A stretch of 64,000 bases of DNA from Clavelina lepadiformis. Taxonomy: Eukaryota; Chordata; Ascidiacea; Aplousobranchia; Clavelinidae. Both the position numbers and the translations under genes were made by a program. The number at the start of each line of letters is the position of its first letter. Within the stretch, counting starts at the first letter, position 1. This document shows, piece after piece, positions 1 to 64,000 of the stretch. The notes beneath the pieces are model-generated. The model was not told the origin of the DNA. It worked only from the letters and a program-made list of their open reading frames with translations, and made no database searches. The stretch lies in NCBI RefSeq assembly GCF_947623445.1, contig NC_135248.1, forward strand, positions 4,960,977 to 5,024,976. Reading direction: 5' to 3'.

Positions 1-153
1 GATAATTAAATTAAAACAATTAAATTAAAATTAAATTAAAACAATTAAATTTGACAATTAAAACTAAAAGATTAAAACAATAATTTTTTCAGTTGCTGAT
101 AATTAATACAATCAAGTTCAATTCGATACAAATTTAAAAAGCTAAAACTTTAC

Positions 154-1413
154 TGAAATGAATCGTTGACGTTCATCCTATTTTCGATAAACGGAAAGCT
201 TGGGAAGTAATTATCGGCGTAGAGTAAAGTCGGTTGAAACAGGAGTCTCACTTCGTGATGACAATTTTCGGGGCACGAGACATCCAGGAGATGCTGAGGA
301 GTTATGGAAGGATTAGGATTATCCTCCACGATGATCATGCCCGCCATCCCGCTGTGTACCTAATAAAGTTTATATACAAGCGCTGTTTATCATGCACCGA
401 TGCAACATAAGCATGACAAGTAAAAAATTATCTTTAAAATCTGATATTTTGATTTTCCTGCTTTTTTGTTGCGGTATTTACGTGAAACAAGGTGCTTCCG
501 TGCAAATGAGGATGGTACCAATAGGTTCCAGCTGGGTGTTGTGAATCGATTTGGTATTCATAAGTGAAAGTTTCCTCTGGGTTTACGTGGATAAAAACGT
601 CATCCTGAGGTTCCTACAAGTAGTAAATATAAAAGAAGTCAAACAATATCAATAACGTAACAGAAAACAAACGAGCTCTCAGCTACTGTACATACCTCGC
701 TACTGATATGCAGTCCATGCGTATGCAAGTTTGTGGTGTTAGGGAACCTTAGCTCATTAAAACTGTTACTGCTGTCACGATATTCCAATGTATTTATCTA
801 AATTAGATTTTTCTTTTACAAAAAGAAAATAATATTTTGTCCAATCTTAAAAGCGATAAATTTTGGTTTTTATTTTTAAAGACAAAACTGGAAAAAATAA
901 TTGAATTAACCTTTTGCTTATTAGGGATTGCAGATATCTCACTTACCAAATTTACCATCACTGTGTCACCAGGCTTAAAACGCCATACTGGACCTGGGAA
1001 ACCTCCATTGTATGTTCTTCTGAACAAAGTCAACCACTCTATAACTACCGGGTTTACTGCTACAGTCAAGTCCACTTCCAAAAACCCATCAGACGACACA
1101 AGATCCGACATTGGTCCCGAAAGAGATAAGTTGAACAGATCTCCCCCTATGTGGTTCATGAAAGAAATTTTTCAATTACAAAATATATCACAAAGATAGT
1201 ATTTGGTCTACAAAACTTAAATAACATTAATTAACGCAACAGTACTTTAACAAGTGTGTACTGTACTGTGAGAAGATTCATGTTCTATTTTATATGTTTA
1301 TAATACTTACCCACAAATGGGCAAGGTTGGCTCTCAGAACACTCTTGCGATGTGACTCGAACATTGCACTGACATATTGCTAAGAGTAGGAAAATGACGA
1401 CCACGCCCCTCAT
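154..1413 (-). CDS. Laccase-like multicopper oxidase, first five exons (gene A, cut by window edge)
   Basis: Probable secreted or membrane copper oxidase that oxidises phenols or metal ions with O2. Exons read on the minus strand at 1413-1311, 1146-947, 797-696, 613-482 and 359-154 (103, 200, 102, 132 and 206 bases). Each has AG/GT borders and the phases join without a stop. Exon 1 starts MRGVVVIFLLLAICQC, a clear signal peptide, and this fixes the start. Exon 3 has copper motif L1 (HTHGLH) and exon 4 has L2 (WYHPHLHG). Exon 5 holds the conserved MAGMIIVED block. The L3 and L4 motifs would lie to the left of the window. Exon lengths are identical to those of gene B, which lies inverted 16 kb away, so A and B are products of an inverted duplication. 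What is visible looks intact. The MCO family is sure; the substrate is unknown. Confidence 0.85.
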
Positions 1414-4250
1414 AATCGTTCAAATTAGAAAATAAAGGTATGTCCTCCTTACCAACTGCACAAAAATTTGATAATGTCGTTGGTGTATCAAAAATCTGCC
1501 AACGATGACAGTGTAGCAAAACATGCAAAACACAACTTGAGCCTTATATGGAGGTGCTGTGTATTGTTGTTAATACAACATTATAACAATATAATAGTCT
1601 CGTCATAACGATGCGATTTTAGTAGATTTAGTTTTGTAAAAGAGCATAAATGCAAATCTCTCCGGGCTTGTTTGTCTCTATACAAGAATTTCTTTATTAT
1701 TATTCAATTTACAAGTCTTGTTTTATTATGCTGCCTCAAACACGCTCACAATATGCTAAAAGATTAAAAATAGTTATCTATTTGTGGACTAGCAATGCAA
1801 TCAGTTGCTATAATGATGTGCTGTGCGGTAAGAACTGGTTTAAACTAACAAGACGAAAGAATTGTTTTCAAATTGTAGTAAATTAAGTTTATTAAAACTA
1901 AGACAATATCTTGACGGCCAATGCAGAAAAATAACGCTCTTTTGTTATTTATGATAACTTAAATGAACCAATACTGGGGTTGTAGAAAAATGTAAAAAAA
2001 TGTGAAAAACTTGTTCTCGTGCGAACCCAAGCTTTCGAATTCAAAGCTTGTGCGAGCCCGAAACCGAGCACGAACACATGAACAATAAAATAAACAAAAA
2101 ACTGATTTGTGAAAGCAGAAGAGTCTTTATCGATATACTGTTGGTTACATTGAAAGCCTTTGTGAAAGGTATACGTACAATATACCGTTCTTCTTTATTG
2201 ATGTAGCAACAGAAACTATATTTCACAAAGTTATCTTTCAAAATCATACACTGTTTTGTATATTCCACTAAAATTTTGAAGTTACAACGGGCACAGTAAG
2301 ATTAGAAACTATTCCCGATAGCAAAAAAATAGAATAATTATTACGTTTTGTTTTTTTAATCGAAAACGCAAACGTTCGTGTAAAACCAAAAGTAAAGCTC
2401 GGGTTCGAGGGAACGCTGAAAAACGATGACGTTGAGTCGAGCATTAGAGCTCGGGTTCGGCACATCCTTACCAATTTCCGAGATTTATCCCCCCGCTGGT
2501 GATTGTTATGAGTTTAGTTCTCTATCGTGCTTCTGCTCATACGTAATTGTATTTTGTATTTACGTAATTGTATTTTGTGTTTATTGTGACACCAGCAAGT
2601 TACTATTTTCAAGCGCAGAGTGCAATTAAATTCGGTATATGGAGTGTTCATTTGACTTCAATTAACTTCAAGCTTGCAGCTGAACTTACTTTGTTTGCTG
2701 TTATAATAATCTTACTTATGGGTTTTTGTCGGTATAGTTTTTTAAACCTTAATTTAAGTGTTTTTTCGTTCTACACTGTAGTGATGCGCCATACTTCAAT
2801 CGCCAAACCTCTCGTGTTAAACAAAATACATAATAAGCTAAGTGGTGTTTAATACCATGCTGCTAGATGCTCAAGGTACGGAAGTAGCCTGACTCTGCTC
2901 AAATATGCCAACATGTATAAGAAGCCCAAGTGCTGTTACGTACAAGACGATGACACCATAACTTTTGGTACCTGTAGACGTCGAAGATTGTTTTGAAAAT
3001 ATTTACGTCACACAAGCTTAACAATAACACGCAACAACGATAAAGAACAGATACGTTTCATAAGTTATTATGAATCAATGTTAATTAACCAAGTTACGCA
3101 TTGTTCCTTTTAGATCGGGTTTTTTGACAGTAATGACGAAATATAAAAACAACAATTTTACCGATGATTTTTGTGTGGTGTGCGGATGCTACCACCTCCT
3201 CTATCGCAGTAAATGACGGAAACCAGTTGGATTTGCAACTGGGGAATTCTACTGGAGTCAGTCGCTTTAAGACAGTGTGTATAAACATTGTGTCCAATGC
3301 CACTATTTGCAAATGTGTGGGTTTGAAAATACTATATACAGTTACATGTAGTGTATTTTTATTGAACTTTAATGATTTCTTACTTACTCTGATTTAGTAC
3401 AGTTTGTTTAAAACAAGATGATTTAATAAGAAATTTTGACAATGATTGTGCAGATAATGTTTTGCTTATACTTGGTACTTTGATTTGCGTTTTATTTTTC
3501 ACTTTATGGTTGCAAGATACATAACCTTGTGTTTACTTTTAGGATCTTTTAATAGTTATGTTAACACAGACATTTTCGCGAAAAGATTTCACTTTTATTT
3601 AAGCTCAATCGAACGAACTATTAGTAAACGTTAAGCTTGCAAATAATTTTTGTTTTGACCAAGCTCTCGGACAAAAATGATACTTGGATTTACAACGAGT
3701 ATCATATCCTTGCTGTAAAACGTTTTATAATTATAACGGAGTGTATATTCTACATAGTTGTATAAGACAGTATCCCATAACGAAATGAAACACCGCGTAC
3801 TTTGAAAAAAGATGGTTGAAGATGATTTCCGGCAAAGTCTTATAAGCAAATTTACAAAACGAGTTGTTTCTAGTTCCAGATTTATTTCTTCATTTGCATG
3901 AAAGATTTTAATCATTTCCTATATATACATAACAAACTGTGACGACAAATACGAAACGATGCGACACTTGTACATATACTTTTACCTCGTTAAGTGAATC
4001 AGCCCATAGCCTATATTGACTATAACATAAACATGTAGTAGCTTCAATGTTTAAATCCTAACAAACTTTTCCACACTGAAAGAACAAATGCTGCCTTTAA
4101 AGCACTATTATAGTTTATCCTTTATTGTATTTGAACTCAAAATCTGATCGTATATATGTGGCGTTGACTCAGGATTAAACACATCATGAAATTCTATACA
4201 CAAATGTAACTTATTAAAATTTTAATTAATTCTTTCTGGTATGGTGGCTT
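1414..4250. repeat. Upstream flank of gene A, left arm of an inverted duplication
   Basis: This stretch is repeated in inverted orientation at 15712-17563 in front of gene B. Matching landmarks include the R2-like block at 3740-3930 (against 16030-16215) and the CG-rich hairpin-like tract at 2010-2080 (against 16785-16850). The left copy holds about 1.1 kb (roughly 2096-3200) that the right copy lacks, so one arm gained or lost a block. No convincing gene is seen here; the short open frames have no recognisable domain. Confidence 0.65.
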
Positions 4251-4333
4251 TAAAATGATGTTAAAGGTCTTGCAAAAGCCGTCTTTATGATCTTCTCCAA
4301 TTCCAATGCGTATAAGATGGAAGCGTCCCGACT

Positions 4334-4621
4334 TTAAACATCCATAATGAAATACCGAACGAAGGACGAAACCAACATAGACTTCTTCGCTTTTTCATCA
4401 GCCTTGAGAGCTTCAACATGTGCGCTGAATGCTGTCACGAATACGTCAAAATTTCCCCCGGTCAAATATCGAAGTAGATTCAGGACTGTATACTGAAAGC
4501 CATAATATTGCGATCTCGATCCTGGCGCGCTCGCCAATTTGGTAACGGATAAGTCTGTAGTACACTGCCAGGTTCTTACTGAGGTAACTGCTGCCGCAAC
4601 AACCGGGCTGTCTTCAATCAC
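4334..4621 (-). CDS. Unidentified open frame of 95 residues
   Basis: I do not recognise this protein. The frame is open for 95 codons in single-copy, less AT-rich DNA than its surroundings, and its composition looks protein-like (LLRYLTGGNFDVFVTAFSAH, then a charged helix HVEALKADEKAKKS). It ends MDV-stop. It may be a last exon or a fragment of a mobile-element gene. It is not repeated elsewhere in the window, unlike the DNA on both sides. No splice partner was found, so coding status is uncertain. Confidence 0.3.
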   Translation of the reverse strand: MIEDSPVVAAAVTSVRTWQCTTDLSVTKLASAPGSRSQYYGFQYTVLNLLRYLTGGNFDVFVTAFSAHVEALKADEKAKKSMLVSSFVRYFIMDV

Positions 4622-5017
4622 TACTGCAAGAACTCACTAGGTCAATCCCACCATTTAACAAAACGGGAACAAGGAATGGAACGTTAACTACTGGCTATCC
4701 ACTAAAATACTTGTTCAGGAGATACAACTGACAAAACGTCAGTACCCCAGCCGGTCACATCTGGCAATCCATCATATCAACGTCGGTAACCCTTCCCATT
4801 CTAGCATGTAGCACGGGGATCTAATCAACCGAGGGGTCAACGAAATCAGAGTGACGGCCTTAGGCCCAAGCAAGTAACACTTGCGTGCGAACAAAGGCAT
4901 AGAAACACAAGGAAAATCAACTCACAACTGTGAAAAACATATAGGCGAGAAATAAAATAATACGAAGGAAGCAAAACGGTATAGGGTCTAACCTTATTTT
5001 CAAAACAATGAAAAGCG
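4622..5017. other. Spacer without a recognised gene
   Basis: Unique sequence between the unidentified open frame and repeat R1. The last 60 bases (from about 4975) resemble the leader of the R1 copy near 61050 (gtatagggtctaacc), so R1 may begin slightly earlier here. No gene is seen. Confidence 0.4.
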
Positions 5018-6190
5018 CAGTAAACTGATACTGTGAAACTCACAATTACATAAGTAACTAGTCAGACAGTAAACGCAAATTGAAATAAGAAAAATATATC
5101 GTTACAGTGGTCATGAAAAGTTTTTAACATTACTGAAAGTACTGTAAATAAAATTAACCACAGCCATTACACTTTGCGAACAAGTTTGCATCGTCGATGC
5201 TCATATCATTATGTAACAGCATATATGCCTTGTTGACAACAGTGAGAAATTAATACCATTACAACAACAATAACGCATTAGATCGGTCAATTTCAAGACT
5301 TGCAGCAATACGAAGCAAATGCAAAAGGCACAGCAAAAAGGTGAATATTATTGCCAAATCGTTGCGAGTTTGCGCTTCAATGGATATGGTTGGTTGCATT
5401 GGCTTTTCAACTTCCCGCGCAGTCAGTTAAAATGTTTGCTCGTCCGATTACGACGATTTTGTAACGGTGAAGTGCTTTAGAATAATGTTAACGTAAATAT
5501 AGATTTACTGCTTTGTGCATACAAACAAAGGCTTCGGAAAACATTGCCAAGCATTCCAAAGCTATACTTATCGTAATAAGCATTTAAGAAAAAATAAAAT
5601 TGGAATGAAGATTTTGCCTCTTATATCTTGCTGATCTTTCCAAACTTTCTCTAGGACTGGTGTTTATTCTGCGATAAATCTCGAACGTATTTCAAGACCC
5701 GCCCAACCAATTCAATATTGGGCCAAGTAAAATTTCCCGCCAAACTTTTACACACAATTCTATTTTTATCACTTTTTTTTATCTGTAAGTGATTTCAAAC
5801 TGCTTTAAAATCTGTAGACCTATAAGTGCCGTGGTCTTACGCATCGTTTGTACTTTGAAGTATAAAGGTTATACTACTTCTACTACTACTACTATACTTG
5901 AGTCTTTGCAGAAAATTCTAATAATCCTAGTTGTTCAAACGTTTAATCCAAAAATGTTTCAATACACCAAACACACAGAAGTAAAGATTTCAAATCAGTC
6001 ACTGCTCCATAGAGCTGTATAGGAATCACGTGCCAATTAACTGACAAAGGCAACCGAGTGGGTGAAAAACATTAAAACACAAACTAATCAAACCCGTCGT
6101 AAAGAATATAGGCCTAAAGTCTAAAGAGGCCGAACAATGCGAGGTTCTATAAAGGAAAATAGACTACTACATAATTAGATAATTAGGTTT
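5018..6190 (+). repeat. Dispersed repeat R1, copy 1 (full length)
   Basis: A repeat of about 1.1-1.2 kb found at least seven times in this window: direct at 5018-6190, 46615-47800, 61075-62155 and (short) 62775-62940; inverted at 13080-13550, 54715-55205 and 63197-64000. It contains a variable TAC microsatellite (5878-5893 here) after the landmark tactttgaagtataaaggtt. No open frame of note and no clear terminal inverted repeats were found. It lies downstream of gene C just as the second copy lies downstream of gene D. The class is unknown; it may be a non-autonomous transposon or a low-copy duplicated block. Confidence 0.7.
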
Positions 6191-7431
6191 CATAAGCGGG
6201 ATTGGTTGGAGTACGGCTAATATTCTATACCTTCCACCGCCAAATTAACAAAACAAAATAGTTTAATAAAGCAATAGCCAATAGCCATTTAATAAAGCAA
6301 TAGCCAACAAAATTATAGTTTATATTGCAGAATTTTATGGATTTTTTGACAATCCAAAAGTACCGTACACCACAAACACAAAAACACATCTTCTGCAACA
6401 CTGAAACATACTGTATATATAGACTGCAGCATATTTATACGTATATATTCAGGAACATGCTTATAATGTCGTATTGGTTTTGGAATTGACTTTCAGCTTT
6501 TATTGAAATTTGTGTCGCTACACATCAACGTTTCTTTACTTTGGTGTGGCGTAAAACCATATAATATTTTGACGGCTAACAGGATCAATATTTGTATGTT
6601 GACGGCGGCTGCTTTAGCGAAATCTTAGGATTTTAATGTTAATATTTGCACTTTAACTATATATGCGACGATGACTTCATATGTACTTTAAATTGTAGAT
6701 CTAATTCCACTTACAAATGATTTATAATAAAATAAACTTTTATTTGGAAGTAGCAAGTCGGCGTTCCATATTAAACACACAGTGGAATTATTCAAACTAC
6801 AGTTTAAAAAAGATATATTGCAGTATTGCGATTGGACTTATAGAAACGGGTTATGTAGTTTCCTGAATTAATTATTATATGCATCCCGAGCTGATAAATC
6901 GGATTCTAAATATTGTTAATGTGGTTTGGTAAATATTTTATTTTTAAAGAGTTGGACCATTAAACAACTCTTGTAAAGTTGTGTTGTACATTTCCATGCA
7001 GTTCTTCGATGTTGGGTGGATAAACAAAAGAAAGTTTTCTACCAACACAGACAAGACAGTGATCAGTGAAAGTGCACAAAATCAATCATATTGCTTTTCT
7101 TCTTTTCTTTTACTTATACAGGTCTTTAATAAAGAAACTTTGCAAAATATCTATCTTTTTTGTTGCTCTGCTTCTTCATTTCATGTCGTTGACAATTCCT
7201 CTGACAACACCACCTTACTTTTTAATTGGTTGATCAAACGTGTTTTACTTTGAAATAAGTGAACAGTTTGGCAAAACCAAAATAAGCCTCGAATTTTTAA
7301 TCGCAATTAAAACATTTGAAATCGCAAATAAGCGGCCAAAGCAAAATTAACAGATTAGTTATTGGTATAAACGTTTACTCTAGTTTGGTATTTCAAAGTT
7401 ATTTTTAGGCTTTTTCTTCGGGTTTTGCACT
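6191..7431. other. 3' flank of gene C, no separate gene
   Basis: This block is conserved at 47800-49031 behind gene D as part of the same segmental duplication. A 90-codon open frame on the plus strand (6981-7253) also exists in the duplicate, but it lies opposite the 3' region of the MCO genes, has no recognisable domain and is best explained by shared ancestry of the DNA. Confidence 0.5.
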
Positions 7432-10400
7432 TTACGTCATCCAGCGTTGCCTTTGACCTTGCCAAGTTTCATCCGGACTTTTCTCCGTCTTCAGTTTTTG
7501 GATAAGGTAACCAAAATCGTCATCGTCACTAGTCACCTGAAAAACATGCTTTTGTGTAGTTGTATTTACTTTAATAAGGGAACGCATTTAACCTTTAACA
7601 TGAACGCCATGCAAATTATAACAATTTAAATACTTTGTTATTGGTATATAAGTATCTTGTAATGGTTTACCTTATTAAAAGGATAAGGATCGTTCTTTTT
7701 ACATTGGCCGGGATATGCAGTTCCAGATGCGGTCTCGGCTTCGGTATCTTCACCTAAAATTATAACTTTTAAGTAGACCATGGTTCACAATTTTCCGGTA
7801 AATGTTATTTCTGTATATATCGGATGGATATTACAACAAAAATGTTGTTATTTTATTGTTGGACTAAGTTCCGTTCACTTTAAAGTCAATAATCGAATGG
7901 ATTTATTTCAACTTAACTCGTTTATTTATAGGCCTGTACCTTGAGAAAACATTATAACCAATAAACTTAAGTAAACTAGCTCTAAGTGAAAGTGACATAT
8001 ATTTCCATAATTGCATAATCTCAGAAATTCGTTCATAAGATTTGGTGTGTGAGGGTTGACCGAGAAAGCGTTGTTAAAGCCGATGATTATTCCACTATGG
8101 TTAAGCACTAGTTGGTTATTGATCAACAACTAAGTTTACAAATAAACTGATCATTTATAAAACTTTTACTGTACAATACCTTCCGGCACTATCTGTGCCA
8201 CCATCATCATGCCTTCATCCTCGTGATTGAGAAGATGACAGTGAATGACAACAACGCCGACGTACTTGTGCGCCATAAAACGAATCTAATTAAAAAAAGA
8301 AACGATTAGATACAGAAATTACACAAAATTAGACAAAAATAAATTCTTTTGTTGACCTATTACGGAAAACTCACCGTAATATTACTCATGGGTGGGATAA
8401 GCAAAACATCATGAAAAGTACCCGCGTCGCTGTAACCTAATGTACCTTTTCCTCCAGCTTTCCAGCGTTGATCATGCCCGAGGTATTTCAAGGGATCATC
8501 TGACCTTTTAATTCCGTCTGTGCCTATAGAATACAAAATGCATTACAAAACATGTAAAATCTTTAAATATGATCATAAACTATACAGAAAGCTTCATTAA
8601 AGTTTCGAATCGACAGTAATGAGAAAGGTTAAGCATTTTGGCTCTATTTAACATAAAGATTAAGAAAAAAGTTTATTTCTAAAATTTCGAATTTGATCTC
8701 ATTGATACTGTCTGCGTCTCAATTCCAAAGCTACGCCATTTAGCATTAAATTACCTGTATACAATTCGTGTTGATGGAAGCACACTGAACCATCTTGGGC
8801 GTAAAGCGCCATTGGATTCGGGCTGCTTGCTGATGTTTCTGTATATGGACCCGTATAAGGATTGTAGCTTATCACCTATTGTAGATGAAAATAAAGCTAG
8901 TTACCTTCACTGTGTATTGCCGTATAGACGTTCATTGTTTTACTAGTTTTGTTAAAACTGCATAACGCAAGCCGTTTCCGGATTGATTAAAACAATGCGT
9001 TACAAAATTACCTGGAAATGATTGACGTGAATATGAATTGGGTGACTTGTCACATGATCGGTATTGACAATATACCATTCCTGTACAGTGCCAAGATGAG
9101 CTTTAAATCTAGTTCAAAAATCCAAAGTACTGCTTAAAGTTTTTTACAGACAAAACGCATTAAGTCTTTCAAATACACAAAATGTGATGTTTTCATTACT
9201 TTTCAAATGTGCAGAATTGTACAGTAGCCTACCTATAGTAAGTCGGAGATTTGAAGATTTCTCTGTTCAGTCTCGTCCATGGATTGAGTTCAATCACAAA
9301 TCTTCCCGTGACCTGTATAAATACTAAGATCTATAAAATCATAAAAATACAAAAAAACAGTAACAAAGCATATGCCTAAGTTTTAAATCTAATTTCTTCT
9401 CAGAAATACCTTTGAAAAGTTAAAGCAAACAAAGTTCTTTTACCTCTTCTTGGGATAGTTGTCGAAAGTCGCCAATAAAATGCTGCCTTTCTGGTAACTT
9501 TGTGCGTATAAAAGTCTTCTTTGCAGTTCCTGTAACGACAAGTTTCAAAAGCGTTCCGTTCCAACGTTGAACAGGTCCCATAGACATGTTGTCTTCGGAC
9601 AATGCAACAGATTGTAGCTGTAACAATTGTTAGTGTTATCATGTTGTCATTAATTTTGTCTAGGCTAACCAGCTAACTTGTAAAAAAGTCCTATAAAAGT
9701 GATTAGTAACTGGATTACTATAAGCTTGCATCTAAAATCAACAGGCTCACTCCTTCAGTTTAAAAATAATTTGCAAAGCTTATGTGGCACGGACAAACCT
9801 GATGAAATGGTCAGTTTATTGCCAAAGCTGTCAAAGGGCTCGATACAAACGGTCCAAGCCAACTTAGGATCTTTAGCGATCTAAGTAAACCAGTACAATG
9901 CACATGAAGGATGCAATCCAAATACCTTGTATGTTCCAGGAGTGTTGCACACGACCAGCCAATCAGCACGAGCAGATGGAACGAGCAGTGTTCTTTTGTG
10001 TTTCTGAAACCTTGCTTTGTCAAGGTATACGCCGTCTTGAGCAATTTCCCTGACTTGGCATCCTTTTGCTTTAGCACCGGAAGTGTCCGTAATTGTTAGC
10101 TCGAGTGACGCACTTCCGCCGGCATTGACCAGCCTTGAAGAAAGTAATAAATATTTTGGGTCCGTTTATTGAGATATTGTTTTGATTATCTGGGTAAAAT
10201 GTCACGGTAAAATGTCTAAGTAGTATATTCATTATGCTGGACAATATAAGACGAAACATGCAGTACCTGAATCGTTTTATTTGACCACTCTCAAGAGTGT
10301 AAGTAGGCCACAGTTTTCCATTGGTCGTAAAGTATTCGATGCCGGCGTTTTTGTCAGATAGCCAGTCCTCTAATGTTCTGCTTTCGCCAAATAAACGAAA

Positions 10401-12807
10401 TTGTCGATGCCTGCACAAGTAATTTCAGTATAACTAAACGAAATGCAGTATTTCGAACTTAAAGGGTTGTATGGTGACAGAAAAGAAGTTGAGTCAAGGT
10501 ACCTGAATCCATCGTAGTCTTCCATCTCTTCTTGTTGATGTACAAAACCGCGGAAACCGTTGTTTACGAACATCATTGTTGGTTGAAACACAAGTCTTAC
10601 TTCGTGATGACAATTGTTTGGGCACGAGACATCCAGGAGATGCTGAGGAGTTATGGAGGGGTCAGGATCATCTTCCACGATGATCATGCCCGCCATCCCG
10701 CTATGTACCTATTACAAAAAATTATTCCCGAAATTTAGTTGGTTATATCATGTTCAGTGTTATAGTTTCCTAATCATTTCCGCCAAAGAAAATTATAACT
10801 TTTTGTTTGTTTGTCTGTTAACAACATCGCTCGAGTATGTTGTTATAGGTGTAGTCGCCGTGCTAGTTGTTACCAGCGATTATTACGCTGATTATGTTTG
10901 AGCATGTTTTAAGCCCACACACCTTGTACTGTTCATTGGCGCGTGCTAGTAGCAACTGGCTTTGAATTTTCGTCCCCACCGTACTTTTAACGAAAAATAA
11001 AATGATTGAATGATTTAGTATCGCTTTTACCTGCTATCGTATTTTAATCAAGTTTTCAAGGTGTATTGTCTATTCTATATGATGCAAGTAAAAAATGATT
11101 AAATTTTGGGAAATAAGCCTAAATTAAAAAAACCGCTACTGGAACTAATCTCAGGTCATGCTTACCCTTGCTGTGAGAGAAAAAACATACGTGTCGCGTG
11201 TATAGTAGATTGTTGTGCAACATGTGATTAGTAAACTCAATACAAATTTGGTCGGCTACAAATATTAAAAGTTTTTAAGATATATAAAAACGTCAACTTT
11301 CTACCTGTCCATCATTCGGTTTTGTTGGTGTTAGCGTAACATACCGCATTGCTGCGATTATGAACCAGCACGCTTCTTAATAGGTCATACGAAAGAGTCA
11401 TCTCAAACGATCCTAGGCCGCTTTTGAATGCAAATTGCAGCAGCCAGCAAGTAACTATTGAACGTTAATATTTAAAAGCGACTCTATCTTTATATCATCA
11501 AATTTACTCTAAATACCTCATCATGAGAGAATGGGAGGTATGTTTGCAAAACACTGTGGTTAATTTACATTCGAAACTTTATTCCAATTACCTGTTAAAC
11601 GTTGACATAATGAAGGAAAGTATAAACGAATTGCCGTGAAAAACATGCTGTATTATGACAAATACAACATAAAAGCATTTTATTTCTTTGGCGGAGGCAC
11701 ACACTTTCTGAGTGCTTTTCAAATTATGTTTTACATTTTAGCGATAATAACAAATTAAAAGAACCTGAAACAAAGTGCTGCCGTGTAGGTGAGGATGATA
11801 CCAGTAGGTCCCGGCCGGGTGATCCTCGTCTATTTGGTAGTAGTAGTTGTAGCTCTTTCCAGGTCCCACATGAACGAAGACATTATCTTGAGGTTCCTGT
11901 GGCAAGCATCAAATGCATTACAACGTATACTCCTGTATGTACAACTTAATATACGTTTCAAATAACGTACCCAAAGTATGCGAGCCTAAAAATAAATTAT
12001 ATACACACAAACTGTATTCATAGGTTTGTTTAAGTTGTGATAATGTCACCCCATCAGGGCATCCCTCAAATTTACCTCTCCGCTGATGTGAAGACCGTGG
12101 GTGTGAAGGTTAGTGCTGTTAGGAAACCTAAACCCGTTAAAGGGAAGCACTTTCTGTGTGAGTTCCAAGTTATTAACCTACAAATGATAGAGAATAAAAG
12201 TTTTCTTAAACAAGCACAAGCAACAAAATATAGGCTACGTTAAACAGTAAAACTTTTACCGTTAGAAATTTGGGTCCTTTTTATGTCACTAGCCTGTGGT
12301 TTACTGCATGTTTGCATTCAGCTGCCAGGTGATGCTATAAGAAGTCAAGACTTACATATCACCATTGACTCACCAATTTTAAATTTACGCGGTCACCTTT
12401 CCTTATTTTCCAAGTGGGTGCCGGTATTTCTCCATTATACGTTCTTCGTACCATTGTTAGCCATTCCACTTTAAAGTCTTTCATTTGTACTTGCAATTCC
12501 AGATTCAGAGCTCCATTGACGGCGTCATATTCTCTTGGTTCCGAAAAGACTTCTCCGCCTGAGAAATTATTCACGTCAAAGTTATTACAAATTAACAAGC
12601 GTGAAATTGAAGATATTGTTATCCGAGCTAAATTGGTTTTAATGAGGTTCCGTTTTCAAACTAAAACTTCCCAGAATGAATTAGAGCAAAATATTGCAAA
12701 AAAATCTACCACTCACCAATAAACTTGCACGGTTTATTATGTGAACACTCATTTGAGGACACACATGCAACGACAAAACAAATACTTGCAATAGCAATGA
12801 TTTTCAT
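7432..12807 (-). CDS. Laccase-like multicopper oxidase, complete 16-exon gene (gene C)
   Basis: Three-cupredoxin-type copper oxidase of about 690 residues, probably secreted. Exons (minus): 12807-12717, 12558-12374, 12177-12076, 11896-11765, 10708-10503, 10410-10267, 10133-9926, 9880-about 9791, 9617-9444, 9312-9233, 9108-9012, 8875-8755, 8523-8375, 8285-8180, 7753-7671, 7536-7432. The start has signal peptide MKIIAIASICFVVACVS. Copper motifs are L1 HTHGLH (exon 3), L2 WYHPHLHG (exon 4), L3 HPIHIHVNHF (exon 11) and L4 HCHLLNHEDEGMM (exon 14), so the type 1 and trinuclear ligands are present. It ends RQRWMT-stop with no membrane segment, unlike gene B. The intron 8 junction is unclear: the usual donor at 9799 gives a phase clash, while a weaker donor after 9791 keeps the frame with exon 9. 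No stop was seen. This is the reference copy for the cluster. Confidence 0.88.
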
Positions 12808-13079
12808 CACTGTTTTGTAATAACCGTTCTATACTACTTTGAACTAAAATTGCAAAAGCAAGTAATGCCTTAAAGGAAGATGGGCAAAAGTACGCAACAT
12901 TTTTAACTTTTTTCAACGCTCAGCTGTTTCAAATTTTGCTCACACCAGCATCAGCTCACTATTTAAATGTAAGCGTTTAACCAGTTTATGAAAGAAATTT
13001 GCCTAAAATCGTGTTTTCCATCAGTGCGCGAGAAGGACGCATCTCCACTATCCTGGCAAGCAGTAATATAGCAGTACAG

Positions 13080-13550
13080 CAGTAGTAATATTAGTAGTAG
13101 TAGTAGTAGTAGTATAACCTTTATACTTCAAAGTACAAACGATGCGTAAGACCACGGCGCTTATAGGTCTACAGATTTTAAAGCAGTTTGAAATCACTTA
13201 CAGATAAAAAAAAAGTGATAAAAATATAATTGTGTGTTAAATTTTGGCGGGAATTTTATCTTGGCCCAATATTGGATTGGTTGGGCGGGTCTTGAAATAC
13301 GTTCGAGATTTATCGCAGAATAAACACCAGCCCTAGAGAAAGTTTGGAAAGATCAGCAAGATATAAGAGGCAGAATTTTCATTCGAAGTTTATTTTTTCT
13401 TAAATACTTATGGTCATAAGTATTCAGCTTTGGAATGCGTGGGAAAGTTTTCTGAAGCCTTCGTTTGTATGCACAACGCAGTAAACCTATATTCATGTTG
13501 ACATTAACGTTTAAAATTAATGTTGACATTAAAGACATTGACATTTACGT
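13080..13550 (-). repeat. Dispersed repeat R1, inverted truncated copy with GTA microsatellite
   Basis: This is the reverse complement of the middle of R1, starting in a GTA/TAC microsatellite (13092-13113) and running to the tactgcg landmark and beyond. It directly abuts an inverted MCO gene fragment at 13553. The same arrangement recurs at 54715-55230, so the rearrangement preceded the segmental duplication of the C and D units. Confidence 0.7.
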
Positions 13551-13552
13551 GA

Positions 13553-14540
13553 TATTCACGTCAATCATTTCCAGGTAATTTTGTAACAGATTGTTTTAAC
13601 CGATCAGAAAACGGCTTGGGTTATGCAGTTTTAACAAAACTAGTAAAACAATGAACGTCTATACGGCAATACACAGTGAAGGTAACTAGCTTTATTTTCA
13701 TCTACGATAGGTGATAAGCTACAATCCTTATACGGGTCCATATACACAAACATCAGCTAGCAGCCCGAATCCAATGGCGCTTTACGCCCAAGATGGTTCA
13801 GTGTGCTTCCATCAACACGAATTGTATACAGGTAATTTAATGCTAAATGGCGTAGCTTTGGAACTGAGACGCAGACAGTATCAATGAGATCAGATTCGAA
13901 CTTTTACAAATAAACTTTTTTATTAATCTTTATGTTTAACAGGACCAAAATGTTTAAAGCCTTTCTCATTACTGTCGATTTGAAGCCTTAATAAAGCTTT
14001 CTGTATAGTTTATGAGCATATTTAAAGATTTTACATGTTTTGTAATGCATTTTGTATACCATAGGCACTGACGGAATTAAGAGATCAGATGACCCCTTGA
14101 AATACCTCGGGCATGATCAACGCTGGAAAGCTGGAGGAAAAGGTACATTAGGTTACAGCGACGCGGGCACTTTTCATGATGTTTGAACCATGGTCGACTT
14201 AAAAGTTATAATTTTAGATGAAGATACCGAAGCCGAGACCGCATCTGGAACTGCATATCCCGGCCAATGTAAAAAGAACGATCCTTATCGTTTTAATAAG
14301 GTAAACCATTACAAGATACTTACATACCAATAACAAAGTATTTAAAGTGTTATAATTTGCATGGCTTTCATGTTAAAGGTTAAATGCGTTCCCTTATTAA
14401 AGTAAATACAACTACACAAAAGCATGTTTTTCAGGTGACTAGTGGCGATGAAGATTTTGGTTACCTTATCCAAAAAACTGAAGACGGGAGAAAGTCCGGA
14501 TGAAACTTGGCAAGGTCAAAGGCAACGCTGGATGACGTAA
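13553..14540 (+). pseudogene. Inverted 3' fragment of a multicopper oxidase gene (exons 11-16 remnants)
   Basis: On the plus strand, opposite to gene C. It has the tail of exon 11 (to 13574), a full-length exon 12 (13711-13831, VISYNPYTGPYTQ), most of exon 13 (from 14065, ending abruptly at FHDV near 14183), exon 15 (14218-14300) and exon 16 (14435-14540, one base longer than in gene C). The end of exon 13, all of exon 14 with the HCH copper motif, and most of intron 14 are missing in a single deletion near 14184. There is no 5' part, so it cannot make an oxidase. The 3' flank of the gene follows, inverted, to about 14900. Confidence 0.85.
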
Positions 14541-15711
14541 AGTGCAAAACCCGAAGAAAAAGCCTAAAAATAACTTTGAAATGCTTAACTATAGAAAAAG
14601 TTTATACCGATAGCTAATCTGTTAATTTTGTTTTGACCGCTTATTTGCAATTTCCAATGTTTTAATTCCGATTTAAAATTCGAGGCTTATTTTGATTTTG
14701 CCAAACTGTTCACTTATTACAAAGTAAAATACCTTTGATCAACCAATTAATAAGTAAGGTGGTGTTGTCAGAAGAATTGTCAACGACATGAAATGAAGAA
14801 GCAGAGCAACAAAAAAGATAGATATTTTGCAAAGTTTCTTTCTGAAAGACTTGTGTAAGTAAAAGAAAAGAAGAAAACAAGTAGAAACAAAGCTAATCAT
14901 TTCCAATCTTCTTCTAACAAAAACTTAACGCAATGGTTTTTTGATCAGTGCAGTCCATGAACGCGAATGAAGAAGAAGAAAGCCATATTCAAAATAGGCT
15001 GCACCACAGTATGCGAAAAATAAATTGCTTCGCTTCTTATCATGTGCTCATACACTTCGGCCGGGTTTTGCACTTTCTTGGTTAAATTGTGTATATGTAT
15101 TGTGTAATTGCTATAACGGTTGGGCGGTGAGGTGTGAAGCATACTTGCTTGGGCTCAGTTATAGGCCAGACATCATGTGATGTTGTCCGGAATGTTATGT
15201 GAGAGTTTCACAACCAGTTCGTCTCTTTTGTTTTATCCTTTTCGAAGCTATCCGTTTTCAATTCTTTTGAATTTTGGTCATTTATCTTAACATTCCAAAC
15301 AACATCACAACATCAGCTTCAGTTGTTGTCTATGCCCCCTTCGGCGGTTGCTTTTCGACAATCTTGATTAGCATTGTTAGTTGCGTAAACAGCTCTTTTC
15401 TTGTAAAACATTATACGGTCAGTTCTTAACACTAACAACTGCTGCATGCAGACTTTTAACAGTTAGTCTTAAGTGAAAGACAATTAGTAATTTTTAAGAA
15501 TTTTTTATTGATTTTATGCTGCCAAGCAATGTACAGTGTTTGTAGAATATAATATAAATAGACTTATTTATTAGACTTACTTATTTATACCTTTCATACA
15601 TTAATTTTGCCTTATTTTTAGTTGTACTTGTGTACATACTGCATGGGGGTCGTCAGGTCATCTTGAGTTGCTAAGAGTGACGCCGTACGAAAAAGGTTGA
15701 AAACCACGGTA
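14541..15711. other. Inverted MCO 3' flank, then unique spacer with a hAT-like end
   Basis: Up to about 14900 the DNA is the reverse complement of the gene C 3' flank (7090-7430). From there to 15640 it is unique, with no gene recognised. At 15685-15708 it reads aaaaaggttgaaaaccacgg, which resembles the 3' terminus of hAT-type MITEs; the matching 5' end was not found. The inverted repeat shared with the gene A flank starts at 15711. Confidence 0.4.
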
Positions 15712-18700
15712 TTAAAGCCACCATACCTGAAAGAATTAATTAAAATTTTTGTAAGTTACATTTGTGTATAGAATTTCATGATGTGTTTAATCCTGAGTCA
15801 ACGCCACATATAAACGATCAGATTTTGAGTTCAAATATAATATAGGACAAACTATAATAGTGCTTTAAAGGCAGCATTTGTACTTTCAATGTGGAAAAGT
15901 TTGTTGGAATTTAAACATTGAAGCTACTGCATCAATATAGGCTATCGACGTATTCACTTAACGAGGTAAAAGTATATGCACAAGTGTCGCATCTTTTTTT
16001 ATTTGTCGTCACAGTTTGTTATGTATATATAGGAAATAATTAAAATCTTTCATGCAAATAAAGAAATAAATCTGGAAGTAGAAACAACTCGTTTCGTAAA
16101 TTTGCTTATAAGACTTTGCCGGAAATCATCTTCAATCATCTTATCTCAAAGTACGCGGTGTTTCATTTCGTTATGGGATACTGTCTTATACAACTATGTA
16201 CAATATACACTCGGTCATAATTATACAACGTCGTACAGCAAGGCTATGATACTCGTTGTAAATCCAAGTATCAGTTTTTTCCGAGAGCTTGGTCAACACA
16301 AAAATTATTTGCAAGCTTAACGTTTGCAAATAATTCTAGTTTGTTCGATTGAGGTTAAATAAAAGCAAAACCTTCTTGCGAAAATGTCTGTTTGAACACA
16401 ACTATTAAGAGATCCTAAAAGTAAACACAATGTTATGTATCTTGCAACCATAAAGTGAAAAATAAAATGCAAATCAAAGTACCAAGTATAAGCAAAACAT
16501 TATCTGCACAACCATTATCAATAATGTTTATTAAATCATCTTGTTTTAAACAAACTGTACCAGATCAGACTAAGTAAGAAATCAATAAAGTTCAAGAAAA
16601 ATACACTACATGTAACTGTATATAGTATTCTCAAACCCACACAATTGCAAATAATGGCATTGGACACAATGTTTATACACACTGTCTTAATGCGACTGAC
16701 TCCAGCAGAACTCCCCAGTTGCAAATCCCACTGGTTTCCGTCATTTACTGTCATTTACTGCGATATATTTTATTGTTCATGTGTTCGTGCTCGGTTTCGG
16801 GCTCGTACAAGCTTTAAATTCGAAAGCTCGGGTTCGCACGAGCACAAGCTTTTTACCTTTTTTTACATTTTTCTACAACTCCAGTATCGGTTCATTTAAG
16901 TTATCATAAATAACAAAAGAGCGTTATTTTTCTGCATTGGCCGTTAAGATATTGTTTTAGTTTTAATAAACTTAATTTACTACAATTCGAAAACAATTCT
17001 TTCGTGTTGTTAGTTTAAACCGGTTCCTACCGCACAGCACATCATTATAGCAATTGATTGCATAGCTAGTCCACAAATAGGTAACTATTTTTAATCTTTT
17101 TGCATATTGTGAGCGTGTTTGAGGCAGCATAATAAAATAACCCTTGTAAATTGAATAATATTAAAGAAAATCTTGTAAAGAGACAAATAAGCCCGGAGAG
17201 AATTGCATTTATGCTCTTTTACAAAACGCATCGCAGCGAACGAAACGAACGTGCAGCATTTCCCGAAACATATTTTCCGAAACAAAATAGAAGCACTTTG
17301 TTCTTTACGTTCAAAATTGATGTCATTATAGTGCTTTTAATGTTATTTTTCTTACTAAAATCGCATCGTTATGACGAGTCTGTTATATTGTTATAATGTT
17401 GTATTCACAACAATACAAAGCACCTTCATGTAAGGTTCAAGTTGTATTTTACCAGTTTTGCTCCACTGGCATCGTTTGTAGATGTTTGATATAGCAGCGA
17501 CATTATCAAATTTTTGTGCACTTGTTAAGGAGGACATACCTTCATTTTCTAATTTGAACGATTATGAGGGGCGTTGTCGTCATTTTCCTACTTTCAGCAA
17601 TATGTCAGTGCAATGTTGGAGTCACATCGGAAGAGTGTTCTGAGAGCGAACCTTGCTCATTTGTGGGTAAGTATTATAAACATATAAAATAGAACATGAA
17701 TCTTCTCACAGTACAGTACACACTTGTTAAAGTATTGTTGCGTTATTTAATGCTATTTAAGTTTTGCAGACCAAATATTATCTTTTTGATATATTTTGTA
17801 ATTGAAAAATTTCTTTCATGAACCACATAGGGGAAAATTTCTTCAACTTTTCTCTTTCGGGACCAATGTCGGATCTTGTGTCGTCTGATGGGTTTTTGGA
17901 AGTGGACTTGACTGTAGCAGTAAACCCGGTAGTTGTAGAGTGGTTGACTTTATTCAGAAGAACATAAAATGGAGGTTTCCCAGGTCCAATATGGCGTTTT
18001 AAACCTGGTGACACAGTGATGGTAAATTTGGTAAGTGAGATATACGCAATCCCTATTGAGCAAAATTTTAATGCAAATATATTTTCAACTTTTGTCTTTA
18101 AAAATAAAATCCAAAAATTATCTTTTTTAAGATAAATACATTGGAATATCCTGACACCAATAACAGTTTTAATAAGCTAAGGTTGGCCAACACCACAAAC
18201 TTGCATACGCATGGACTGCATATCAGTAGCGAGGTATGTGGTTGAGAGCTCGTTTTTTTTTCTGTTACGTTATTGATATTGTTTGACTTCTTTTATATTT
18301 ACTACATGTAGCAACCTCAGGATGACGTTTTCGTCCATGTAAATCCAGGAGATGCTTTCACTTATCAATACGAAATATATTCACAACAACCAGCTGGTAC
18401 CTATTGGTACCATCCTCATGTTCACGGAAGCACCTTGTTTCACGTAAATATCCCAACAAAGCAGCAGGAAAATCAAAATATCAGATTTTAGAAATATTTT
18501 TTTTACTTGTCATGCTTACGTTGCATCGGTGTATGATAAACAGCACATGTATATAAACTGTATTAGGTACACAGCGGGATGGCGGGCATGATCATCGTGG
18601 AAGATGATCCTGATCCCTCCATAACTCCTCAGCATCTCCTGGATGTCTCGTGCCCAGACAATTGTCATCATGAAGTGAGACTCCTGTTCCAACCGACTTT

Positions 18701-18850
18701 ACTCTACGCCGATAATTACTTCCCAAGCTTTCCGTTTATCCAAGAGGATATTCACGACAACGTTTTATTTCAGTAAATTTTTAGCTTTTTAAACTTGTAT
18801 CGAATTGAACTTGATTGTATTAGTTATCAGCAACTGAAAAAAAGGATTGT
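15712..18850. repeat. Right arm of the A/B inverted duplication
   Basis: This matches, in reverse, the DNA from about 4250 down to position 1, including the promoter regions and first exons of genes A and B. The two genes are therefore transcribed away from each other, with gene C and its scraps between them. Similarity is high in exons, with several indels in the flanks. The largest difference is the block of about 1.1 kb near 2096-3200 that is present only in the left arm. Confidence 0.7.
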
Positions 18851-19338
18851 TGTAATCTTTTCGTTTTAATTATCAATAGAGTGTTCAACAAAGTTTACAC
18901 ATAGGCCTACAAGGTTTTAAGTAAAATATGATCTGTATAGGATGAGCGACACATTAAAAGACTGGCTAAAAAACAATGGGGTTGATTATTTTACCACCAA
19001 CGGACAACTTTGGCCCGAAATAACTTTTCAAGCTGGTCAAGTGAAAAGATTCAGGTAGAAAACGTATGAGTAACAGGTGTGCAGTAAATAAAATGATTAA
19101 GATTAATTAAACTAATATTAAAAAAAGATTAAACAAGAGTTGAAAATGTTAAATGTTACTTATTCTTTTCTAGTTTTCTGTATCTTTACCGAATAAAAAA
19201 TAAAAATAAATAGCTTTACCGATTAAGAAATAAAAATGAAACCGATTGTTGAAGTTCCAATATACATTAATGTGACTTATGGTCAAAAAGTCAAGTTTCT
19301 TTTTGTATAGGATGGTTAACGCCGGTGGCAATGCTGTG
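17564..19338 (+). pseudogene. Multicopper oxidase gene B, 5' part (exons 1 to first part of 7)
   Basis: Relative of gene A in inverted orientation. Exons: 17564-17666, 17831-18030, 18132-18233, 18312-18443, 18567-18772, 18941-19054 and the start of exon 7 from 19311. Signal peptide MRGVVVIFLLSAICQC. L1 HTHGLH is in exon 3 and L2 WYHPHVHG in exon 4. Exon 2 has an in-frame TAA at 17965-17967 where gene A has TAC (tyrosine). Exon 7 is cut after MVNAGGNAV by the Polinton-like element and resumes at 36449. The premature stop and the 17-kb insertion make this a pseudogene unless alleles without them exist. All splice sites up to exon 7 are canonical and exon lengths equal those of A, so decay is recent. 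Confidence 0.85.
19333..19338. repeat. 6-bp target-site duplication GCTGTG, left copy
   Basis: GCTGTG at 19333-19338 is repeated exactly at 36443-36448. Removing the element and one copy restores an open exon 7 reading from NAGGNAV into LILQITDTNG, so the exact insertion point is known. Confidence 0.9.
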
Positions 19339-19370
19339 AGTAGTATAGTGGTGCCACCTCAGGAGTCTTA

Positions 19371-19443
19371 CCGCCACCGCCACCGCCAATCCGTCAACCG
19401 CCAATCCGCCAATCCGTCAACCGCCAATCCGTCAACCGCCATG
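19371..19443. repeat. Subterminal 15-bp minisatellite, left end
   Basis: Tandem copies of CCGCCAATCCGTCAA (15 bp) with shorter CCGCCA units at the outer side, 30 bases inside the element tip. The right-hand array has one unit more. Its chance open frame (SVNRQSANPS) is not a gene. Confidence 0.85.
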
Positions 19444-19517
19444 CCAGCAACTGTGAAGTAGGTCACTCCAAGATTAAGTCATTCAAGTAATTAGGTCATA
19501 TGTAAAAAAGAGAAAAG

Positions 19518-19597
19518 TGACGTCATAGTTTTCGTTAGCGCCACCACACGTAAAGAAAAAAGATGTTAGAAAAAGTACAAGTGTAAAAGTGACGTCA
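19518..19597. promoter_or_regulatory. Two TGACGTCA (CRE-like) palindromes in a duplicated block, left arm
   Basis: TGACGTCA occurs at 19518-19525 and 19590-19597. Each lies in a repeated phrase reading gtgacgtcatagttttcg. The sequence is the full consensus for CREB/ATF factors. The mirror sites are at 36241-36248 and 36169-36176. It could act in an element promoter; this is inference from the motif alone. Confidence 0.4.
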
Positions 19598-19904
19598 TAG
19601 TTTTCGTTAGCGCCAACGTGCGGTGTTCTAGATTTCTAGAGGAAAAAACATCTTGGGTTTGTGGATATTCGATATCAGTTACATCATAGTTTCAGTGTAA
19701 AGTATACAGAACGATGAACCGTATGCATTGCCACCTGGAATCATATGGAGAAAAGCCTAGAGTAAGAATGCGTTAATTGACACACTAACATGACCTGGTT
19801 ATGAAATCCAGCTTGGGTTGAAATAAGCCAGACTTTAGAAACAAAGCATTGGAAGGTATTACAACCAATCCATTCGATTCCAGGTGTAAGAGAAGAATAA
19901 ATAA

Positions 19905-20140
19905 TAGCTGGCATCCAGATGTGATTTGTCTTGACCCGATTATAAAGGCAAGTCCAAACCTGTCTGATTGAAACAAGTGTGTTGGACAGGTCGAAAGGGT
20001 GGTATATTGCGCAATCCAACCAATCCACTCACAGCCAGTTGTGGGAAAGAATAACGGAAAGCTGGCATCCAGATGTGATTTGTCTTGACCCGATTATAAA
20101 GGTAAGTCCAAACCTATCTGGTTGAAACAAGTGTGTTGGA
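19905..20140. repeat. Tandem duplication of about 85 bp in the left arm (two copies)
   Basis: The block starting gcatccagatgtgatttgtc is present at about 19910-19990 and again at 20063-20143, with a few substitutions. The mirror pair lies at about 35623-35856 in the right arm. No function is seen. Confidence 0.7.
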
Positions 20141-20475
20141 CATTACTATTCAGCTAGAGCAGTCATCTTTGTTAAAAAACTGTACTTGCTAGCATTAGAT
20201 ATAATCGTTTAGAGGAGGTAAACTTGTTTCGCATTGATAATTAATGAATAATATTGGATATTACTATTCAACAAAGCTTACGGTTTTAGTAATAAATTAG
20301 TATTTTTACAGTACCAAGAAGATTAAACTTCAACAAAAAACACATCAGAAGGAATAGGAAACGCTGTAAATTTTGTGTGCGGACATTTACAAAGTGAGTA
20401 CACAATAAACTTTATGGATGAAATATCATTTTCAATCTATACTGTATATTAGTTTAAGAGATTTGAAAAAACATA

Positions 20476-21169
20476 TGAGACGCTCACACCAACCGCGTGT
20501 AGTACCAAGACCCCAGATTCCTCGCCCTAGAACGATTGTGGTGGATGGCGATACAATCCCAGAAGATATTCCTGAAGATTACAGGTAAAAATAAAACATG
20601 ATTGATATCAAATAACAATTCATGAAAGGAGTTTATTTTATTTTTGAAGGGGTATCTATCAAAGCAATTGGTGAGCAATACGAACTCATTTTCATATCGG
20701 TAATACGGTTCAAGAGCGTTACACGTTTCGTATCCCTGACCAAAGCATGATCGATCAAGGTCTCGAATCATTATGGCCATACTTTCGTGAAAATATTTTC
20801 CAGAGACAACGACAACCGTTCAAAATCCGTGTCGCATTTGGATTTATTTTACGACATGAAGGAAATGAAGAAGACTTACCAGTAGTATATCGTTACTTTC
20901 ATCCGGACAACCACTCCGATTATTTGTATTTAGGCCCTGAAACCATCCGCGATCGAACCGAATTCGATCAATTCCTTATCGATATTCAACGGAAGAATAT
21001 CAGACAATGGTCGGATAGATTAAAATCCGAAAGCGCTTGGGTCGTGGAATCTATCTGTAATGTTGAATTTTACATCAATCCACTTCGGTATATACCGATT
21101 GGTATACCAGAAGCATTACCTGAATTTATTATTTCAAATAAAAGATCGATTTGTATGAGGCGACAATGA
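20476..21169 (+). pseudogene. Polinton-type DNA polymerase N-terminal region fragment, left arm
   Basis: Part of the Polinton-like element. The main open piece (20747-21169) has the pattern FKIRVAFGFILRH, YRYFHPDNHS, a short helical stretch, AWVVESICNVEFYI and a tail NKRSI. That order matches my memory of the region upstream of the catalytic part in Polinton/Maverick family B polymerase proteins. A short upstream basic, proline-rich piece lies at 20476-20584. The catalytic polymerase motifs are absent from the window, so only a fragment survives. Assignment is by pattern memory and needs a profile search. Confidence 0.5.
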
Positions 21170-22229
21170 ATAAAATACGTGTGATTTCGAATCTCCCCAT
21201 CCAGATACATATGATGAAATATAGCCTACAGTAACGCCTACACAAAACAATTTATAGTGATCAACCACTTCATACAGGAAAAAAAAAATTTTAAAACAAC
21301 TTTAAGTTGTCAACGTTTTATTCCATTATCCAACTTTTAACCTAAGAATAGAGTTTGAGATATAAATTTATACTGAACTATAGCTCGTGTAATTGGGTAA
21401 TGTGAAGAAGTCTTAAGTACATAACCCCGAAAAACATAGCTTTAGGCTATTCGCTTTTCAAAGGAATACGATCATCACTAAAAATGCATCGATCGACGGG
21501 TGAAATAAAACTAAGACCGCGTTTCGTTAGGTATAGAAAAACTATAAAATTTTCTTGCTTTGGTTGAATTATTCAAACCATTTAAACTTATTCCGCTGAT
21601 CATATTAATACATACTCAACTTTCTTTAGAAAAGAACGCGTTCAAACCGAAAGAAATGATTCCAACACCACAAAATTGGAAAATAAATATGCGGTTAAAA
21701 GCAAGTGTAAACTGTTTTTGATTGATTCTTCCTAAGCCAACTTAACTTATAAGTTATGATTTAACAAAATGCATTAAAATAAGCATATTTTTTCCTAAAC
21801 ACTGTTTGGTTTGATACACTTTAGTTTGGTAAAAGCATGACGAAACAGTATGTAAACAATGTATGGTTTAATTAACCTGGTTATTTATTTTTTTTTTTTT
21901 TATTTTATTTTTTATTTTTTTCATATGCAAGTACTTTTTGCACGTAAAACAGAAGTTCTTAAACTTTTTCATCTTACTTATTCCCACAAAATAAATGTAA
22001 ATGTGAGAAGAATCAAGGAGCAACGAACTGCTTGTATACCATTGCGATTAAGTTTCATTGTTTATCGAGGTAGTAGTGATTTAAGTTATCTCTTTACAGA
22101 ATGAAATGCAAACGGATCACCTTACCGCGGATTTCCCGGATCTAGAAAGTGACGGGAGGTTGTTGAGACAAGTTACAGATCCACCAGGACAACAAAGTCG
22201 TTACATTCCACCCGGTAGGTTGGAAAATC

Positions 22230-24486
22230 ATGTTTGAGAATCACGTTCCAGAGAAACGTAGGTTTTTACGTCACGATCCTATTTCTGTTAGTACAGGTGA
22301 TCCAGCGCGCGAGACCTATCGTCTTTCAACTTTCAAACTATTTCCCAGAGAAGTACAGGTCGATGTTCGTAAGTTGGTTTCTGCTGGTTTTTATTTCACT
22401 GGTTTTAAAGACAGGACCAAGTGCTTCAGGTAACGTCTTGTTCATTAAAATAGAGACTTGGATACATAAAATACGGGACTTAATTTCTAATCAAACAAAT
22501 ACGTTTAAACAAGTTGTGCGAATAGTTTTACGTTCAAAAACACTATCATAAAACAAATCTCAACTTCATTCCAGTTGTGGTCAATCTGTCCAAGAATGGG
22601 AAGTCGAAGATGACCCGAAGCTACTCCGATGGCATAGATCCAATTGTGATATCATTAACGGAAAGGATACAAGAAACATACCAATCGGTTAGTTAAGACA
22701 AAGATTTCAATTAATTTGTAAGAAAAAAAGAGAAGCATCGAATCAATCTGATCTGTAATACCAACAAAGTGTAAAGATGGATCGATGTTTAAAACGTCTC
22801 AAAAGCGTAAATGAACCGAACCAAATCTTGATTCTTTTTTGTAGTTTCATGAAACTACACCTGAAATTGCCTTATTATACTACCGTTTACGCTGTCATAA
22901 TAGAACGAGTTACGTGAGTGAGTAGTGAATTCTCCGTTCATATGACGTTACTTCCACTACCTTGTAAATATTGATTAAATCTAGATTCCATTCTTCGTCA
23001 ATTCGAACTTATTCCACCCCATGGCCATGGAAACGCTACAAGTTCAGCCACACGACCACCAACATCTGGGAATCCGCAGGCTTCAGCAGATCAAAGAAAA
23101 GTCATTACAAATGGCATTGGTATCACATCAAATTCACCAATGTTTCAAACAGCTACATTTAGAAATTCTTCGTGCTCCACCCCTCCACCTAGTGTGGTTG
23201 CGTCCACCATCGCGAATTCACATAGAAATCTTGCAATTAATTTGGAGAACATGAACTTGTTTCCATGTTTGAATCCGGTAAATCCTCACATGAAGAGCGA
23301 GAAATCTTGTCTCCAAACTTTCCTTGATCACTCGTCATCGTGGCCTACTCATAGGATTCGCACAACTCCCAGACAAATTGCAAACGCAGGAATGTATTAC
23401 TTGGGTGAGGCTCATACTTTCAAGCTTAGGTCTCATACCATAAAAAAATTAAAAAAAAAATAAAAATAAAATTTGGTAAGTTGTACAATTACAAAGTGAA
23501 ATATTCTCCAGGTGTAAGAGATCGTGTAAAATGTTGGTATTGCAATGGAGGATTACAAAATTGGGAGAGAGATGACGATCCATGGCAAGAGCACGCCAAG
23601 TGGTTTCCATTGTAAGTTGAATTTTCTGTCTCCATGAAAGAATTTACCAGATTTGGCTTTTTTATGATTTCTATGTTTAACAAACTTGGATCTCCTGCCC
23701 AGGTGCGAGTTTGTTCTTCAACAAAAAGGTCCAGATTATGTTCATGGGATCGCCTTTCGATTCCCCAATCTAAGAAGACCGACAATTCGGAATCCAGCAA
23801 ATCCAAATCAACTCAGGAATATTCAATCAGGACAAATGTAAACCTCCTAAAGTCATGTTCTTGATCATCATCTTGGTTTTGTTCTTTGTAGTTATCTATT
23901 TCTTTGTTTAGTTTACGAAACGAACATCGAAATGGTGGCCCTGAAATCATCGATCCCAGGGAAGAGATAAGATCTCTAGAGAGGAAAGTTGACGGAGAGA
24001 TGTCTTCGTCTGAACTGGTGGAGCAAGCAAAACTAATGGGATTCGACGAAAGAACGATAAAAACTGCTTTGAAAAGGTGAAATTTTGTCAAGAAAGCTAT
24101 TTTTTAATTTTTATTGCATTACAATTATGAATAGCATTGAAAACCGATCTTTCTACAGGAAATATGAAACCACTGGTTATGGATTTTCTAGGCTTGAAAA
24201 TCTCGTTGAGTCTATTCTTGCGATGGAGGAAGAATCTGCTTCCAATAGATCTGAAGAAGAAGGATTGGCAACAAAGAAAGCAACTCCTTCAATAGCATCT
24301 GGACTTCAAGAGATTCGTCGTTTACAGGAGGAAAGAACGTGTAAAGTTTGTGGCAACGAACAAGCGAGTGCTGTTCTTATTCCATGCGGACATATTGCTT
24401 GTTGTATTGGTTGCGCTGAAAACGCATCGACTTGTCCCATTTGTCGTTTGCGAGTTCGAGAAAAAGTCCGATCTTTTATTGTTTAA
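22230..24486 (+). CDS. Inhibitor-of-apoptosis protein (BIR-BIR-UBA-RING), left arm copy
   Basis: IAP family protein of about 486 residues: binds and blocks caspases or IAP antagonists through BIR domains and ubiquitinates through the RING. Exons 22230-22429, 22575-22687, 22985-23404, 23512-23611, 23703-23837, 23912-24076 and 24159-24486, all AG/GT and phase-consistent. BIR1 (about residues 28-100) has AGFYFTG, CFSCG, then DDP and WHRSNC. A Ser/Pro-rich linker follows. BIR2 (about 210-280) has [19 protein letters not shown] and FPLCEF. A UBA-like helix set ([19 protein letters not shown]) comes next. The C-terminal RING has [16 protein letters not shown] and CPIC. An exon at 22106-22215 may supply an earlier start. 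Layout resembles BIRC2/3-type IAPs without a CARD. It lies inside the inverted repeat of the Polinton-like element, likely a captured host gene. No break was seen. Confidence 0.88.
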
Positions 24487-25412
24487 AGCAAAAGTTTGGA
24501 TTCTTTTGAAATGTAAGTCAACGCCGCGCTATGGTGATTTGATATGAAGTGTGAACCGTATTTAGAGCGCTACCTTGCGTTATCCTCACAATCGATTCAG
24601 TTACAAACATCATCGCTGGCTGGCAGTACGATAACATCCAAAACTTTTCAATTTAAATTGTTATTCAAAAAACTTGCCTTGTATAGTATTTTCTGGAATT
24701 TCCCAAAGGTTCTTTTCAAGTTTTGAACATGTATTCACGTTGCTATCATATTATAATTCGTTACATAGCCATTTATTTCATCACCGTTGCGCAATATGCG
24801 TTTCGCGATCGTCATACCTTGAAATCATTTGCCTCTGGCTACTCTCCAAGCTTTCAAGGAAAAGTATGAAAAAGCAAACTTATATTCACGATCGATCAGC
24901 ATGATGATAGTCTTAAAATAGATATTCGTTTTTATTGGAATCATACTCACAAATATATCAAATTGAAACGTTTAAGAGGTCTGTAAACGCACACATCCAG
25001 TATGCTTGTGCTTTTTTAATAGGTTCAGTGATAATTAATACAACACACTCAAGGATTAAAATAACGCAGTAATTCATGAAAGCGGGTTACAAGATTCTTC
25101 GATCAGCAAAACAAAAATTCCAACGCTTAAACGACATGCTTTAAAATACAGCTTCTTGAAGGAATTTCGTAAAATCACGCTGTAACAGTGTGCAGAAGTT
25201 TCGCAAGACAACGACTTAGTTTTCGGCTCACTTGACTGATCATTGTCTGTCACAGGATCACTTTCCTGGTTTCGGCGCAAGAAACATTGTTAAAAATCAA
25301 CACACGATTGGAGGAATCGAATCGCTGAAATGTTACAAAAGGTATTTTTCATCAGGGCAATCGTGAAACGTCCGGCGCCAAACATTCTATTTGGAGTTTC
25401 AAACTAATAAAT
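24487..25412 (+). other. Arm sequence downstream of the left IAP
   Basis: No further gene is recognised between the IAP stop and the inner edge of the arm. Short open frames here (24544-24726, 24674-24904, 25074-25280 minus) lack domains. The mirror is 30354-31279. Confidence 0.5.
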
Positions 25413-26070
25413 AGCAAAACCGAATGTTGAAACGAAGGTTTTTTTGACAGGTTATATGCACTCCTGGTTGTTTGCGGTATTTTTGAACGTATTTGGCACG
25501 AATGTATTTATCTGTTTAGCGTTTGCACCATGTTTTTTCAACAAAACCGAAAAATATTTGTTAAAATAAAACAAACAATTAATTGCACCACGTTTCAGAC
25601 TTATAATTACAATTTTCCACAACTTAATGTCATCGACCACAGAAAAAGTGGCAAAATCCAAGCGCTTACATCACGCAAGTTGGAATAATAGAATTTTGTG
25701 CTACACGATGTTAGAGATTAGAATAGCTACGTTGATGTGTCACGGGATTATTTTTACGCACCTGTTTCAGAACCAACACATTTTAATATTGCGATATCAC
25801 ATTTGTAAGACACTTGTTTACGGTGTGAGATGTTACCTGTTTTAGATAGACTGTATTTTAGTCACCCAATTAATTGTTCACATTGTACACGATTTGTTCG
25901 AACCACTCTTGTAGGTTAATTTAGTCCAATGTATTGGTCAACTTCTGTTTTTATTCGCATTGTGCATTATTTTATTCCTATGCATGCTCGTCAGGTTTTC
26001 TTACGTTTGCTCACGTACTGACGTATTTTACCTATTCATATGTACACATGTTTTTAGTCTGTGACGTCTA
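25413..26070. other. Loop DNA left of the nested element
   Basis: AT-rich sequence without a recognised gene. The block from about 25595 (cttataattacaattttcc) to 25740 is similar in direct orientation to 30110-30345 on the far side of the loop. The loop edges therefore share old sequence in addition to the arm palindrome. Confidence 0.45.
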
Positions 26071-26319
26071 CACTGTCATTCATGTGTTTAAAATTTAAAC
26101 ACAATTTTACTTCTTTAAACATGTTAAAGTGTTTAATTATGTGTTTAAGTGTATAAATTTTGTTAATTTGACAAAATTTAAACACTTTATGGGTTAAACA
26201 CCACAATCCATGACACGTTTAATAATGATTTATGCCTATTCTACACTTTTTCCACGCTTTAGGCGTTTAAATGTTAAACACATAACACAAAGATTACAAA
26301 ATGTGTCAAACAAAAAGGT

Positions 26320-26600
26320 GTTTAGGAGGAATGTGTTTATTTTGATGAGTTTTATTGAATTATATCTTATACTTTAAGTTGCTTTAGAAAGAATCTATCA
26401 AAAACAGTTTGGTACTATATGCTTTAGACTTGTTCGCATTACCCAATTACACGAGCTATTGTTCAGTATAAATTTGTATCTCGGACTCAATTCTTAGGTT
26501 TAAAGTTGGCAACTTGAAGTCGTTTTAAAAATTTTCCTGTATGGAGTGGCTGAACACTAAATTGTATTGTTCAGGCCTTACTGTAGGCTATATTTCAAAG
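26320..26600 (-). repeat. Diverged partial copy of arm sequence inside the loop
   Basis: Shared landmarks such as acccaattacacgagcta and actgtaggctatattt show that this is a diverged copy of right-arm DNA at 33960-34560 (same strand), with an internal stretch of about 280 bases missing. It is clearly older than the near-identical arms, so related elements were present in the lineage before this palindrome formed. Confidence 0.6.
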
Positions 26601-26760
26601 GGGTGAAAGGGGCCTTGGCCACCCCGACCCCATATTTTGTGTCTATATAGGTTTCTACATCGGGTGGCGGTGTCTTAAAACCAACAATTCGTATAGTTCT
26701 CTTTGTAATCTCATGAAATATTTGATCCCCCCCCCCAATTTTTTTCCGGCTACGCCACTG
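26600..26760 (-). mobile_element. MITE-like fragment ending GGCTACGCCACTGG
   Basis: On the minus strand this starts CCAGTGGCGTAGCCGG followed by a long G run and contains GGTGGCCAAGGCCCC. Such ends are common in short non-autonomous elements of invertebrates. The 79-codon open frame across it is not a gene. The second terminus and a target duplication were not found. Confidence 0.4.
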
Positions 26761-27499
26761 GCTGTGATTGGTTTTCAAGTAAAGCCATTCACCCAGGAAT
26801 GGAGGGTGAAAAACCAATTACCATACTTTGCCCATCAAAGTTTGAAATTACTCGGGCATGGCCTAACGTGGGCGTTCTTTTCTCGTCGTTTGATTGAAAG
26901 GTAAATGACAAGCGTTCACCATCAGTTAGTGGAACGTCTGAATAACGTTTGTTCATATAATGTAGATTGTGTATCTGAAAATAGTAAGTTATAACTATTT
27001 ATTCCATGTTTAAATAACTCAAAGCCCAAAATATTAAAATAAAAAAACTTTCATAACATTACATTAAACTTATTGTTTTACATTAGAACAAGTAATTGTT
27101 GTTTTTATTTACTTTTTATCCAGCAAGTTTGCTATTTAAAAATTATTTTAAGTTCTATGAAATATCTTGTTAAATTCTACCATGGTCAAAAATGTGGGCG
27201 CGCATTTACCTCCTTCAGGCAGCTAGGCTAAAAGCTATCTCTAAAATCTGAACCCTCTTTTCAGCTTACATATAGACAGCGAATTGTTTTATGACGTTTC
27301 GTAGGGCTGTAGCTTATTGCCACAGTTTGTTTTCGGTAGCCTATATAGGTAGCCTGGTGTAGCGTATTTCGCTGTATGGATCAGGTTTGTTACTACAAGG
27401 CCTAGGCTATATTCCAGGCATAAAGGTTTACAGAGTTACAGACAATAACAAATATTTATAGCATGTTTTCGATACCCGGTGGTGCCATACCGTTGTAAT

Positions 27500-29570
27500 G
27501 CTCTTGGGAAAGGCAATGGCCTTCGGTAAGCATTTGATTTTGATAATTTAGTACTGTAGAAAGAAAATTGTTGTAATAACTGTATAATGATAAATTTCCT
27601 AGCCTACAATATAAAATATTTTTGTACTCAGTAGTCTATAACAGTTTATACTAAGCTGTTTCTTTACAGGCGTTTTCTGTAGAAAGTTATTGGAAAAACT
27701 TAGAAACTTATGTCGGAAGAGAAGCCATCCACCTGTGCCATCACATATGGTAGTAAACAACCCTCATCATTAGGTTTCCTCCAACTACACTGGCAGGTGA
27801 TGCAGAATTATATATTTTTGATCCACATGAAATTTTTATTATTAACAATATTAAGTTAATTTTAAAATATACTGTGCATGCCAAAAAGTGTTGCTTCAGT
27901 GGTGGATTGGCTTAGCACCAGGTTCAAACAATGCGAACTTATTGCAAATGTCCAGTGTTACTACTTTTGTAATGTTCTTGGGTAAGCCATTATTAATCTT
28001 TACTCTTCTGGTCCTGGTGAGCAGAGCCAGGGTTGGTCAATATGTTATAAAATTCAATAAACAAATGAAAATTGAGTTTTTGTGGAAAACTGCAGAGAGT
28101 GGAGGAATCATTGCCGAGTCCGAGTCTTCCAAAGACATTCGAGAAGAAAGATTCTGACACCTTATCAAAAAGCTTGATTACATCTCACTACTGTTTTAAA
28201 AGCTATATTGTTTAGTTTTATATTTTTAATCACTGTAGATTCAGAATGGACAAAAAAGGGCTACTGAAGTTATTAGACAACATTTAGAAAAGGAAGAATC
28301 AGGATGGGAATACGGTCTACTAAAACAGGTATTTAAGACCAATGTCTGTCTTTCACCAAGAAGCAATTAGTTTAATGTAAAGATGGATGCATTAGTGCAG
28401 AGGTTGGGAACCTATGGCTCGCGAGCCAGATATGGCTCTTTTGATGATGGCATCTGGCTCGCAAATAAATCTAAGCTGGCATTTCTTAGCTCAATTGTTA
28501 CGAATAAAACTTTTCAGTTATTTGTAATTTTGTAATTTCTGTATCATGCAGCACCAGAAATCGCATTAACAGTAATTAGCATGTTATTAAAGAGTAAATT
28601 CAGACATTTACCGTTGTCTAAAATAGTTGGTTTTGCTTAAAAATGCACACGTTAGTTGCATTAAGTGTTGAAAAATATTATATGGCTCTAACGGAAATAA
28701 AAATTAACAATATGTGGATTTCATGGCTCCTTCGCCAAAAAGGTTCCCGACCCCTGCATTAGTGGAATCATTGAAAAGTTTTCATTATTAGGACAAATGC
28801 CTTTTGTTAGTGTTTGAAAGAAACTTATTATAAGGTGTTTTAGATTTTCATACTTTTGTAAGAGAATACAGTTGTAGATCATGTTTAGAGGCTGCAACAT
28901 GGTTATTGATATAGTGATAAATTTTGCAGATTGAGGAAAAATTCAGAAATGTTTATCAATTTGATTACAATACGATATAAGACGCTTGCGTAAGCATGCT
29001 AACCACGCTAGACAACAAATGTAACAGCAATGTTGAGCGGCAATGCCATGAGACTGAGGTGAGCAATCTGAGCATTCATCCAGCAATTAACAAAAATCAA
29101 ATTTGGTTGTTTGTGTATTAGCTTATTGCTTTGTTGAAGAATAATGTGTTCAGATCTTGAGACATTTTATATATATTGAGGTGAAAATAGATTCATTATT
29201 AATAGTGTAAAAACCTAACAAAACTTTTGACATAGGATCCATCACCAGAGAAAGAACTTAATCTCTTTTTGAGGTCACAAAAACAACTTTGGCCGACCCG
29301 CAAAACAATTCTTTTTGATGCAATGCAGACTGTTAATGTGAGTTGTAGTTGCTTTATTTAACTGGTGGCTTTACAGAACAATTTGTATACATTGACATTT
29401 TTGTTTTAATTTTTTAGGCATTTCGGATTAGTTTAAACTCCAGAAAGAAAACACTGCCAAGTTTGCTTGTTTCTTATAACGAAGCCGGAACCATGAAAAC
29501 ATTCATTGTTGCTGATTCAATCCACTTCAGATGTAACAACGATTCGAGGGGGGTGTTAGGCTATTTAATG
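27500..29570 (+). CDS. Unidentified spliced gene in the loop (several exon-like pieces)
   Basis: I do not recognise the product. Exon-like pieces with AG/GT borders lie at 27501-27525, 27670-27773, 28239-28327, 28930-28980, 29236-29337 (34 codons, LNLFLRSQKQLWPTRKTILF) and from 29418 (AFRISLNSRKKTLPSLLVSY, then VADSIHFRCNNDSRGVLG). The last two join in phase 0 without a stop and look like real coding sequence. The gene may be cargo of the nested element or a captured host gene. A hAT MITE sits between the third and fourth pieces. The 3' end runs into a TTA microsatellite at 29585-29618, so it may be truncated. Confidence 0.4.
28398..28756. mobile_element. hAT-type MITE, 359 bp, with 8-bp target duplication
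   Basis: Terminal repeats are CAGAGGTTGGGAACC and GGTTCCCGACCCCTG. It is flanked by exact 8-bp duplications CATTAGTG at 28390-28397 and 28757-28764. It contains the ggctcgcgagcc palindrome common in this group. No coding sequence. It sits in an intron of the unidentified loop gene. Confidence 0.88.
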
Positions 29571-29620
29571 CAACTTATCGGTTGTTATTATTATTATTAT
29601 TGTATATTATTATTACTCAC

Positions 29621-29749
29621 GGGTGCCGGAAGAGGAAGGGCAGAGAGGCCATCGCCCCCTTTTCTTTCTTTATTTTCCAAAATGACATTCAAAAAGTGTC
29701 CTATTTTCGAATTTTGCCCCCTGCCAAAAATAATTCCGGCGCCCGTGAT
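29621..29749. mobile_element. Short inverted-repeat element, about 130 bp
   Basis: The ends are CACGGGTGCCGGAA and TTCCGGCGCCCGTG, near-perfect inverted repeats around a pyrimidine-rich core. No target duplication was resolved because the left flank is a TTA microsatellite. Probably a small MITE. Confidence 0.5.
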
Positions 29750-31279
29750 TGTACCTGCCTTGCTGTTGCGCTACTGTAATAAACGCTATTTTGGAAATTT
29801 TGACTGCCAAGTGACAATACGCATAAAATAGTAAACACCTAGTTAGTAAACACGTACAACATTTAAACATAAACACCAAAGATAATAAACACCTAGTTAG
29901 TAAACACCTACAACATTTAAACACAAAACAGAATAAACATGTGCGATTTAAACATGTAACCATTTTAGGCGTTTCTTTTTGGCCTCACTTTTCGTGTTTA
30001 ATTAAAGTGTTTAACAAAATAACAGTGTAACTTCGCTACCCCTCGGGCCTAAATGGTATTTGCGTTTGCACCAATGTTCATTCAAAACCGAAAAACATTT
30101 CATTTTAGACTTATAATTACAATTTTCCACGACTTAATGTAGCAACAACTATGTGTTCAAAGGTCATTTGTATCAGATCTTATATTTTCCGCCATGAACT
30201 GTGCGAAGCGAAAATTACGATGCTAACCGCTATAGCATAATAAATATAACATAAATAAACAATTAAGGATCACAGAAATAGGGCTAAAACACAAACGCTT
30301 ACATCATGCAATTTGGAATAATATAATATAGAATAGCTATGTTGAAGTGTCAAATTTATTAGTTTGAAACTCCAAATAGAATGTTTGGCGCCGGACGTTT
30401 CACGATTGCCCTGATGAAAAATACCTTTTGTAACATTTCAGCGATTCGATTCCTCCAATCGTGTGTTGATTTTTAACAATGTTTCTTGCGCCGAAACCAG
30501 GAAAGTGATCCTGTGACAGACAATGATCAGTCAAGTGAGCCGAAAACTAAGTCGTTGTCTTGCGAAACTTCTGCACACTGTTACAGCGTGATTTTACGAA
30601 ATTCCTTCAAGAAGCTGTATTTTAAAGCATGTCGTTTAAGCGTTGGAATTTTTGTTTTGCTGATCGAAGAATCTTGTAACCCGCTTTCATGAATTACTGC
30701 GTTATTTTAATCCTTGAGTGTGTTGTATTAATTATCACTGAACCTATTAAAAAAGCACAAGCATACTGGATGTGTGCGTTTACAGACCTCTTAAACGTTT
30801 CAATTTGATATATTTGTGAGTATGATTCCAATAAAAACGAATATCTATTTTAAGACTATCATCATGCTGATCGATCGTGAATATAAGTTTGCTTTTTCAT
30901 ACTTTTCCTTGAAAGCTTGGAGAGTAGCCAGAGGCAAATGATTTCAAGGTATGACGATCGCGAAACGCATATTGCGCAACGGTGATGAAATAAATGGCTA
31001 TGTAACGAATTATAATATGATAGCAACGTGAATACATGTTCAAAACTTGAAAAGAACCTTTGGGAAATTCCAGAAAATACTATACAAGGCAAGTTTTTTG
31101 AATAACAATTTAAATTGAAAAGTTTTGGATGTTATCGTACTGCCAGCCAGCGATGATGTTTGTAACTGAATCGATTGTGAGGATAACGCAAGGTAGCGCT
31201 CTAAATACGGTTCACACTTCATATCAAATCACCATAGCGCGGCGTTGACTTACATTTCAAAAGAATCCAAACTTTTGCT

Positions 31280-33536
31280 TTAAACAATAAAAGATCGGAC
31301 TTTTTCTCGAACTCGCAAACGACAAATGGGACAAGTCGATGCGTTTTCAGCGCAACCAATACAACAAGCAATATGTCCGCATGGAATAAGAACAGCACTC
31401 GCTTGTTCGTTGCCACAAACTTTACACGTTCTTTCCTCCTGTAAACGACGAATCTCTTGAAGTCCAGATGCTATTGAAGGAGTTGCTTTCTTTGTTGCCA
31501 ATCCTTCTTCTTCAGATCTATTGGAAGCAGATTCTTCCTCCATCGCAAGAATAGACTCAACGAGATTTTCAAGCCTAGAAAATCCATAACCAGTGGTTTC
31601 ATATTTCCTGTAGAAAGATCGGTTTTCAATGCTATTCATAATTGTAATGCAATAAAAATTAAAAAATAGCTTTCTTGACAAAATTTCACCTTTTCAAAGC
31701 AGTTTTTATCGTTCTTTCGTCGAATCCCATTAGTTTTGCTTGCTCCACCAGTTCAGACGAAGACATCTCTCCGTCAACTTTCCTCTCTAGAGATCTTATC
31801 TCTTCCCTGGGATCGATGATTTCAGGGCCACCATTTCGATGTTCGTTTCGTAAACTAAACAAAGAAATAGATAACTACAAAGAACAAAACCAAGATGATG
31901 ATCAAGAACATGACTTTAGGAGGTTTACATTTGTCCTGATTGAATATTCCTGAGTTGATTTGGATTTGCTGGATTCCGAATTGTCGGTCTTCTTAGATTG
32001 GGGAATCGAAAGGCGATCCCATGAACATAATCTGGACCTTTTTGTTGAAGAACAAACTCGCACCTGGGCAGGAGATCCAAGTTTGTTAAACATAGAAATC
32101 ATAAAAAAGCCAAATCTGGTAAATTCTTTCATGGAGACAGAAAATTCAACTTACAATGGAAACCACTTGGCGTGCTCTTGCCATGGATCGTCATCTCTCT
32201 CCCAATTTTGTAATCCTCCATTGCAATACCAACATTTTACACGATCTCTTACACCTGGAGAATATTTCACTTTGTAATTGTACAACTTACCAAATTTTAT
32301 TTTTATTTTTTTTTTAATTTTTTTATGGTATGAGACCTAAGCTTGAAAGTATGAGCCTCACCCAAGTAATACATTCCTGCGTTTGCAATTTGTCTGGGAG
32401 TTGTGCGAATCCTATGAGTAGGCCACGATGACGAGTGATCAAGGAAAGTTTGGAGACAAGATTTCTCGCTCTTCATGTGAGGATTTACCGGATTCAAACA
32501 TGGAAACAAGTTCATGTTCTCCAAATTAATTGCAAGATTTCTATGTGAATTCGCGATGGTGGACGCAACCACACTAGGTGGAGGGGTGGAGCACGAAGAA
32601 TTTCTAAATGTAGCTGTTTGAAACATTGGTGAATTTGATGTGATACCAATGCCATTTGTAATGACTTTTCTTTGATCTGCTGAAGCCTGTGGATTCCCAG
32701 ATGTTGGTGGTCGTGTGGCTGAACTTGTAGCGTTTCCATGGCCATGGGGTGGAATAAGTTCGAATTGACGAAGAATGAAATCTAGATTTAATCAATATTT
32801 ACAAGGTAGTGGAAGTAACGTCATATGAACGGAGAATTCACTACTCACTCACGTAACTCGTTCTATTATGACAGCGTAAACGGTAGTATAATAAGGCAAT
32901 TTCAGGTGTAGTTTCATGAAACTACAAAAAAGAATCAAGATTTGGTTCGGTTCATTTACGCTTTTGAGACGTTTTAAACATCGATCCATCTTTACACTTT
33001 GTTGGTATTACAGATCAGATTGATTCGATGCTTCTCTTTTTTTCTTACAAATTAATTGAAATCTTTGTCTTAACTAACCGATTGGTATGTTTCTTGTATC
33101 CTTTCCGTTAATGATATCACAATTGGATCTATGCCATCGGAGTAGCTTCGGGTCATCTTCGACTTCCCATTCTTGGACAGATTGACCACAACTGGAATGA
33201 AGTTGAGATTTGTTTTATGATAGTGTTTTTGAACGTAAAACTATTCGCACAACTTGTTTAAACGTATTTGTTTGATTAGAAATTAAGTCCCGTATTTTAT
33301 GTATCCAAGTCTCTATTTTAATGAACAAGACGTTACCTGAAGCACTTGGTCCTGTCTTTAAAACCAGTGAAATAAAAACCAGCAGAAACCAACTTACGAA
33401 CATCGACCTGTACTTCTCTGGGAAATAGTTTGAAAGTTGAAAGACGATAGGTCTCGCGCGCTGGATCACCTGTACTAACAGAAATAGGATCGTGACGTAA
33501 AAACCTACGTTTCTCTGGAACGTGATTCTCAAACAT
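31280..33536 (-). CDS. Inhibitor-of-apoptosis protein (BIR-BIR-UBA-RING), right arm copy
   Basis: Mirror of the left copy. Exons (minus) 33536-33337, 33191-33079, 32781-32362, 32254-32155, 32063-31929, 31854-31690 and 31607-31280. The same two BIR domains, UBA and RING are present and open throughout. One visible residue change lies in the linker (His for Arg before LQQIKEK when read in the alternative frame). The two copies are transcribed toward the loop, tail to tail, about 6.8 kb apart. The palindromic context could give double-stranded RNA if either transcript read through the loop. Confidence 0.88.
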
Positions 33537-34596
33537 GATTTTCCAACCTACCGGGTGGAATGTAACGACTTTGTTGTCCTGGTGGATCTGTAACTTGTCT
33601 CAACAACCTCCCGTCACTTTCTAGATCCGGGAAATCCGCGGTAAGGTGATCCGTTTGCATTTCATTCTGTAAAGAGATAACTTAAATCACTACTACCTCG
33701 ATAAACAATGAAACTTAATCGCAATGGTATACAAGCAGTTCGTTGCTCCTTGATTCTTCTCACATTTACATTTATTTTGTGGGAATAAGTAAGATGAAAA
33801 AGTTTAAGAACTTCTGTTTTACGTGCAAAAAGTACTTGCATATGAAAAAAAAAAAAAATAAAATAAAAAAAAAAAAAATAAATAACCAGGTTAATTAAAC
33901 CATACATTGTTTACATACTGTTTCGTCATGCTTTTACCAAACTAAAGTGTATCAAACCAAACAGTGTTTAGGAAAAAATATGCTTATTTTAATGCATTTT
34001 GTTAAATCATAACTTATAAGTTAAGTTGGCTTAGGAAGAATCAATCAAAAACAGTTTACACTTGCTTTTAACCGCATATTTATTTTCCAATTTTGTGGTG
34101 TTGGAATCATTTCTTTCGGTTTGAACGCGTTCTTTTCTAAAGAAAGTTGAGTATGTATTAATATGATCAGCGGAATAAGTTTAAATGGTTTGAATAATTC
34201 AACCAAAGCAAGAAAATTTTATAGTTTTTCTATACCTAACGAAACGCGGTCTTAGTTTTATTTCACCCGTCGATCGATGCATTTTTAGTGATGATCGTAT
34301 TCCTTTGAAAAGCGAATAGCCTAAAGCTATGTTTTTCGGGGTTATGTACTTAAGACTTCTTCACATTACCCAATTACACGAGCTATAGTTCAGTATAAAT
34401 TTATATCTCAAACTCTATTCTTAGGTTAAAAGTTGGATAATGGAATAAAACGTTGACAACTTAAAGTTGTTTTAAAATTTTTTTTTTCCTGTATGAAGTG
34501 GTTGATCACTATAAATTGTTTTGTGTAGGCGTTACTGTAGGCTATATTTCATCATATGTATCTGGATGGGGAGATTCGAAATCACACGTATTTTAT

Positions 34597-35290
34597 TCAT
34601 TGTCGCCTCATACAAATCGATCTTTTATTTGAAATAATAAATTCAGGTAATGCTTCTGGTATACCAATCGGTATATACCGAAGTGGATTGATGTAAAATT
34701 CAACATTACAGATAGATTCCACGACCCAAGCGCTTTCGGATTTTAATCTATCCGACCATTGTCTGATATTCTTCCGTTGAATATCGATAAGGAATTGATC
34801 GAATTCGGTTCGATCGCGGATGGTTTCAGGGCCTAAATACAAATAATCGGAGTGGTTGTCCGGATGAAAGTAACGATATACTACTGGTAAGTCTTCTTCA
34901 TTTCCTTCATGTCGTAAAATAAATCCAAATGCGACACGGATTTTGAACGGTTGTCGTTGTCTCTGGAAAATATTTTCACGAAAGTATGGCCATAATGATT
35001 CGAGACCTTGATCGATCATGCTTTGGTCAGGGATACGAAACGTGTAACGCTCTTGAACCGTATTACCGATATGAAAATGAGTTCGTATTGCTCACCAATT
35101 GCTTTGATAGATACCCCTTCAAAAATAAAATAAACTCCTTTCATGAATTGTTATTTGATATCAATCATGTTTTATTTTTACCTGTAATCTTCAGGAATAT
35201 CTTCTGGGATTGTATCGCCATCCACCACAATCGTTCTAGGGCGAGGAATCTGGGGTCTTGGTACTACACGCGGTTGGTGTGAGCGTCTCA
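34597..35290 (-). pseudogene. Polinton-type DNA polymerase N-terminal region fragment, right arm
   Basis: Mirror of the left-arm fragment. The open piece 34597-35019 is identical in translation to 20747-21169, with the short basic upstream piece at 35182-35290. It is a fragment only, with no catalytic motifs. Confidence 0.5.
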
Positions 35291-36442
35291 TATGTTTTTT
35301 CAAATCTCTTAAACTAATATACAGTATAGATTGAAAATGATATTTCATCCATAAAGTTTATTGTGTACTCACTTTGTAAATGTCCGCACACAAAATTTAC
35401 AGCGTTTCCTATTCCTTCTGATGTGTTTTTTGTTGAAGTTTAATCTTCTTGGTACTGTAAAAATACTAATTTATTACTAAAACCGTAAGCTTTGTTGAAT
35501 AGTAATATCCAATATTATTCATTAATTATCAATGCGAAACAAGTTTACCTCCTCTAAACGATTATATCTAATGCTAGCAAGTACAGTTTTTTAACAAAGA
35601 TGACTGCTCTAGCTGAATAGTAATGTCCAACACACTTGTTTCAACCAGATAGGTTTGGACTTACCTTTATAATCGGGTCAAGACAAATCACATCTGGATG
35701 CCAGCTTTCCGTTATTCTTTCCCACAACTGGCTGTGAGTGGATTGGTTGGATTGCGCAATATACCACCCTTTCGACCTGTCCAACACACTTGTTTCAATC
35801 AGACAGGTTTGGACTTGCCTTTATAATCGGGTCAAGACAAATCACATCTGGATGCCAGCTATTATTTATTCTTCTCTTACACCTGGAATCGAATGGATTG
35901 GTTGTAATACCTTCCAATGCTTTGTTTCTAAAGTCTGGCTTATTTCAACCCAAGCTGGATTTCATAACCAGGTCATGTTAGTGTGTCAATTAACGCATTC
36001 TTACTCTAGGCTTTTCTCCATATGATTCCAGGTGGCAATGCATACGGTTCATCGTTCTGTATACTTTACACTGAAACTATGATGTAACTGATATCGAATA
36101 TCCACAAACCCAAGATGTTTTTTCCTCTAGAAATCTAGAACACCGCACGTTGGCGCTAACGAAAACTATGACGTCACTTTTACACTTGTACTTTTTCTAA
36201 CATCTTTTTTCTTTACGTGTGGTGGCGCTAACGAAAACTATGACGTCACTTTTCTCTTTTTTACATATGACCTAATTACTTGAATGACCTAATCTTGGAG
36301 TGACCTACTTCACAGTTGCTGGCATGGCGGTTGACGGATTGGCGGTTGACGGATTGGCGGTTGACGGATTGGCGGATTGGCGGTTGACGGATTGGCGGTG
36401 GCGGTGGCGGTAAGACTCCTGAGGTGGCACCACTATACTACT

Positions 36443-39352
36443 GCTGTGCTTATTCTTCAAATTACGGACACTAACGGCACTATTGCTGAAGGGTGTACTG
36501 TTTACCAAATTGCATTGGATGGAATTTATTTTGATTCGGCAACACCTCCACGACTTGGTAAAACAATGCTTGTTCCATCGGCAAAAAGTGACTGGCTGGT
36601 AGTCTGCAACATCCCTGGAACCTACGAAGTTCGTAAATTAGAAAGTTGTTGATTATAATGTTGTCCTACCTGACACAAGTGTAGGACGAGTACAGTGAAA
36701 AATTTCAAAATTTTTTTGGTAAAGTTAGGGATGTTATTTTAGTTATGTTAGTAGAAAAGGGGAAGTCACCCATGATGAGCCTAAAAAGAGACAACGGAAT
36801 GAATTTTTTAAATCACAAAGTTAACTTTTGTTTTTAGTCACTTATTACCAGTATAAATAAGAGAACTTTTGTGTTTTCTGAACGAAGTATTGGGTCCAAT
36901 TTTTTCATTCTACGGTGCATTTATTCATTATCATAATACACGATGAGTTATGAAATAACTTTAAAATTATCATTTGAAATCATTAGCTGAGATCAGTAAA
37001 ATCACCTGATGACGATGTATCAATGGGAGGTATGTCGCAATACCAAGGCAAGCTCCTGACTATAAAAATCAATGGAACACAAACCTCAACTGTCATACCG
37101 ACATCGCTTCCCGCAAAACAATTTTTTGTGTCTGATTTTCGAAACCTGACGGAAGACGAAGTGAGACTATAGCGAATATTTCTTTATAAGATGTGCTTTT
37201 ATTCAAGCATTTTTGAAAAATCATTCATCAAATTTAAAAAAAACAACAAAGTTAAAAATCACCTCTAAAAAATCATTTCAAAAAAGTTGTTCTTCTTTAG
37301 GTAACTGGACGATTTGTTATCGAAGTTGGACCAGATTTGACGTTGAACAGGGAAAGATTTCAGTCGAAAACAAACTTTACTTTATAATAGTCTATGTTAT
37401 TTGTTTATATCCTAAACGTTTTTCTTTGCAATAACTTCTGAAATAAGCTTTTAAATGTAGTTTAGTATTTAATTTTCACCTCTTTATATGAACATTTGCT
37501 CTTACCAAAAAGAAGGTATGTGGCCGAAACCAGTCAGCTTTAAAAAAGGTTATGTGTTTATATACATGCAGTTGTGTTGCTTTTAGTAAACTCTTGGTAC
37601 TCGAAAACCATTTGAACATCACCCTATACTCTATAAAATCACACAAATGCATAAATGCATAAATCACCGGGAGCAGAGTGACCTATGCCAATTGTCAAAC
37701 TTTTTTTGATTTTTTAATCGTTATAGATTTGTGGCGAGCTTAAACACTGTTCAGGAATGGTACATCATCAATACTGCTTCGTTTCCCCATCCAATTCATA
37801 TTCACGTGAATAATTTTCAGGTAGTCTATAAAGATTTTTTATAGTATAATGTTTTTTTTAATTGTAATTTTGCTTTATAGTCAAATTCAAAAAGTTGCAA
37901 TTATGTCTTACATGATTTCGTGATCGTTCAATTAACGATCTAGACAACTAATATAGACATATGTGCACATGTATACACATATGCAGAAAAATAACAATGT
38001 TGTGTAAATAAAGCAAGTTTCACTTAAGGCTCAGGACAATTTACCAGATGTTTCCTTGCTTCTTTAATGACATCTCGGGCTTTTTTGTGGGTTTTCAAAA
38101 AATTTCTTGTAATAAAAAACATTTCAGGTCATCAGTTACAATAACTACACTGGACCAATTGGAGCCACCGTGATGGGCAACAAAGTATTTTTTAATCAGA
38201 ATAAACAACAATGTGATCGCCAGTACGAAAACTTCCCCAAAAGTGAGCTCATGGAAGGACGTTTTTATATGCTTTATATCAAAGTGGTATTTTCAGAAGT
38301 CGGTCAAGAAAAATCAAACGATTTTGCAAAATATCTGTCCATTCCTCAATCTACATTGTAGCTCATAAATATAATTGCGTGTAATTTTTTTTAGGCATAC
38401 AGGCTATGTTACCTGATTATGATTATAACCAATGGTTGAAGTATCGAGGCCATGCTCAGCGCTGGAGAGATATGGAAAGTCATCCTAATGGAACTTTGGG
38501 CTATTCACCAAGTGGAATTTTCCATGACGTAATTCTTGTCCCACCGTTTAGTAATATTACGGTAAGAATATTTCGCATATTATTTGCCGTTTGCTTCCAT
38601 TTATAAGATTCTGTATTTTCATGTTGTTATAATCAAGTTTTGTAAAATTATCCTCCTAATCACTTATTTTGATACTATTAACATTTTGCATATTTCGCAA
38701 TGAAGATTCGATTCCAAACGGATCGTTTTATTGGTACCGTGGTCATTCACTGTCATATTCTATATCACGAAGATCACGGTATGATGATGGTTACAAAGAT
38801 CGTACCAGACGGTAAGATATTTTATTGAAAAAATTATCATAGCAGATCAGACGTAATTAACAGAAGTTGTTTTGGGTGTTGTTGCTTCTAATTTTCGAAA
38901 TCAAATTTAGAATTATATAATCACCAAATTATATTCAAAATACCTGCATGGCTTGAATAATTCTATCGAAACAATAAGGTATCAAAACTATGTTGTAAAC
39001 ATATAGCAAAATACGATATTGATTTCATTCCATCCCTTGATTTTCGTGTTGCAATAGTTGTAGTTTTGTTTTTATGTTTATTTCATTCGTTTGATCGACT
39101 TAATATGGGTTTCTACCACGTTCCTTTCTACCGCATTTGTAACGAATTGATTAAAATTTTCAAGGAGCCAATACTACTGGCGCACACATTAAGTCCGGCG
39201 ATGCTTATCCAGGGCAGTGCAGCAAATGCGACCCGTTTCCATTCAACGAAGTTGTTGGAGAATGTTCAGGATCAAGGAGGAAACATTTCAACATCATCAT
39301 CTTGGTGACAGTTGTCCTGGCTACCTTTATTCTTTTCATTGTCACTGAATAA
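36443..39352 (+). pseudogene. Multicopper oxidase gene B, 3' part with C-terminal membrane anchor
   Basis: Continuation of gene B after the inserted element. The rest of exon 7 is 36449-36640 (LILQITDTNG to GTYE). Then come exon 9 (36997-37160), exon 10 (from 37301), exon 11 (37727-37820, L3 HPIHIHVNNF), exon 12 (38128-38260), exon 13 (38395-38561), exon 14 (38706-38811, L4 HCHILYHEDHGMM) and a last exon 39165-39352. Exon 8 was not found, and exon 10 meets a TAA before a usable donor. The last exon ends in a hydrophobic segment (IIILVTVVLATFILFIV) then TE-stop, so the ancestral product was a type I membrane oxidase. Gene C lacks this segment. Introns and exon phases match gene C. Confidence 0.8.
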
Positions 39353-40522
39353 CATTAAATGTGTACAGTGATGTGCATTCTTGTGCTTATGTACATTTGT
39401 TAGTGAGCGCTCTGAATTGTTCGATTAAAAATCGCTCGTAAGCACTTTATAGTTGTTACCTTTTTCTGCTGTTTTCTTATATCCTTGGAAACATTATTGT
39501 AAATAACCAAAAATATTACTTCTTTGTAGTCGTTATATTTACGTTAATTAATAATGCTGGTATATAGCCTACATGCCCTACAGCGATGTATATAGCTAAA
39601 TTTATGTTTGTTGCAAGGACAGAAAGCTGTCTGCATGATATTCTGGAGAGGAATAGTTTTAAATAGAATTTATTGATATTCACTATAGCTGTATTTATTA
39701 AGTCTTCCATAAGTATTTACGGCCGAGAATGGTAGGTTTAAATTTTGTTTCGGATATCTTTATAAATTATTGGCAGATTATTATCGAAAAAGTATGTTGG
39801 GGGAAAATTTTCTAAATGCATTTCTACCGAAAATAAAATTCTTTGCCCGCCACCCTTATTAGTATATAGGATATTGTAAAACAAGAGATATATAAACATA
39901 ATTACTTGAAACAATTAATTTACTAAGCAGTTTTTACCAAAAGTGACACATTTTGACACAGTGACACACACATTCCACCAAGTTCGGCAATCATTGAGAT
40001 CTAAAGAAACGCGGGCAAAAAATTTTAACAAGATTTTGTCCCAGAAAAAACATAAGAAACCTCACTAATATTATTTTCCAAAGGCTTATAAGCTTTCCGC
40101 GATTTTTTCGTTTTTGCTATAAACTTGCTTGCGTGTATGCATGGTTATTATTTTTACTGACTTTTGATGAAACCTGGGTTGCCAATTGCTATGATGTAGC
40201 CAATGGATTGACAACAGAAAGCACAATTCATCTTGTAACCGTGCTTAAGCGTGAACAATGAAAAGAGTTTGGAAAAAACTTGGAAAAAAGGAAAGTTGGT
40301 TGGGATCTTTAGGCGAACCGGGAAATTAAGTTAGAAAGATGAAACTGCCTTTTTATCAAAATATGTTGAATAAATTTTTGCAGCCCAACAAATCAATGCA
40401 TTCCTAATATAATTTGTTGAGAGCTGTAATTCTTGTAATGCAGTCACCAGTCCACCGCGGTTTCAAATGCAAGCGAAACGTTGAGCTTGAGTCTTCATTA
40501 TACGCTAAACATCTGACATATT

Positions 40523-40618
40523 ATGGCCAGTACACGCAGGCCTGAGTGCACGAACCGTAATTCTACTCCAATTGCTTTTCACAGGCTTCCGAAAACTTCC
40601 TTAAAAGACGCTGTTTAA
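40523..40618 (+). pseudogene. Possible THAP zinc-finger domain start
   Basis: The frame ATG...TAA reads MASTRRPECTNRNS then PIAFHRLPKTSLKD, resembling the start of a THAP domain (Cys, spacer, FHRFPK-like motif). The distal CxxH part is missing. It may be a remnant of a P-element-like transposase or of a THAP gene. The evidence is one short motif only. Confidence 0.3.
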
Positions 40619-41682
40619 GGTTCTTTGTTTTATTTGGATAATATTCTTAATTACTGCAGCCAACCAGTGATTTTATTTTTGAGGAAAGGATAATCCCAGA
40701 ATTTGCCAGAAAGAACAAAGACAGTTATTAGGCAATTAGAAATTTTTCGTTACCACCACTGGAAAGACTAAACTAATTGCTAAACAGTTGGTAAAAAAAT
40801 TAAGATTAGATATGCTGTAACTTTCTAGAATAACAGATCAAAGTATAAGCTTATAGTATGATGACTAAGGAAAAGGTTTTGTTTTTTGCAACATTTTTCA
40901 GCGGCTTTTTGTGTTTGCTTTATCCCTTTTTCTTTAGTGCTCTTACAAAAACAAAAAATCATCATACCATCCCAACATGTGCATGAAGAAACGAAAGGAA
41001 TGGAGCCCATAACATCTTGCTTGGTTCGGAAACTATGCCGGATGAAAATAAAGACTGTTTGCGAGAGCATACGGAGTGACTAAAACATTTTAACGAACCG
41101 TGAACCCGCAAACCCAGCAAACATGTACGTTATTAGAAACATATAAGATATAAAAATTTATACTGCATACGTTATCCCGTGAGTTGAATGCAAAATATAA
41201 ACACTTACGTCATAATGTTGAAGATCGGAACAAAACTGATGAGGGTACGACATGTTTTGTTTTGTCAACTATCTGGTAGTTACAAATGGAACCAATCGTC
41301 CACACTTGTTTTTCTACCACGTTTGAGCTGCAGCGTTTTTTCGGTCTACTGTGATTACACCATTAAATGTGTAACAATGCCAGAGGATATCGAATATTTA
41401 CAAAACTACCTTAATAATTCACAGCAACATAGAAGAGTATTATTGCAGTGCCTTGTCCTGACAACCCTTTGATGGACGTGGCGGTGGAGGCGATGAAACT
41501 TCGAAACAAGGGTGTCCTGGTAAAGTTCTAAATAAGTATGCAAACAACGACCTGAATTTATTGTGCACTTAAGCCGCAACGCGTAGTGTTGCGTCATAGG
41601 CTTCCGTATTATACAGGCTGAGTTTTGTAACCTATAAACATTTTTACCAGTAAATTTCTCACGTGGTAACAGAACTCTCTAT

Positions 41683-42030
41683 TTATACAATTTTCAGATA
41701 TTTGCGCTTGGAGTTCAGTCCTTGCGTGGTAAACTTGACGTCGACCAGGTTGAAAGCATAGTCGGAGTGAAGAATCATCTCTTTGTATTCCGCGAATGTT
41801 TTGCCAGTTTGACCGAGGTCTTTGCAATGGAACTTTCTGATGCTGTTTGTCATGACCCCTTCTATGATGAACCCGAGCACCGATAGTGGAGAAATTTTGA
41901 GCACATTGGTCTTATCGACGGTTTTCCAAATGTCAATTTCTTGTTTTTCTGTCTGGCTCGCATAATCAGTAACTTGAATGTAAATTAACTGCAAATTCGT
42001 CAACACGCTCCTTTCGTTAATATTTAACAA
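41683..42030 (-). CDS. Unidentified open frame of 115 residues
   Basis: I do not recognise the product. It reads SVLTNLQLIYIQVTDYASQT, then EIDIWKTVDKTNVLKISPLS and KTFAEYKEMILHSDYAF, and has protein-like composition. The frame continues upstream in broken form to about 42400, so this may be a decayed gene or transposon protein. It lies just upstream of and opposite to the piggyBac remnant. Confidence 0.3.
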   Translation of the reverse strand: MLNINERSVLTNLQLIYIQVTDYASQTEKQEIDIWKTVDKTNVLKISPLSVLGFIIEGVMTNSIRKFHCKDLGQTGKTFAEYKEMILHSDYAFNLVDVKFTTQGLNSKRKYLKIV

Positions 42031-42599
42031 GCAGTAACATTTCGCGATGGTAGCATTTAAAATCTTTCCAATAATTGAAAATGTACAACTTTCGAGTTCC
42101 GCGTAAAAACTCCTTTGCAGTGGTAAGTCGCGAACTTTCTTGATGTGTCGTCACTTTTCCCATGAGCGCGTTGCAATATTTTTCACATATTACGGCGAAG
42201 CAATCATGATTTTCACGCTGGCGTGTAGTTGCTTGCGACAAGTGCATGAAGAAAAAATAGACGAGTGGTTGCAAATAGTAGCGGAGCCGGAGTTTTCGTT
42301 CAAATACATAAATGTTTGCTTTTATCCGTATGCTCTGCTCGCCGCTAGAGTAAGTAAGACGTCACGACGAAGAATGACGATGAAAATGACCTCACTACAA
42401 GCACAATAGAAAAAATGTAATGAAAAGAACAAACAAAGAACATTTTAATGGATTTAATTTAATTTCTTAACTGAATGTGCCTTTAACTCGAATCCTCAAC
42501 AAACGATGTAGGCTGTAATAAGTATAAACAGTCGGGCAAGCAGAAAAAATTCGACTTGCGCAGCACAAGGTCAGCACGCTTGCAAACTAACAAATTTGC

Positions 42600-43853
42600 T
42601 CTTATCTCGGATATTTTGAATAGGTTTGTAAACAATAGTATCAGTTTTTACAAACCTGCAGAAAATATCAGGATTGAACTCTTTAGAAACTTTATCAGAA
42701 ACAACTAAAGCTCGTTGTAGATTCACCAGACAGAGACAAACCAGACAAGTTTGGCATAAAATGCTGGCTGGCGGTTGATATGGAATTGAAGTACTGTACA
42801 TCCTAAATGCATATCCATATCTGGGCAAAGATGAATCACGCCCACCCACCCAAAGGCTTAGTGATAACGTTGTCATGAATCTCATGCAACCATTTATGGG
42901 AAAAGGCAGAAATGTTACAACCGACAACTTTTTCACGTCGTTTTTACTTGCCAAAGAGCTGAAAAAGAAGGAAACCAGTCTTGTTGGAACTATGAACAAG
43001 GTTAGATGTGAACTGTCTGCATCTGCAAAATGCTTGCGGCAACGCTATTCTAATAAGCTCATGAAGGCAGGCGATGTGGCAACTCAAACTGTGTATCAGT
43101 GTAAGCCCAAGAAAAGCGTTTGTATTCTTAGCTCTCTGCATCAGTCTGTTGAACTTGGCACAGTGACAAAAAGAAAACGGAGACAGTTGAATTTTATAAC
43201 AAGACCAAATGTGGTGTTGACGTGGCTGATCAAATGGCCAGGCAGTATTCAGTCAAAGCAGGTACACATCGTTGGCCCGCTGCAGTTTTCTAAAATATGT
43301 TGGATTTAGCAGGCATCAATGCTTATGTGCTGTATAAAAAACGAACAGCTGACAAGGTTTCAAGAAGAGATTTCATTTTTAAGCTTGGAACAGAACTACC
43401 TGAAGACTACATCGTTGAAAGCTCCAGCAGCAACGATACGATTGCAAGACCTCAAACACTGCTGAATGCTCGTGAAAAAAGAATTGCCAAGAAGAGTAAA
43501 CAGTGTGAAATAGCGGCAAACTGCACACAAAACAAAACCAAGAAGCGTTGTTTGAAATGTAACAAAACCGTATGTGGTAGGTGTACCACTATGGAGCTTT
43601 TTGAATGTATTAGGATGTGCGACAACGCAAATTTGAAACATTTTCCAATTTTGTGACCAGATTTTTGCCCATTTCTTAAAATAAAAATCTTTTTGGTGGA
43701 TAGATTTATGGAGTTTTGTGACTTAAATATTAATTCAATAATTAGGCTGCAAAAAAGCAAAGAAATTCTTAGAAAAAATGAATTTTCGGAAAAGCGGTCA
43801 AAATGACCGCTAGCGGCCGTCGACGGCTTATCGCAACTCTGGCCGTTCTAGTG
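42600..43853 (+). mobile_element. Decayed piggyBac transposon, 3' part, ending at a TTAA site
   Basis: Translated pieces match a piggyBac transposase: KPDKFGIK, YPYLGKDES, GKGRNVTTDNFFTS, TSLVGTMNK, then in another frame VDVADQMARQYS, and in the next piece (43297-43656) AVFYNMLDLAGINAY followed by a Cys-rich tail (CLKC, CGRC). At least three frame changes occur before, within and after 42875-43309, so no transposase can be made. The right end CACTAGAACGGCC (read inward on minus) touches TTAA at 43854-43857. The same TTAA is intact inside intron 4 of gene D (near 52529), so this is the true insertion point. The left terminus is missing. Confidence 0.85.
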
Positions 43854-44702
43854 TTAAACCCGTTAGGCTTTGCCACCTTGTACTGTTCATTGGCGCGTGC
43901 TAGTAGCAAATGGCTTTGATTTGTCGTCCCCACCGCGCATTTAACGAAAAATAAAATGATTGAATGATTTAGTATCGGTTTTACCTGCTATCGTATTTTA
44001 ATCAAGTTTTCAAGGTGTCTTGTCTATTCAATATGACACAAGTAAAAAATGACTAAACTTTGGGAAATAAGCCTAAATTAAAAAACCCGCGACTGGAACT
44101 AATCTCAGGTCATGCATACTTACCCTTGCTGTAAGAGAAAAAAACATACGTGTCGCGTGTATAGTATATTGTTGTGCAACCTGTGATTAGTAAAGTCAAG
44201 ACAACTGTCGTCGGCCAGAAATGTCAAAAGTTTTTAAGGTGTTGAAAAACGTCAACTTTCGGTTTGTTGGTGTTAGCCTATTGCTGCGATTAGGAACCAG
44301 CACGCTTCATAATAGGCCGTACGAAACAGTCATTACAAACGGTCCTGGGCCGCTTTTGAATGCAAATTGCAGCAGCCATGCAGAGATTAACTCTTGAACG
44401 TTAATATTTAAAAGCGACTTTATCTGTATATCATCAAAACTACTCTAAATACCTCATCATGAGAGAATGGCAAGTATGTTTGCAAAAATCTGTGGTTAAT
44501 TTACATTCGAAACTTGATTCACATTACCTGTTAAACGTTGACATAATGAAGGAACGTTTTAATGAATTGCGGTGAAAAAAATGCTGTGTTATGACAAATA
44601 CAATATAAAAGCATTCTATTACCTTGACGGAGGCACACACTTTCTGAGTGCTTTTCAAATTATGTTTGACATTTTACCGATAATAATAACAAATTAAAGA
44701 AC

Positions 44703-45499
44703 CTGAAACAAAGTGTTGCCGTGAAGGTGAGGATGATACCAAAAGGTCCCGGCCGGTTGATCCTCGTTTATTTGGTAGTAGTAGTTGTAGCTCTGTCCAG
44801 GTCCCACATCAACGAAGACATTATCTTGAGGCTCCTGTGGCAATGATCAAATGCATTGCAACATATACGCCTGTATGTACTACTTAATATATGTTTCAAA
44901 TAACTTACCCAACGCATATGCGAGCCCAAAAGTAAATTATAAACACACAAACTATATTCATAGGTTTGTTTAAGTTGTGATAATGCCACCCCATCAGGCC
45001 AACCTCAGGTTTACCTCTCCGCTGATGTGAAGACCGTGGGTATGGATGTTAGTGGTGTTAGGAAGCCTAAACTTGTTTAAGGGAAGCACTTTCTGTGGGA
45101 GTTCCAAATTATTAACCTACAAATGATATAGAATAAAACTTTTCTTAAACAAGCACAAGCAACGAAATATATAGACTACGTTATACCGTACAACTTTTAT
45201 CGTCAGAAGTTTAGGTCCTTTTTATTTCATTAGCCTGTGGTTTACTGCATGTTTGCATTCAGCTGCCAGGTGATGCTATAAGAAGTCAAGACTTACATAT
45301 CATCATTGACTCACCAATTTTAAATTTACGCGGTCACCTTTCCTTATTTTCCAAGTGGGTGCCGGTATTTCTCCATTATACGTTCTTCGTACCATTGTTA
45401 GCCATTCCACTTTAAAGTCTTTCATTTGTACTGGCAATTTCAAATTCAGAGCTCCATTGACGGCGTCATATTCTGCTGGTTCCGAAAAGACTTCTCCAC
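44703..45499 (-). pseudogene. Multicopper oxidase locus E, exons 2-4 only
   Basis: Exons 45499-45315 (185 bases), 45116-45015 (102) and 44834-44703 (132) are open, with AG/GT borders and lengths identical to gene C. They carry L1 HTHGLH and L2 WYHPHLHG. The DNA is closest to gene D. Downstream, intron 4 ends at the piggyBac remnant, so exons 5-16 are gone. Upstream, the sequence switches at about 45563, inside intron 1, to an intelectin-like gene. No complete oxidase can be made. Confidence 0.85.
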
Positions 45500-45562
45500 C
45501 TGGGAAATTATTCAAGTCAAAGTGATTACAAACAAATGTGAAATTGAAGATATTGTTATCCG

Positions 45563-46101
45563 ACGTGACCAAACGTGTTGTAATTGGACCAGTTATCGGC
45601 AACAACTTTTGCGTTTTTTTCATTTCCAATTTCGCTGGACCATCGGTTTCCTGTTTGGCATCTACCGGTGTTCCGGATTTTGTTTTCGTGGATGGAAGCC
45701 ACCAAAGTCCAGCCTCCGCTGCCTAGAGTCATGTCGCAATAAACGGGGTAAGAAATCATGTTGGAGTCTCGGATGTAGTAAATCACGTTTCCGTGACTAC
45801 GTCCTGCAAGCTTGATTTGTTTGCAGCTTGCAGGCAGGTCAGCAGCAGAACCCGATTGATTGAGATATTCCACTGAAACAGTTGAAATATTTTTAAACGT
45901 TTTGATTTCAAATTCTATTTAAATACTCCATTCATATTTTTTTGAAATTGTACGAAAAGGTGTACTAAAACTTAATTTTTAGAAATTGCACAGGAAAAAC
46001 CTTCGTGATGACGTAATTAACCTCATATAAAATTTCTATTTTAACTTACCACTTGCCAAAGCAATGGAGAAAAGGAATAAATGTATCACGAGATTGATCA
46101 T
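45563..46101 (-). pseudogene. Intelectin-like lectin gene, first two exons, fused to MCO exons
   Basis: Exon 1 (46101-46050) encodes signal peptide MINLVIHLFLFSIALAS with a canonical donor. Exon 2 (from 45872) reads ASCKQIKLAG, YPVYCDMTLGSGGWTLVASI, HENK, then RWSS and NWSNYNTFG, which closely follows the N-terminal fibrinogen-like start of intelectins. Intelectins are secreted Ca-dependent lectins that bind microbial exocyclic diols. The remaining carbohydrate-binding domain is missing: at about 45563 the DNA switches to intron 1 of the MCO family. Exon 2 could end after NTF at a GTCACG donor in phase 1, the same phase as the acceptor of MCO exon 2, so an in-frame chimeric transcript is possible. 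Confidence 0.8.
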
Positions 46102-46484
46102 CTTGGTCGAAGAATATCAACTTTCCGATGCAGATCTGGTTTCTTCGATCGATTTGTAGACAATGGTTTTCCAGCCGAACGTTTTGACGTTTATATAAAC
46201 TCGTTACATGAGAAGCAAATATCGTAGAAGATTTATCTTGGAGCGGTCTAAATGAAATGTGGAGTTGTACGTCATAATCAAATTTGATTTATTGAAGTTT
46301 GACGTGCTATGTTTGCTGAAAAGTATCGCTCGCTAAACTTCATAACGTGTAGAAGCAGGAAAGCAAACATGGATACTCATATAACGTCGAGATGTGTGAT
46401 TTCAAATCAGTCACTGCTCCATGGAGCTGTATAGGAATCACGTGCCAATTAGATTAGAGTTAGATTAGAACAAAAATTAGATTT

Positions 46485-46614
46485 GTTTCTAATTCCAGAT
46501 TTATTTCTTCATTTGCATGAAAGATTTTAATCATTTCCTATACAAAGTACCTGTACCAATTAAACCCCACCTAACAGTTTTTTGAAAATAACTCAAGAAT
46601 CATAAATGAATACT
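46485..46614 (+). repeat. Repeat R2 fragment
   Basis: The block starting gtttctaattccagattta recurs at about 55862-56000 and 62185-62320 (same strand). Its first part also occurs near 3870-3925 and 16045-16100 in the A/B flanks. It precedes R1 here and near 62.2 kb. No coding content. Confidence 0.65.
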
Positions 46615-47800
46615 GTAAACTGATACTGTGAAACTCACCATTGCATAAGTAACTAGTCAGACAGTAAACGCAAATTGAAATAAGAAAAATATATCGTTTA
46701 AAGTGGTCATGAAAAGTAAAAGGTTTTTAAAATTACTGAAAGTACTGTAAACAAAATTAACCACAGCCATTATTACACTTTGCGAACAAGTTTGCATCGT
46801 CGATGCTCATATCATTATGTAACAGCATATACGCCTTGTTAACAACAGTGAGAAATTAATACCGTTACAACAACAATAACGCATTAGATCGGTCAATTTC
46901 AAGACTTGCAGCAATACGAAACAAATGCAAAAGACATAGCAGAAAGGTGAATATTATTGCCAAATCGTTGCGAGTTTGCGCTTAAATGGATGCGGTTGGT
47001 TGCATTGGCTTTTGAACTTCCCGCGCAGACAGTTAAAATGTTTGCTCGTCCGATTACGACGATTTTGTAACGGTTAAGTGCTGTAGAATAATGTTAAAGT
47101 AAATATAGATTTACTGCTTCGTGCATACAAACGAAGGCTTCGGAAAAAATTTTTCCAAGCATTCCAAAGCTCTACTTATCGTAATAAGCATTTAAGAAAA
47201 AATAAACTTGCAATGAAGATTCTATCTCTTATATCTTGCTGATCTTACCAAACTTTCCTTAGGACAGGTGTGTTTATTCTGCAATAAATCTTGAACGTTT
47301 TACAAGACCCGCCCAACCAATTCAATATTGGGCCAAGTAAAATTTCCCGCCAAAATTTTATCCACAATTCTGTTTTTATCACTTTTTTTTTATCTGTAAG
47401 TGATTTCAAACTGCTATAAAATCTGTAGACCTATAAGCGTCGTGGTCTTATGCATCGTTTGTACTTTGAAGTATAAAGGTTCTACTTCTACTACTACTAC
47501 TACTACTACTACTATACTTGAGTCTTTGCAGAAAATTCTAATAATCGTAGTTGTACAAAGGTTTAATCCAAAAATTTTTCAATGAACCAAACACACAGAA
47601 GTAAAAATTTCAAATCAGTCACTGCTCCATAGAGCTGTATAGGAATCACGTGCCAATTAACTGACAAAGGCAACCGAGTGGGTGAAAAACATTAAAACAC
47701 AAACTAATCAAACCCGTCGTAAAGAATATAGGCCTAAAGTCTAAAGAGGCCGAACAATGCGAGGTTCTATAAAGCAAAATAGACTACTACATAATTAGAT
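46615..47800 (+). repeat. Dispersed repeat R1, copy 2 (full length)
   Basis: Same layout as 5018-6190, with a longer TAC microsatellite at 47484-47512. It opens the segmental duplication that includes gene D: the order R1, MCO 3' flank, MCO gene, inverted R1 and inverted MCO scrap is the same as at 5018-14900. Confidence 0.75.
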
Positions 47801-49031
47801 AATTAGGTTTCATAAGCGGGATTGGTTGGAATACGGCTAATATTCTATACCTTCCACCGCCAAATTAACAAAACAAAATCATTTCGTATAAGCAATAGCC
47901 AACAAAATTATAATTCATATTGCAGAACTTTATGGATTTTTTGACTAACCAAAAGTACCGTACACCACAAACACAAAACACATCGTCTGCAACACTGAAA
48001 CATACTGTATATATAGACTACAGCATATTTATACGTATATATTCAGGAACATGCTTATAATGTCGTATTGGTTTTGGAGTTGACTTTCAGCTTTTCTTGA
48101 AATTTGTGTCGTTACACATCAACGTTTCTTTACTTTGGTGTGGCGTAAAATCATATAATATTTTGACGGCCAACAGGATCAATATTTGTATGTTGACGGC
48201 GGCTGCTTTAGCGAAATCTTAGGATTTTACTGTTAATATTTGCACTTTAACTATACATGCGACGATGACTTCATATGTGCTTTAAATTGTAAATCTAATT
48301 CCACTTACAAATGATTTGAAATAAAATAAACTTTTATTTGGAATTAGCAAGTCGATCGGCGTTCCATATTAAACACACAGAGGAATTATTCAAACTACAG
48401 TTTAAAAAAGATATATTGTAGTATTGCGATTGGACGTATAGAAACGGGTTATGTAGTTTCCTGAGTTAATTATTATATGCATCTCGAGATAATAAATCGG
48501 ATTCTAAATATTGTTAATGTGGTTTGGTAAATATTTTATTTTTAAAGATTTTCACAATTAAACAACTCTTGTAAAGTTGTGTTGTACATTTCCATGCAGT
48601 TCTTCGATGTTGGGTGGATAAACAAAAGAAAGTTTTCCACCAACACAGACAAGACAGTGATCAGTGAAAGTGCACAAAATCAATCATATTGCTTTTCTTC
48701 TGTTCTATTACTTACACGGGTCTTTAATAAAGAAACTTTGCAAAATATCTATCTTTTTTGTTGCTCTGCTTCTTCATTACATGTCGTTGACAATTCCTCT
48801 GACAACACCACCTTACTTTTTAATTGGTTGATCAAACGTATTTTACTTTCAAATAAGTGAACAGTTTGGCAAAACCAAAAAAAGCATTGAATTTTTAATC
48901 GCAATTAAAACATTTGAAATTGCAAGAAAGCGGCCGAAGCAAAATTAAAAGATTAGCTATATCAGTATAAACTTTTTCCATAGTTTAGTATTTCAAAATT
49001 ATTTTTAGGCTTTTTCTTCGGGTTTTGCACT
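47801..49031. other. 3' flank of gene D, no separate gene
   Basis: Direct duplicate of 6191-7431 with scattered substitutions and small indels. Nothing else is recognised. Confidence 0.5.
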
Positions 49032-52000
49032 TTACGTCATCCAGCGTTGCCTTTGACCTTGCCAAGTTTCATCCGGACTTTTCAACGTCTTCAGTTTTTG
49101 GATAAGGTGACCAAAATCTTCATCGTCATTAGTCTCCTGAAAAACATGCTTTTGTGTAGTTGTTTTTACTTTAATAAGGGAACGCATTTAACCTTTAACA
49201 TCAACACCATGCAAATTATAACACTTTAAATACTTTGTTAGTGGTATATAAGTATCTTGTAATGGTTTACCTTATTAAAAGGATAAGGATCGTTCTTTTT
49301 ACATTGGCCGGGATATGCATTTCCAGATTTGATCGCGGCTTCGGTACCTTCACCTAAAATGATAACTTTTAAGTCGACCATGGTTCACAATTTTCCGGTA
49401 AATGTTATTTCTGTATATATCGGATCAATATTACAACAAAAATTTTGTTATTTTATTGTTAGACTAGGTCCTGTTCACTTCAAAATCAATAATCCAACGG
49501 ATTTATTCCAACTTAACTCGTTTATTTATAAGCCGGTACCTTGAAAAAACATTATAACCAATAAACTTAAGTAAACTAGCTCTAAGTGAAAGTGACCTAT
49601 ATTTGAATAATTGCATAATATCAGAAATTCGGCCATAAGCTTTGTTGTGTGAGGGTTGACCGAGAAAGCGTTGTTAAAGCCGATGATTAAATTATTCAAC
49701 TATGGTTAAGCACTAGTTGGTTATTCCTCAACAACTAAGTCTACAAATAAACCGATGATTTATAAAACTTTCACTGTACAATACCTTCTTGCACTATCTG
49801 TGCCACCATCATCATGCCTTCATCCTCGTGATTGAGGAGATGACAGTGAATGACAGCAACGCCGACGTACTTGTGCGCCATAAAACGAATCTAATTAAAA
49901 AAAGAAGCGATTAGACTTAGAAATGCACAAAATTAGACAAAAAATTAATTTCTTTTGTTGACCAATTACGGAAAACTCACCGTGATGTTACTCATGGGTG
50001 GGATAAGCAGAACATCGTGAAAAGTACCGGCGTCGCTGTAACCTAATATACCTTTTCCTCCAGCTTTCCAGCGTTGATCATGCCCGAGGTATTTCAATGG
50101 GTGATCTGATTTCTTAATTTCATCTGTGCCTATAGCATACAAAATGCGTTACAAACCACGTAAAATCTTTAAATGTGATCATAAACTACACAGAAAGCTT
50201 TATTAAGGTTTCAAATCGACAGTAATGAGAAAGGTTAAGCATTTAGGCCCTGTCAAAAATAACGATTAATAAAAAAGTTTATTTCTATAAGTTCGAACTG
50301 GATGTCATTGATACTGTCTGTCTTAATTCCAAAGCTACGCCGCTTAGCAGTCAATTACCTGCATACATTTCGTGTTGATGGAAGCACTCTGAACCATCTT
50401 GGGCGTAAAGCGCCATTGGATTCGGGCCGTTTGCTGATGTTTGTGCATATGGACCCGTATAAGGGTTGTAGCTTATCACCTATCGTAGATGAAAATAAAG
50501 ATAGCATCTTTCACTGTGTATATTGCCGTATAGACGTTAATTGTTTTACTAGCTGTATTAAAACAGCATAACCCAAGCCGTTTCCTGATCGATTAAATTT
50601 TAAGAACGCATTGTTTTAATCATTAAAACAATGCGTTGCAAAATTACCTGGAAATGATTGACGTGAATATGAATTGGGTGACTGGTCGCAGGATCGGTAT
50701 TGACAAAATACCATTCCTGTACAGTGCCAAGATGAGCTTTAAATCTAGTTGAAAAAACCAAAATACTGCTTAAAGATTTTTTACAGATAAAACGCATTAA
50801 TTCTTTTAAATACACAAAATGTGATGTTTTCATTAAAATGTGCTGAATTGTACAGCAGCCTACCTATAGTAAGTCGGGAATTTGAAGACTTCTCTGTTCA
50901 GTCTCGTCCATGGATTGAGTTCAATCACAAATCTTCCCGTAACCTGTATAAATACTAAGGTCTTTAAAATCATAAAACTACAAGAAAACAGTTACAAAGC
51001 ATATGACTGAGTTTTAAATCTAATTTCTTTTCAGAAACACCTTTAAAAACTTAAAGCAAACAAAATTCTTTTACCTCTTCTTGGGATAGTTGTCGAAAGT
51101 CGCCAATAAAATGTTGTCTAGCTGGTAACTTGTGCGTATAAAAGTCTTCTTTGCAGTTCCTTTAACGACAAGTTTCAAAAGCGTTCCGTTCCAACGTTGA
51201 ACAGTTCCCAAAGACATGTTGTCTTCGTACAACGCAACAGATTGTAGCTGTAACAATTGTTACTGTTATCATGTTGTCATTAATTTTGTCTAGGCTAACC
51301 AGCTAACCTGTAAAAAAGTCCCATAAAAGTGATTAGTGACTGGATTACTATAAGCGTGCATTTAAAACCAACAGGCTCACTCCTTTAGTTTAAAAATAAT
51401 TTGCAAAGCTTATGTGGCACGGACAAACCTGATAAAATGGTCATTTTTTTGCCAAAATTGTCAAACGGTTCGATACAAACGGTCCAAGCCAACTTAGGAT
51501 CTTTTGCGATCTAAGTCAACCAGTACAATGTTCATGAAGGATGCAATCCAAATACCTTGTACGTTCCAGGAGTGTTGCACACGACCAGCCAATCAGCACG
51601 AGCAGATGGAACGAGCAGTGTTCTTTTGTGTTTCTGAAACCTTGCTTTGTCAAGGTATATACCGTCTATAGCAATTTCCCTGACTTGGCATCCTTTTGCT
51701 TTAGCACCGGAATTGTCCGTAATTGTTAGCTCGAGTGACGCACTTCCGCCAGCATTGACCAGCCTTGAAAAAAGTAATAATTATTTTGGGTCTGTTTATT
51801 GAGATATTGTTTTGATTATCTGGGTAAAATATCACGGTAAAATGCCAAAGTAGTATATTCATTATGTTGGACAATATGTAATACCTGAATCGTTTTATTT
51901 GACCACTCTTAAGAGTGTAAGTAGGCCACAGTTTTCCATTGGTCGTAAAGTATTCGATGCCGGCGTTTTCGTCCGATAGCCAATCCTCTAATGTTCTTTT

Positions 52001-54427
52001 TTCGCCAATTAAAGGATATTTTCGATGCCTGCACAAGTAATTTCAGTAAAAATCACCGAAATGCAGTATTTCGAACTTAAAGTATTTTATGGTGACAGAA
52101 AAGAAGCTGAGTCAAGGTACCTGAATGCTTCGTATACTTCCATCTCATCTTGTTGATGTACAAAACCGCGGAAAGCGTTGTTTACGAACATCATTGTGGG
52201 TTGAAACACAAGTCTCACTTCGTGATGACAATTGTCTGGGCACGAGACATCCAGGAGATGCTGAGGAGTTATGGAGGGATCAGGTGCATCTTCCACGATG
52301 ATCATGCCCGCCATCCCGCTATTTACCTATAACAAAAATTATTTCCGAAATTTAGTTGGTCATCATGTTCAGTGTTATAGTTTCCTTATCATTTCCGCCA
52401 AAGAAAAATTATCTTTTGTCTGTTTGTCTGTTAACAACATCGTTCGATCGAGTATGTTTTTATAGGTTTAGTGGCCGTGCTAGTTGTTACCAGCAATTAT
52501 TACGCTGATTATGTTTGAGCATGTTTTAAACCCGTTAGGCTTTGATACCTTGTACTGTTCATTGGCGCGTGCTAGTAGCAACTGGCTTTGATTTGTCGTC
52601 CCCACCGCGCATTTAACGAAAAATAAAATGATTGAATGATTTAGTATCGGTTTTACCTGCTATCGTATTTTAATCAAGTTTTCAAGGTGTCTTGTCTATT
52701 CAATAGGATACAAGTAAAAAATGACTAAACTTTGGGAAATAAGCCTAAATTAAAAAACCCGCCACTGGAACTAATCTCAGGTCATGCTTACCCTTGCTGT
52801 GAGAGAAAAAACATACGTGTCGCGTGTATAGTATATTGTTGTGCAACCTGTGATTAGTAAAGTCAAGACAACTTTCGTCGGCTAGAAATGTCAAAAGTTT
52901 TTAAGGTGTTGAAAAACGTCAACTTTCGGTTTGTTGGTGTTAGCCTATTGCTGCGATTAGGAACCAGCACGCTTCTTAATAGGCCGTACGAAACAGTCAT
53001 TACAAACGATCCTGGGCCGCTTTTGAATGCAAATTGCAGCAGCCATGCAGAAATTAACTCTTGAAAGTTAATATTTAAAAGCGACTTTATCTGTATATCA
53101 TCAAAATTACTCTAAATACCTCATCATGAGAGAATGGCAAGTATGTTTGCAAAAAACTGTGGTTAATTTACATTCGAAACTTGATTCATATTACCTGTTA
53201 AACGTTGACATAATGAAGGAACGTATTAATGAATTGCGGTGAAAAAAATGCTGTGTTATGACAAATACAATATAAAAGCATTCTATTACCTTGACGGAGG
53301 CACACACTTTCTGAGTGCTTTTCAAATTATGTTTGACATTTTACCGATAATAATAACAAATTAAAGAACCTGAAACAAAGTGCTGCCGTGTAGGTGAGGA
53401 TGATACCAAAAGGTACCGGCCGGTTGATCCTCGTTTATTTGGTAGTAGTAGTTGTAGCTCTTTCCAGGTCCCACATCAACGAAGACATTATCTTGAGGCT
53501 CCTGTGGCAATCATCAAATATTGAAATGCATTACAACATATACGCCTGTATGTACTACTTAATATATGTTTCAAATAACTTACCCAACGTATATGCGAGC
53601 CCAAAAGTAAATTATAAACACACAAACTATATTCATAGGTTTGTTTAAGTTGTGATAATGCCACCCCATCAGGCCACCCTCAGGTTTACCTCTCCGCTGA
53701 TGTGAAGACCGTGGGTATGGATGTTAGTGGTGTTAGGAAGCCTAAACTTGTTTAAGGGAAGCACTTTCTCTGGGAGCTCCAATTTATTAACCTACAAATG
53801 ATATATTGATATACCAATGATATTTCTTTAACAAGCACAAGCAAAGAAATATATAGACTACGTTATACCGTACAACTTTTATCGTCAGAAGTTTAGGTCC
53901 TTTTTATTTCATTAGCCTGTGGTTTACTGCATGTTTGCATTCAGCTGCCAGGTGATGCTATAAGAAGTCAAGACTTACATATCATCATTGACTCACCAAT
54001 TTTAAATTTACGCGGTCACCTTTCCTTATTTTCCAAGTGGGTGCCGGTATTTCTCCATTATACGTTCTTCGTACCATTGTTAGCCATTCCACTTTAAAGT
54101 CTTTCATTTGTACTGGGCAATTCCAAATTCAGAGCTCCATTGACGGCGTCATATTCTGCTGGTTCCGAAAAGACTTCTCCACCTGGGAACTTATTCAAGT
54201 CAAACTGATTACAAACAAATGTGAAATTGAAGATATTGTTATCCGAGCTAAAATGGTTTTAATGTGGTCCCGTTTTCAAACTAGAACTTCCGAGAATGAA
54301 TTAGAGCAAAATATTGCAACAAAATCTTCCACTCACCAATAAAATTGCACGGTTTATTATGTGAACACTCATTTGAGAACGCAGATGCAACGACAAAACA
54401 AATACTAGCAATAGCAATGATTTTCAT
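49032..54427 (-). pseudogene. Laccase-like multicopper oxidase gene D, duplicate of gene C with frame changes
   Basis: Exons (minus): 54427-54337, 54182-53997, 53791-53690, 53501-53370, 52326-52121, 52028-51885, 51763-51556, 51510-about 51421, 51247-51075, 50943-50864, 50744-50648, 50479-50359, 50129-49981, 49890-49785, 49353-49271, 49136-49032. All four copper motifs remain (HTHGLH, WYHPHLHG, HPIHIHVNHF, HCHLLNHEDEGMM). Two exons differ in length from gene C: exon 2 has one extra base in a G run near 54115, and exon 9 lacks one base near 51130. Both break the frame, so as read D is a pseudogene; homopolymer errors are possible because the other exons are fully open. It shares the odd intron 8 junction with gene C. 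Signal peptide MKIIAIASICFVVASA. Confidence 0.82.
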
Positions 54428-54714
54428 CACTGTTTTGCAATAACCGTTCTTAACTACTTTGAACTAAAACTGCACAAGCAAACAATGCCGTAAATGAAGA
54501 TGGGCAAAATTACGCAACATTTTTAACTTTTTTCAAAACTCAGCTGTTTCAAATTTTTACGCACACCAGCATCAGCTCACTATTCAAATGTAAGCGTTTA
54601 ACCAATTTATCAAAGAAATTTGCCTAAGATCGTGTTTTCCATCAGTGCGTGAGAAAGACGCATCTCCACTATCTTGGCAAGCAGTAATATAGCAGTACAT
54701 GCAGCAATAGTAAT

Positions 54715-55205
54715 ATTAGCAGGAGTAGTAGTAGTAGTAGTAGTGGTAGTAGTACTAGTATAACCTTTATACTTAAAACTACAAACGATGCGTAAGACCA
54801 CGACGCTTATAAACCTACAGATTTTACAGCAGTTTGAAATCACTTGCAGATAAAAAAAAGTGATAAAAATAGAATTGTGGATAAAATTTTGGCGGGAAAT
54901 TTTACTTGGCCTAATATTGAATTGGTTGGGCGGGTCTTGTAAAACGTTCGTGATTAATTGCAGAATAAACACACCTGTCCTAAGGAAAGTTTGGAAAGAT
55001 CAGCAAGATATATAAGAAGCAAAATCTTCATTCCAAGTTTATTTTTTCTTAAATGTTTATGAGTATGATGATAAGTATTCAGCTTTGGAATTCGTGGAAA
55101 AGTTTTCCGAAGCCTTCGTTTTTATGCACAAAGCGGTAAATCTATATTTACATTGACATTAACGTTTAAAATTAATGTTTGCATTAAAGACATTGAACAT
55201 TAAGT
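54715..55205 (-). repeat. Dispersed repeat R1, inverted truncated copy next to gene D
   Basis: Duplicate of 13080-13550 in the same position relative to gene D, with a GTA microsatellite at 54725-54762. It abuts an inverted MCO scrap at 55210. Confidence 0.7.
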
Positions 55206-55209
55206 GATA

Positions 55210-55735
55210 TTCCCATCAATCATTTCCAGGTTATTTTGTAACAGATTGTTTTAATCGATCCGGAAAGGGCTTGGGTTATGCTGTTTTAGCAAAAGTAGTA
55301 AAACAATGAACGTCTACACGGCAATATACAGTGAAAGTTTCTAGCTTTATTTTCATCTACGATAGGTGATAAGCTACAATCCATATACGGGCTCATATAC
55401 AGAAACATCAGCAAGCAGCCCGAATCCATTGGCGTTTTTCGCCCAAGATGGTTCAGTGTGCTTCCATGAACACGAATTGTATGCAGGTAATTTACTGTTA
55501 AATGGCGTAGCTTTCGAATTGAAACAGACAGTATCAATGAAATCCATTTCAAACTTTTAGAAATAAACTTTTTTATTAATCGTTATTTTTGACAGGGCCT
55601 AAATGCTTAACCTTTCTCATTACTGTCGATTTGAAACCTTAATAAAGCTTTCTGTATAGTTTATGATCACATTTAAAGATTTTATATGGTTTGTAACGCA
55701 TTTTGTATGCTATTGTATTGCTATTGCTATTGACC
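55210..55735 (+). pseudogene. Inverted fragment of a multicopper oxidase gene (exon 11 tail and exon 12)
   Basis: The tail of exon 11 ends at 55229, and exon 12 lies at 55366-55486 (VISYNPYTGSYTET) with its donor. Intron 12 runs to about 55735 and the similarity stops there, before exon 13. It corresponds to 13553-14060 of the other unit, which continues further, so this copy lost its right part, replaced by R2-type repeat DNA. Confidence 0.82.
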
Positions 55736-55744
55736 GATTGTATA

Positions 55745-56044
55745 TTGTACATGGTTGTATAAGACAATATCCCATAACGAAATGAAACCCCGCATACTTT
55801 GAAAAGAGATGATTGAAGATGATTTCAGGCAAAGTCTTATAAGCAAATTTACAAAACGAGTTGTTTCTAATTCCAGATTTATTTCTTCATTTGCATGAAA
55901 CATTTTAATTATTTCCTATACAAGGAACCTGTACCAATTAAGCCCCACCTAACAGTTTTTTGAAAATAACTCAAGAATCATAAATGAAAATAGACTGAAA
56001 AATCGTATCATATTGTATCGTACCACAGCCGTGAGGGTATATGA
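55745..56044 (+). repeat. R2-type repeat block, left part of a tandem duplication
   Basis: 55745-55930 matches the A/B flank block at 3740-3930. 55860-56044 matches 62180-62355 in direct orientation up to the point where the hAT MITE begins. The unit resumes at 60681, so a tandem duplication was split by the mobile insertions. Confidence 0.7.
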
Positions 56045-56351
56045 CAGGGGTGGGCAAACTATTTGAACCCGAGAGCCGCTTTGGTTGTTAAATTTTTACT
56101 GACGAGCCAAGTCATAAGAACGTATGACGTCATAAATAATTGATGTCGTTTAATTGTTCCATATCTGCATTCCTCAATCGAAAAATATCATTAAATTTGG
56201 ATAAATAATAACTTGTCATCAATGCTGGCCTAAATAAAGAAAAGAAAAAGAGAGAAACGTTCATAAACAGTACTCTTGGTAGTCTTTGCAATTTTATTGA
56301 AATTTTACGATTCGACTAGAAGAGCCACAAAAAACATGCCGAAGAGCCGCA

Positions 56352-59300
56352 TGTAATGAAATTCCTTTGTTAAACTCGCCTCGTTTTATCTTGATTACTT
56401 GTGTTTGTCTGCTTTGCGCATTCCTTAGTTGTAGACTAAGATTACTCCACAGTTCGTATTGTCACAAACGAACACCCTTTCAGCTGTGAGGTTGTGTTGC
56501 TTTTATACTATTATTGTTTTACTATTATTCTATTATTTCAGGTGATTGATTTACGTTAAATAAAGCTAAGAATAACGGCATCATTTAGTACAATTTATTT
56601 AACGTAATTTGTAGGCTGACAATAACATGTCTAAAACAAGTGCGCTGAAACCTGCCAAACTAGAAGTTGACATCAACTGCGAAACCGCCAGCAAATCATG
56701 GAAACATTGGAAAAGAACGTTTGATAACTTCCTAGCTGAACTTGCGCGAGAACAAACTTCTACAGCTCCTCCCATCAACAAACTTCAACTATTGACGAAT
56801 TTCGTGTCGGCGGAGATATTTGAATTCATAGAAGATTGCAATACGTACGACTCTGCTGTTGAAATCCTACAAAATTTACTCGTCAAGAAACCGAACGAAA
56901 TCTTTGCTCGCCACTTATTGGCAACGAGAAAGCAGCAACCAAGCGAGTCCCCAACGCAGTTTATGCAAACGTTGCAAATACTCAGCAAAAACTGCCAGTG
57001 CAAAGATGTGACTGCGGAACAATATCGCAAAGAACTCTGTAGAGATGCATTTATTAACGGTCTCGCATCTCCCTCGATCCGTCAAAGACTTCTAGAGAAT
57101 ACAACCCTTTCTCTCGAATCAGCAGTAGACCAAGCAAATGCGTTAGACATGGCAAGCAAGAATGCCTCCGCATACAACATGCACAGCACAACATGCTCAT
57201 CGGCCTCCACAAGCCCGCAAAGTCTTCATAGTAAAAATGAAATAGAGAATCGAGGAGAGCTCGAGACAACGACGTACATCGCAGCTTCTTTCAAGAAGAA
57301 AAAGTGCTATTTTTGCGGTTATGACTTTCATGACAGGAGATCTTGTCCAGCGCGAAATCTCACGTGCAACAAATGTGGGAAAATTGGACATTTCCTGAAG
57401 GTATGTAAAAGTAAATACCCTTCGAAAACCGTCGCTACAGTAGCGAAAGCTACACCGACCTTGTGCGCAATTTATCCGCACAACCTACTTGAAGCGGCGC
57501 TAATGATATCAATACGTGATCAAAACCTATGCGCTCTGGTTGACTCTGGAAGTTCCGATAACTACATCAATGCCGTCACCGCAAAATCACTGAATCTTCC
57601 AATAACCCCAACACGCCAAGAAGTATCTATGGCACAAAGCAACTTAAGATGTGCAATGTTAGGTTCCTGCACAACCAACATCGTCGTTAACAACCGCAAA
57701 TACGAAAACGTTCAATTCGGAGTCATGGACAACTTATGCAGCGACGTGATCTTAGGTCAAGCATTCCAGAAACGGCATAATCGGCTTATAATCAAATATG
57801 GTGGTATTGAGGAAGACTTTACCTTATCCAAATCCATAGTCTGTGCTTTACCAGCGGCCACTATTGCAATGGAAACCTTATTTCCACAGTTACCAAAATC
57901 TTGCAAACCTATTGCAGTCAAATCACGGCGGTATAGCAAACCCGACGAACAATTTATTCGAGAAGAAATCAACAAAATGCAAGATGATGATGTAATTGAA
58001 CTCAGTCGGTCTCCGTGGCGAGCACAGATAGTAGTTGTTCGCACTGAAGGAAAAACCCGAATGTGTGTCGACTACTCGCAAACGATTAACCTCTACACTC
58101 ACGTAGACGCATATCCATTTCCAAGAATAGATGACCTGATAAATAAACTTGCAAAGTATTCCGTCTTCTCAAAATTCGACTTGAAATCTGCATATCATCA
58201 GATTCCGATATTGGAAACCGACCGTGTCTACACAGCGTTTGAAGCCAATGGCAAGTTATGGCAATACAAAAGAATTCCATATGGTGTCACAAACGGAGGG
58301 ATCAACTTCCAGAGAGCAATTGACCGCATCATTGATGAAGAAAATCTGAACGACGCTTTCGCATACCAAGATGACGTCACGGTCTGTGGCAGGACACAAC
58401 AAGAACACGACGACAATGTCCAAAAACTGCTTACCGTATTCAAACGCCGAAACTTAACATTCAATGAAAGCAAGACTGTCAAATCGGTTTCGCAAATCAA
58501 CGTTCTTGGTTACCAAGTCCAACACAAAACAATCAAACCAGATCCTGACCGACTACAGCCGCTTCAAGAATATCCTCTCCCACAGAACAAAAAGGCTCTA
58601 CAACGCCTTCTTGGCTTCTTGTCTTACTATTCGAAGTGGATTCCACGGTTTTCCGACAAAGTGAAACCACTAACGACAGTCCAGTCCTTTCCCCTCAGTG
58701 AAGAGGCGGAGCAAGCGTTTCACCAGCTCCTAACGGAACTGGCCACCACCTCATTACAATCCATTGATGAGACTACGCCATTTGTTGTTGAGTGCGACGC
58801 TTCAGATGTTGCTGTATCAGCATCTCTAAATCAAGGTGGACGACCGGTCGCTTTCATGTCACGTATGTTGCACGGAAGTGAATTGAAGTATCCAGCTATA
58901 GAAAAAGAAGCGACGGCAATCATCGAAGCTACTCGGAAGTGGAAAGATCTTTTACAACGCCAAAGCTTCGAACTAGTAACTGACCAGCGATCAGTAGCTT
59001 ACATGCTTGACAATCGTCGTCGCACGAAAATCAAAAACAATAAAATCCAAACTTGGCGCTTGGAACTTGCCTCTCTTAATTACTCAATTCGCTACCGTCC
59101 TGGCAAAATGAATCCGGTCGCAGACTGTCTCTCAAGATCAACCAGCGCCTCTATCTATCAACCAAGTCAACTAGAAGACATCCATAATAACCTGGGCCAT
59201 CCTGGAGTCACCAGAATGTTGCACTTTATTCGCATGAAGAATTTACCCTTTTCAACCGACGAAATACGGAAAGTATGTTCGAACTGTAAGATATGCGCTG

Positions 59301-60634
59301 AAAATAAACCACGATTTTACAGACCTCCCCAGATGGCGTTAATAAAAGCTACAAAGCCAATGGAACGAATTAGCATCGACTTCAAAGGACCGATACCTTC
59401 ATCATCTAAGAACAAGTATATCTTAACCATAATCGACGAGTACTCACGATTTCCATTCGCTGTGCCGTGTCCAAACATGAACTCGACAACAGTGATTCAG
59501 GGACTGAATCAACTGTTTACCCTCACTGGATTACCCAGTTATATTCACTCTGACCGTGGACCCTCTCTTATATCACACGAACTTCGCACTCACCTTCGAA
59601 ACTTGGGAATTGCAACAAGTTCATCAACCCCATATCACCCCACTGGAAATTCCCAAGTGGAGAGATACAACGGTATCATCTGGAAAACACTTACGCTAAT
59701 ACTCAAGTCAAGGAAACTCCCATTACCCCAGTGGGAACTAGTGTTACCTGAAGCCTTGCATTCTATAAGGTCGCTGCTCTGCACGGCATCAAACGTGACA
59801 CCTCACCAAAGATTTTTCTCCTTTGACCGACGCTCTACCTCGGGACCTTCAATACCATCGTGGCTGATCGCTCCCAATAAAGTGTACCTCCGACGTTTTG
59901 TACGCAACAGCAAATACGATCCCTTGGTAGACGAAGTTGAATTGATAGATACAAATCCAACGTATGCACGCGTCCGACGGCCAGACGGACAGGAATCTAC
60001 AGTGTCTTTGAACGATCTCTCACCATGCCCTCAAGAAGCGCCAAACAGGAACGAAATACCCGTCACAGAAAATTTTATAAGCAGCCCTTCACCAAACATT
60101 GAAGTTCAAAACGATGCTCCTGTCACGGACGAACCAGAAATAGAGAACATGCCGACAGAAAGAAATCTTCGCCGATCAAGCCGAACCAACAAAGGGGTAC
60201 CTCCACCCCGTTATGGCGAACAGTGAAATATTTCGTATGTAGACTAACTTGTGTTACCTATCAGTACGTATACGATACGTGCTCAGTATATGTTATTTTG
60301 TGTACGTGCTTATTGCAAGCCCAAGCCAATGTATAATACCATGTCCATTATACAATCACAGTATTAGACCAAAATTATTATAGGCCAGGTGAATGTAATG
60401 AAATTCCTTTGTTAAACTCGCCTCGTTTTATCTTGATTACTTGTGTTTGTCTGCTTTGCGCATTCCTTAGTTGTAGACTAAGATTACTCCACAGTTCGTA
60501 TTGTCACAAACGAACACCCTTTCAGCTGTGAGGTTGTGTTGCTTTTATACTATTATTGTTTTACTATTATTCTATTATTTCAGGTGATTGATTTACGTTA
60601 AATAAAGCTAAGAATAACGGCATCATTTAGTACA
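56352..60634 (+). mobile_element. Ty3/Gypsy LTR retrotransposon, looks whole
   Basis: LTRs of 241 bp at 56352-56592 and 60394-60634, starting TGTAATG and ending GTACA, are identical by eye. The 5-bp duplication CCGCA lies at 56347-56351 and 60635-60639. One long gag-pol frame lies between, with no env. A 14-base stretch just after the left LTR (56594-56607) is the exact complement of 56561-56574 inside the LTR, as in self-primed Tf1/sushi-like elements. Total 4283 bp. Identical LTRs mean very recent insertion. No break was seen. It sits inside a hAT MITE. Confidence 0.93.
56627..60226 (+). CDS. Gag-Pol polyprotein of the Gypsy element
   Basis: Single frame of 1199 codons. Gag occupies about residues 1-260, with two zinc-knuckle-like Cys/His clusters near 227-260 (CYFCGYDFHD, CNKCGKIGHFLKVC). 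Protease follows with DSGSS near 304. Reverse transcriptase spans about 425-640, with FDLKSAYHQ near 518 and YQDD near 580. RNase H follows with ECDASD near 722. Integrase has an HHCC zinc region near 852-890, the DDE core (DFKGP near 918, SDRGP near 975, QVERYNG near 1010) and a short C-terminal tail. The domain order (RNase H before integrase) is that of Metaviridae (Ty3/Gypsy). The predicted gag and pol are in one frame. Confidence 0.93.
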   Translation: MSKTSALKPAKLEVDINCETASKSWKHWKRTFDNFLAELAREQTSTAPPINKLQLLTNFVSAEIFEFIEDCNTYDSAVEILQNLLVKKPNEIFARHLLATRKQQPSESPTQFMQTLQILSKNCQCKDVTAEQYRKELCRDAFINGLASPSIRQRLLENTTLSLESAVDQANALDMASKNASAYNMHSTTCSSASTSPQSLHSKNEIENRGELETTTYIAASFKKKKCYFCGYDFHDRRSCPARNLTCNKCGKIGHFLKVCKSKYPSKTVATVAKATPTLCAIYPHNLLEAALMISIRDQNLCALVDSGSSDNYINAVTAKSLNLPITPTRQEVSMAQSNLRCAMLGSCTTNIVVNNRKYENVQFGVMDNLCSDVILGQAFQKRHNRLIIKYGGIEEDFTLSKSIVCALPAATIAMETLFPQLPKSCKPIAVKSRRYSKPDEQFIREEINKMQDDDVIELSRSPWRAQIVVVRTEGKTRMCVDYSQTINLYTHVDAYPFPRIDDLINKLAKYSVFSKFDLKSAYHQIPILETDRVYTAFEANGKLWQYKRIPYGVTNGGINFQRAIDRIIDEENLNDAFAYQDDVTVCGRTQQEHDDNVQKLLTVFKRRNLTFNESKTVKSVSQINVLGYQVQHKTIKPDPDRLQPLQEYPLPQNKKALQRLLGFLSYYSKWIPRFSDKVKPLTTVQSFPLSEEAEQAFHQLLTELATTSLQSIDETTPFVVECDASDVAVSASLNQGGRPVAFMSRMLHGSELKYPAIEKEATAIIEATRKWKDLLQRQSFELVTDQRSVAYMLDNRRRTKIKNNKIQTWRLELASLNYSIRYRPGKMNPVADCLSRSTSASIYQPSQLEDIHNNLGHPGVTRMLHFIRMKNLPFSTDEIRKVCSNCKICAENKPRFYRPPQMALIKATKPMERISIDFKGPIPSSSKNKYILTIIDEYSRFPFAVPCPNMNSTTVIQGLNQLFTLTGLPSYIHSDRGPSLISHELRTHLRNLGIATSSSTPYHPTGNSQVERYNGIIWKTLTLILKSRKLPLPQWELVLPEALHSIRSLLCTASNVTPHQRFFSFDRRSTSGPSIPSWLIAPNKVYLRRFVRNSKYDPLVDEVELIDTNPTYARVRRPDGQESTVSLNDLSPCPQEAPNRNEIPVTENFISSPSPNIEVQNDAPVTDEPEIENMPTERNLRRSSRTNKGVPPPRYGEQ

Positions 60635-60680
60635 CCGCATGTGGCTCGCGAGCCGCAGTTTGCCCACGTCTGGTAAATGA

Positions 60681-61260
60681 CTACGACATATTAAAACCAC
60701 AATACCTGACAACCCCCCAAAAAAAATTTATATAGAATTTAAAAATTTTTGAAAAAAATTGTGCGTTATCCTTTTCCTACTAAGTTGGTTGTTACATGAA
60801 TATTTCATTAGGCTGACAACAGTTCATTTAACCGGCCAAATTCTCAGTTATTTTTTTCTCAATTAACAAAACCAGCTTAACTGCAAATATCAAGTTTTTG
60901 TTGTGCTCTAGCGAATAGTTGGATCACGTGACATGGATGAAATCTGGTAAACCATCATGAATTTATATTAGTTTTTATATAGGGATAAAAATTTTCTTTC
61001 ATTTGCACGGGTTTGCGAAATATGAGCAATGGGCCTTATTAGGGGTAAAACGGTATAGGGTCTAAACTTATTTTCAAAACAAAGAAAAGCACAGTAAATT
61101 GATACTGTGAAACTCACCATTGCATAAGTAACTAGTCAGACAGTAAACGCAAATTGAAATAAGAAAAATATATCGTTTAAAGTGGTCATGAAAAGTAAAA
61201 GGTTTTTAAAATTACTGAAAGTACTGTAAATAAAATTAACCACAGCCATTATTACACTTT
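60681..61260 (+). repeat. Tandem-duplicated block, first copy right of the hAT insertion
   Basis: Begins ctacgacatattaaaacc and matches 62352-62940 in direct orientation at high similarity, about 1.67 kb apart. It leads into R1 copy 3. Together with 55860-56044 it forms the first unit of a tandem repeat whose second unit starts near 62180. Confidence 0.7.
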
Positions 61261-62155
61261 GCGAACAAGTTTGCATCGTCGATGCTCATATCATTACGTA
61301 ACAGCATATACGCCTTGTTGACAACAGTGATAAATTAATACCGTTACAACAACAATAACGCATTAGATCGGTCAATTTCAAGACTTGCAGCAATACGAAA
61401 CAAATGCAAAAGACATAGCAGAGAGGTGAATATTATTGCCAAATCGTTGCGAGTTTGCGCTTCAATGGATGCGGTTGGTTGCATTGGCTTTTGAACTTCC
61501 CGCGCAGTCAGTTAAAATGTTTGCTCCTCCGATTACGACGATTTTGTAACGGTTAAGTGCTGTAGAATAATGTTAACGTAAATATAGATTTACTGCTTCG
61601 TGCATACAAACGAAGGCTTCGGAAAAAACTTTTCCAAGCATTCCAAAGCTCTACTTATCGTAATAAGCATTTAAGAAAAAATAAACTTGCAATGAAGATT
61701 CTATCTCTTATATCTTACTGATCTTTCCAAACTTTCTTTAGGACAGGTGTGTTTATTCTGCAATAAATCACGAACGTTTTACAAGACCCGCCCAACTAAT
61801 TCAATATTGGGCGAAGTAAAATTTTCCGCCAAACTTTGACCGACAATTCTATTTTTATTACTTTTTTATCTGTAAGTGATTTCAAACTACTTTAAAATCT
61901 GTGAACCTATAAGCGTCGTGGTCTTATGCATCGTTTGTACTTTGAAGTATAAAGGTTATACTATACTACTTCTTCTACTATTTCTACTACTACTACTACT
62001 ACTACTACTATACTTGAGTCTTTGCAGAAAATTCTAATAATCCTAGTTGTTGAAACGTTTAATCCAAAAATGTTTCAATAAACCAAACACACAGAAGTAA
62101 AGATTTCAAATCAGTCGCTGCTCCATAGAGCTGTATAGGAATCACGTGCCAATTA
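61075..62155 (+). repeat. Dispersed repeat R1, copy 3
   Basis: Same as copies 1 and 2 up to the ggaatcacgtgccaatta landmark, with a compound CTA/TAC microsatellite at 61965-62012. It forms a large inverted repeat with 63197-64000. Confidence 0.75.
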
Positions 62156-62174
62156 GATTAGAGTTAGATTAGAA

Positions 62175-62951
62175 AAACAATTAGAGTTGTTTCTAATTCC
62201 AGATTTATTTCTTCATTTGCATGAAAGATTTTAATTATTTCCTATACAAGGTACCTGTACCAATTAAACCCCACCTAACAGTTTTTTGAAAATAACTCAA
62301 GAATCATAAATGAAAATAGACTGAAAAATCGTATTGATTTAGTGAGGGTATATGACTACAACATATTAAAACCACAATACCTGACAACCCTCTAGAAAAA
62401 TTTATATAGAATTTAAAAATTTTTGCAAAAAAAAGTGTATTATCCTTTTCATAACAAGTTGGTTGTTACATGAAAATTTCATCCGGCTGACAACAGTTCA
62501 TTCAACCGGCCAAATTCTCAGTTATTTTTTTCTCAATTAACAAAACCAGCTTAACTGCAAATATCAAGTTTTTGTTGTGCTCTAGCGAATAGTTGGATCA
62601 CGTGACATGGATGAAATCTGGTAAACCATCATGAATTTATATTAGTTTTTATATAGGGATAAACATTTTCTTTCATTTGCACGGGTTTGCGAAATATGAG
62701 CAATGGGCCTTATTAAGGGTAAACGGTATAGGGTCTAACCTTATTTTAAAAACAAAGAAAAGCGCAGTAAACTGATACCGTGAAAGTCACCATTGCATAA
62801 GTAACTAGTCAGACAGTAAACGCAAATTGAAATAAGAAAACTATATCGTTTAAAGTGGTCATAAAAAGTAAAACGTTTTTAACATTACTGAAAGTACTGT
62901 AAACAAAATTAACCACAGCCATTATTACACTTTGCAGTAGTAGTAGTAGTC
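62175..62951 (+). repeat. Second unit of the tandem duplication, with truncated R1
   Basis: R2 block at 62180-62340, empty hAT site at 62344-62355, then the counterpart of 60681-61260 and the first 165 bases of R1 (62775-62940). It breaks off in a TAG/GTA run, where the next hAT MITE is inserted. Confidence 0.7.
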
Positions 62952-63188
62952 CAGGGATGTCCAACCTTTTATTATAGTGGGCCGCATTGTCACTTGAAAT
63001 AATTCATTGGGCCGCCGAACCTGTTAAATTTCAAGAAAAATGGGTACATAAAGAGCTGAGTGTTACAATTTAATTAGGATAAGATTCAAAGGTTAAAATA
63101 CTACTTGGAGTGAAAATGACTAGCGCGGCGCACAAAAATCTCAGGCGGGCCGCACTGTGGCCCGCGAGCCGAAGGTTGGACATTCATG
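62952..63188. mobile_element. hAT-type MITE, 237 bp, with 8-bp target duplication
   Basis: The ends are CAGGGATGTCCAACCTT and AAGGTTGGACATTCATG, typical of the group with the gtgggccgc core. Exact 8-bp duplications TAGTAGTC lie at 62944-62951 and 63189-63196. Non-coding. A different family from the MITEs at 28398 and 56045. Confidence 0.88.
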
Positions 63189-63196
63189 TAGTAGTC

Positions 63197-64000
63197 TATC
63201 TTCCTTTATAGAACCTCGCATTGTTTGGCTTTTTTAGACTTTAGGCCTATTATCTTTACGACGGGTTTGATTAGTTCGTATTTTACAATTTTCACCCACT
63301 CGGTTTCCTTTGTCAGTTAATTGGCACGTGATTCCTATACAGCTCTATGGAGCAGTGACTGATTTGAAATCTTTACTTCTGTGTGTTTGGTTAATTGAAA
63401 CATTTTTGGATTAAACGTTTCAACAACTAGGATTATTAGAATTTTCTGCAAAGACTCAAGTATAGTAGTAGTAGTAGTAGTAGTAGTAGAAATAGTAGAA
63501 GAAGTAGTATAGTATAACCTTTATACTTCAAAGTACAAACGATGCATAAGACCACGACGCTTATAGGTTCACAGATTTTAAAGTAGTTTGAAATCACTTA
63601 CAGATAAAAAAGTAATAAAAATAGAATTGTCGGTCAAAGTTTGGCGGAAAATTTTACTTCGCCCAATATTGAATTAGTTGGGCGGGTCTTGTAAAACGTT
63701 CGTGATTTATTGCAGAATAAACACACCTGTCCTAAAGAAAGTTTGGAAAGATCAGTAAGATATAAGAGATAGAATCTTCATTGCAAGTTTATTTTTTCTT
63801 AAATGCTTATTACGATAAGTAGAGCTTTGGAATGCTTGGAAAAGTTTTTTCCGAAGCCTTCGTTTGTATGCACGAAGCAGTAAATCTATATTTACGTTAA
63901 CATTATTCTACAGCACTTAACCGTTACAAAATCGTCGTAATCGGAGGAGCAAACATTTTAACTGACTGCGCGGGAAGTTCAAAAGCCAATGCAACCAACC
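63197..64000 (-). repeat. Dispersed repeat R1, inverted copy running off the window
   Basis: Reverse complement of R1, starting at the ttctataaaggaaaatagac landmark of the long copies and carrying a GTA microsatellite at 63461-63490. With 61075-62155 it forms an inverted repeat with arms of at least 0.8 kb. Confidence 0.75.

Follow-up and report, generated by a model that had tools for sequence, protein, structure and literature searches.

Long-armed palindromic Polintons in the ascidian Clavelina lepadiformis and their likely origin by fold-back replication

Protein-primed replication of Polintons (Mavericks) is inferred from their gene content. The adenovirus 12 SYREC genome (Deuring, Klotz and Doerfler 1981), a product of a protein-primed replication system, is reportedly a palindrome of the viral left end and cellular DNA; it existed as a population of particles in the laboratory rather than as a family of genomic copies. 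AAV is a parvovirus, and its replication is hairpin-primed, not protein-primed. Its snapback genomes are self-complementary subgenomes of symmetric or asymmetric layout that derive from either half, left or right, and template switching has been proposed for its non-unit genomes (PMC8235507). Vertebrate Mavericks have an (AGT)2 end motif, fall in a size class of 12-25 kb and bear terminal repeats of 46-1,447 bp (mean 402); Maverick particles have not been observed (PMC8097293). The main text of that paper contains neither 'palindrom' nor 'apoptosis'. In the portions of their text considered here, PMC8905726 names Mavericks and IAP separately, without linking them, and PMC4061559 mentions IAP for baculoviruses. 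No palindromic or IAP-bearing Polinton was found among titles and abstract beginnings of the open-licence papers listed, which does not prove novelty in print; the new point, judged from the genomic copies, would be a class of long-arm palindromic Polinton derivatives of left-end and right-end type.

The locus lies in a window of 64,000 nucleotides of the C. lepadiformis genome; coordinates refer to this window unless given as C-number:Mb. A sequence-only reading had described a palindromic element with base-exact borders and unusually long arms of about 6.07 kb, with a polymerase N-terminal-like fragment and one IAP gene per arm, inserted within a multicopper-oxidase exon, and each of these points holds up. 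The palindrome spans 17,104 bp (19339-36442), with AGTAGT tips and exact 6-bp target-site duplications, GCTGTG, at 19333-19338 and 36443-36448. Its tip sequence, 5'-AGTAGTATAG, starts at 19339 and recurs as the complement at 36442. The left arm (19339-25412, + strand) measures 6,074 bp and the right arm (30354-36442, - strand) 6,089 bp, well beyond the vertebrate terminal repeats quoted above. Their inverted cores, 19382-25412 and 30354-36384, are identical over 6,031 bp; a tip minisatellite shifts the outermost 43 bp out of register, and the whole arms show four mismatches.

Joining the flanks minus one duplication restores a single open exon across the insertion site. Its left piece, at 19311-19338 (+), starts at a splice-acceptor-like AG placed by eye, and its right piece lies at 36449-36652 (+). 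Exons matching multicopper-oxidase paralogues follow in order on the + strand on either side (17806-18132, 18567-18758 and 18924-19055 to the left, 36443-36649 and 37683-37826 to the right). Among nine short paralogous or flanking exons submitted to Pfam, one was named (Cu-oxidase_2, 5.9e-7, window:50600-50860:-, the match of 37683-37826) and the remaining eight had no match. The window copy appears to have entered this multicopper-oxidase exon recently.

Each arm begins with a tip or terminal repeat region common to full-length Polintons (19339-20083, +; mirror 35683-36442). Next comes what remains of the left-end region for the PolB N-terminus (20303-21142, +; mirror 34624-35463), with 96% identity to positions 1394-2232 of a full-length copy. 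The corresponding protein fragment matches PolB over 169 columns at 89%; what is left of PolB amounts to the N-terminal 168 residues and a C-terminal piece of 31 residues. Searches of the window copy for integrase, capsid, protease and ATPase matches found none. Having neither PolB nor integrase of its own, it is not an autonomous Polinton. The left arm then carries a host-type IAP gene with introns (22085-24486, +, outer limits by eye), in which the BIR pieces are split by introns, a RING exon forms an ORF at 24127-24486, and a UBA-like exon is recognisable by eye with no Pfam match. The second copy lies in the right arm (31280-33681, -; RING ORF 31280-31639).

Between the arms, spacer parts S1 (25413-26070) and S2 (30028-30353, with the palindrome junction at 30353/30354) are separated by a nested transposon with CACTG...CAGTG ends and a TA duplication (26071-30027). 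The copy at C2:3.89 Mb preserves the empty site, which marks this 3.96-kb central segment as a separate, later insertion; discounting it leaves an element of about 13.1 kb with a spacer of about 0.98 kb.

The tip pattern, allowing at most one mismatch, occurs 60 times in 209 Mb, 33 of them exact, and the reversed control gave 0. Both ends were read for 16 elements with these tips, on which the following counts rest. The 6-bp duplications are perfect in 13, have one mismatch in two (C1:2.06, with inner arms that are by now down to 98.9% identity, and the non-palindromic C3:21.62) and are lacking in one. Long-arm palindromes make up 11 of the 16, the common form among the copies read; their outer tips share a perfect duplication in nine cases, with one mismatch in one and a lost tip in another. 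Nested and fused copies are also seen, at C6:15.108-15.138 Mb and C5:20.03 Mb, and the three tips of the former show no matching duplications among them.

Fuller relatives bear the same tips. The fullest, C5:10.30 Mb, encodes an ATPase, an rve+chromo integrase, a BIR+RING IAP, PolB and a double-jelly-roll capsid protein. The further copies and the relatives with integrase and PolB that the sequence-only reading had proposed looking for therefore both exist, and its view of the window copy as a non-autonomous, cargo-bearing Polinton derivative stands. The PolB of C5:10.30 is split over two ORFs, with polymerase motifs recognised by eye; neither ORF has a polymerase match of its own in Pfam at E 0.1, and PF03175 occurs in 18 relatives among the 120 listed. 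With PolB divided in this way, the copy is only a candidate for a presently active helper. The ATPase of the fuller relative matches Pox_A32 above the Pfam cut-off, and the predicted fold of a 96% relative of the capsid protein resembles Sputnik and mavirus capsids (Foldseek probability 1.00). The integrase frame is open in C5, C6:0.61 and C4 and broken in C1:7.09. A 184-aa ORF is a candidate adenain-like cysteine protease (Pfam E 0.06, below cut-offs; catalytic-looking residues by eye). Scanning viral contigs with the capsid alignment gave 49 pattern matches, none confirmed; five proteins compared with PHROGs matched no family, and PDB sequence searches returned nothing beyond six chance-level matches.

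One palindrome, C4:22.27 Mb, containing integrase, putative protease and two capsid genes, can be read directly against a full element. It runs from full-element position 13958 to 6458 and then from 9353 back to 13958, and is a base-by-base fold-back of the right half, with one parental end at both ends, a single inversion junction and blunt joining or at most 3 bp of homology. Its arms differ at 5/3757 non-terminal sites, and the three non-palindromic copies taken for comparison are 1.3-4.1% away from them; being far closer to each other than to other copies, both arms derive from one template. Other palindromes, the window copy included, carry the left end. PolB sequence is present in five of the ten palindromes tested, so the left-end origin of C2:21.23, C3, C7 and C9 is read from shared arm sequence.

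In the eight palindromes measured, arms of 4.6-7.2 kb make up most of the element and diverge from each other by 0.014-0.295% within one copy. Between copies, divergence is 0.73-1.39% within lineage i and 1.31% for C3 against C7, and between palindrome lineages it is about 4-11%. One S1-S2 centre is common to the window copy, C2:3.89 and C6:17.63 Mb; C6:15.33 resembles this form with a deletion at its centre, and C3 and C7 likewise have a centre in common. Given these shared centres, a separate origin for each palindrome is rejected. A relic at C4:7.50 Mb joins arm to spacer at the same junction as the window type, retains both S1 and S2, and lies about 9-10% from the window type over its centre (BLAST) and 6.5-6.8% in the IAP region; examined as a gene-conversion test on an old copy, its second arm proved to be without the inner stretch. 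Since mapping across the junction onto a known fuller element is possible for only one of the 11 palindromes, C4:22.27, and a single ancient event may lie behind the left-end forms, recurrence means at least two origins, one left and one right.

The most probable account, which we infer from integrated copies and consider likely, is that the window element is a non-autonomous Polinton in which one end and its adjoining sequence, as an inverted duplicate, replaced the other end through fold-back replication. During protein-primed strand-displacement synthesis the polymerase would leave its template, switch to the complementary strand, whether nascent or displaced, and copy back to the starting end. 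Both ends of the product would then bear one and the same tip, which would allow a complete Polinton to replicate the molecule and insert it in trans. Palindromes of left-end type would have picked up a host-type IAP gene as DNA, introns retained, and spread as a satellite family; with either arm able to serve as template for its partner in a hairpin, the two would be evened out again at every cycle.

An identical product would arise if broken Polinton DNA copied its lost end from a sister molecule, by break-induced replication or terminal-repeat expansion, and the scant homology at the junctions would suit end-joining. Such end replacement needs a sister identical over kilobases, against the 1.3-4.1% separating the other copies compared; sisters could stem from one replicating clone, and we regard this route as unlikely. 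Chromosomal palindromes are well known to undergo gene conversion, and recombination between inverted neighbouring copies, with arms kept identical as in Y-chromosome palindromes, could draw on the nested and fused copies. Matched duplications at both outer tips, perfect in 9/11 palindromes, nevertheless imply that the palindrome predates insertion; moreover, the arms of C1:2.06 have drifted, and the same S1-S2 centre occurs with different duplications at unlinked sites (window and C2:3.89), which together make a chromosomal origin decidedly improbable. Large palindromes are difficult to assemble, but a false mirror-image arm is rejected as very improbable given the unlike flanks, matched duplications, small arm differences and one-sided nested insertion, the 11 such loci and a published assembly built from 117-fold HiFi plus Hi-C (PMC10884593). 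A different superfamily having only its tips in common with Polintons, to which the gene-poor window copy might point, is scarcely credible and is discarded on the 96% DNA identity of the PolB region to a fuller Polinton and the integrase, putative protease and two capsid genes of C4.

Under fold-back replication, the palindromes would be satellites resembling defective genomes and mobilised in trans by complete Polintons. Several left-end palindromes carry an intron-containing BIR/RING IAP gene per arm, and copies in the IAP cluster on C1 align with it through exonic and intronic sequence alike, block by block, at 70-87%. Among the cluster genes compared, the closest differs by 12-13%; dispersed copies of unassigned nature are closer, at about 9%. 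It is the exon-intron structure and the tandem cluster, rather than an identified donor gene, that suggest transfer from host to Polinton. Trees with few host paralogues fit one capture or several alike, and lend no support to a proposal of two independent captures. A broader reading, which we put forward tentatively and with some doubt, is that animal Polintons spawn palindromic satellites by fold-back from either end; these would persist as long-lived parasitic lineages, their arms equalised every cycle, and their opposed host IAP pair could keep the infected cell alive or, by read-through, yield a hairpin RNA directed at the IAP cluster of the host.

Fold-back products integrated in the genome, from left and right ends alike, would record Polinton replication and a layer of satellites that depend on it. 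The IAP genes of the fuller elements are in keeping with a virus-like phase that needs delayed host cell death, and a host-type gene with its introns points to acquisition of host genes by Polintons at the DNA level. Similar palindromes may go missed or collapsed in other genomes because annotation expects short terminal repeats.

Compared with the Polintons/Mavericks of PMC8097293, the family shares the (AGT)2 end motif, the 6-bp duplications, the size class (14 kb here) and, in fuller relatives, genes for PolB, integrase, ATPase and capsid; terminal inverted repeats occur in both, extended here into the arms of 4.6-7.2 kb. Pack-MULEs likewise carry parts of host genes and are mobilised in trans, but with another transposase and by cut-and-paste, and the text of PMC6431247 considered here describes no palindromic body. 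Self-complementary forms built from either half are shared with the AAV snapback genomes, which were found in particles (PMC8235507), whereas the present forms are integrated copies. The left-end palindrome with cellular DNA has its counterpart in adenovirus 12 SYREC, with the difference that in C. lepadiformis it constitutes a genomic family.

The palindrome at 19339-36442 of the window proved correct to the base: its AGTAGTATAG tips, with GCTGTG on both sides, were read at both ends. The sequence-only reading's estimate of about 6.07 kb for the arms needed only refinement, to 6,074 and 6,089 bp with four mismatches between them. Joining the flanks gives one open exon, with multicopper oxidase (MCO) exons in order on either side, and the insertion indeed lies inside an MCO exon. 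MCO-like exons are repeated several times on the minus strand (1-19338 and 36443-55000), the interrupted copy being on the plus strand; they are a gene array of mixed orientation. By eye, 56615-60226 holds a 1203-aa open frame resembling a gag-pol retroelement and 42571-43656 a broken piggyBac-like transposase. Between the two spacer parts of the palindrome centre, S1 (25413-26070) and S2 (30028-30353), sits a nested 3.96-kb transposon (26071-30027) with CACTG/CAGTG ends and a TA duplication. Stretches of it (26105-26597) resemble arm segments in several Polinton copies (68-85%), so the arms contain pieces of the nested-transposon repeat.

One genome, of 209.06 Mb in 95 contigs, was searched. 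Searching it with 200 bp of the tip yielded 51 matches; a 20-base pattern of the tip occurs 60 times with one mismatch or none (33 exact; reversed control, 0). Other copies with the same tips and 6-bp duplications do exist. Both ends were read in 16 elements, here named by contig and position in Mb: the window copy, C4:22.27, C9:11.81, C2:3.89, C6:0.61, C6:15.33, C3:5.40, C7:16.68, C5:10.30, C6:17.63, C1:7.09, C2:21.23, C1:2.06, C3:21.62, the outer element of C5:20.03 and C8:5.81. Duplications are perfect in 13 and have one mismatch in C1:2.06 and C3:21.62; only C6:15.33, whose right tip is lost, is without a pair. The ends of C9:11.81, C7:16.68, C6:17.63 and C1:7.09 were shifted some bases by eye on the flanks. 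These counts leave out single tips (C1:2.40, its duplicate C1:4.04 and others), C1:1.80 (an exact duplicate of C1:2.06, 100% over 9,824 bp), C5:0.405 (symmetric matches only), the remaining tip matches and the fused copies at C6:15.108-15.138, where the three tips read show no matching duplications. In that chain, a truncated arm of one palindromic element runs into the next element's tip, by element-in-element insertion or recombination. The inverted duplicates C1:1.794-1.803/2.056-2.065 and C1:2.39/4.04 (100% and 99.9% over about 9.8 kb, Polinton copies included) are either recent segmental duplications or assembly duplications.

The palindrome is the common form among the 16 elements read, 11 of which have long inverted arms. 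These measure 7.2 kb in C2:3.89, 6.1 in the window copy, 6.0 in C3:5.40, 5.9 in C7:16.68, 5.6 in C9:11.81, 5.5 in C6:15.33, about 5.2 in C6:17.63 and 4.6 in C4:22.27. C2:21.23 has more than 5 kb at 99.9%, then about 96% up to the centre; C1:2.06 has inner arms of 2.3 kb at 98.9%. In C8:5.81 the arms agree at 99.8% over at least 1.6 kb, and more symmetric matches lie closer to the centre. The remaining five, which lack long inverted arms, are C5:10.30, C6:0.61 (without the left PolB part), C1:7.09 (rearranged), C3:21.62 and outer C5:20.03, rearranged around an inner tip with arms there of about 1 kb.

Fuller relatives encoding integrase and PolB, as anticipated for a Polinton, were also found. 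The fullest, C5:10.30, is 13,958 bp long and has a terminal repeat of about 0.8 kb. Its PolB is spread over two ORFs that follow each other; the element also carries genes for an ATPase, an rve+chromo integrase, a capsid protein and, on the opposite strand, a 228-aa BIR+RING IAP (inhibitor of apoptosis). A protease-like ORF reaches only E 0.06 in Pfam; a 274-aa protein has no Pfam hit, and we take it for a putative minor capsid protein. In structure comparison, the capsid fold predicted for a 96% relative with the help of 24 homologues (pLDDT 75.8) matches the capsids of Sputnik and mavirus. The PolB ORFs gave no polymerase hit in Pfam, PF03175 being present in 18 of 120 relatives among the matches listed. 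About 30 bases separate the two PolB ORFs (5397-5426 of the C5:10.30 locus), with a similar break in C6:0.61: an intron, a frameshift or decay. Among the 116 of 336 integrase candidates scored, three copies have an open frame at 98-100%, that of C1:7.09 is broken and all others are 24-56% identical.

Either Polinton end can be mirrored into a palindrome. On the full element C5:10.30, C4:22.27 runs from the right tip (13958) inward to 6458, jumps to 9353 and returns to 13958; its junction has zero exact homology, or CTT plus one extra base. Its centre retains the integrase and the protease ORF, and both arms carry an IAP and a capsid gene; a search at E 1e-8 detected neither PolB nor ATPase. 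Between its arms, 5 of 3757 non-terminal sites differ, against 1.3-4.1% from the three non-palindromic copies compared; both arms derive from a single template. The left end is represented by PolB N-terminal sequence in both arms of five of ten palindromes tested: the window copy, C2:3.89, C6:15.33, C6:17.63 and C1:2.06, but not C4:22.27, C2:21.23, C3:5.40, C7:16.68 or C9:11.81. The fragment noted earlier in the window copy is real: residues 1-168 directly abut 31 residues from the C-terminal part, and the gene is therefore internally deleted.

The window copy, C2:3.89 and C6:17.63 (with an extra inverted piece) share the S1-S2 centre; C6:15.33, which looks like a deletion derivative of this form, has lost the centre. 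C3:5.40 and C7:16.68 share another. Arms within one copy diverge by 0.014-0.295% (eight palindromes measured), copies of lineage i, one palindrome lineage, by 0.73-1.39% and C3-C7 by 1.31%; between lineages the figure is 4.1-11.5% over aligning parts only, some pairs aligning little beyond the terminal repeat. An old relic lies at C4:7.50 Mb, diverged by 6.5-6.8% in the IAP region. Read from its opposite strand, arm end, S2, S1 and the second arm follow one another as in the window copy, and the arm-S2 junction falls on the identical base. Since this order and junction are retained and arm-to-arm divergence is low, the palindromic form is inherited over time, the arms staying alike. Chromosomal gene conversion could keep arms alike; we read their likeness as equalisation during replication.

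The claim of an IAP gene in each arm is supported by domain evidence from the arm exons of the window copy: BIR (Pfam E 2e-7 and 6e-13, a further one at 0.05, one tested exon having no match) and RING (3e-12). No stops were seen by eye inside recognisable exons of this predicted gene. BIR/RING clusters lie at C1:27.51-27.60 and 28.21-28.29 Mb, the latter holding near-identical copies at a spacing of about 16-18.5 kb; host copies from both align over exons and introns in 70-87% blocks. The compact single-ORF IAP of the fuller Polinton, at 32-57% in pieces, is a more distant relative of the arm gene. IAP trees allow one capture, from a donor that remains a candidate.

The tips, the duplications, the palindromes of either end and the single-template arms of C4:22.27 are observed. 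Palindromes probably arise by fold-back template switching during protein-primed replication and would be mobilised in trans; their IAP cargo may serve a function. Adenovirus 12 SYREC is a parallel to palindromic Polintons. AAV snapback genomes are likewise made from either half, as Clavelina palindromes are from the left or right end, and show that products of this kind can arise and be copied in a different viral system (PMC8235507).
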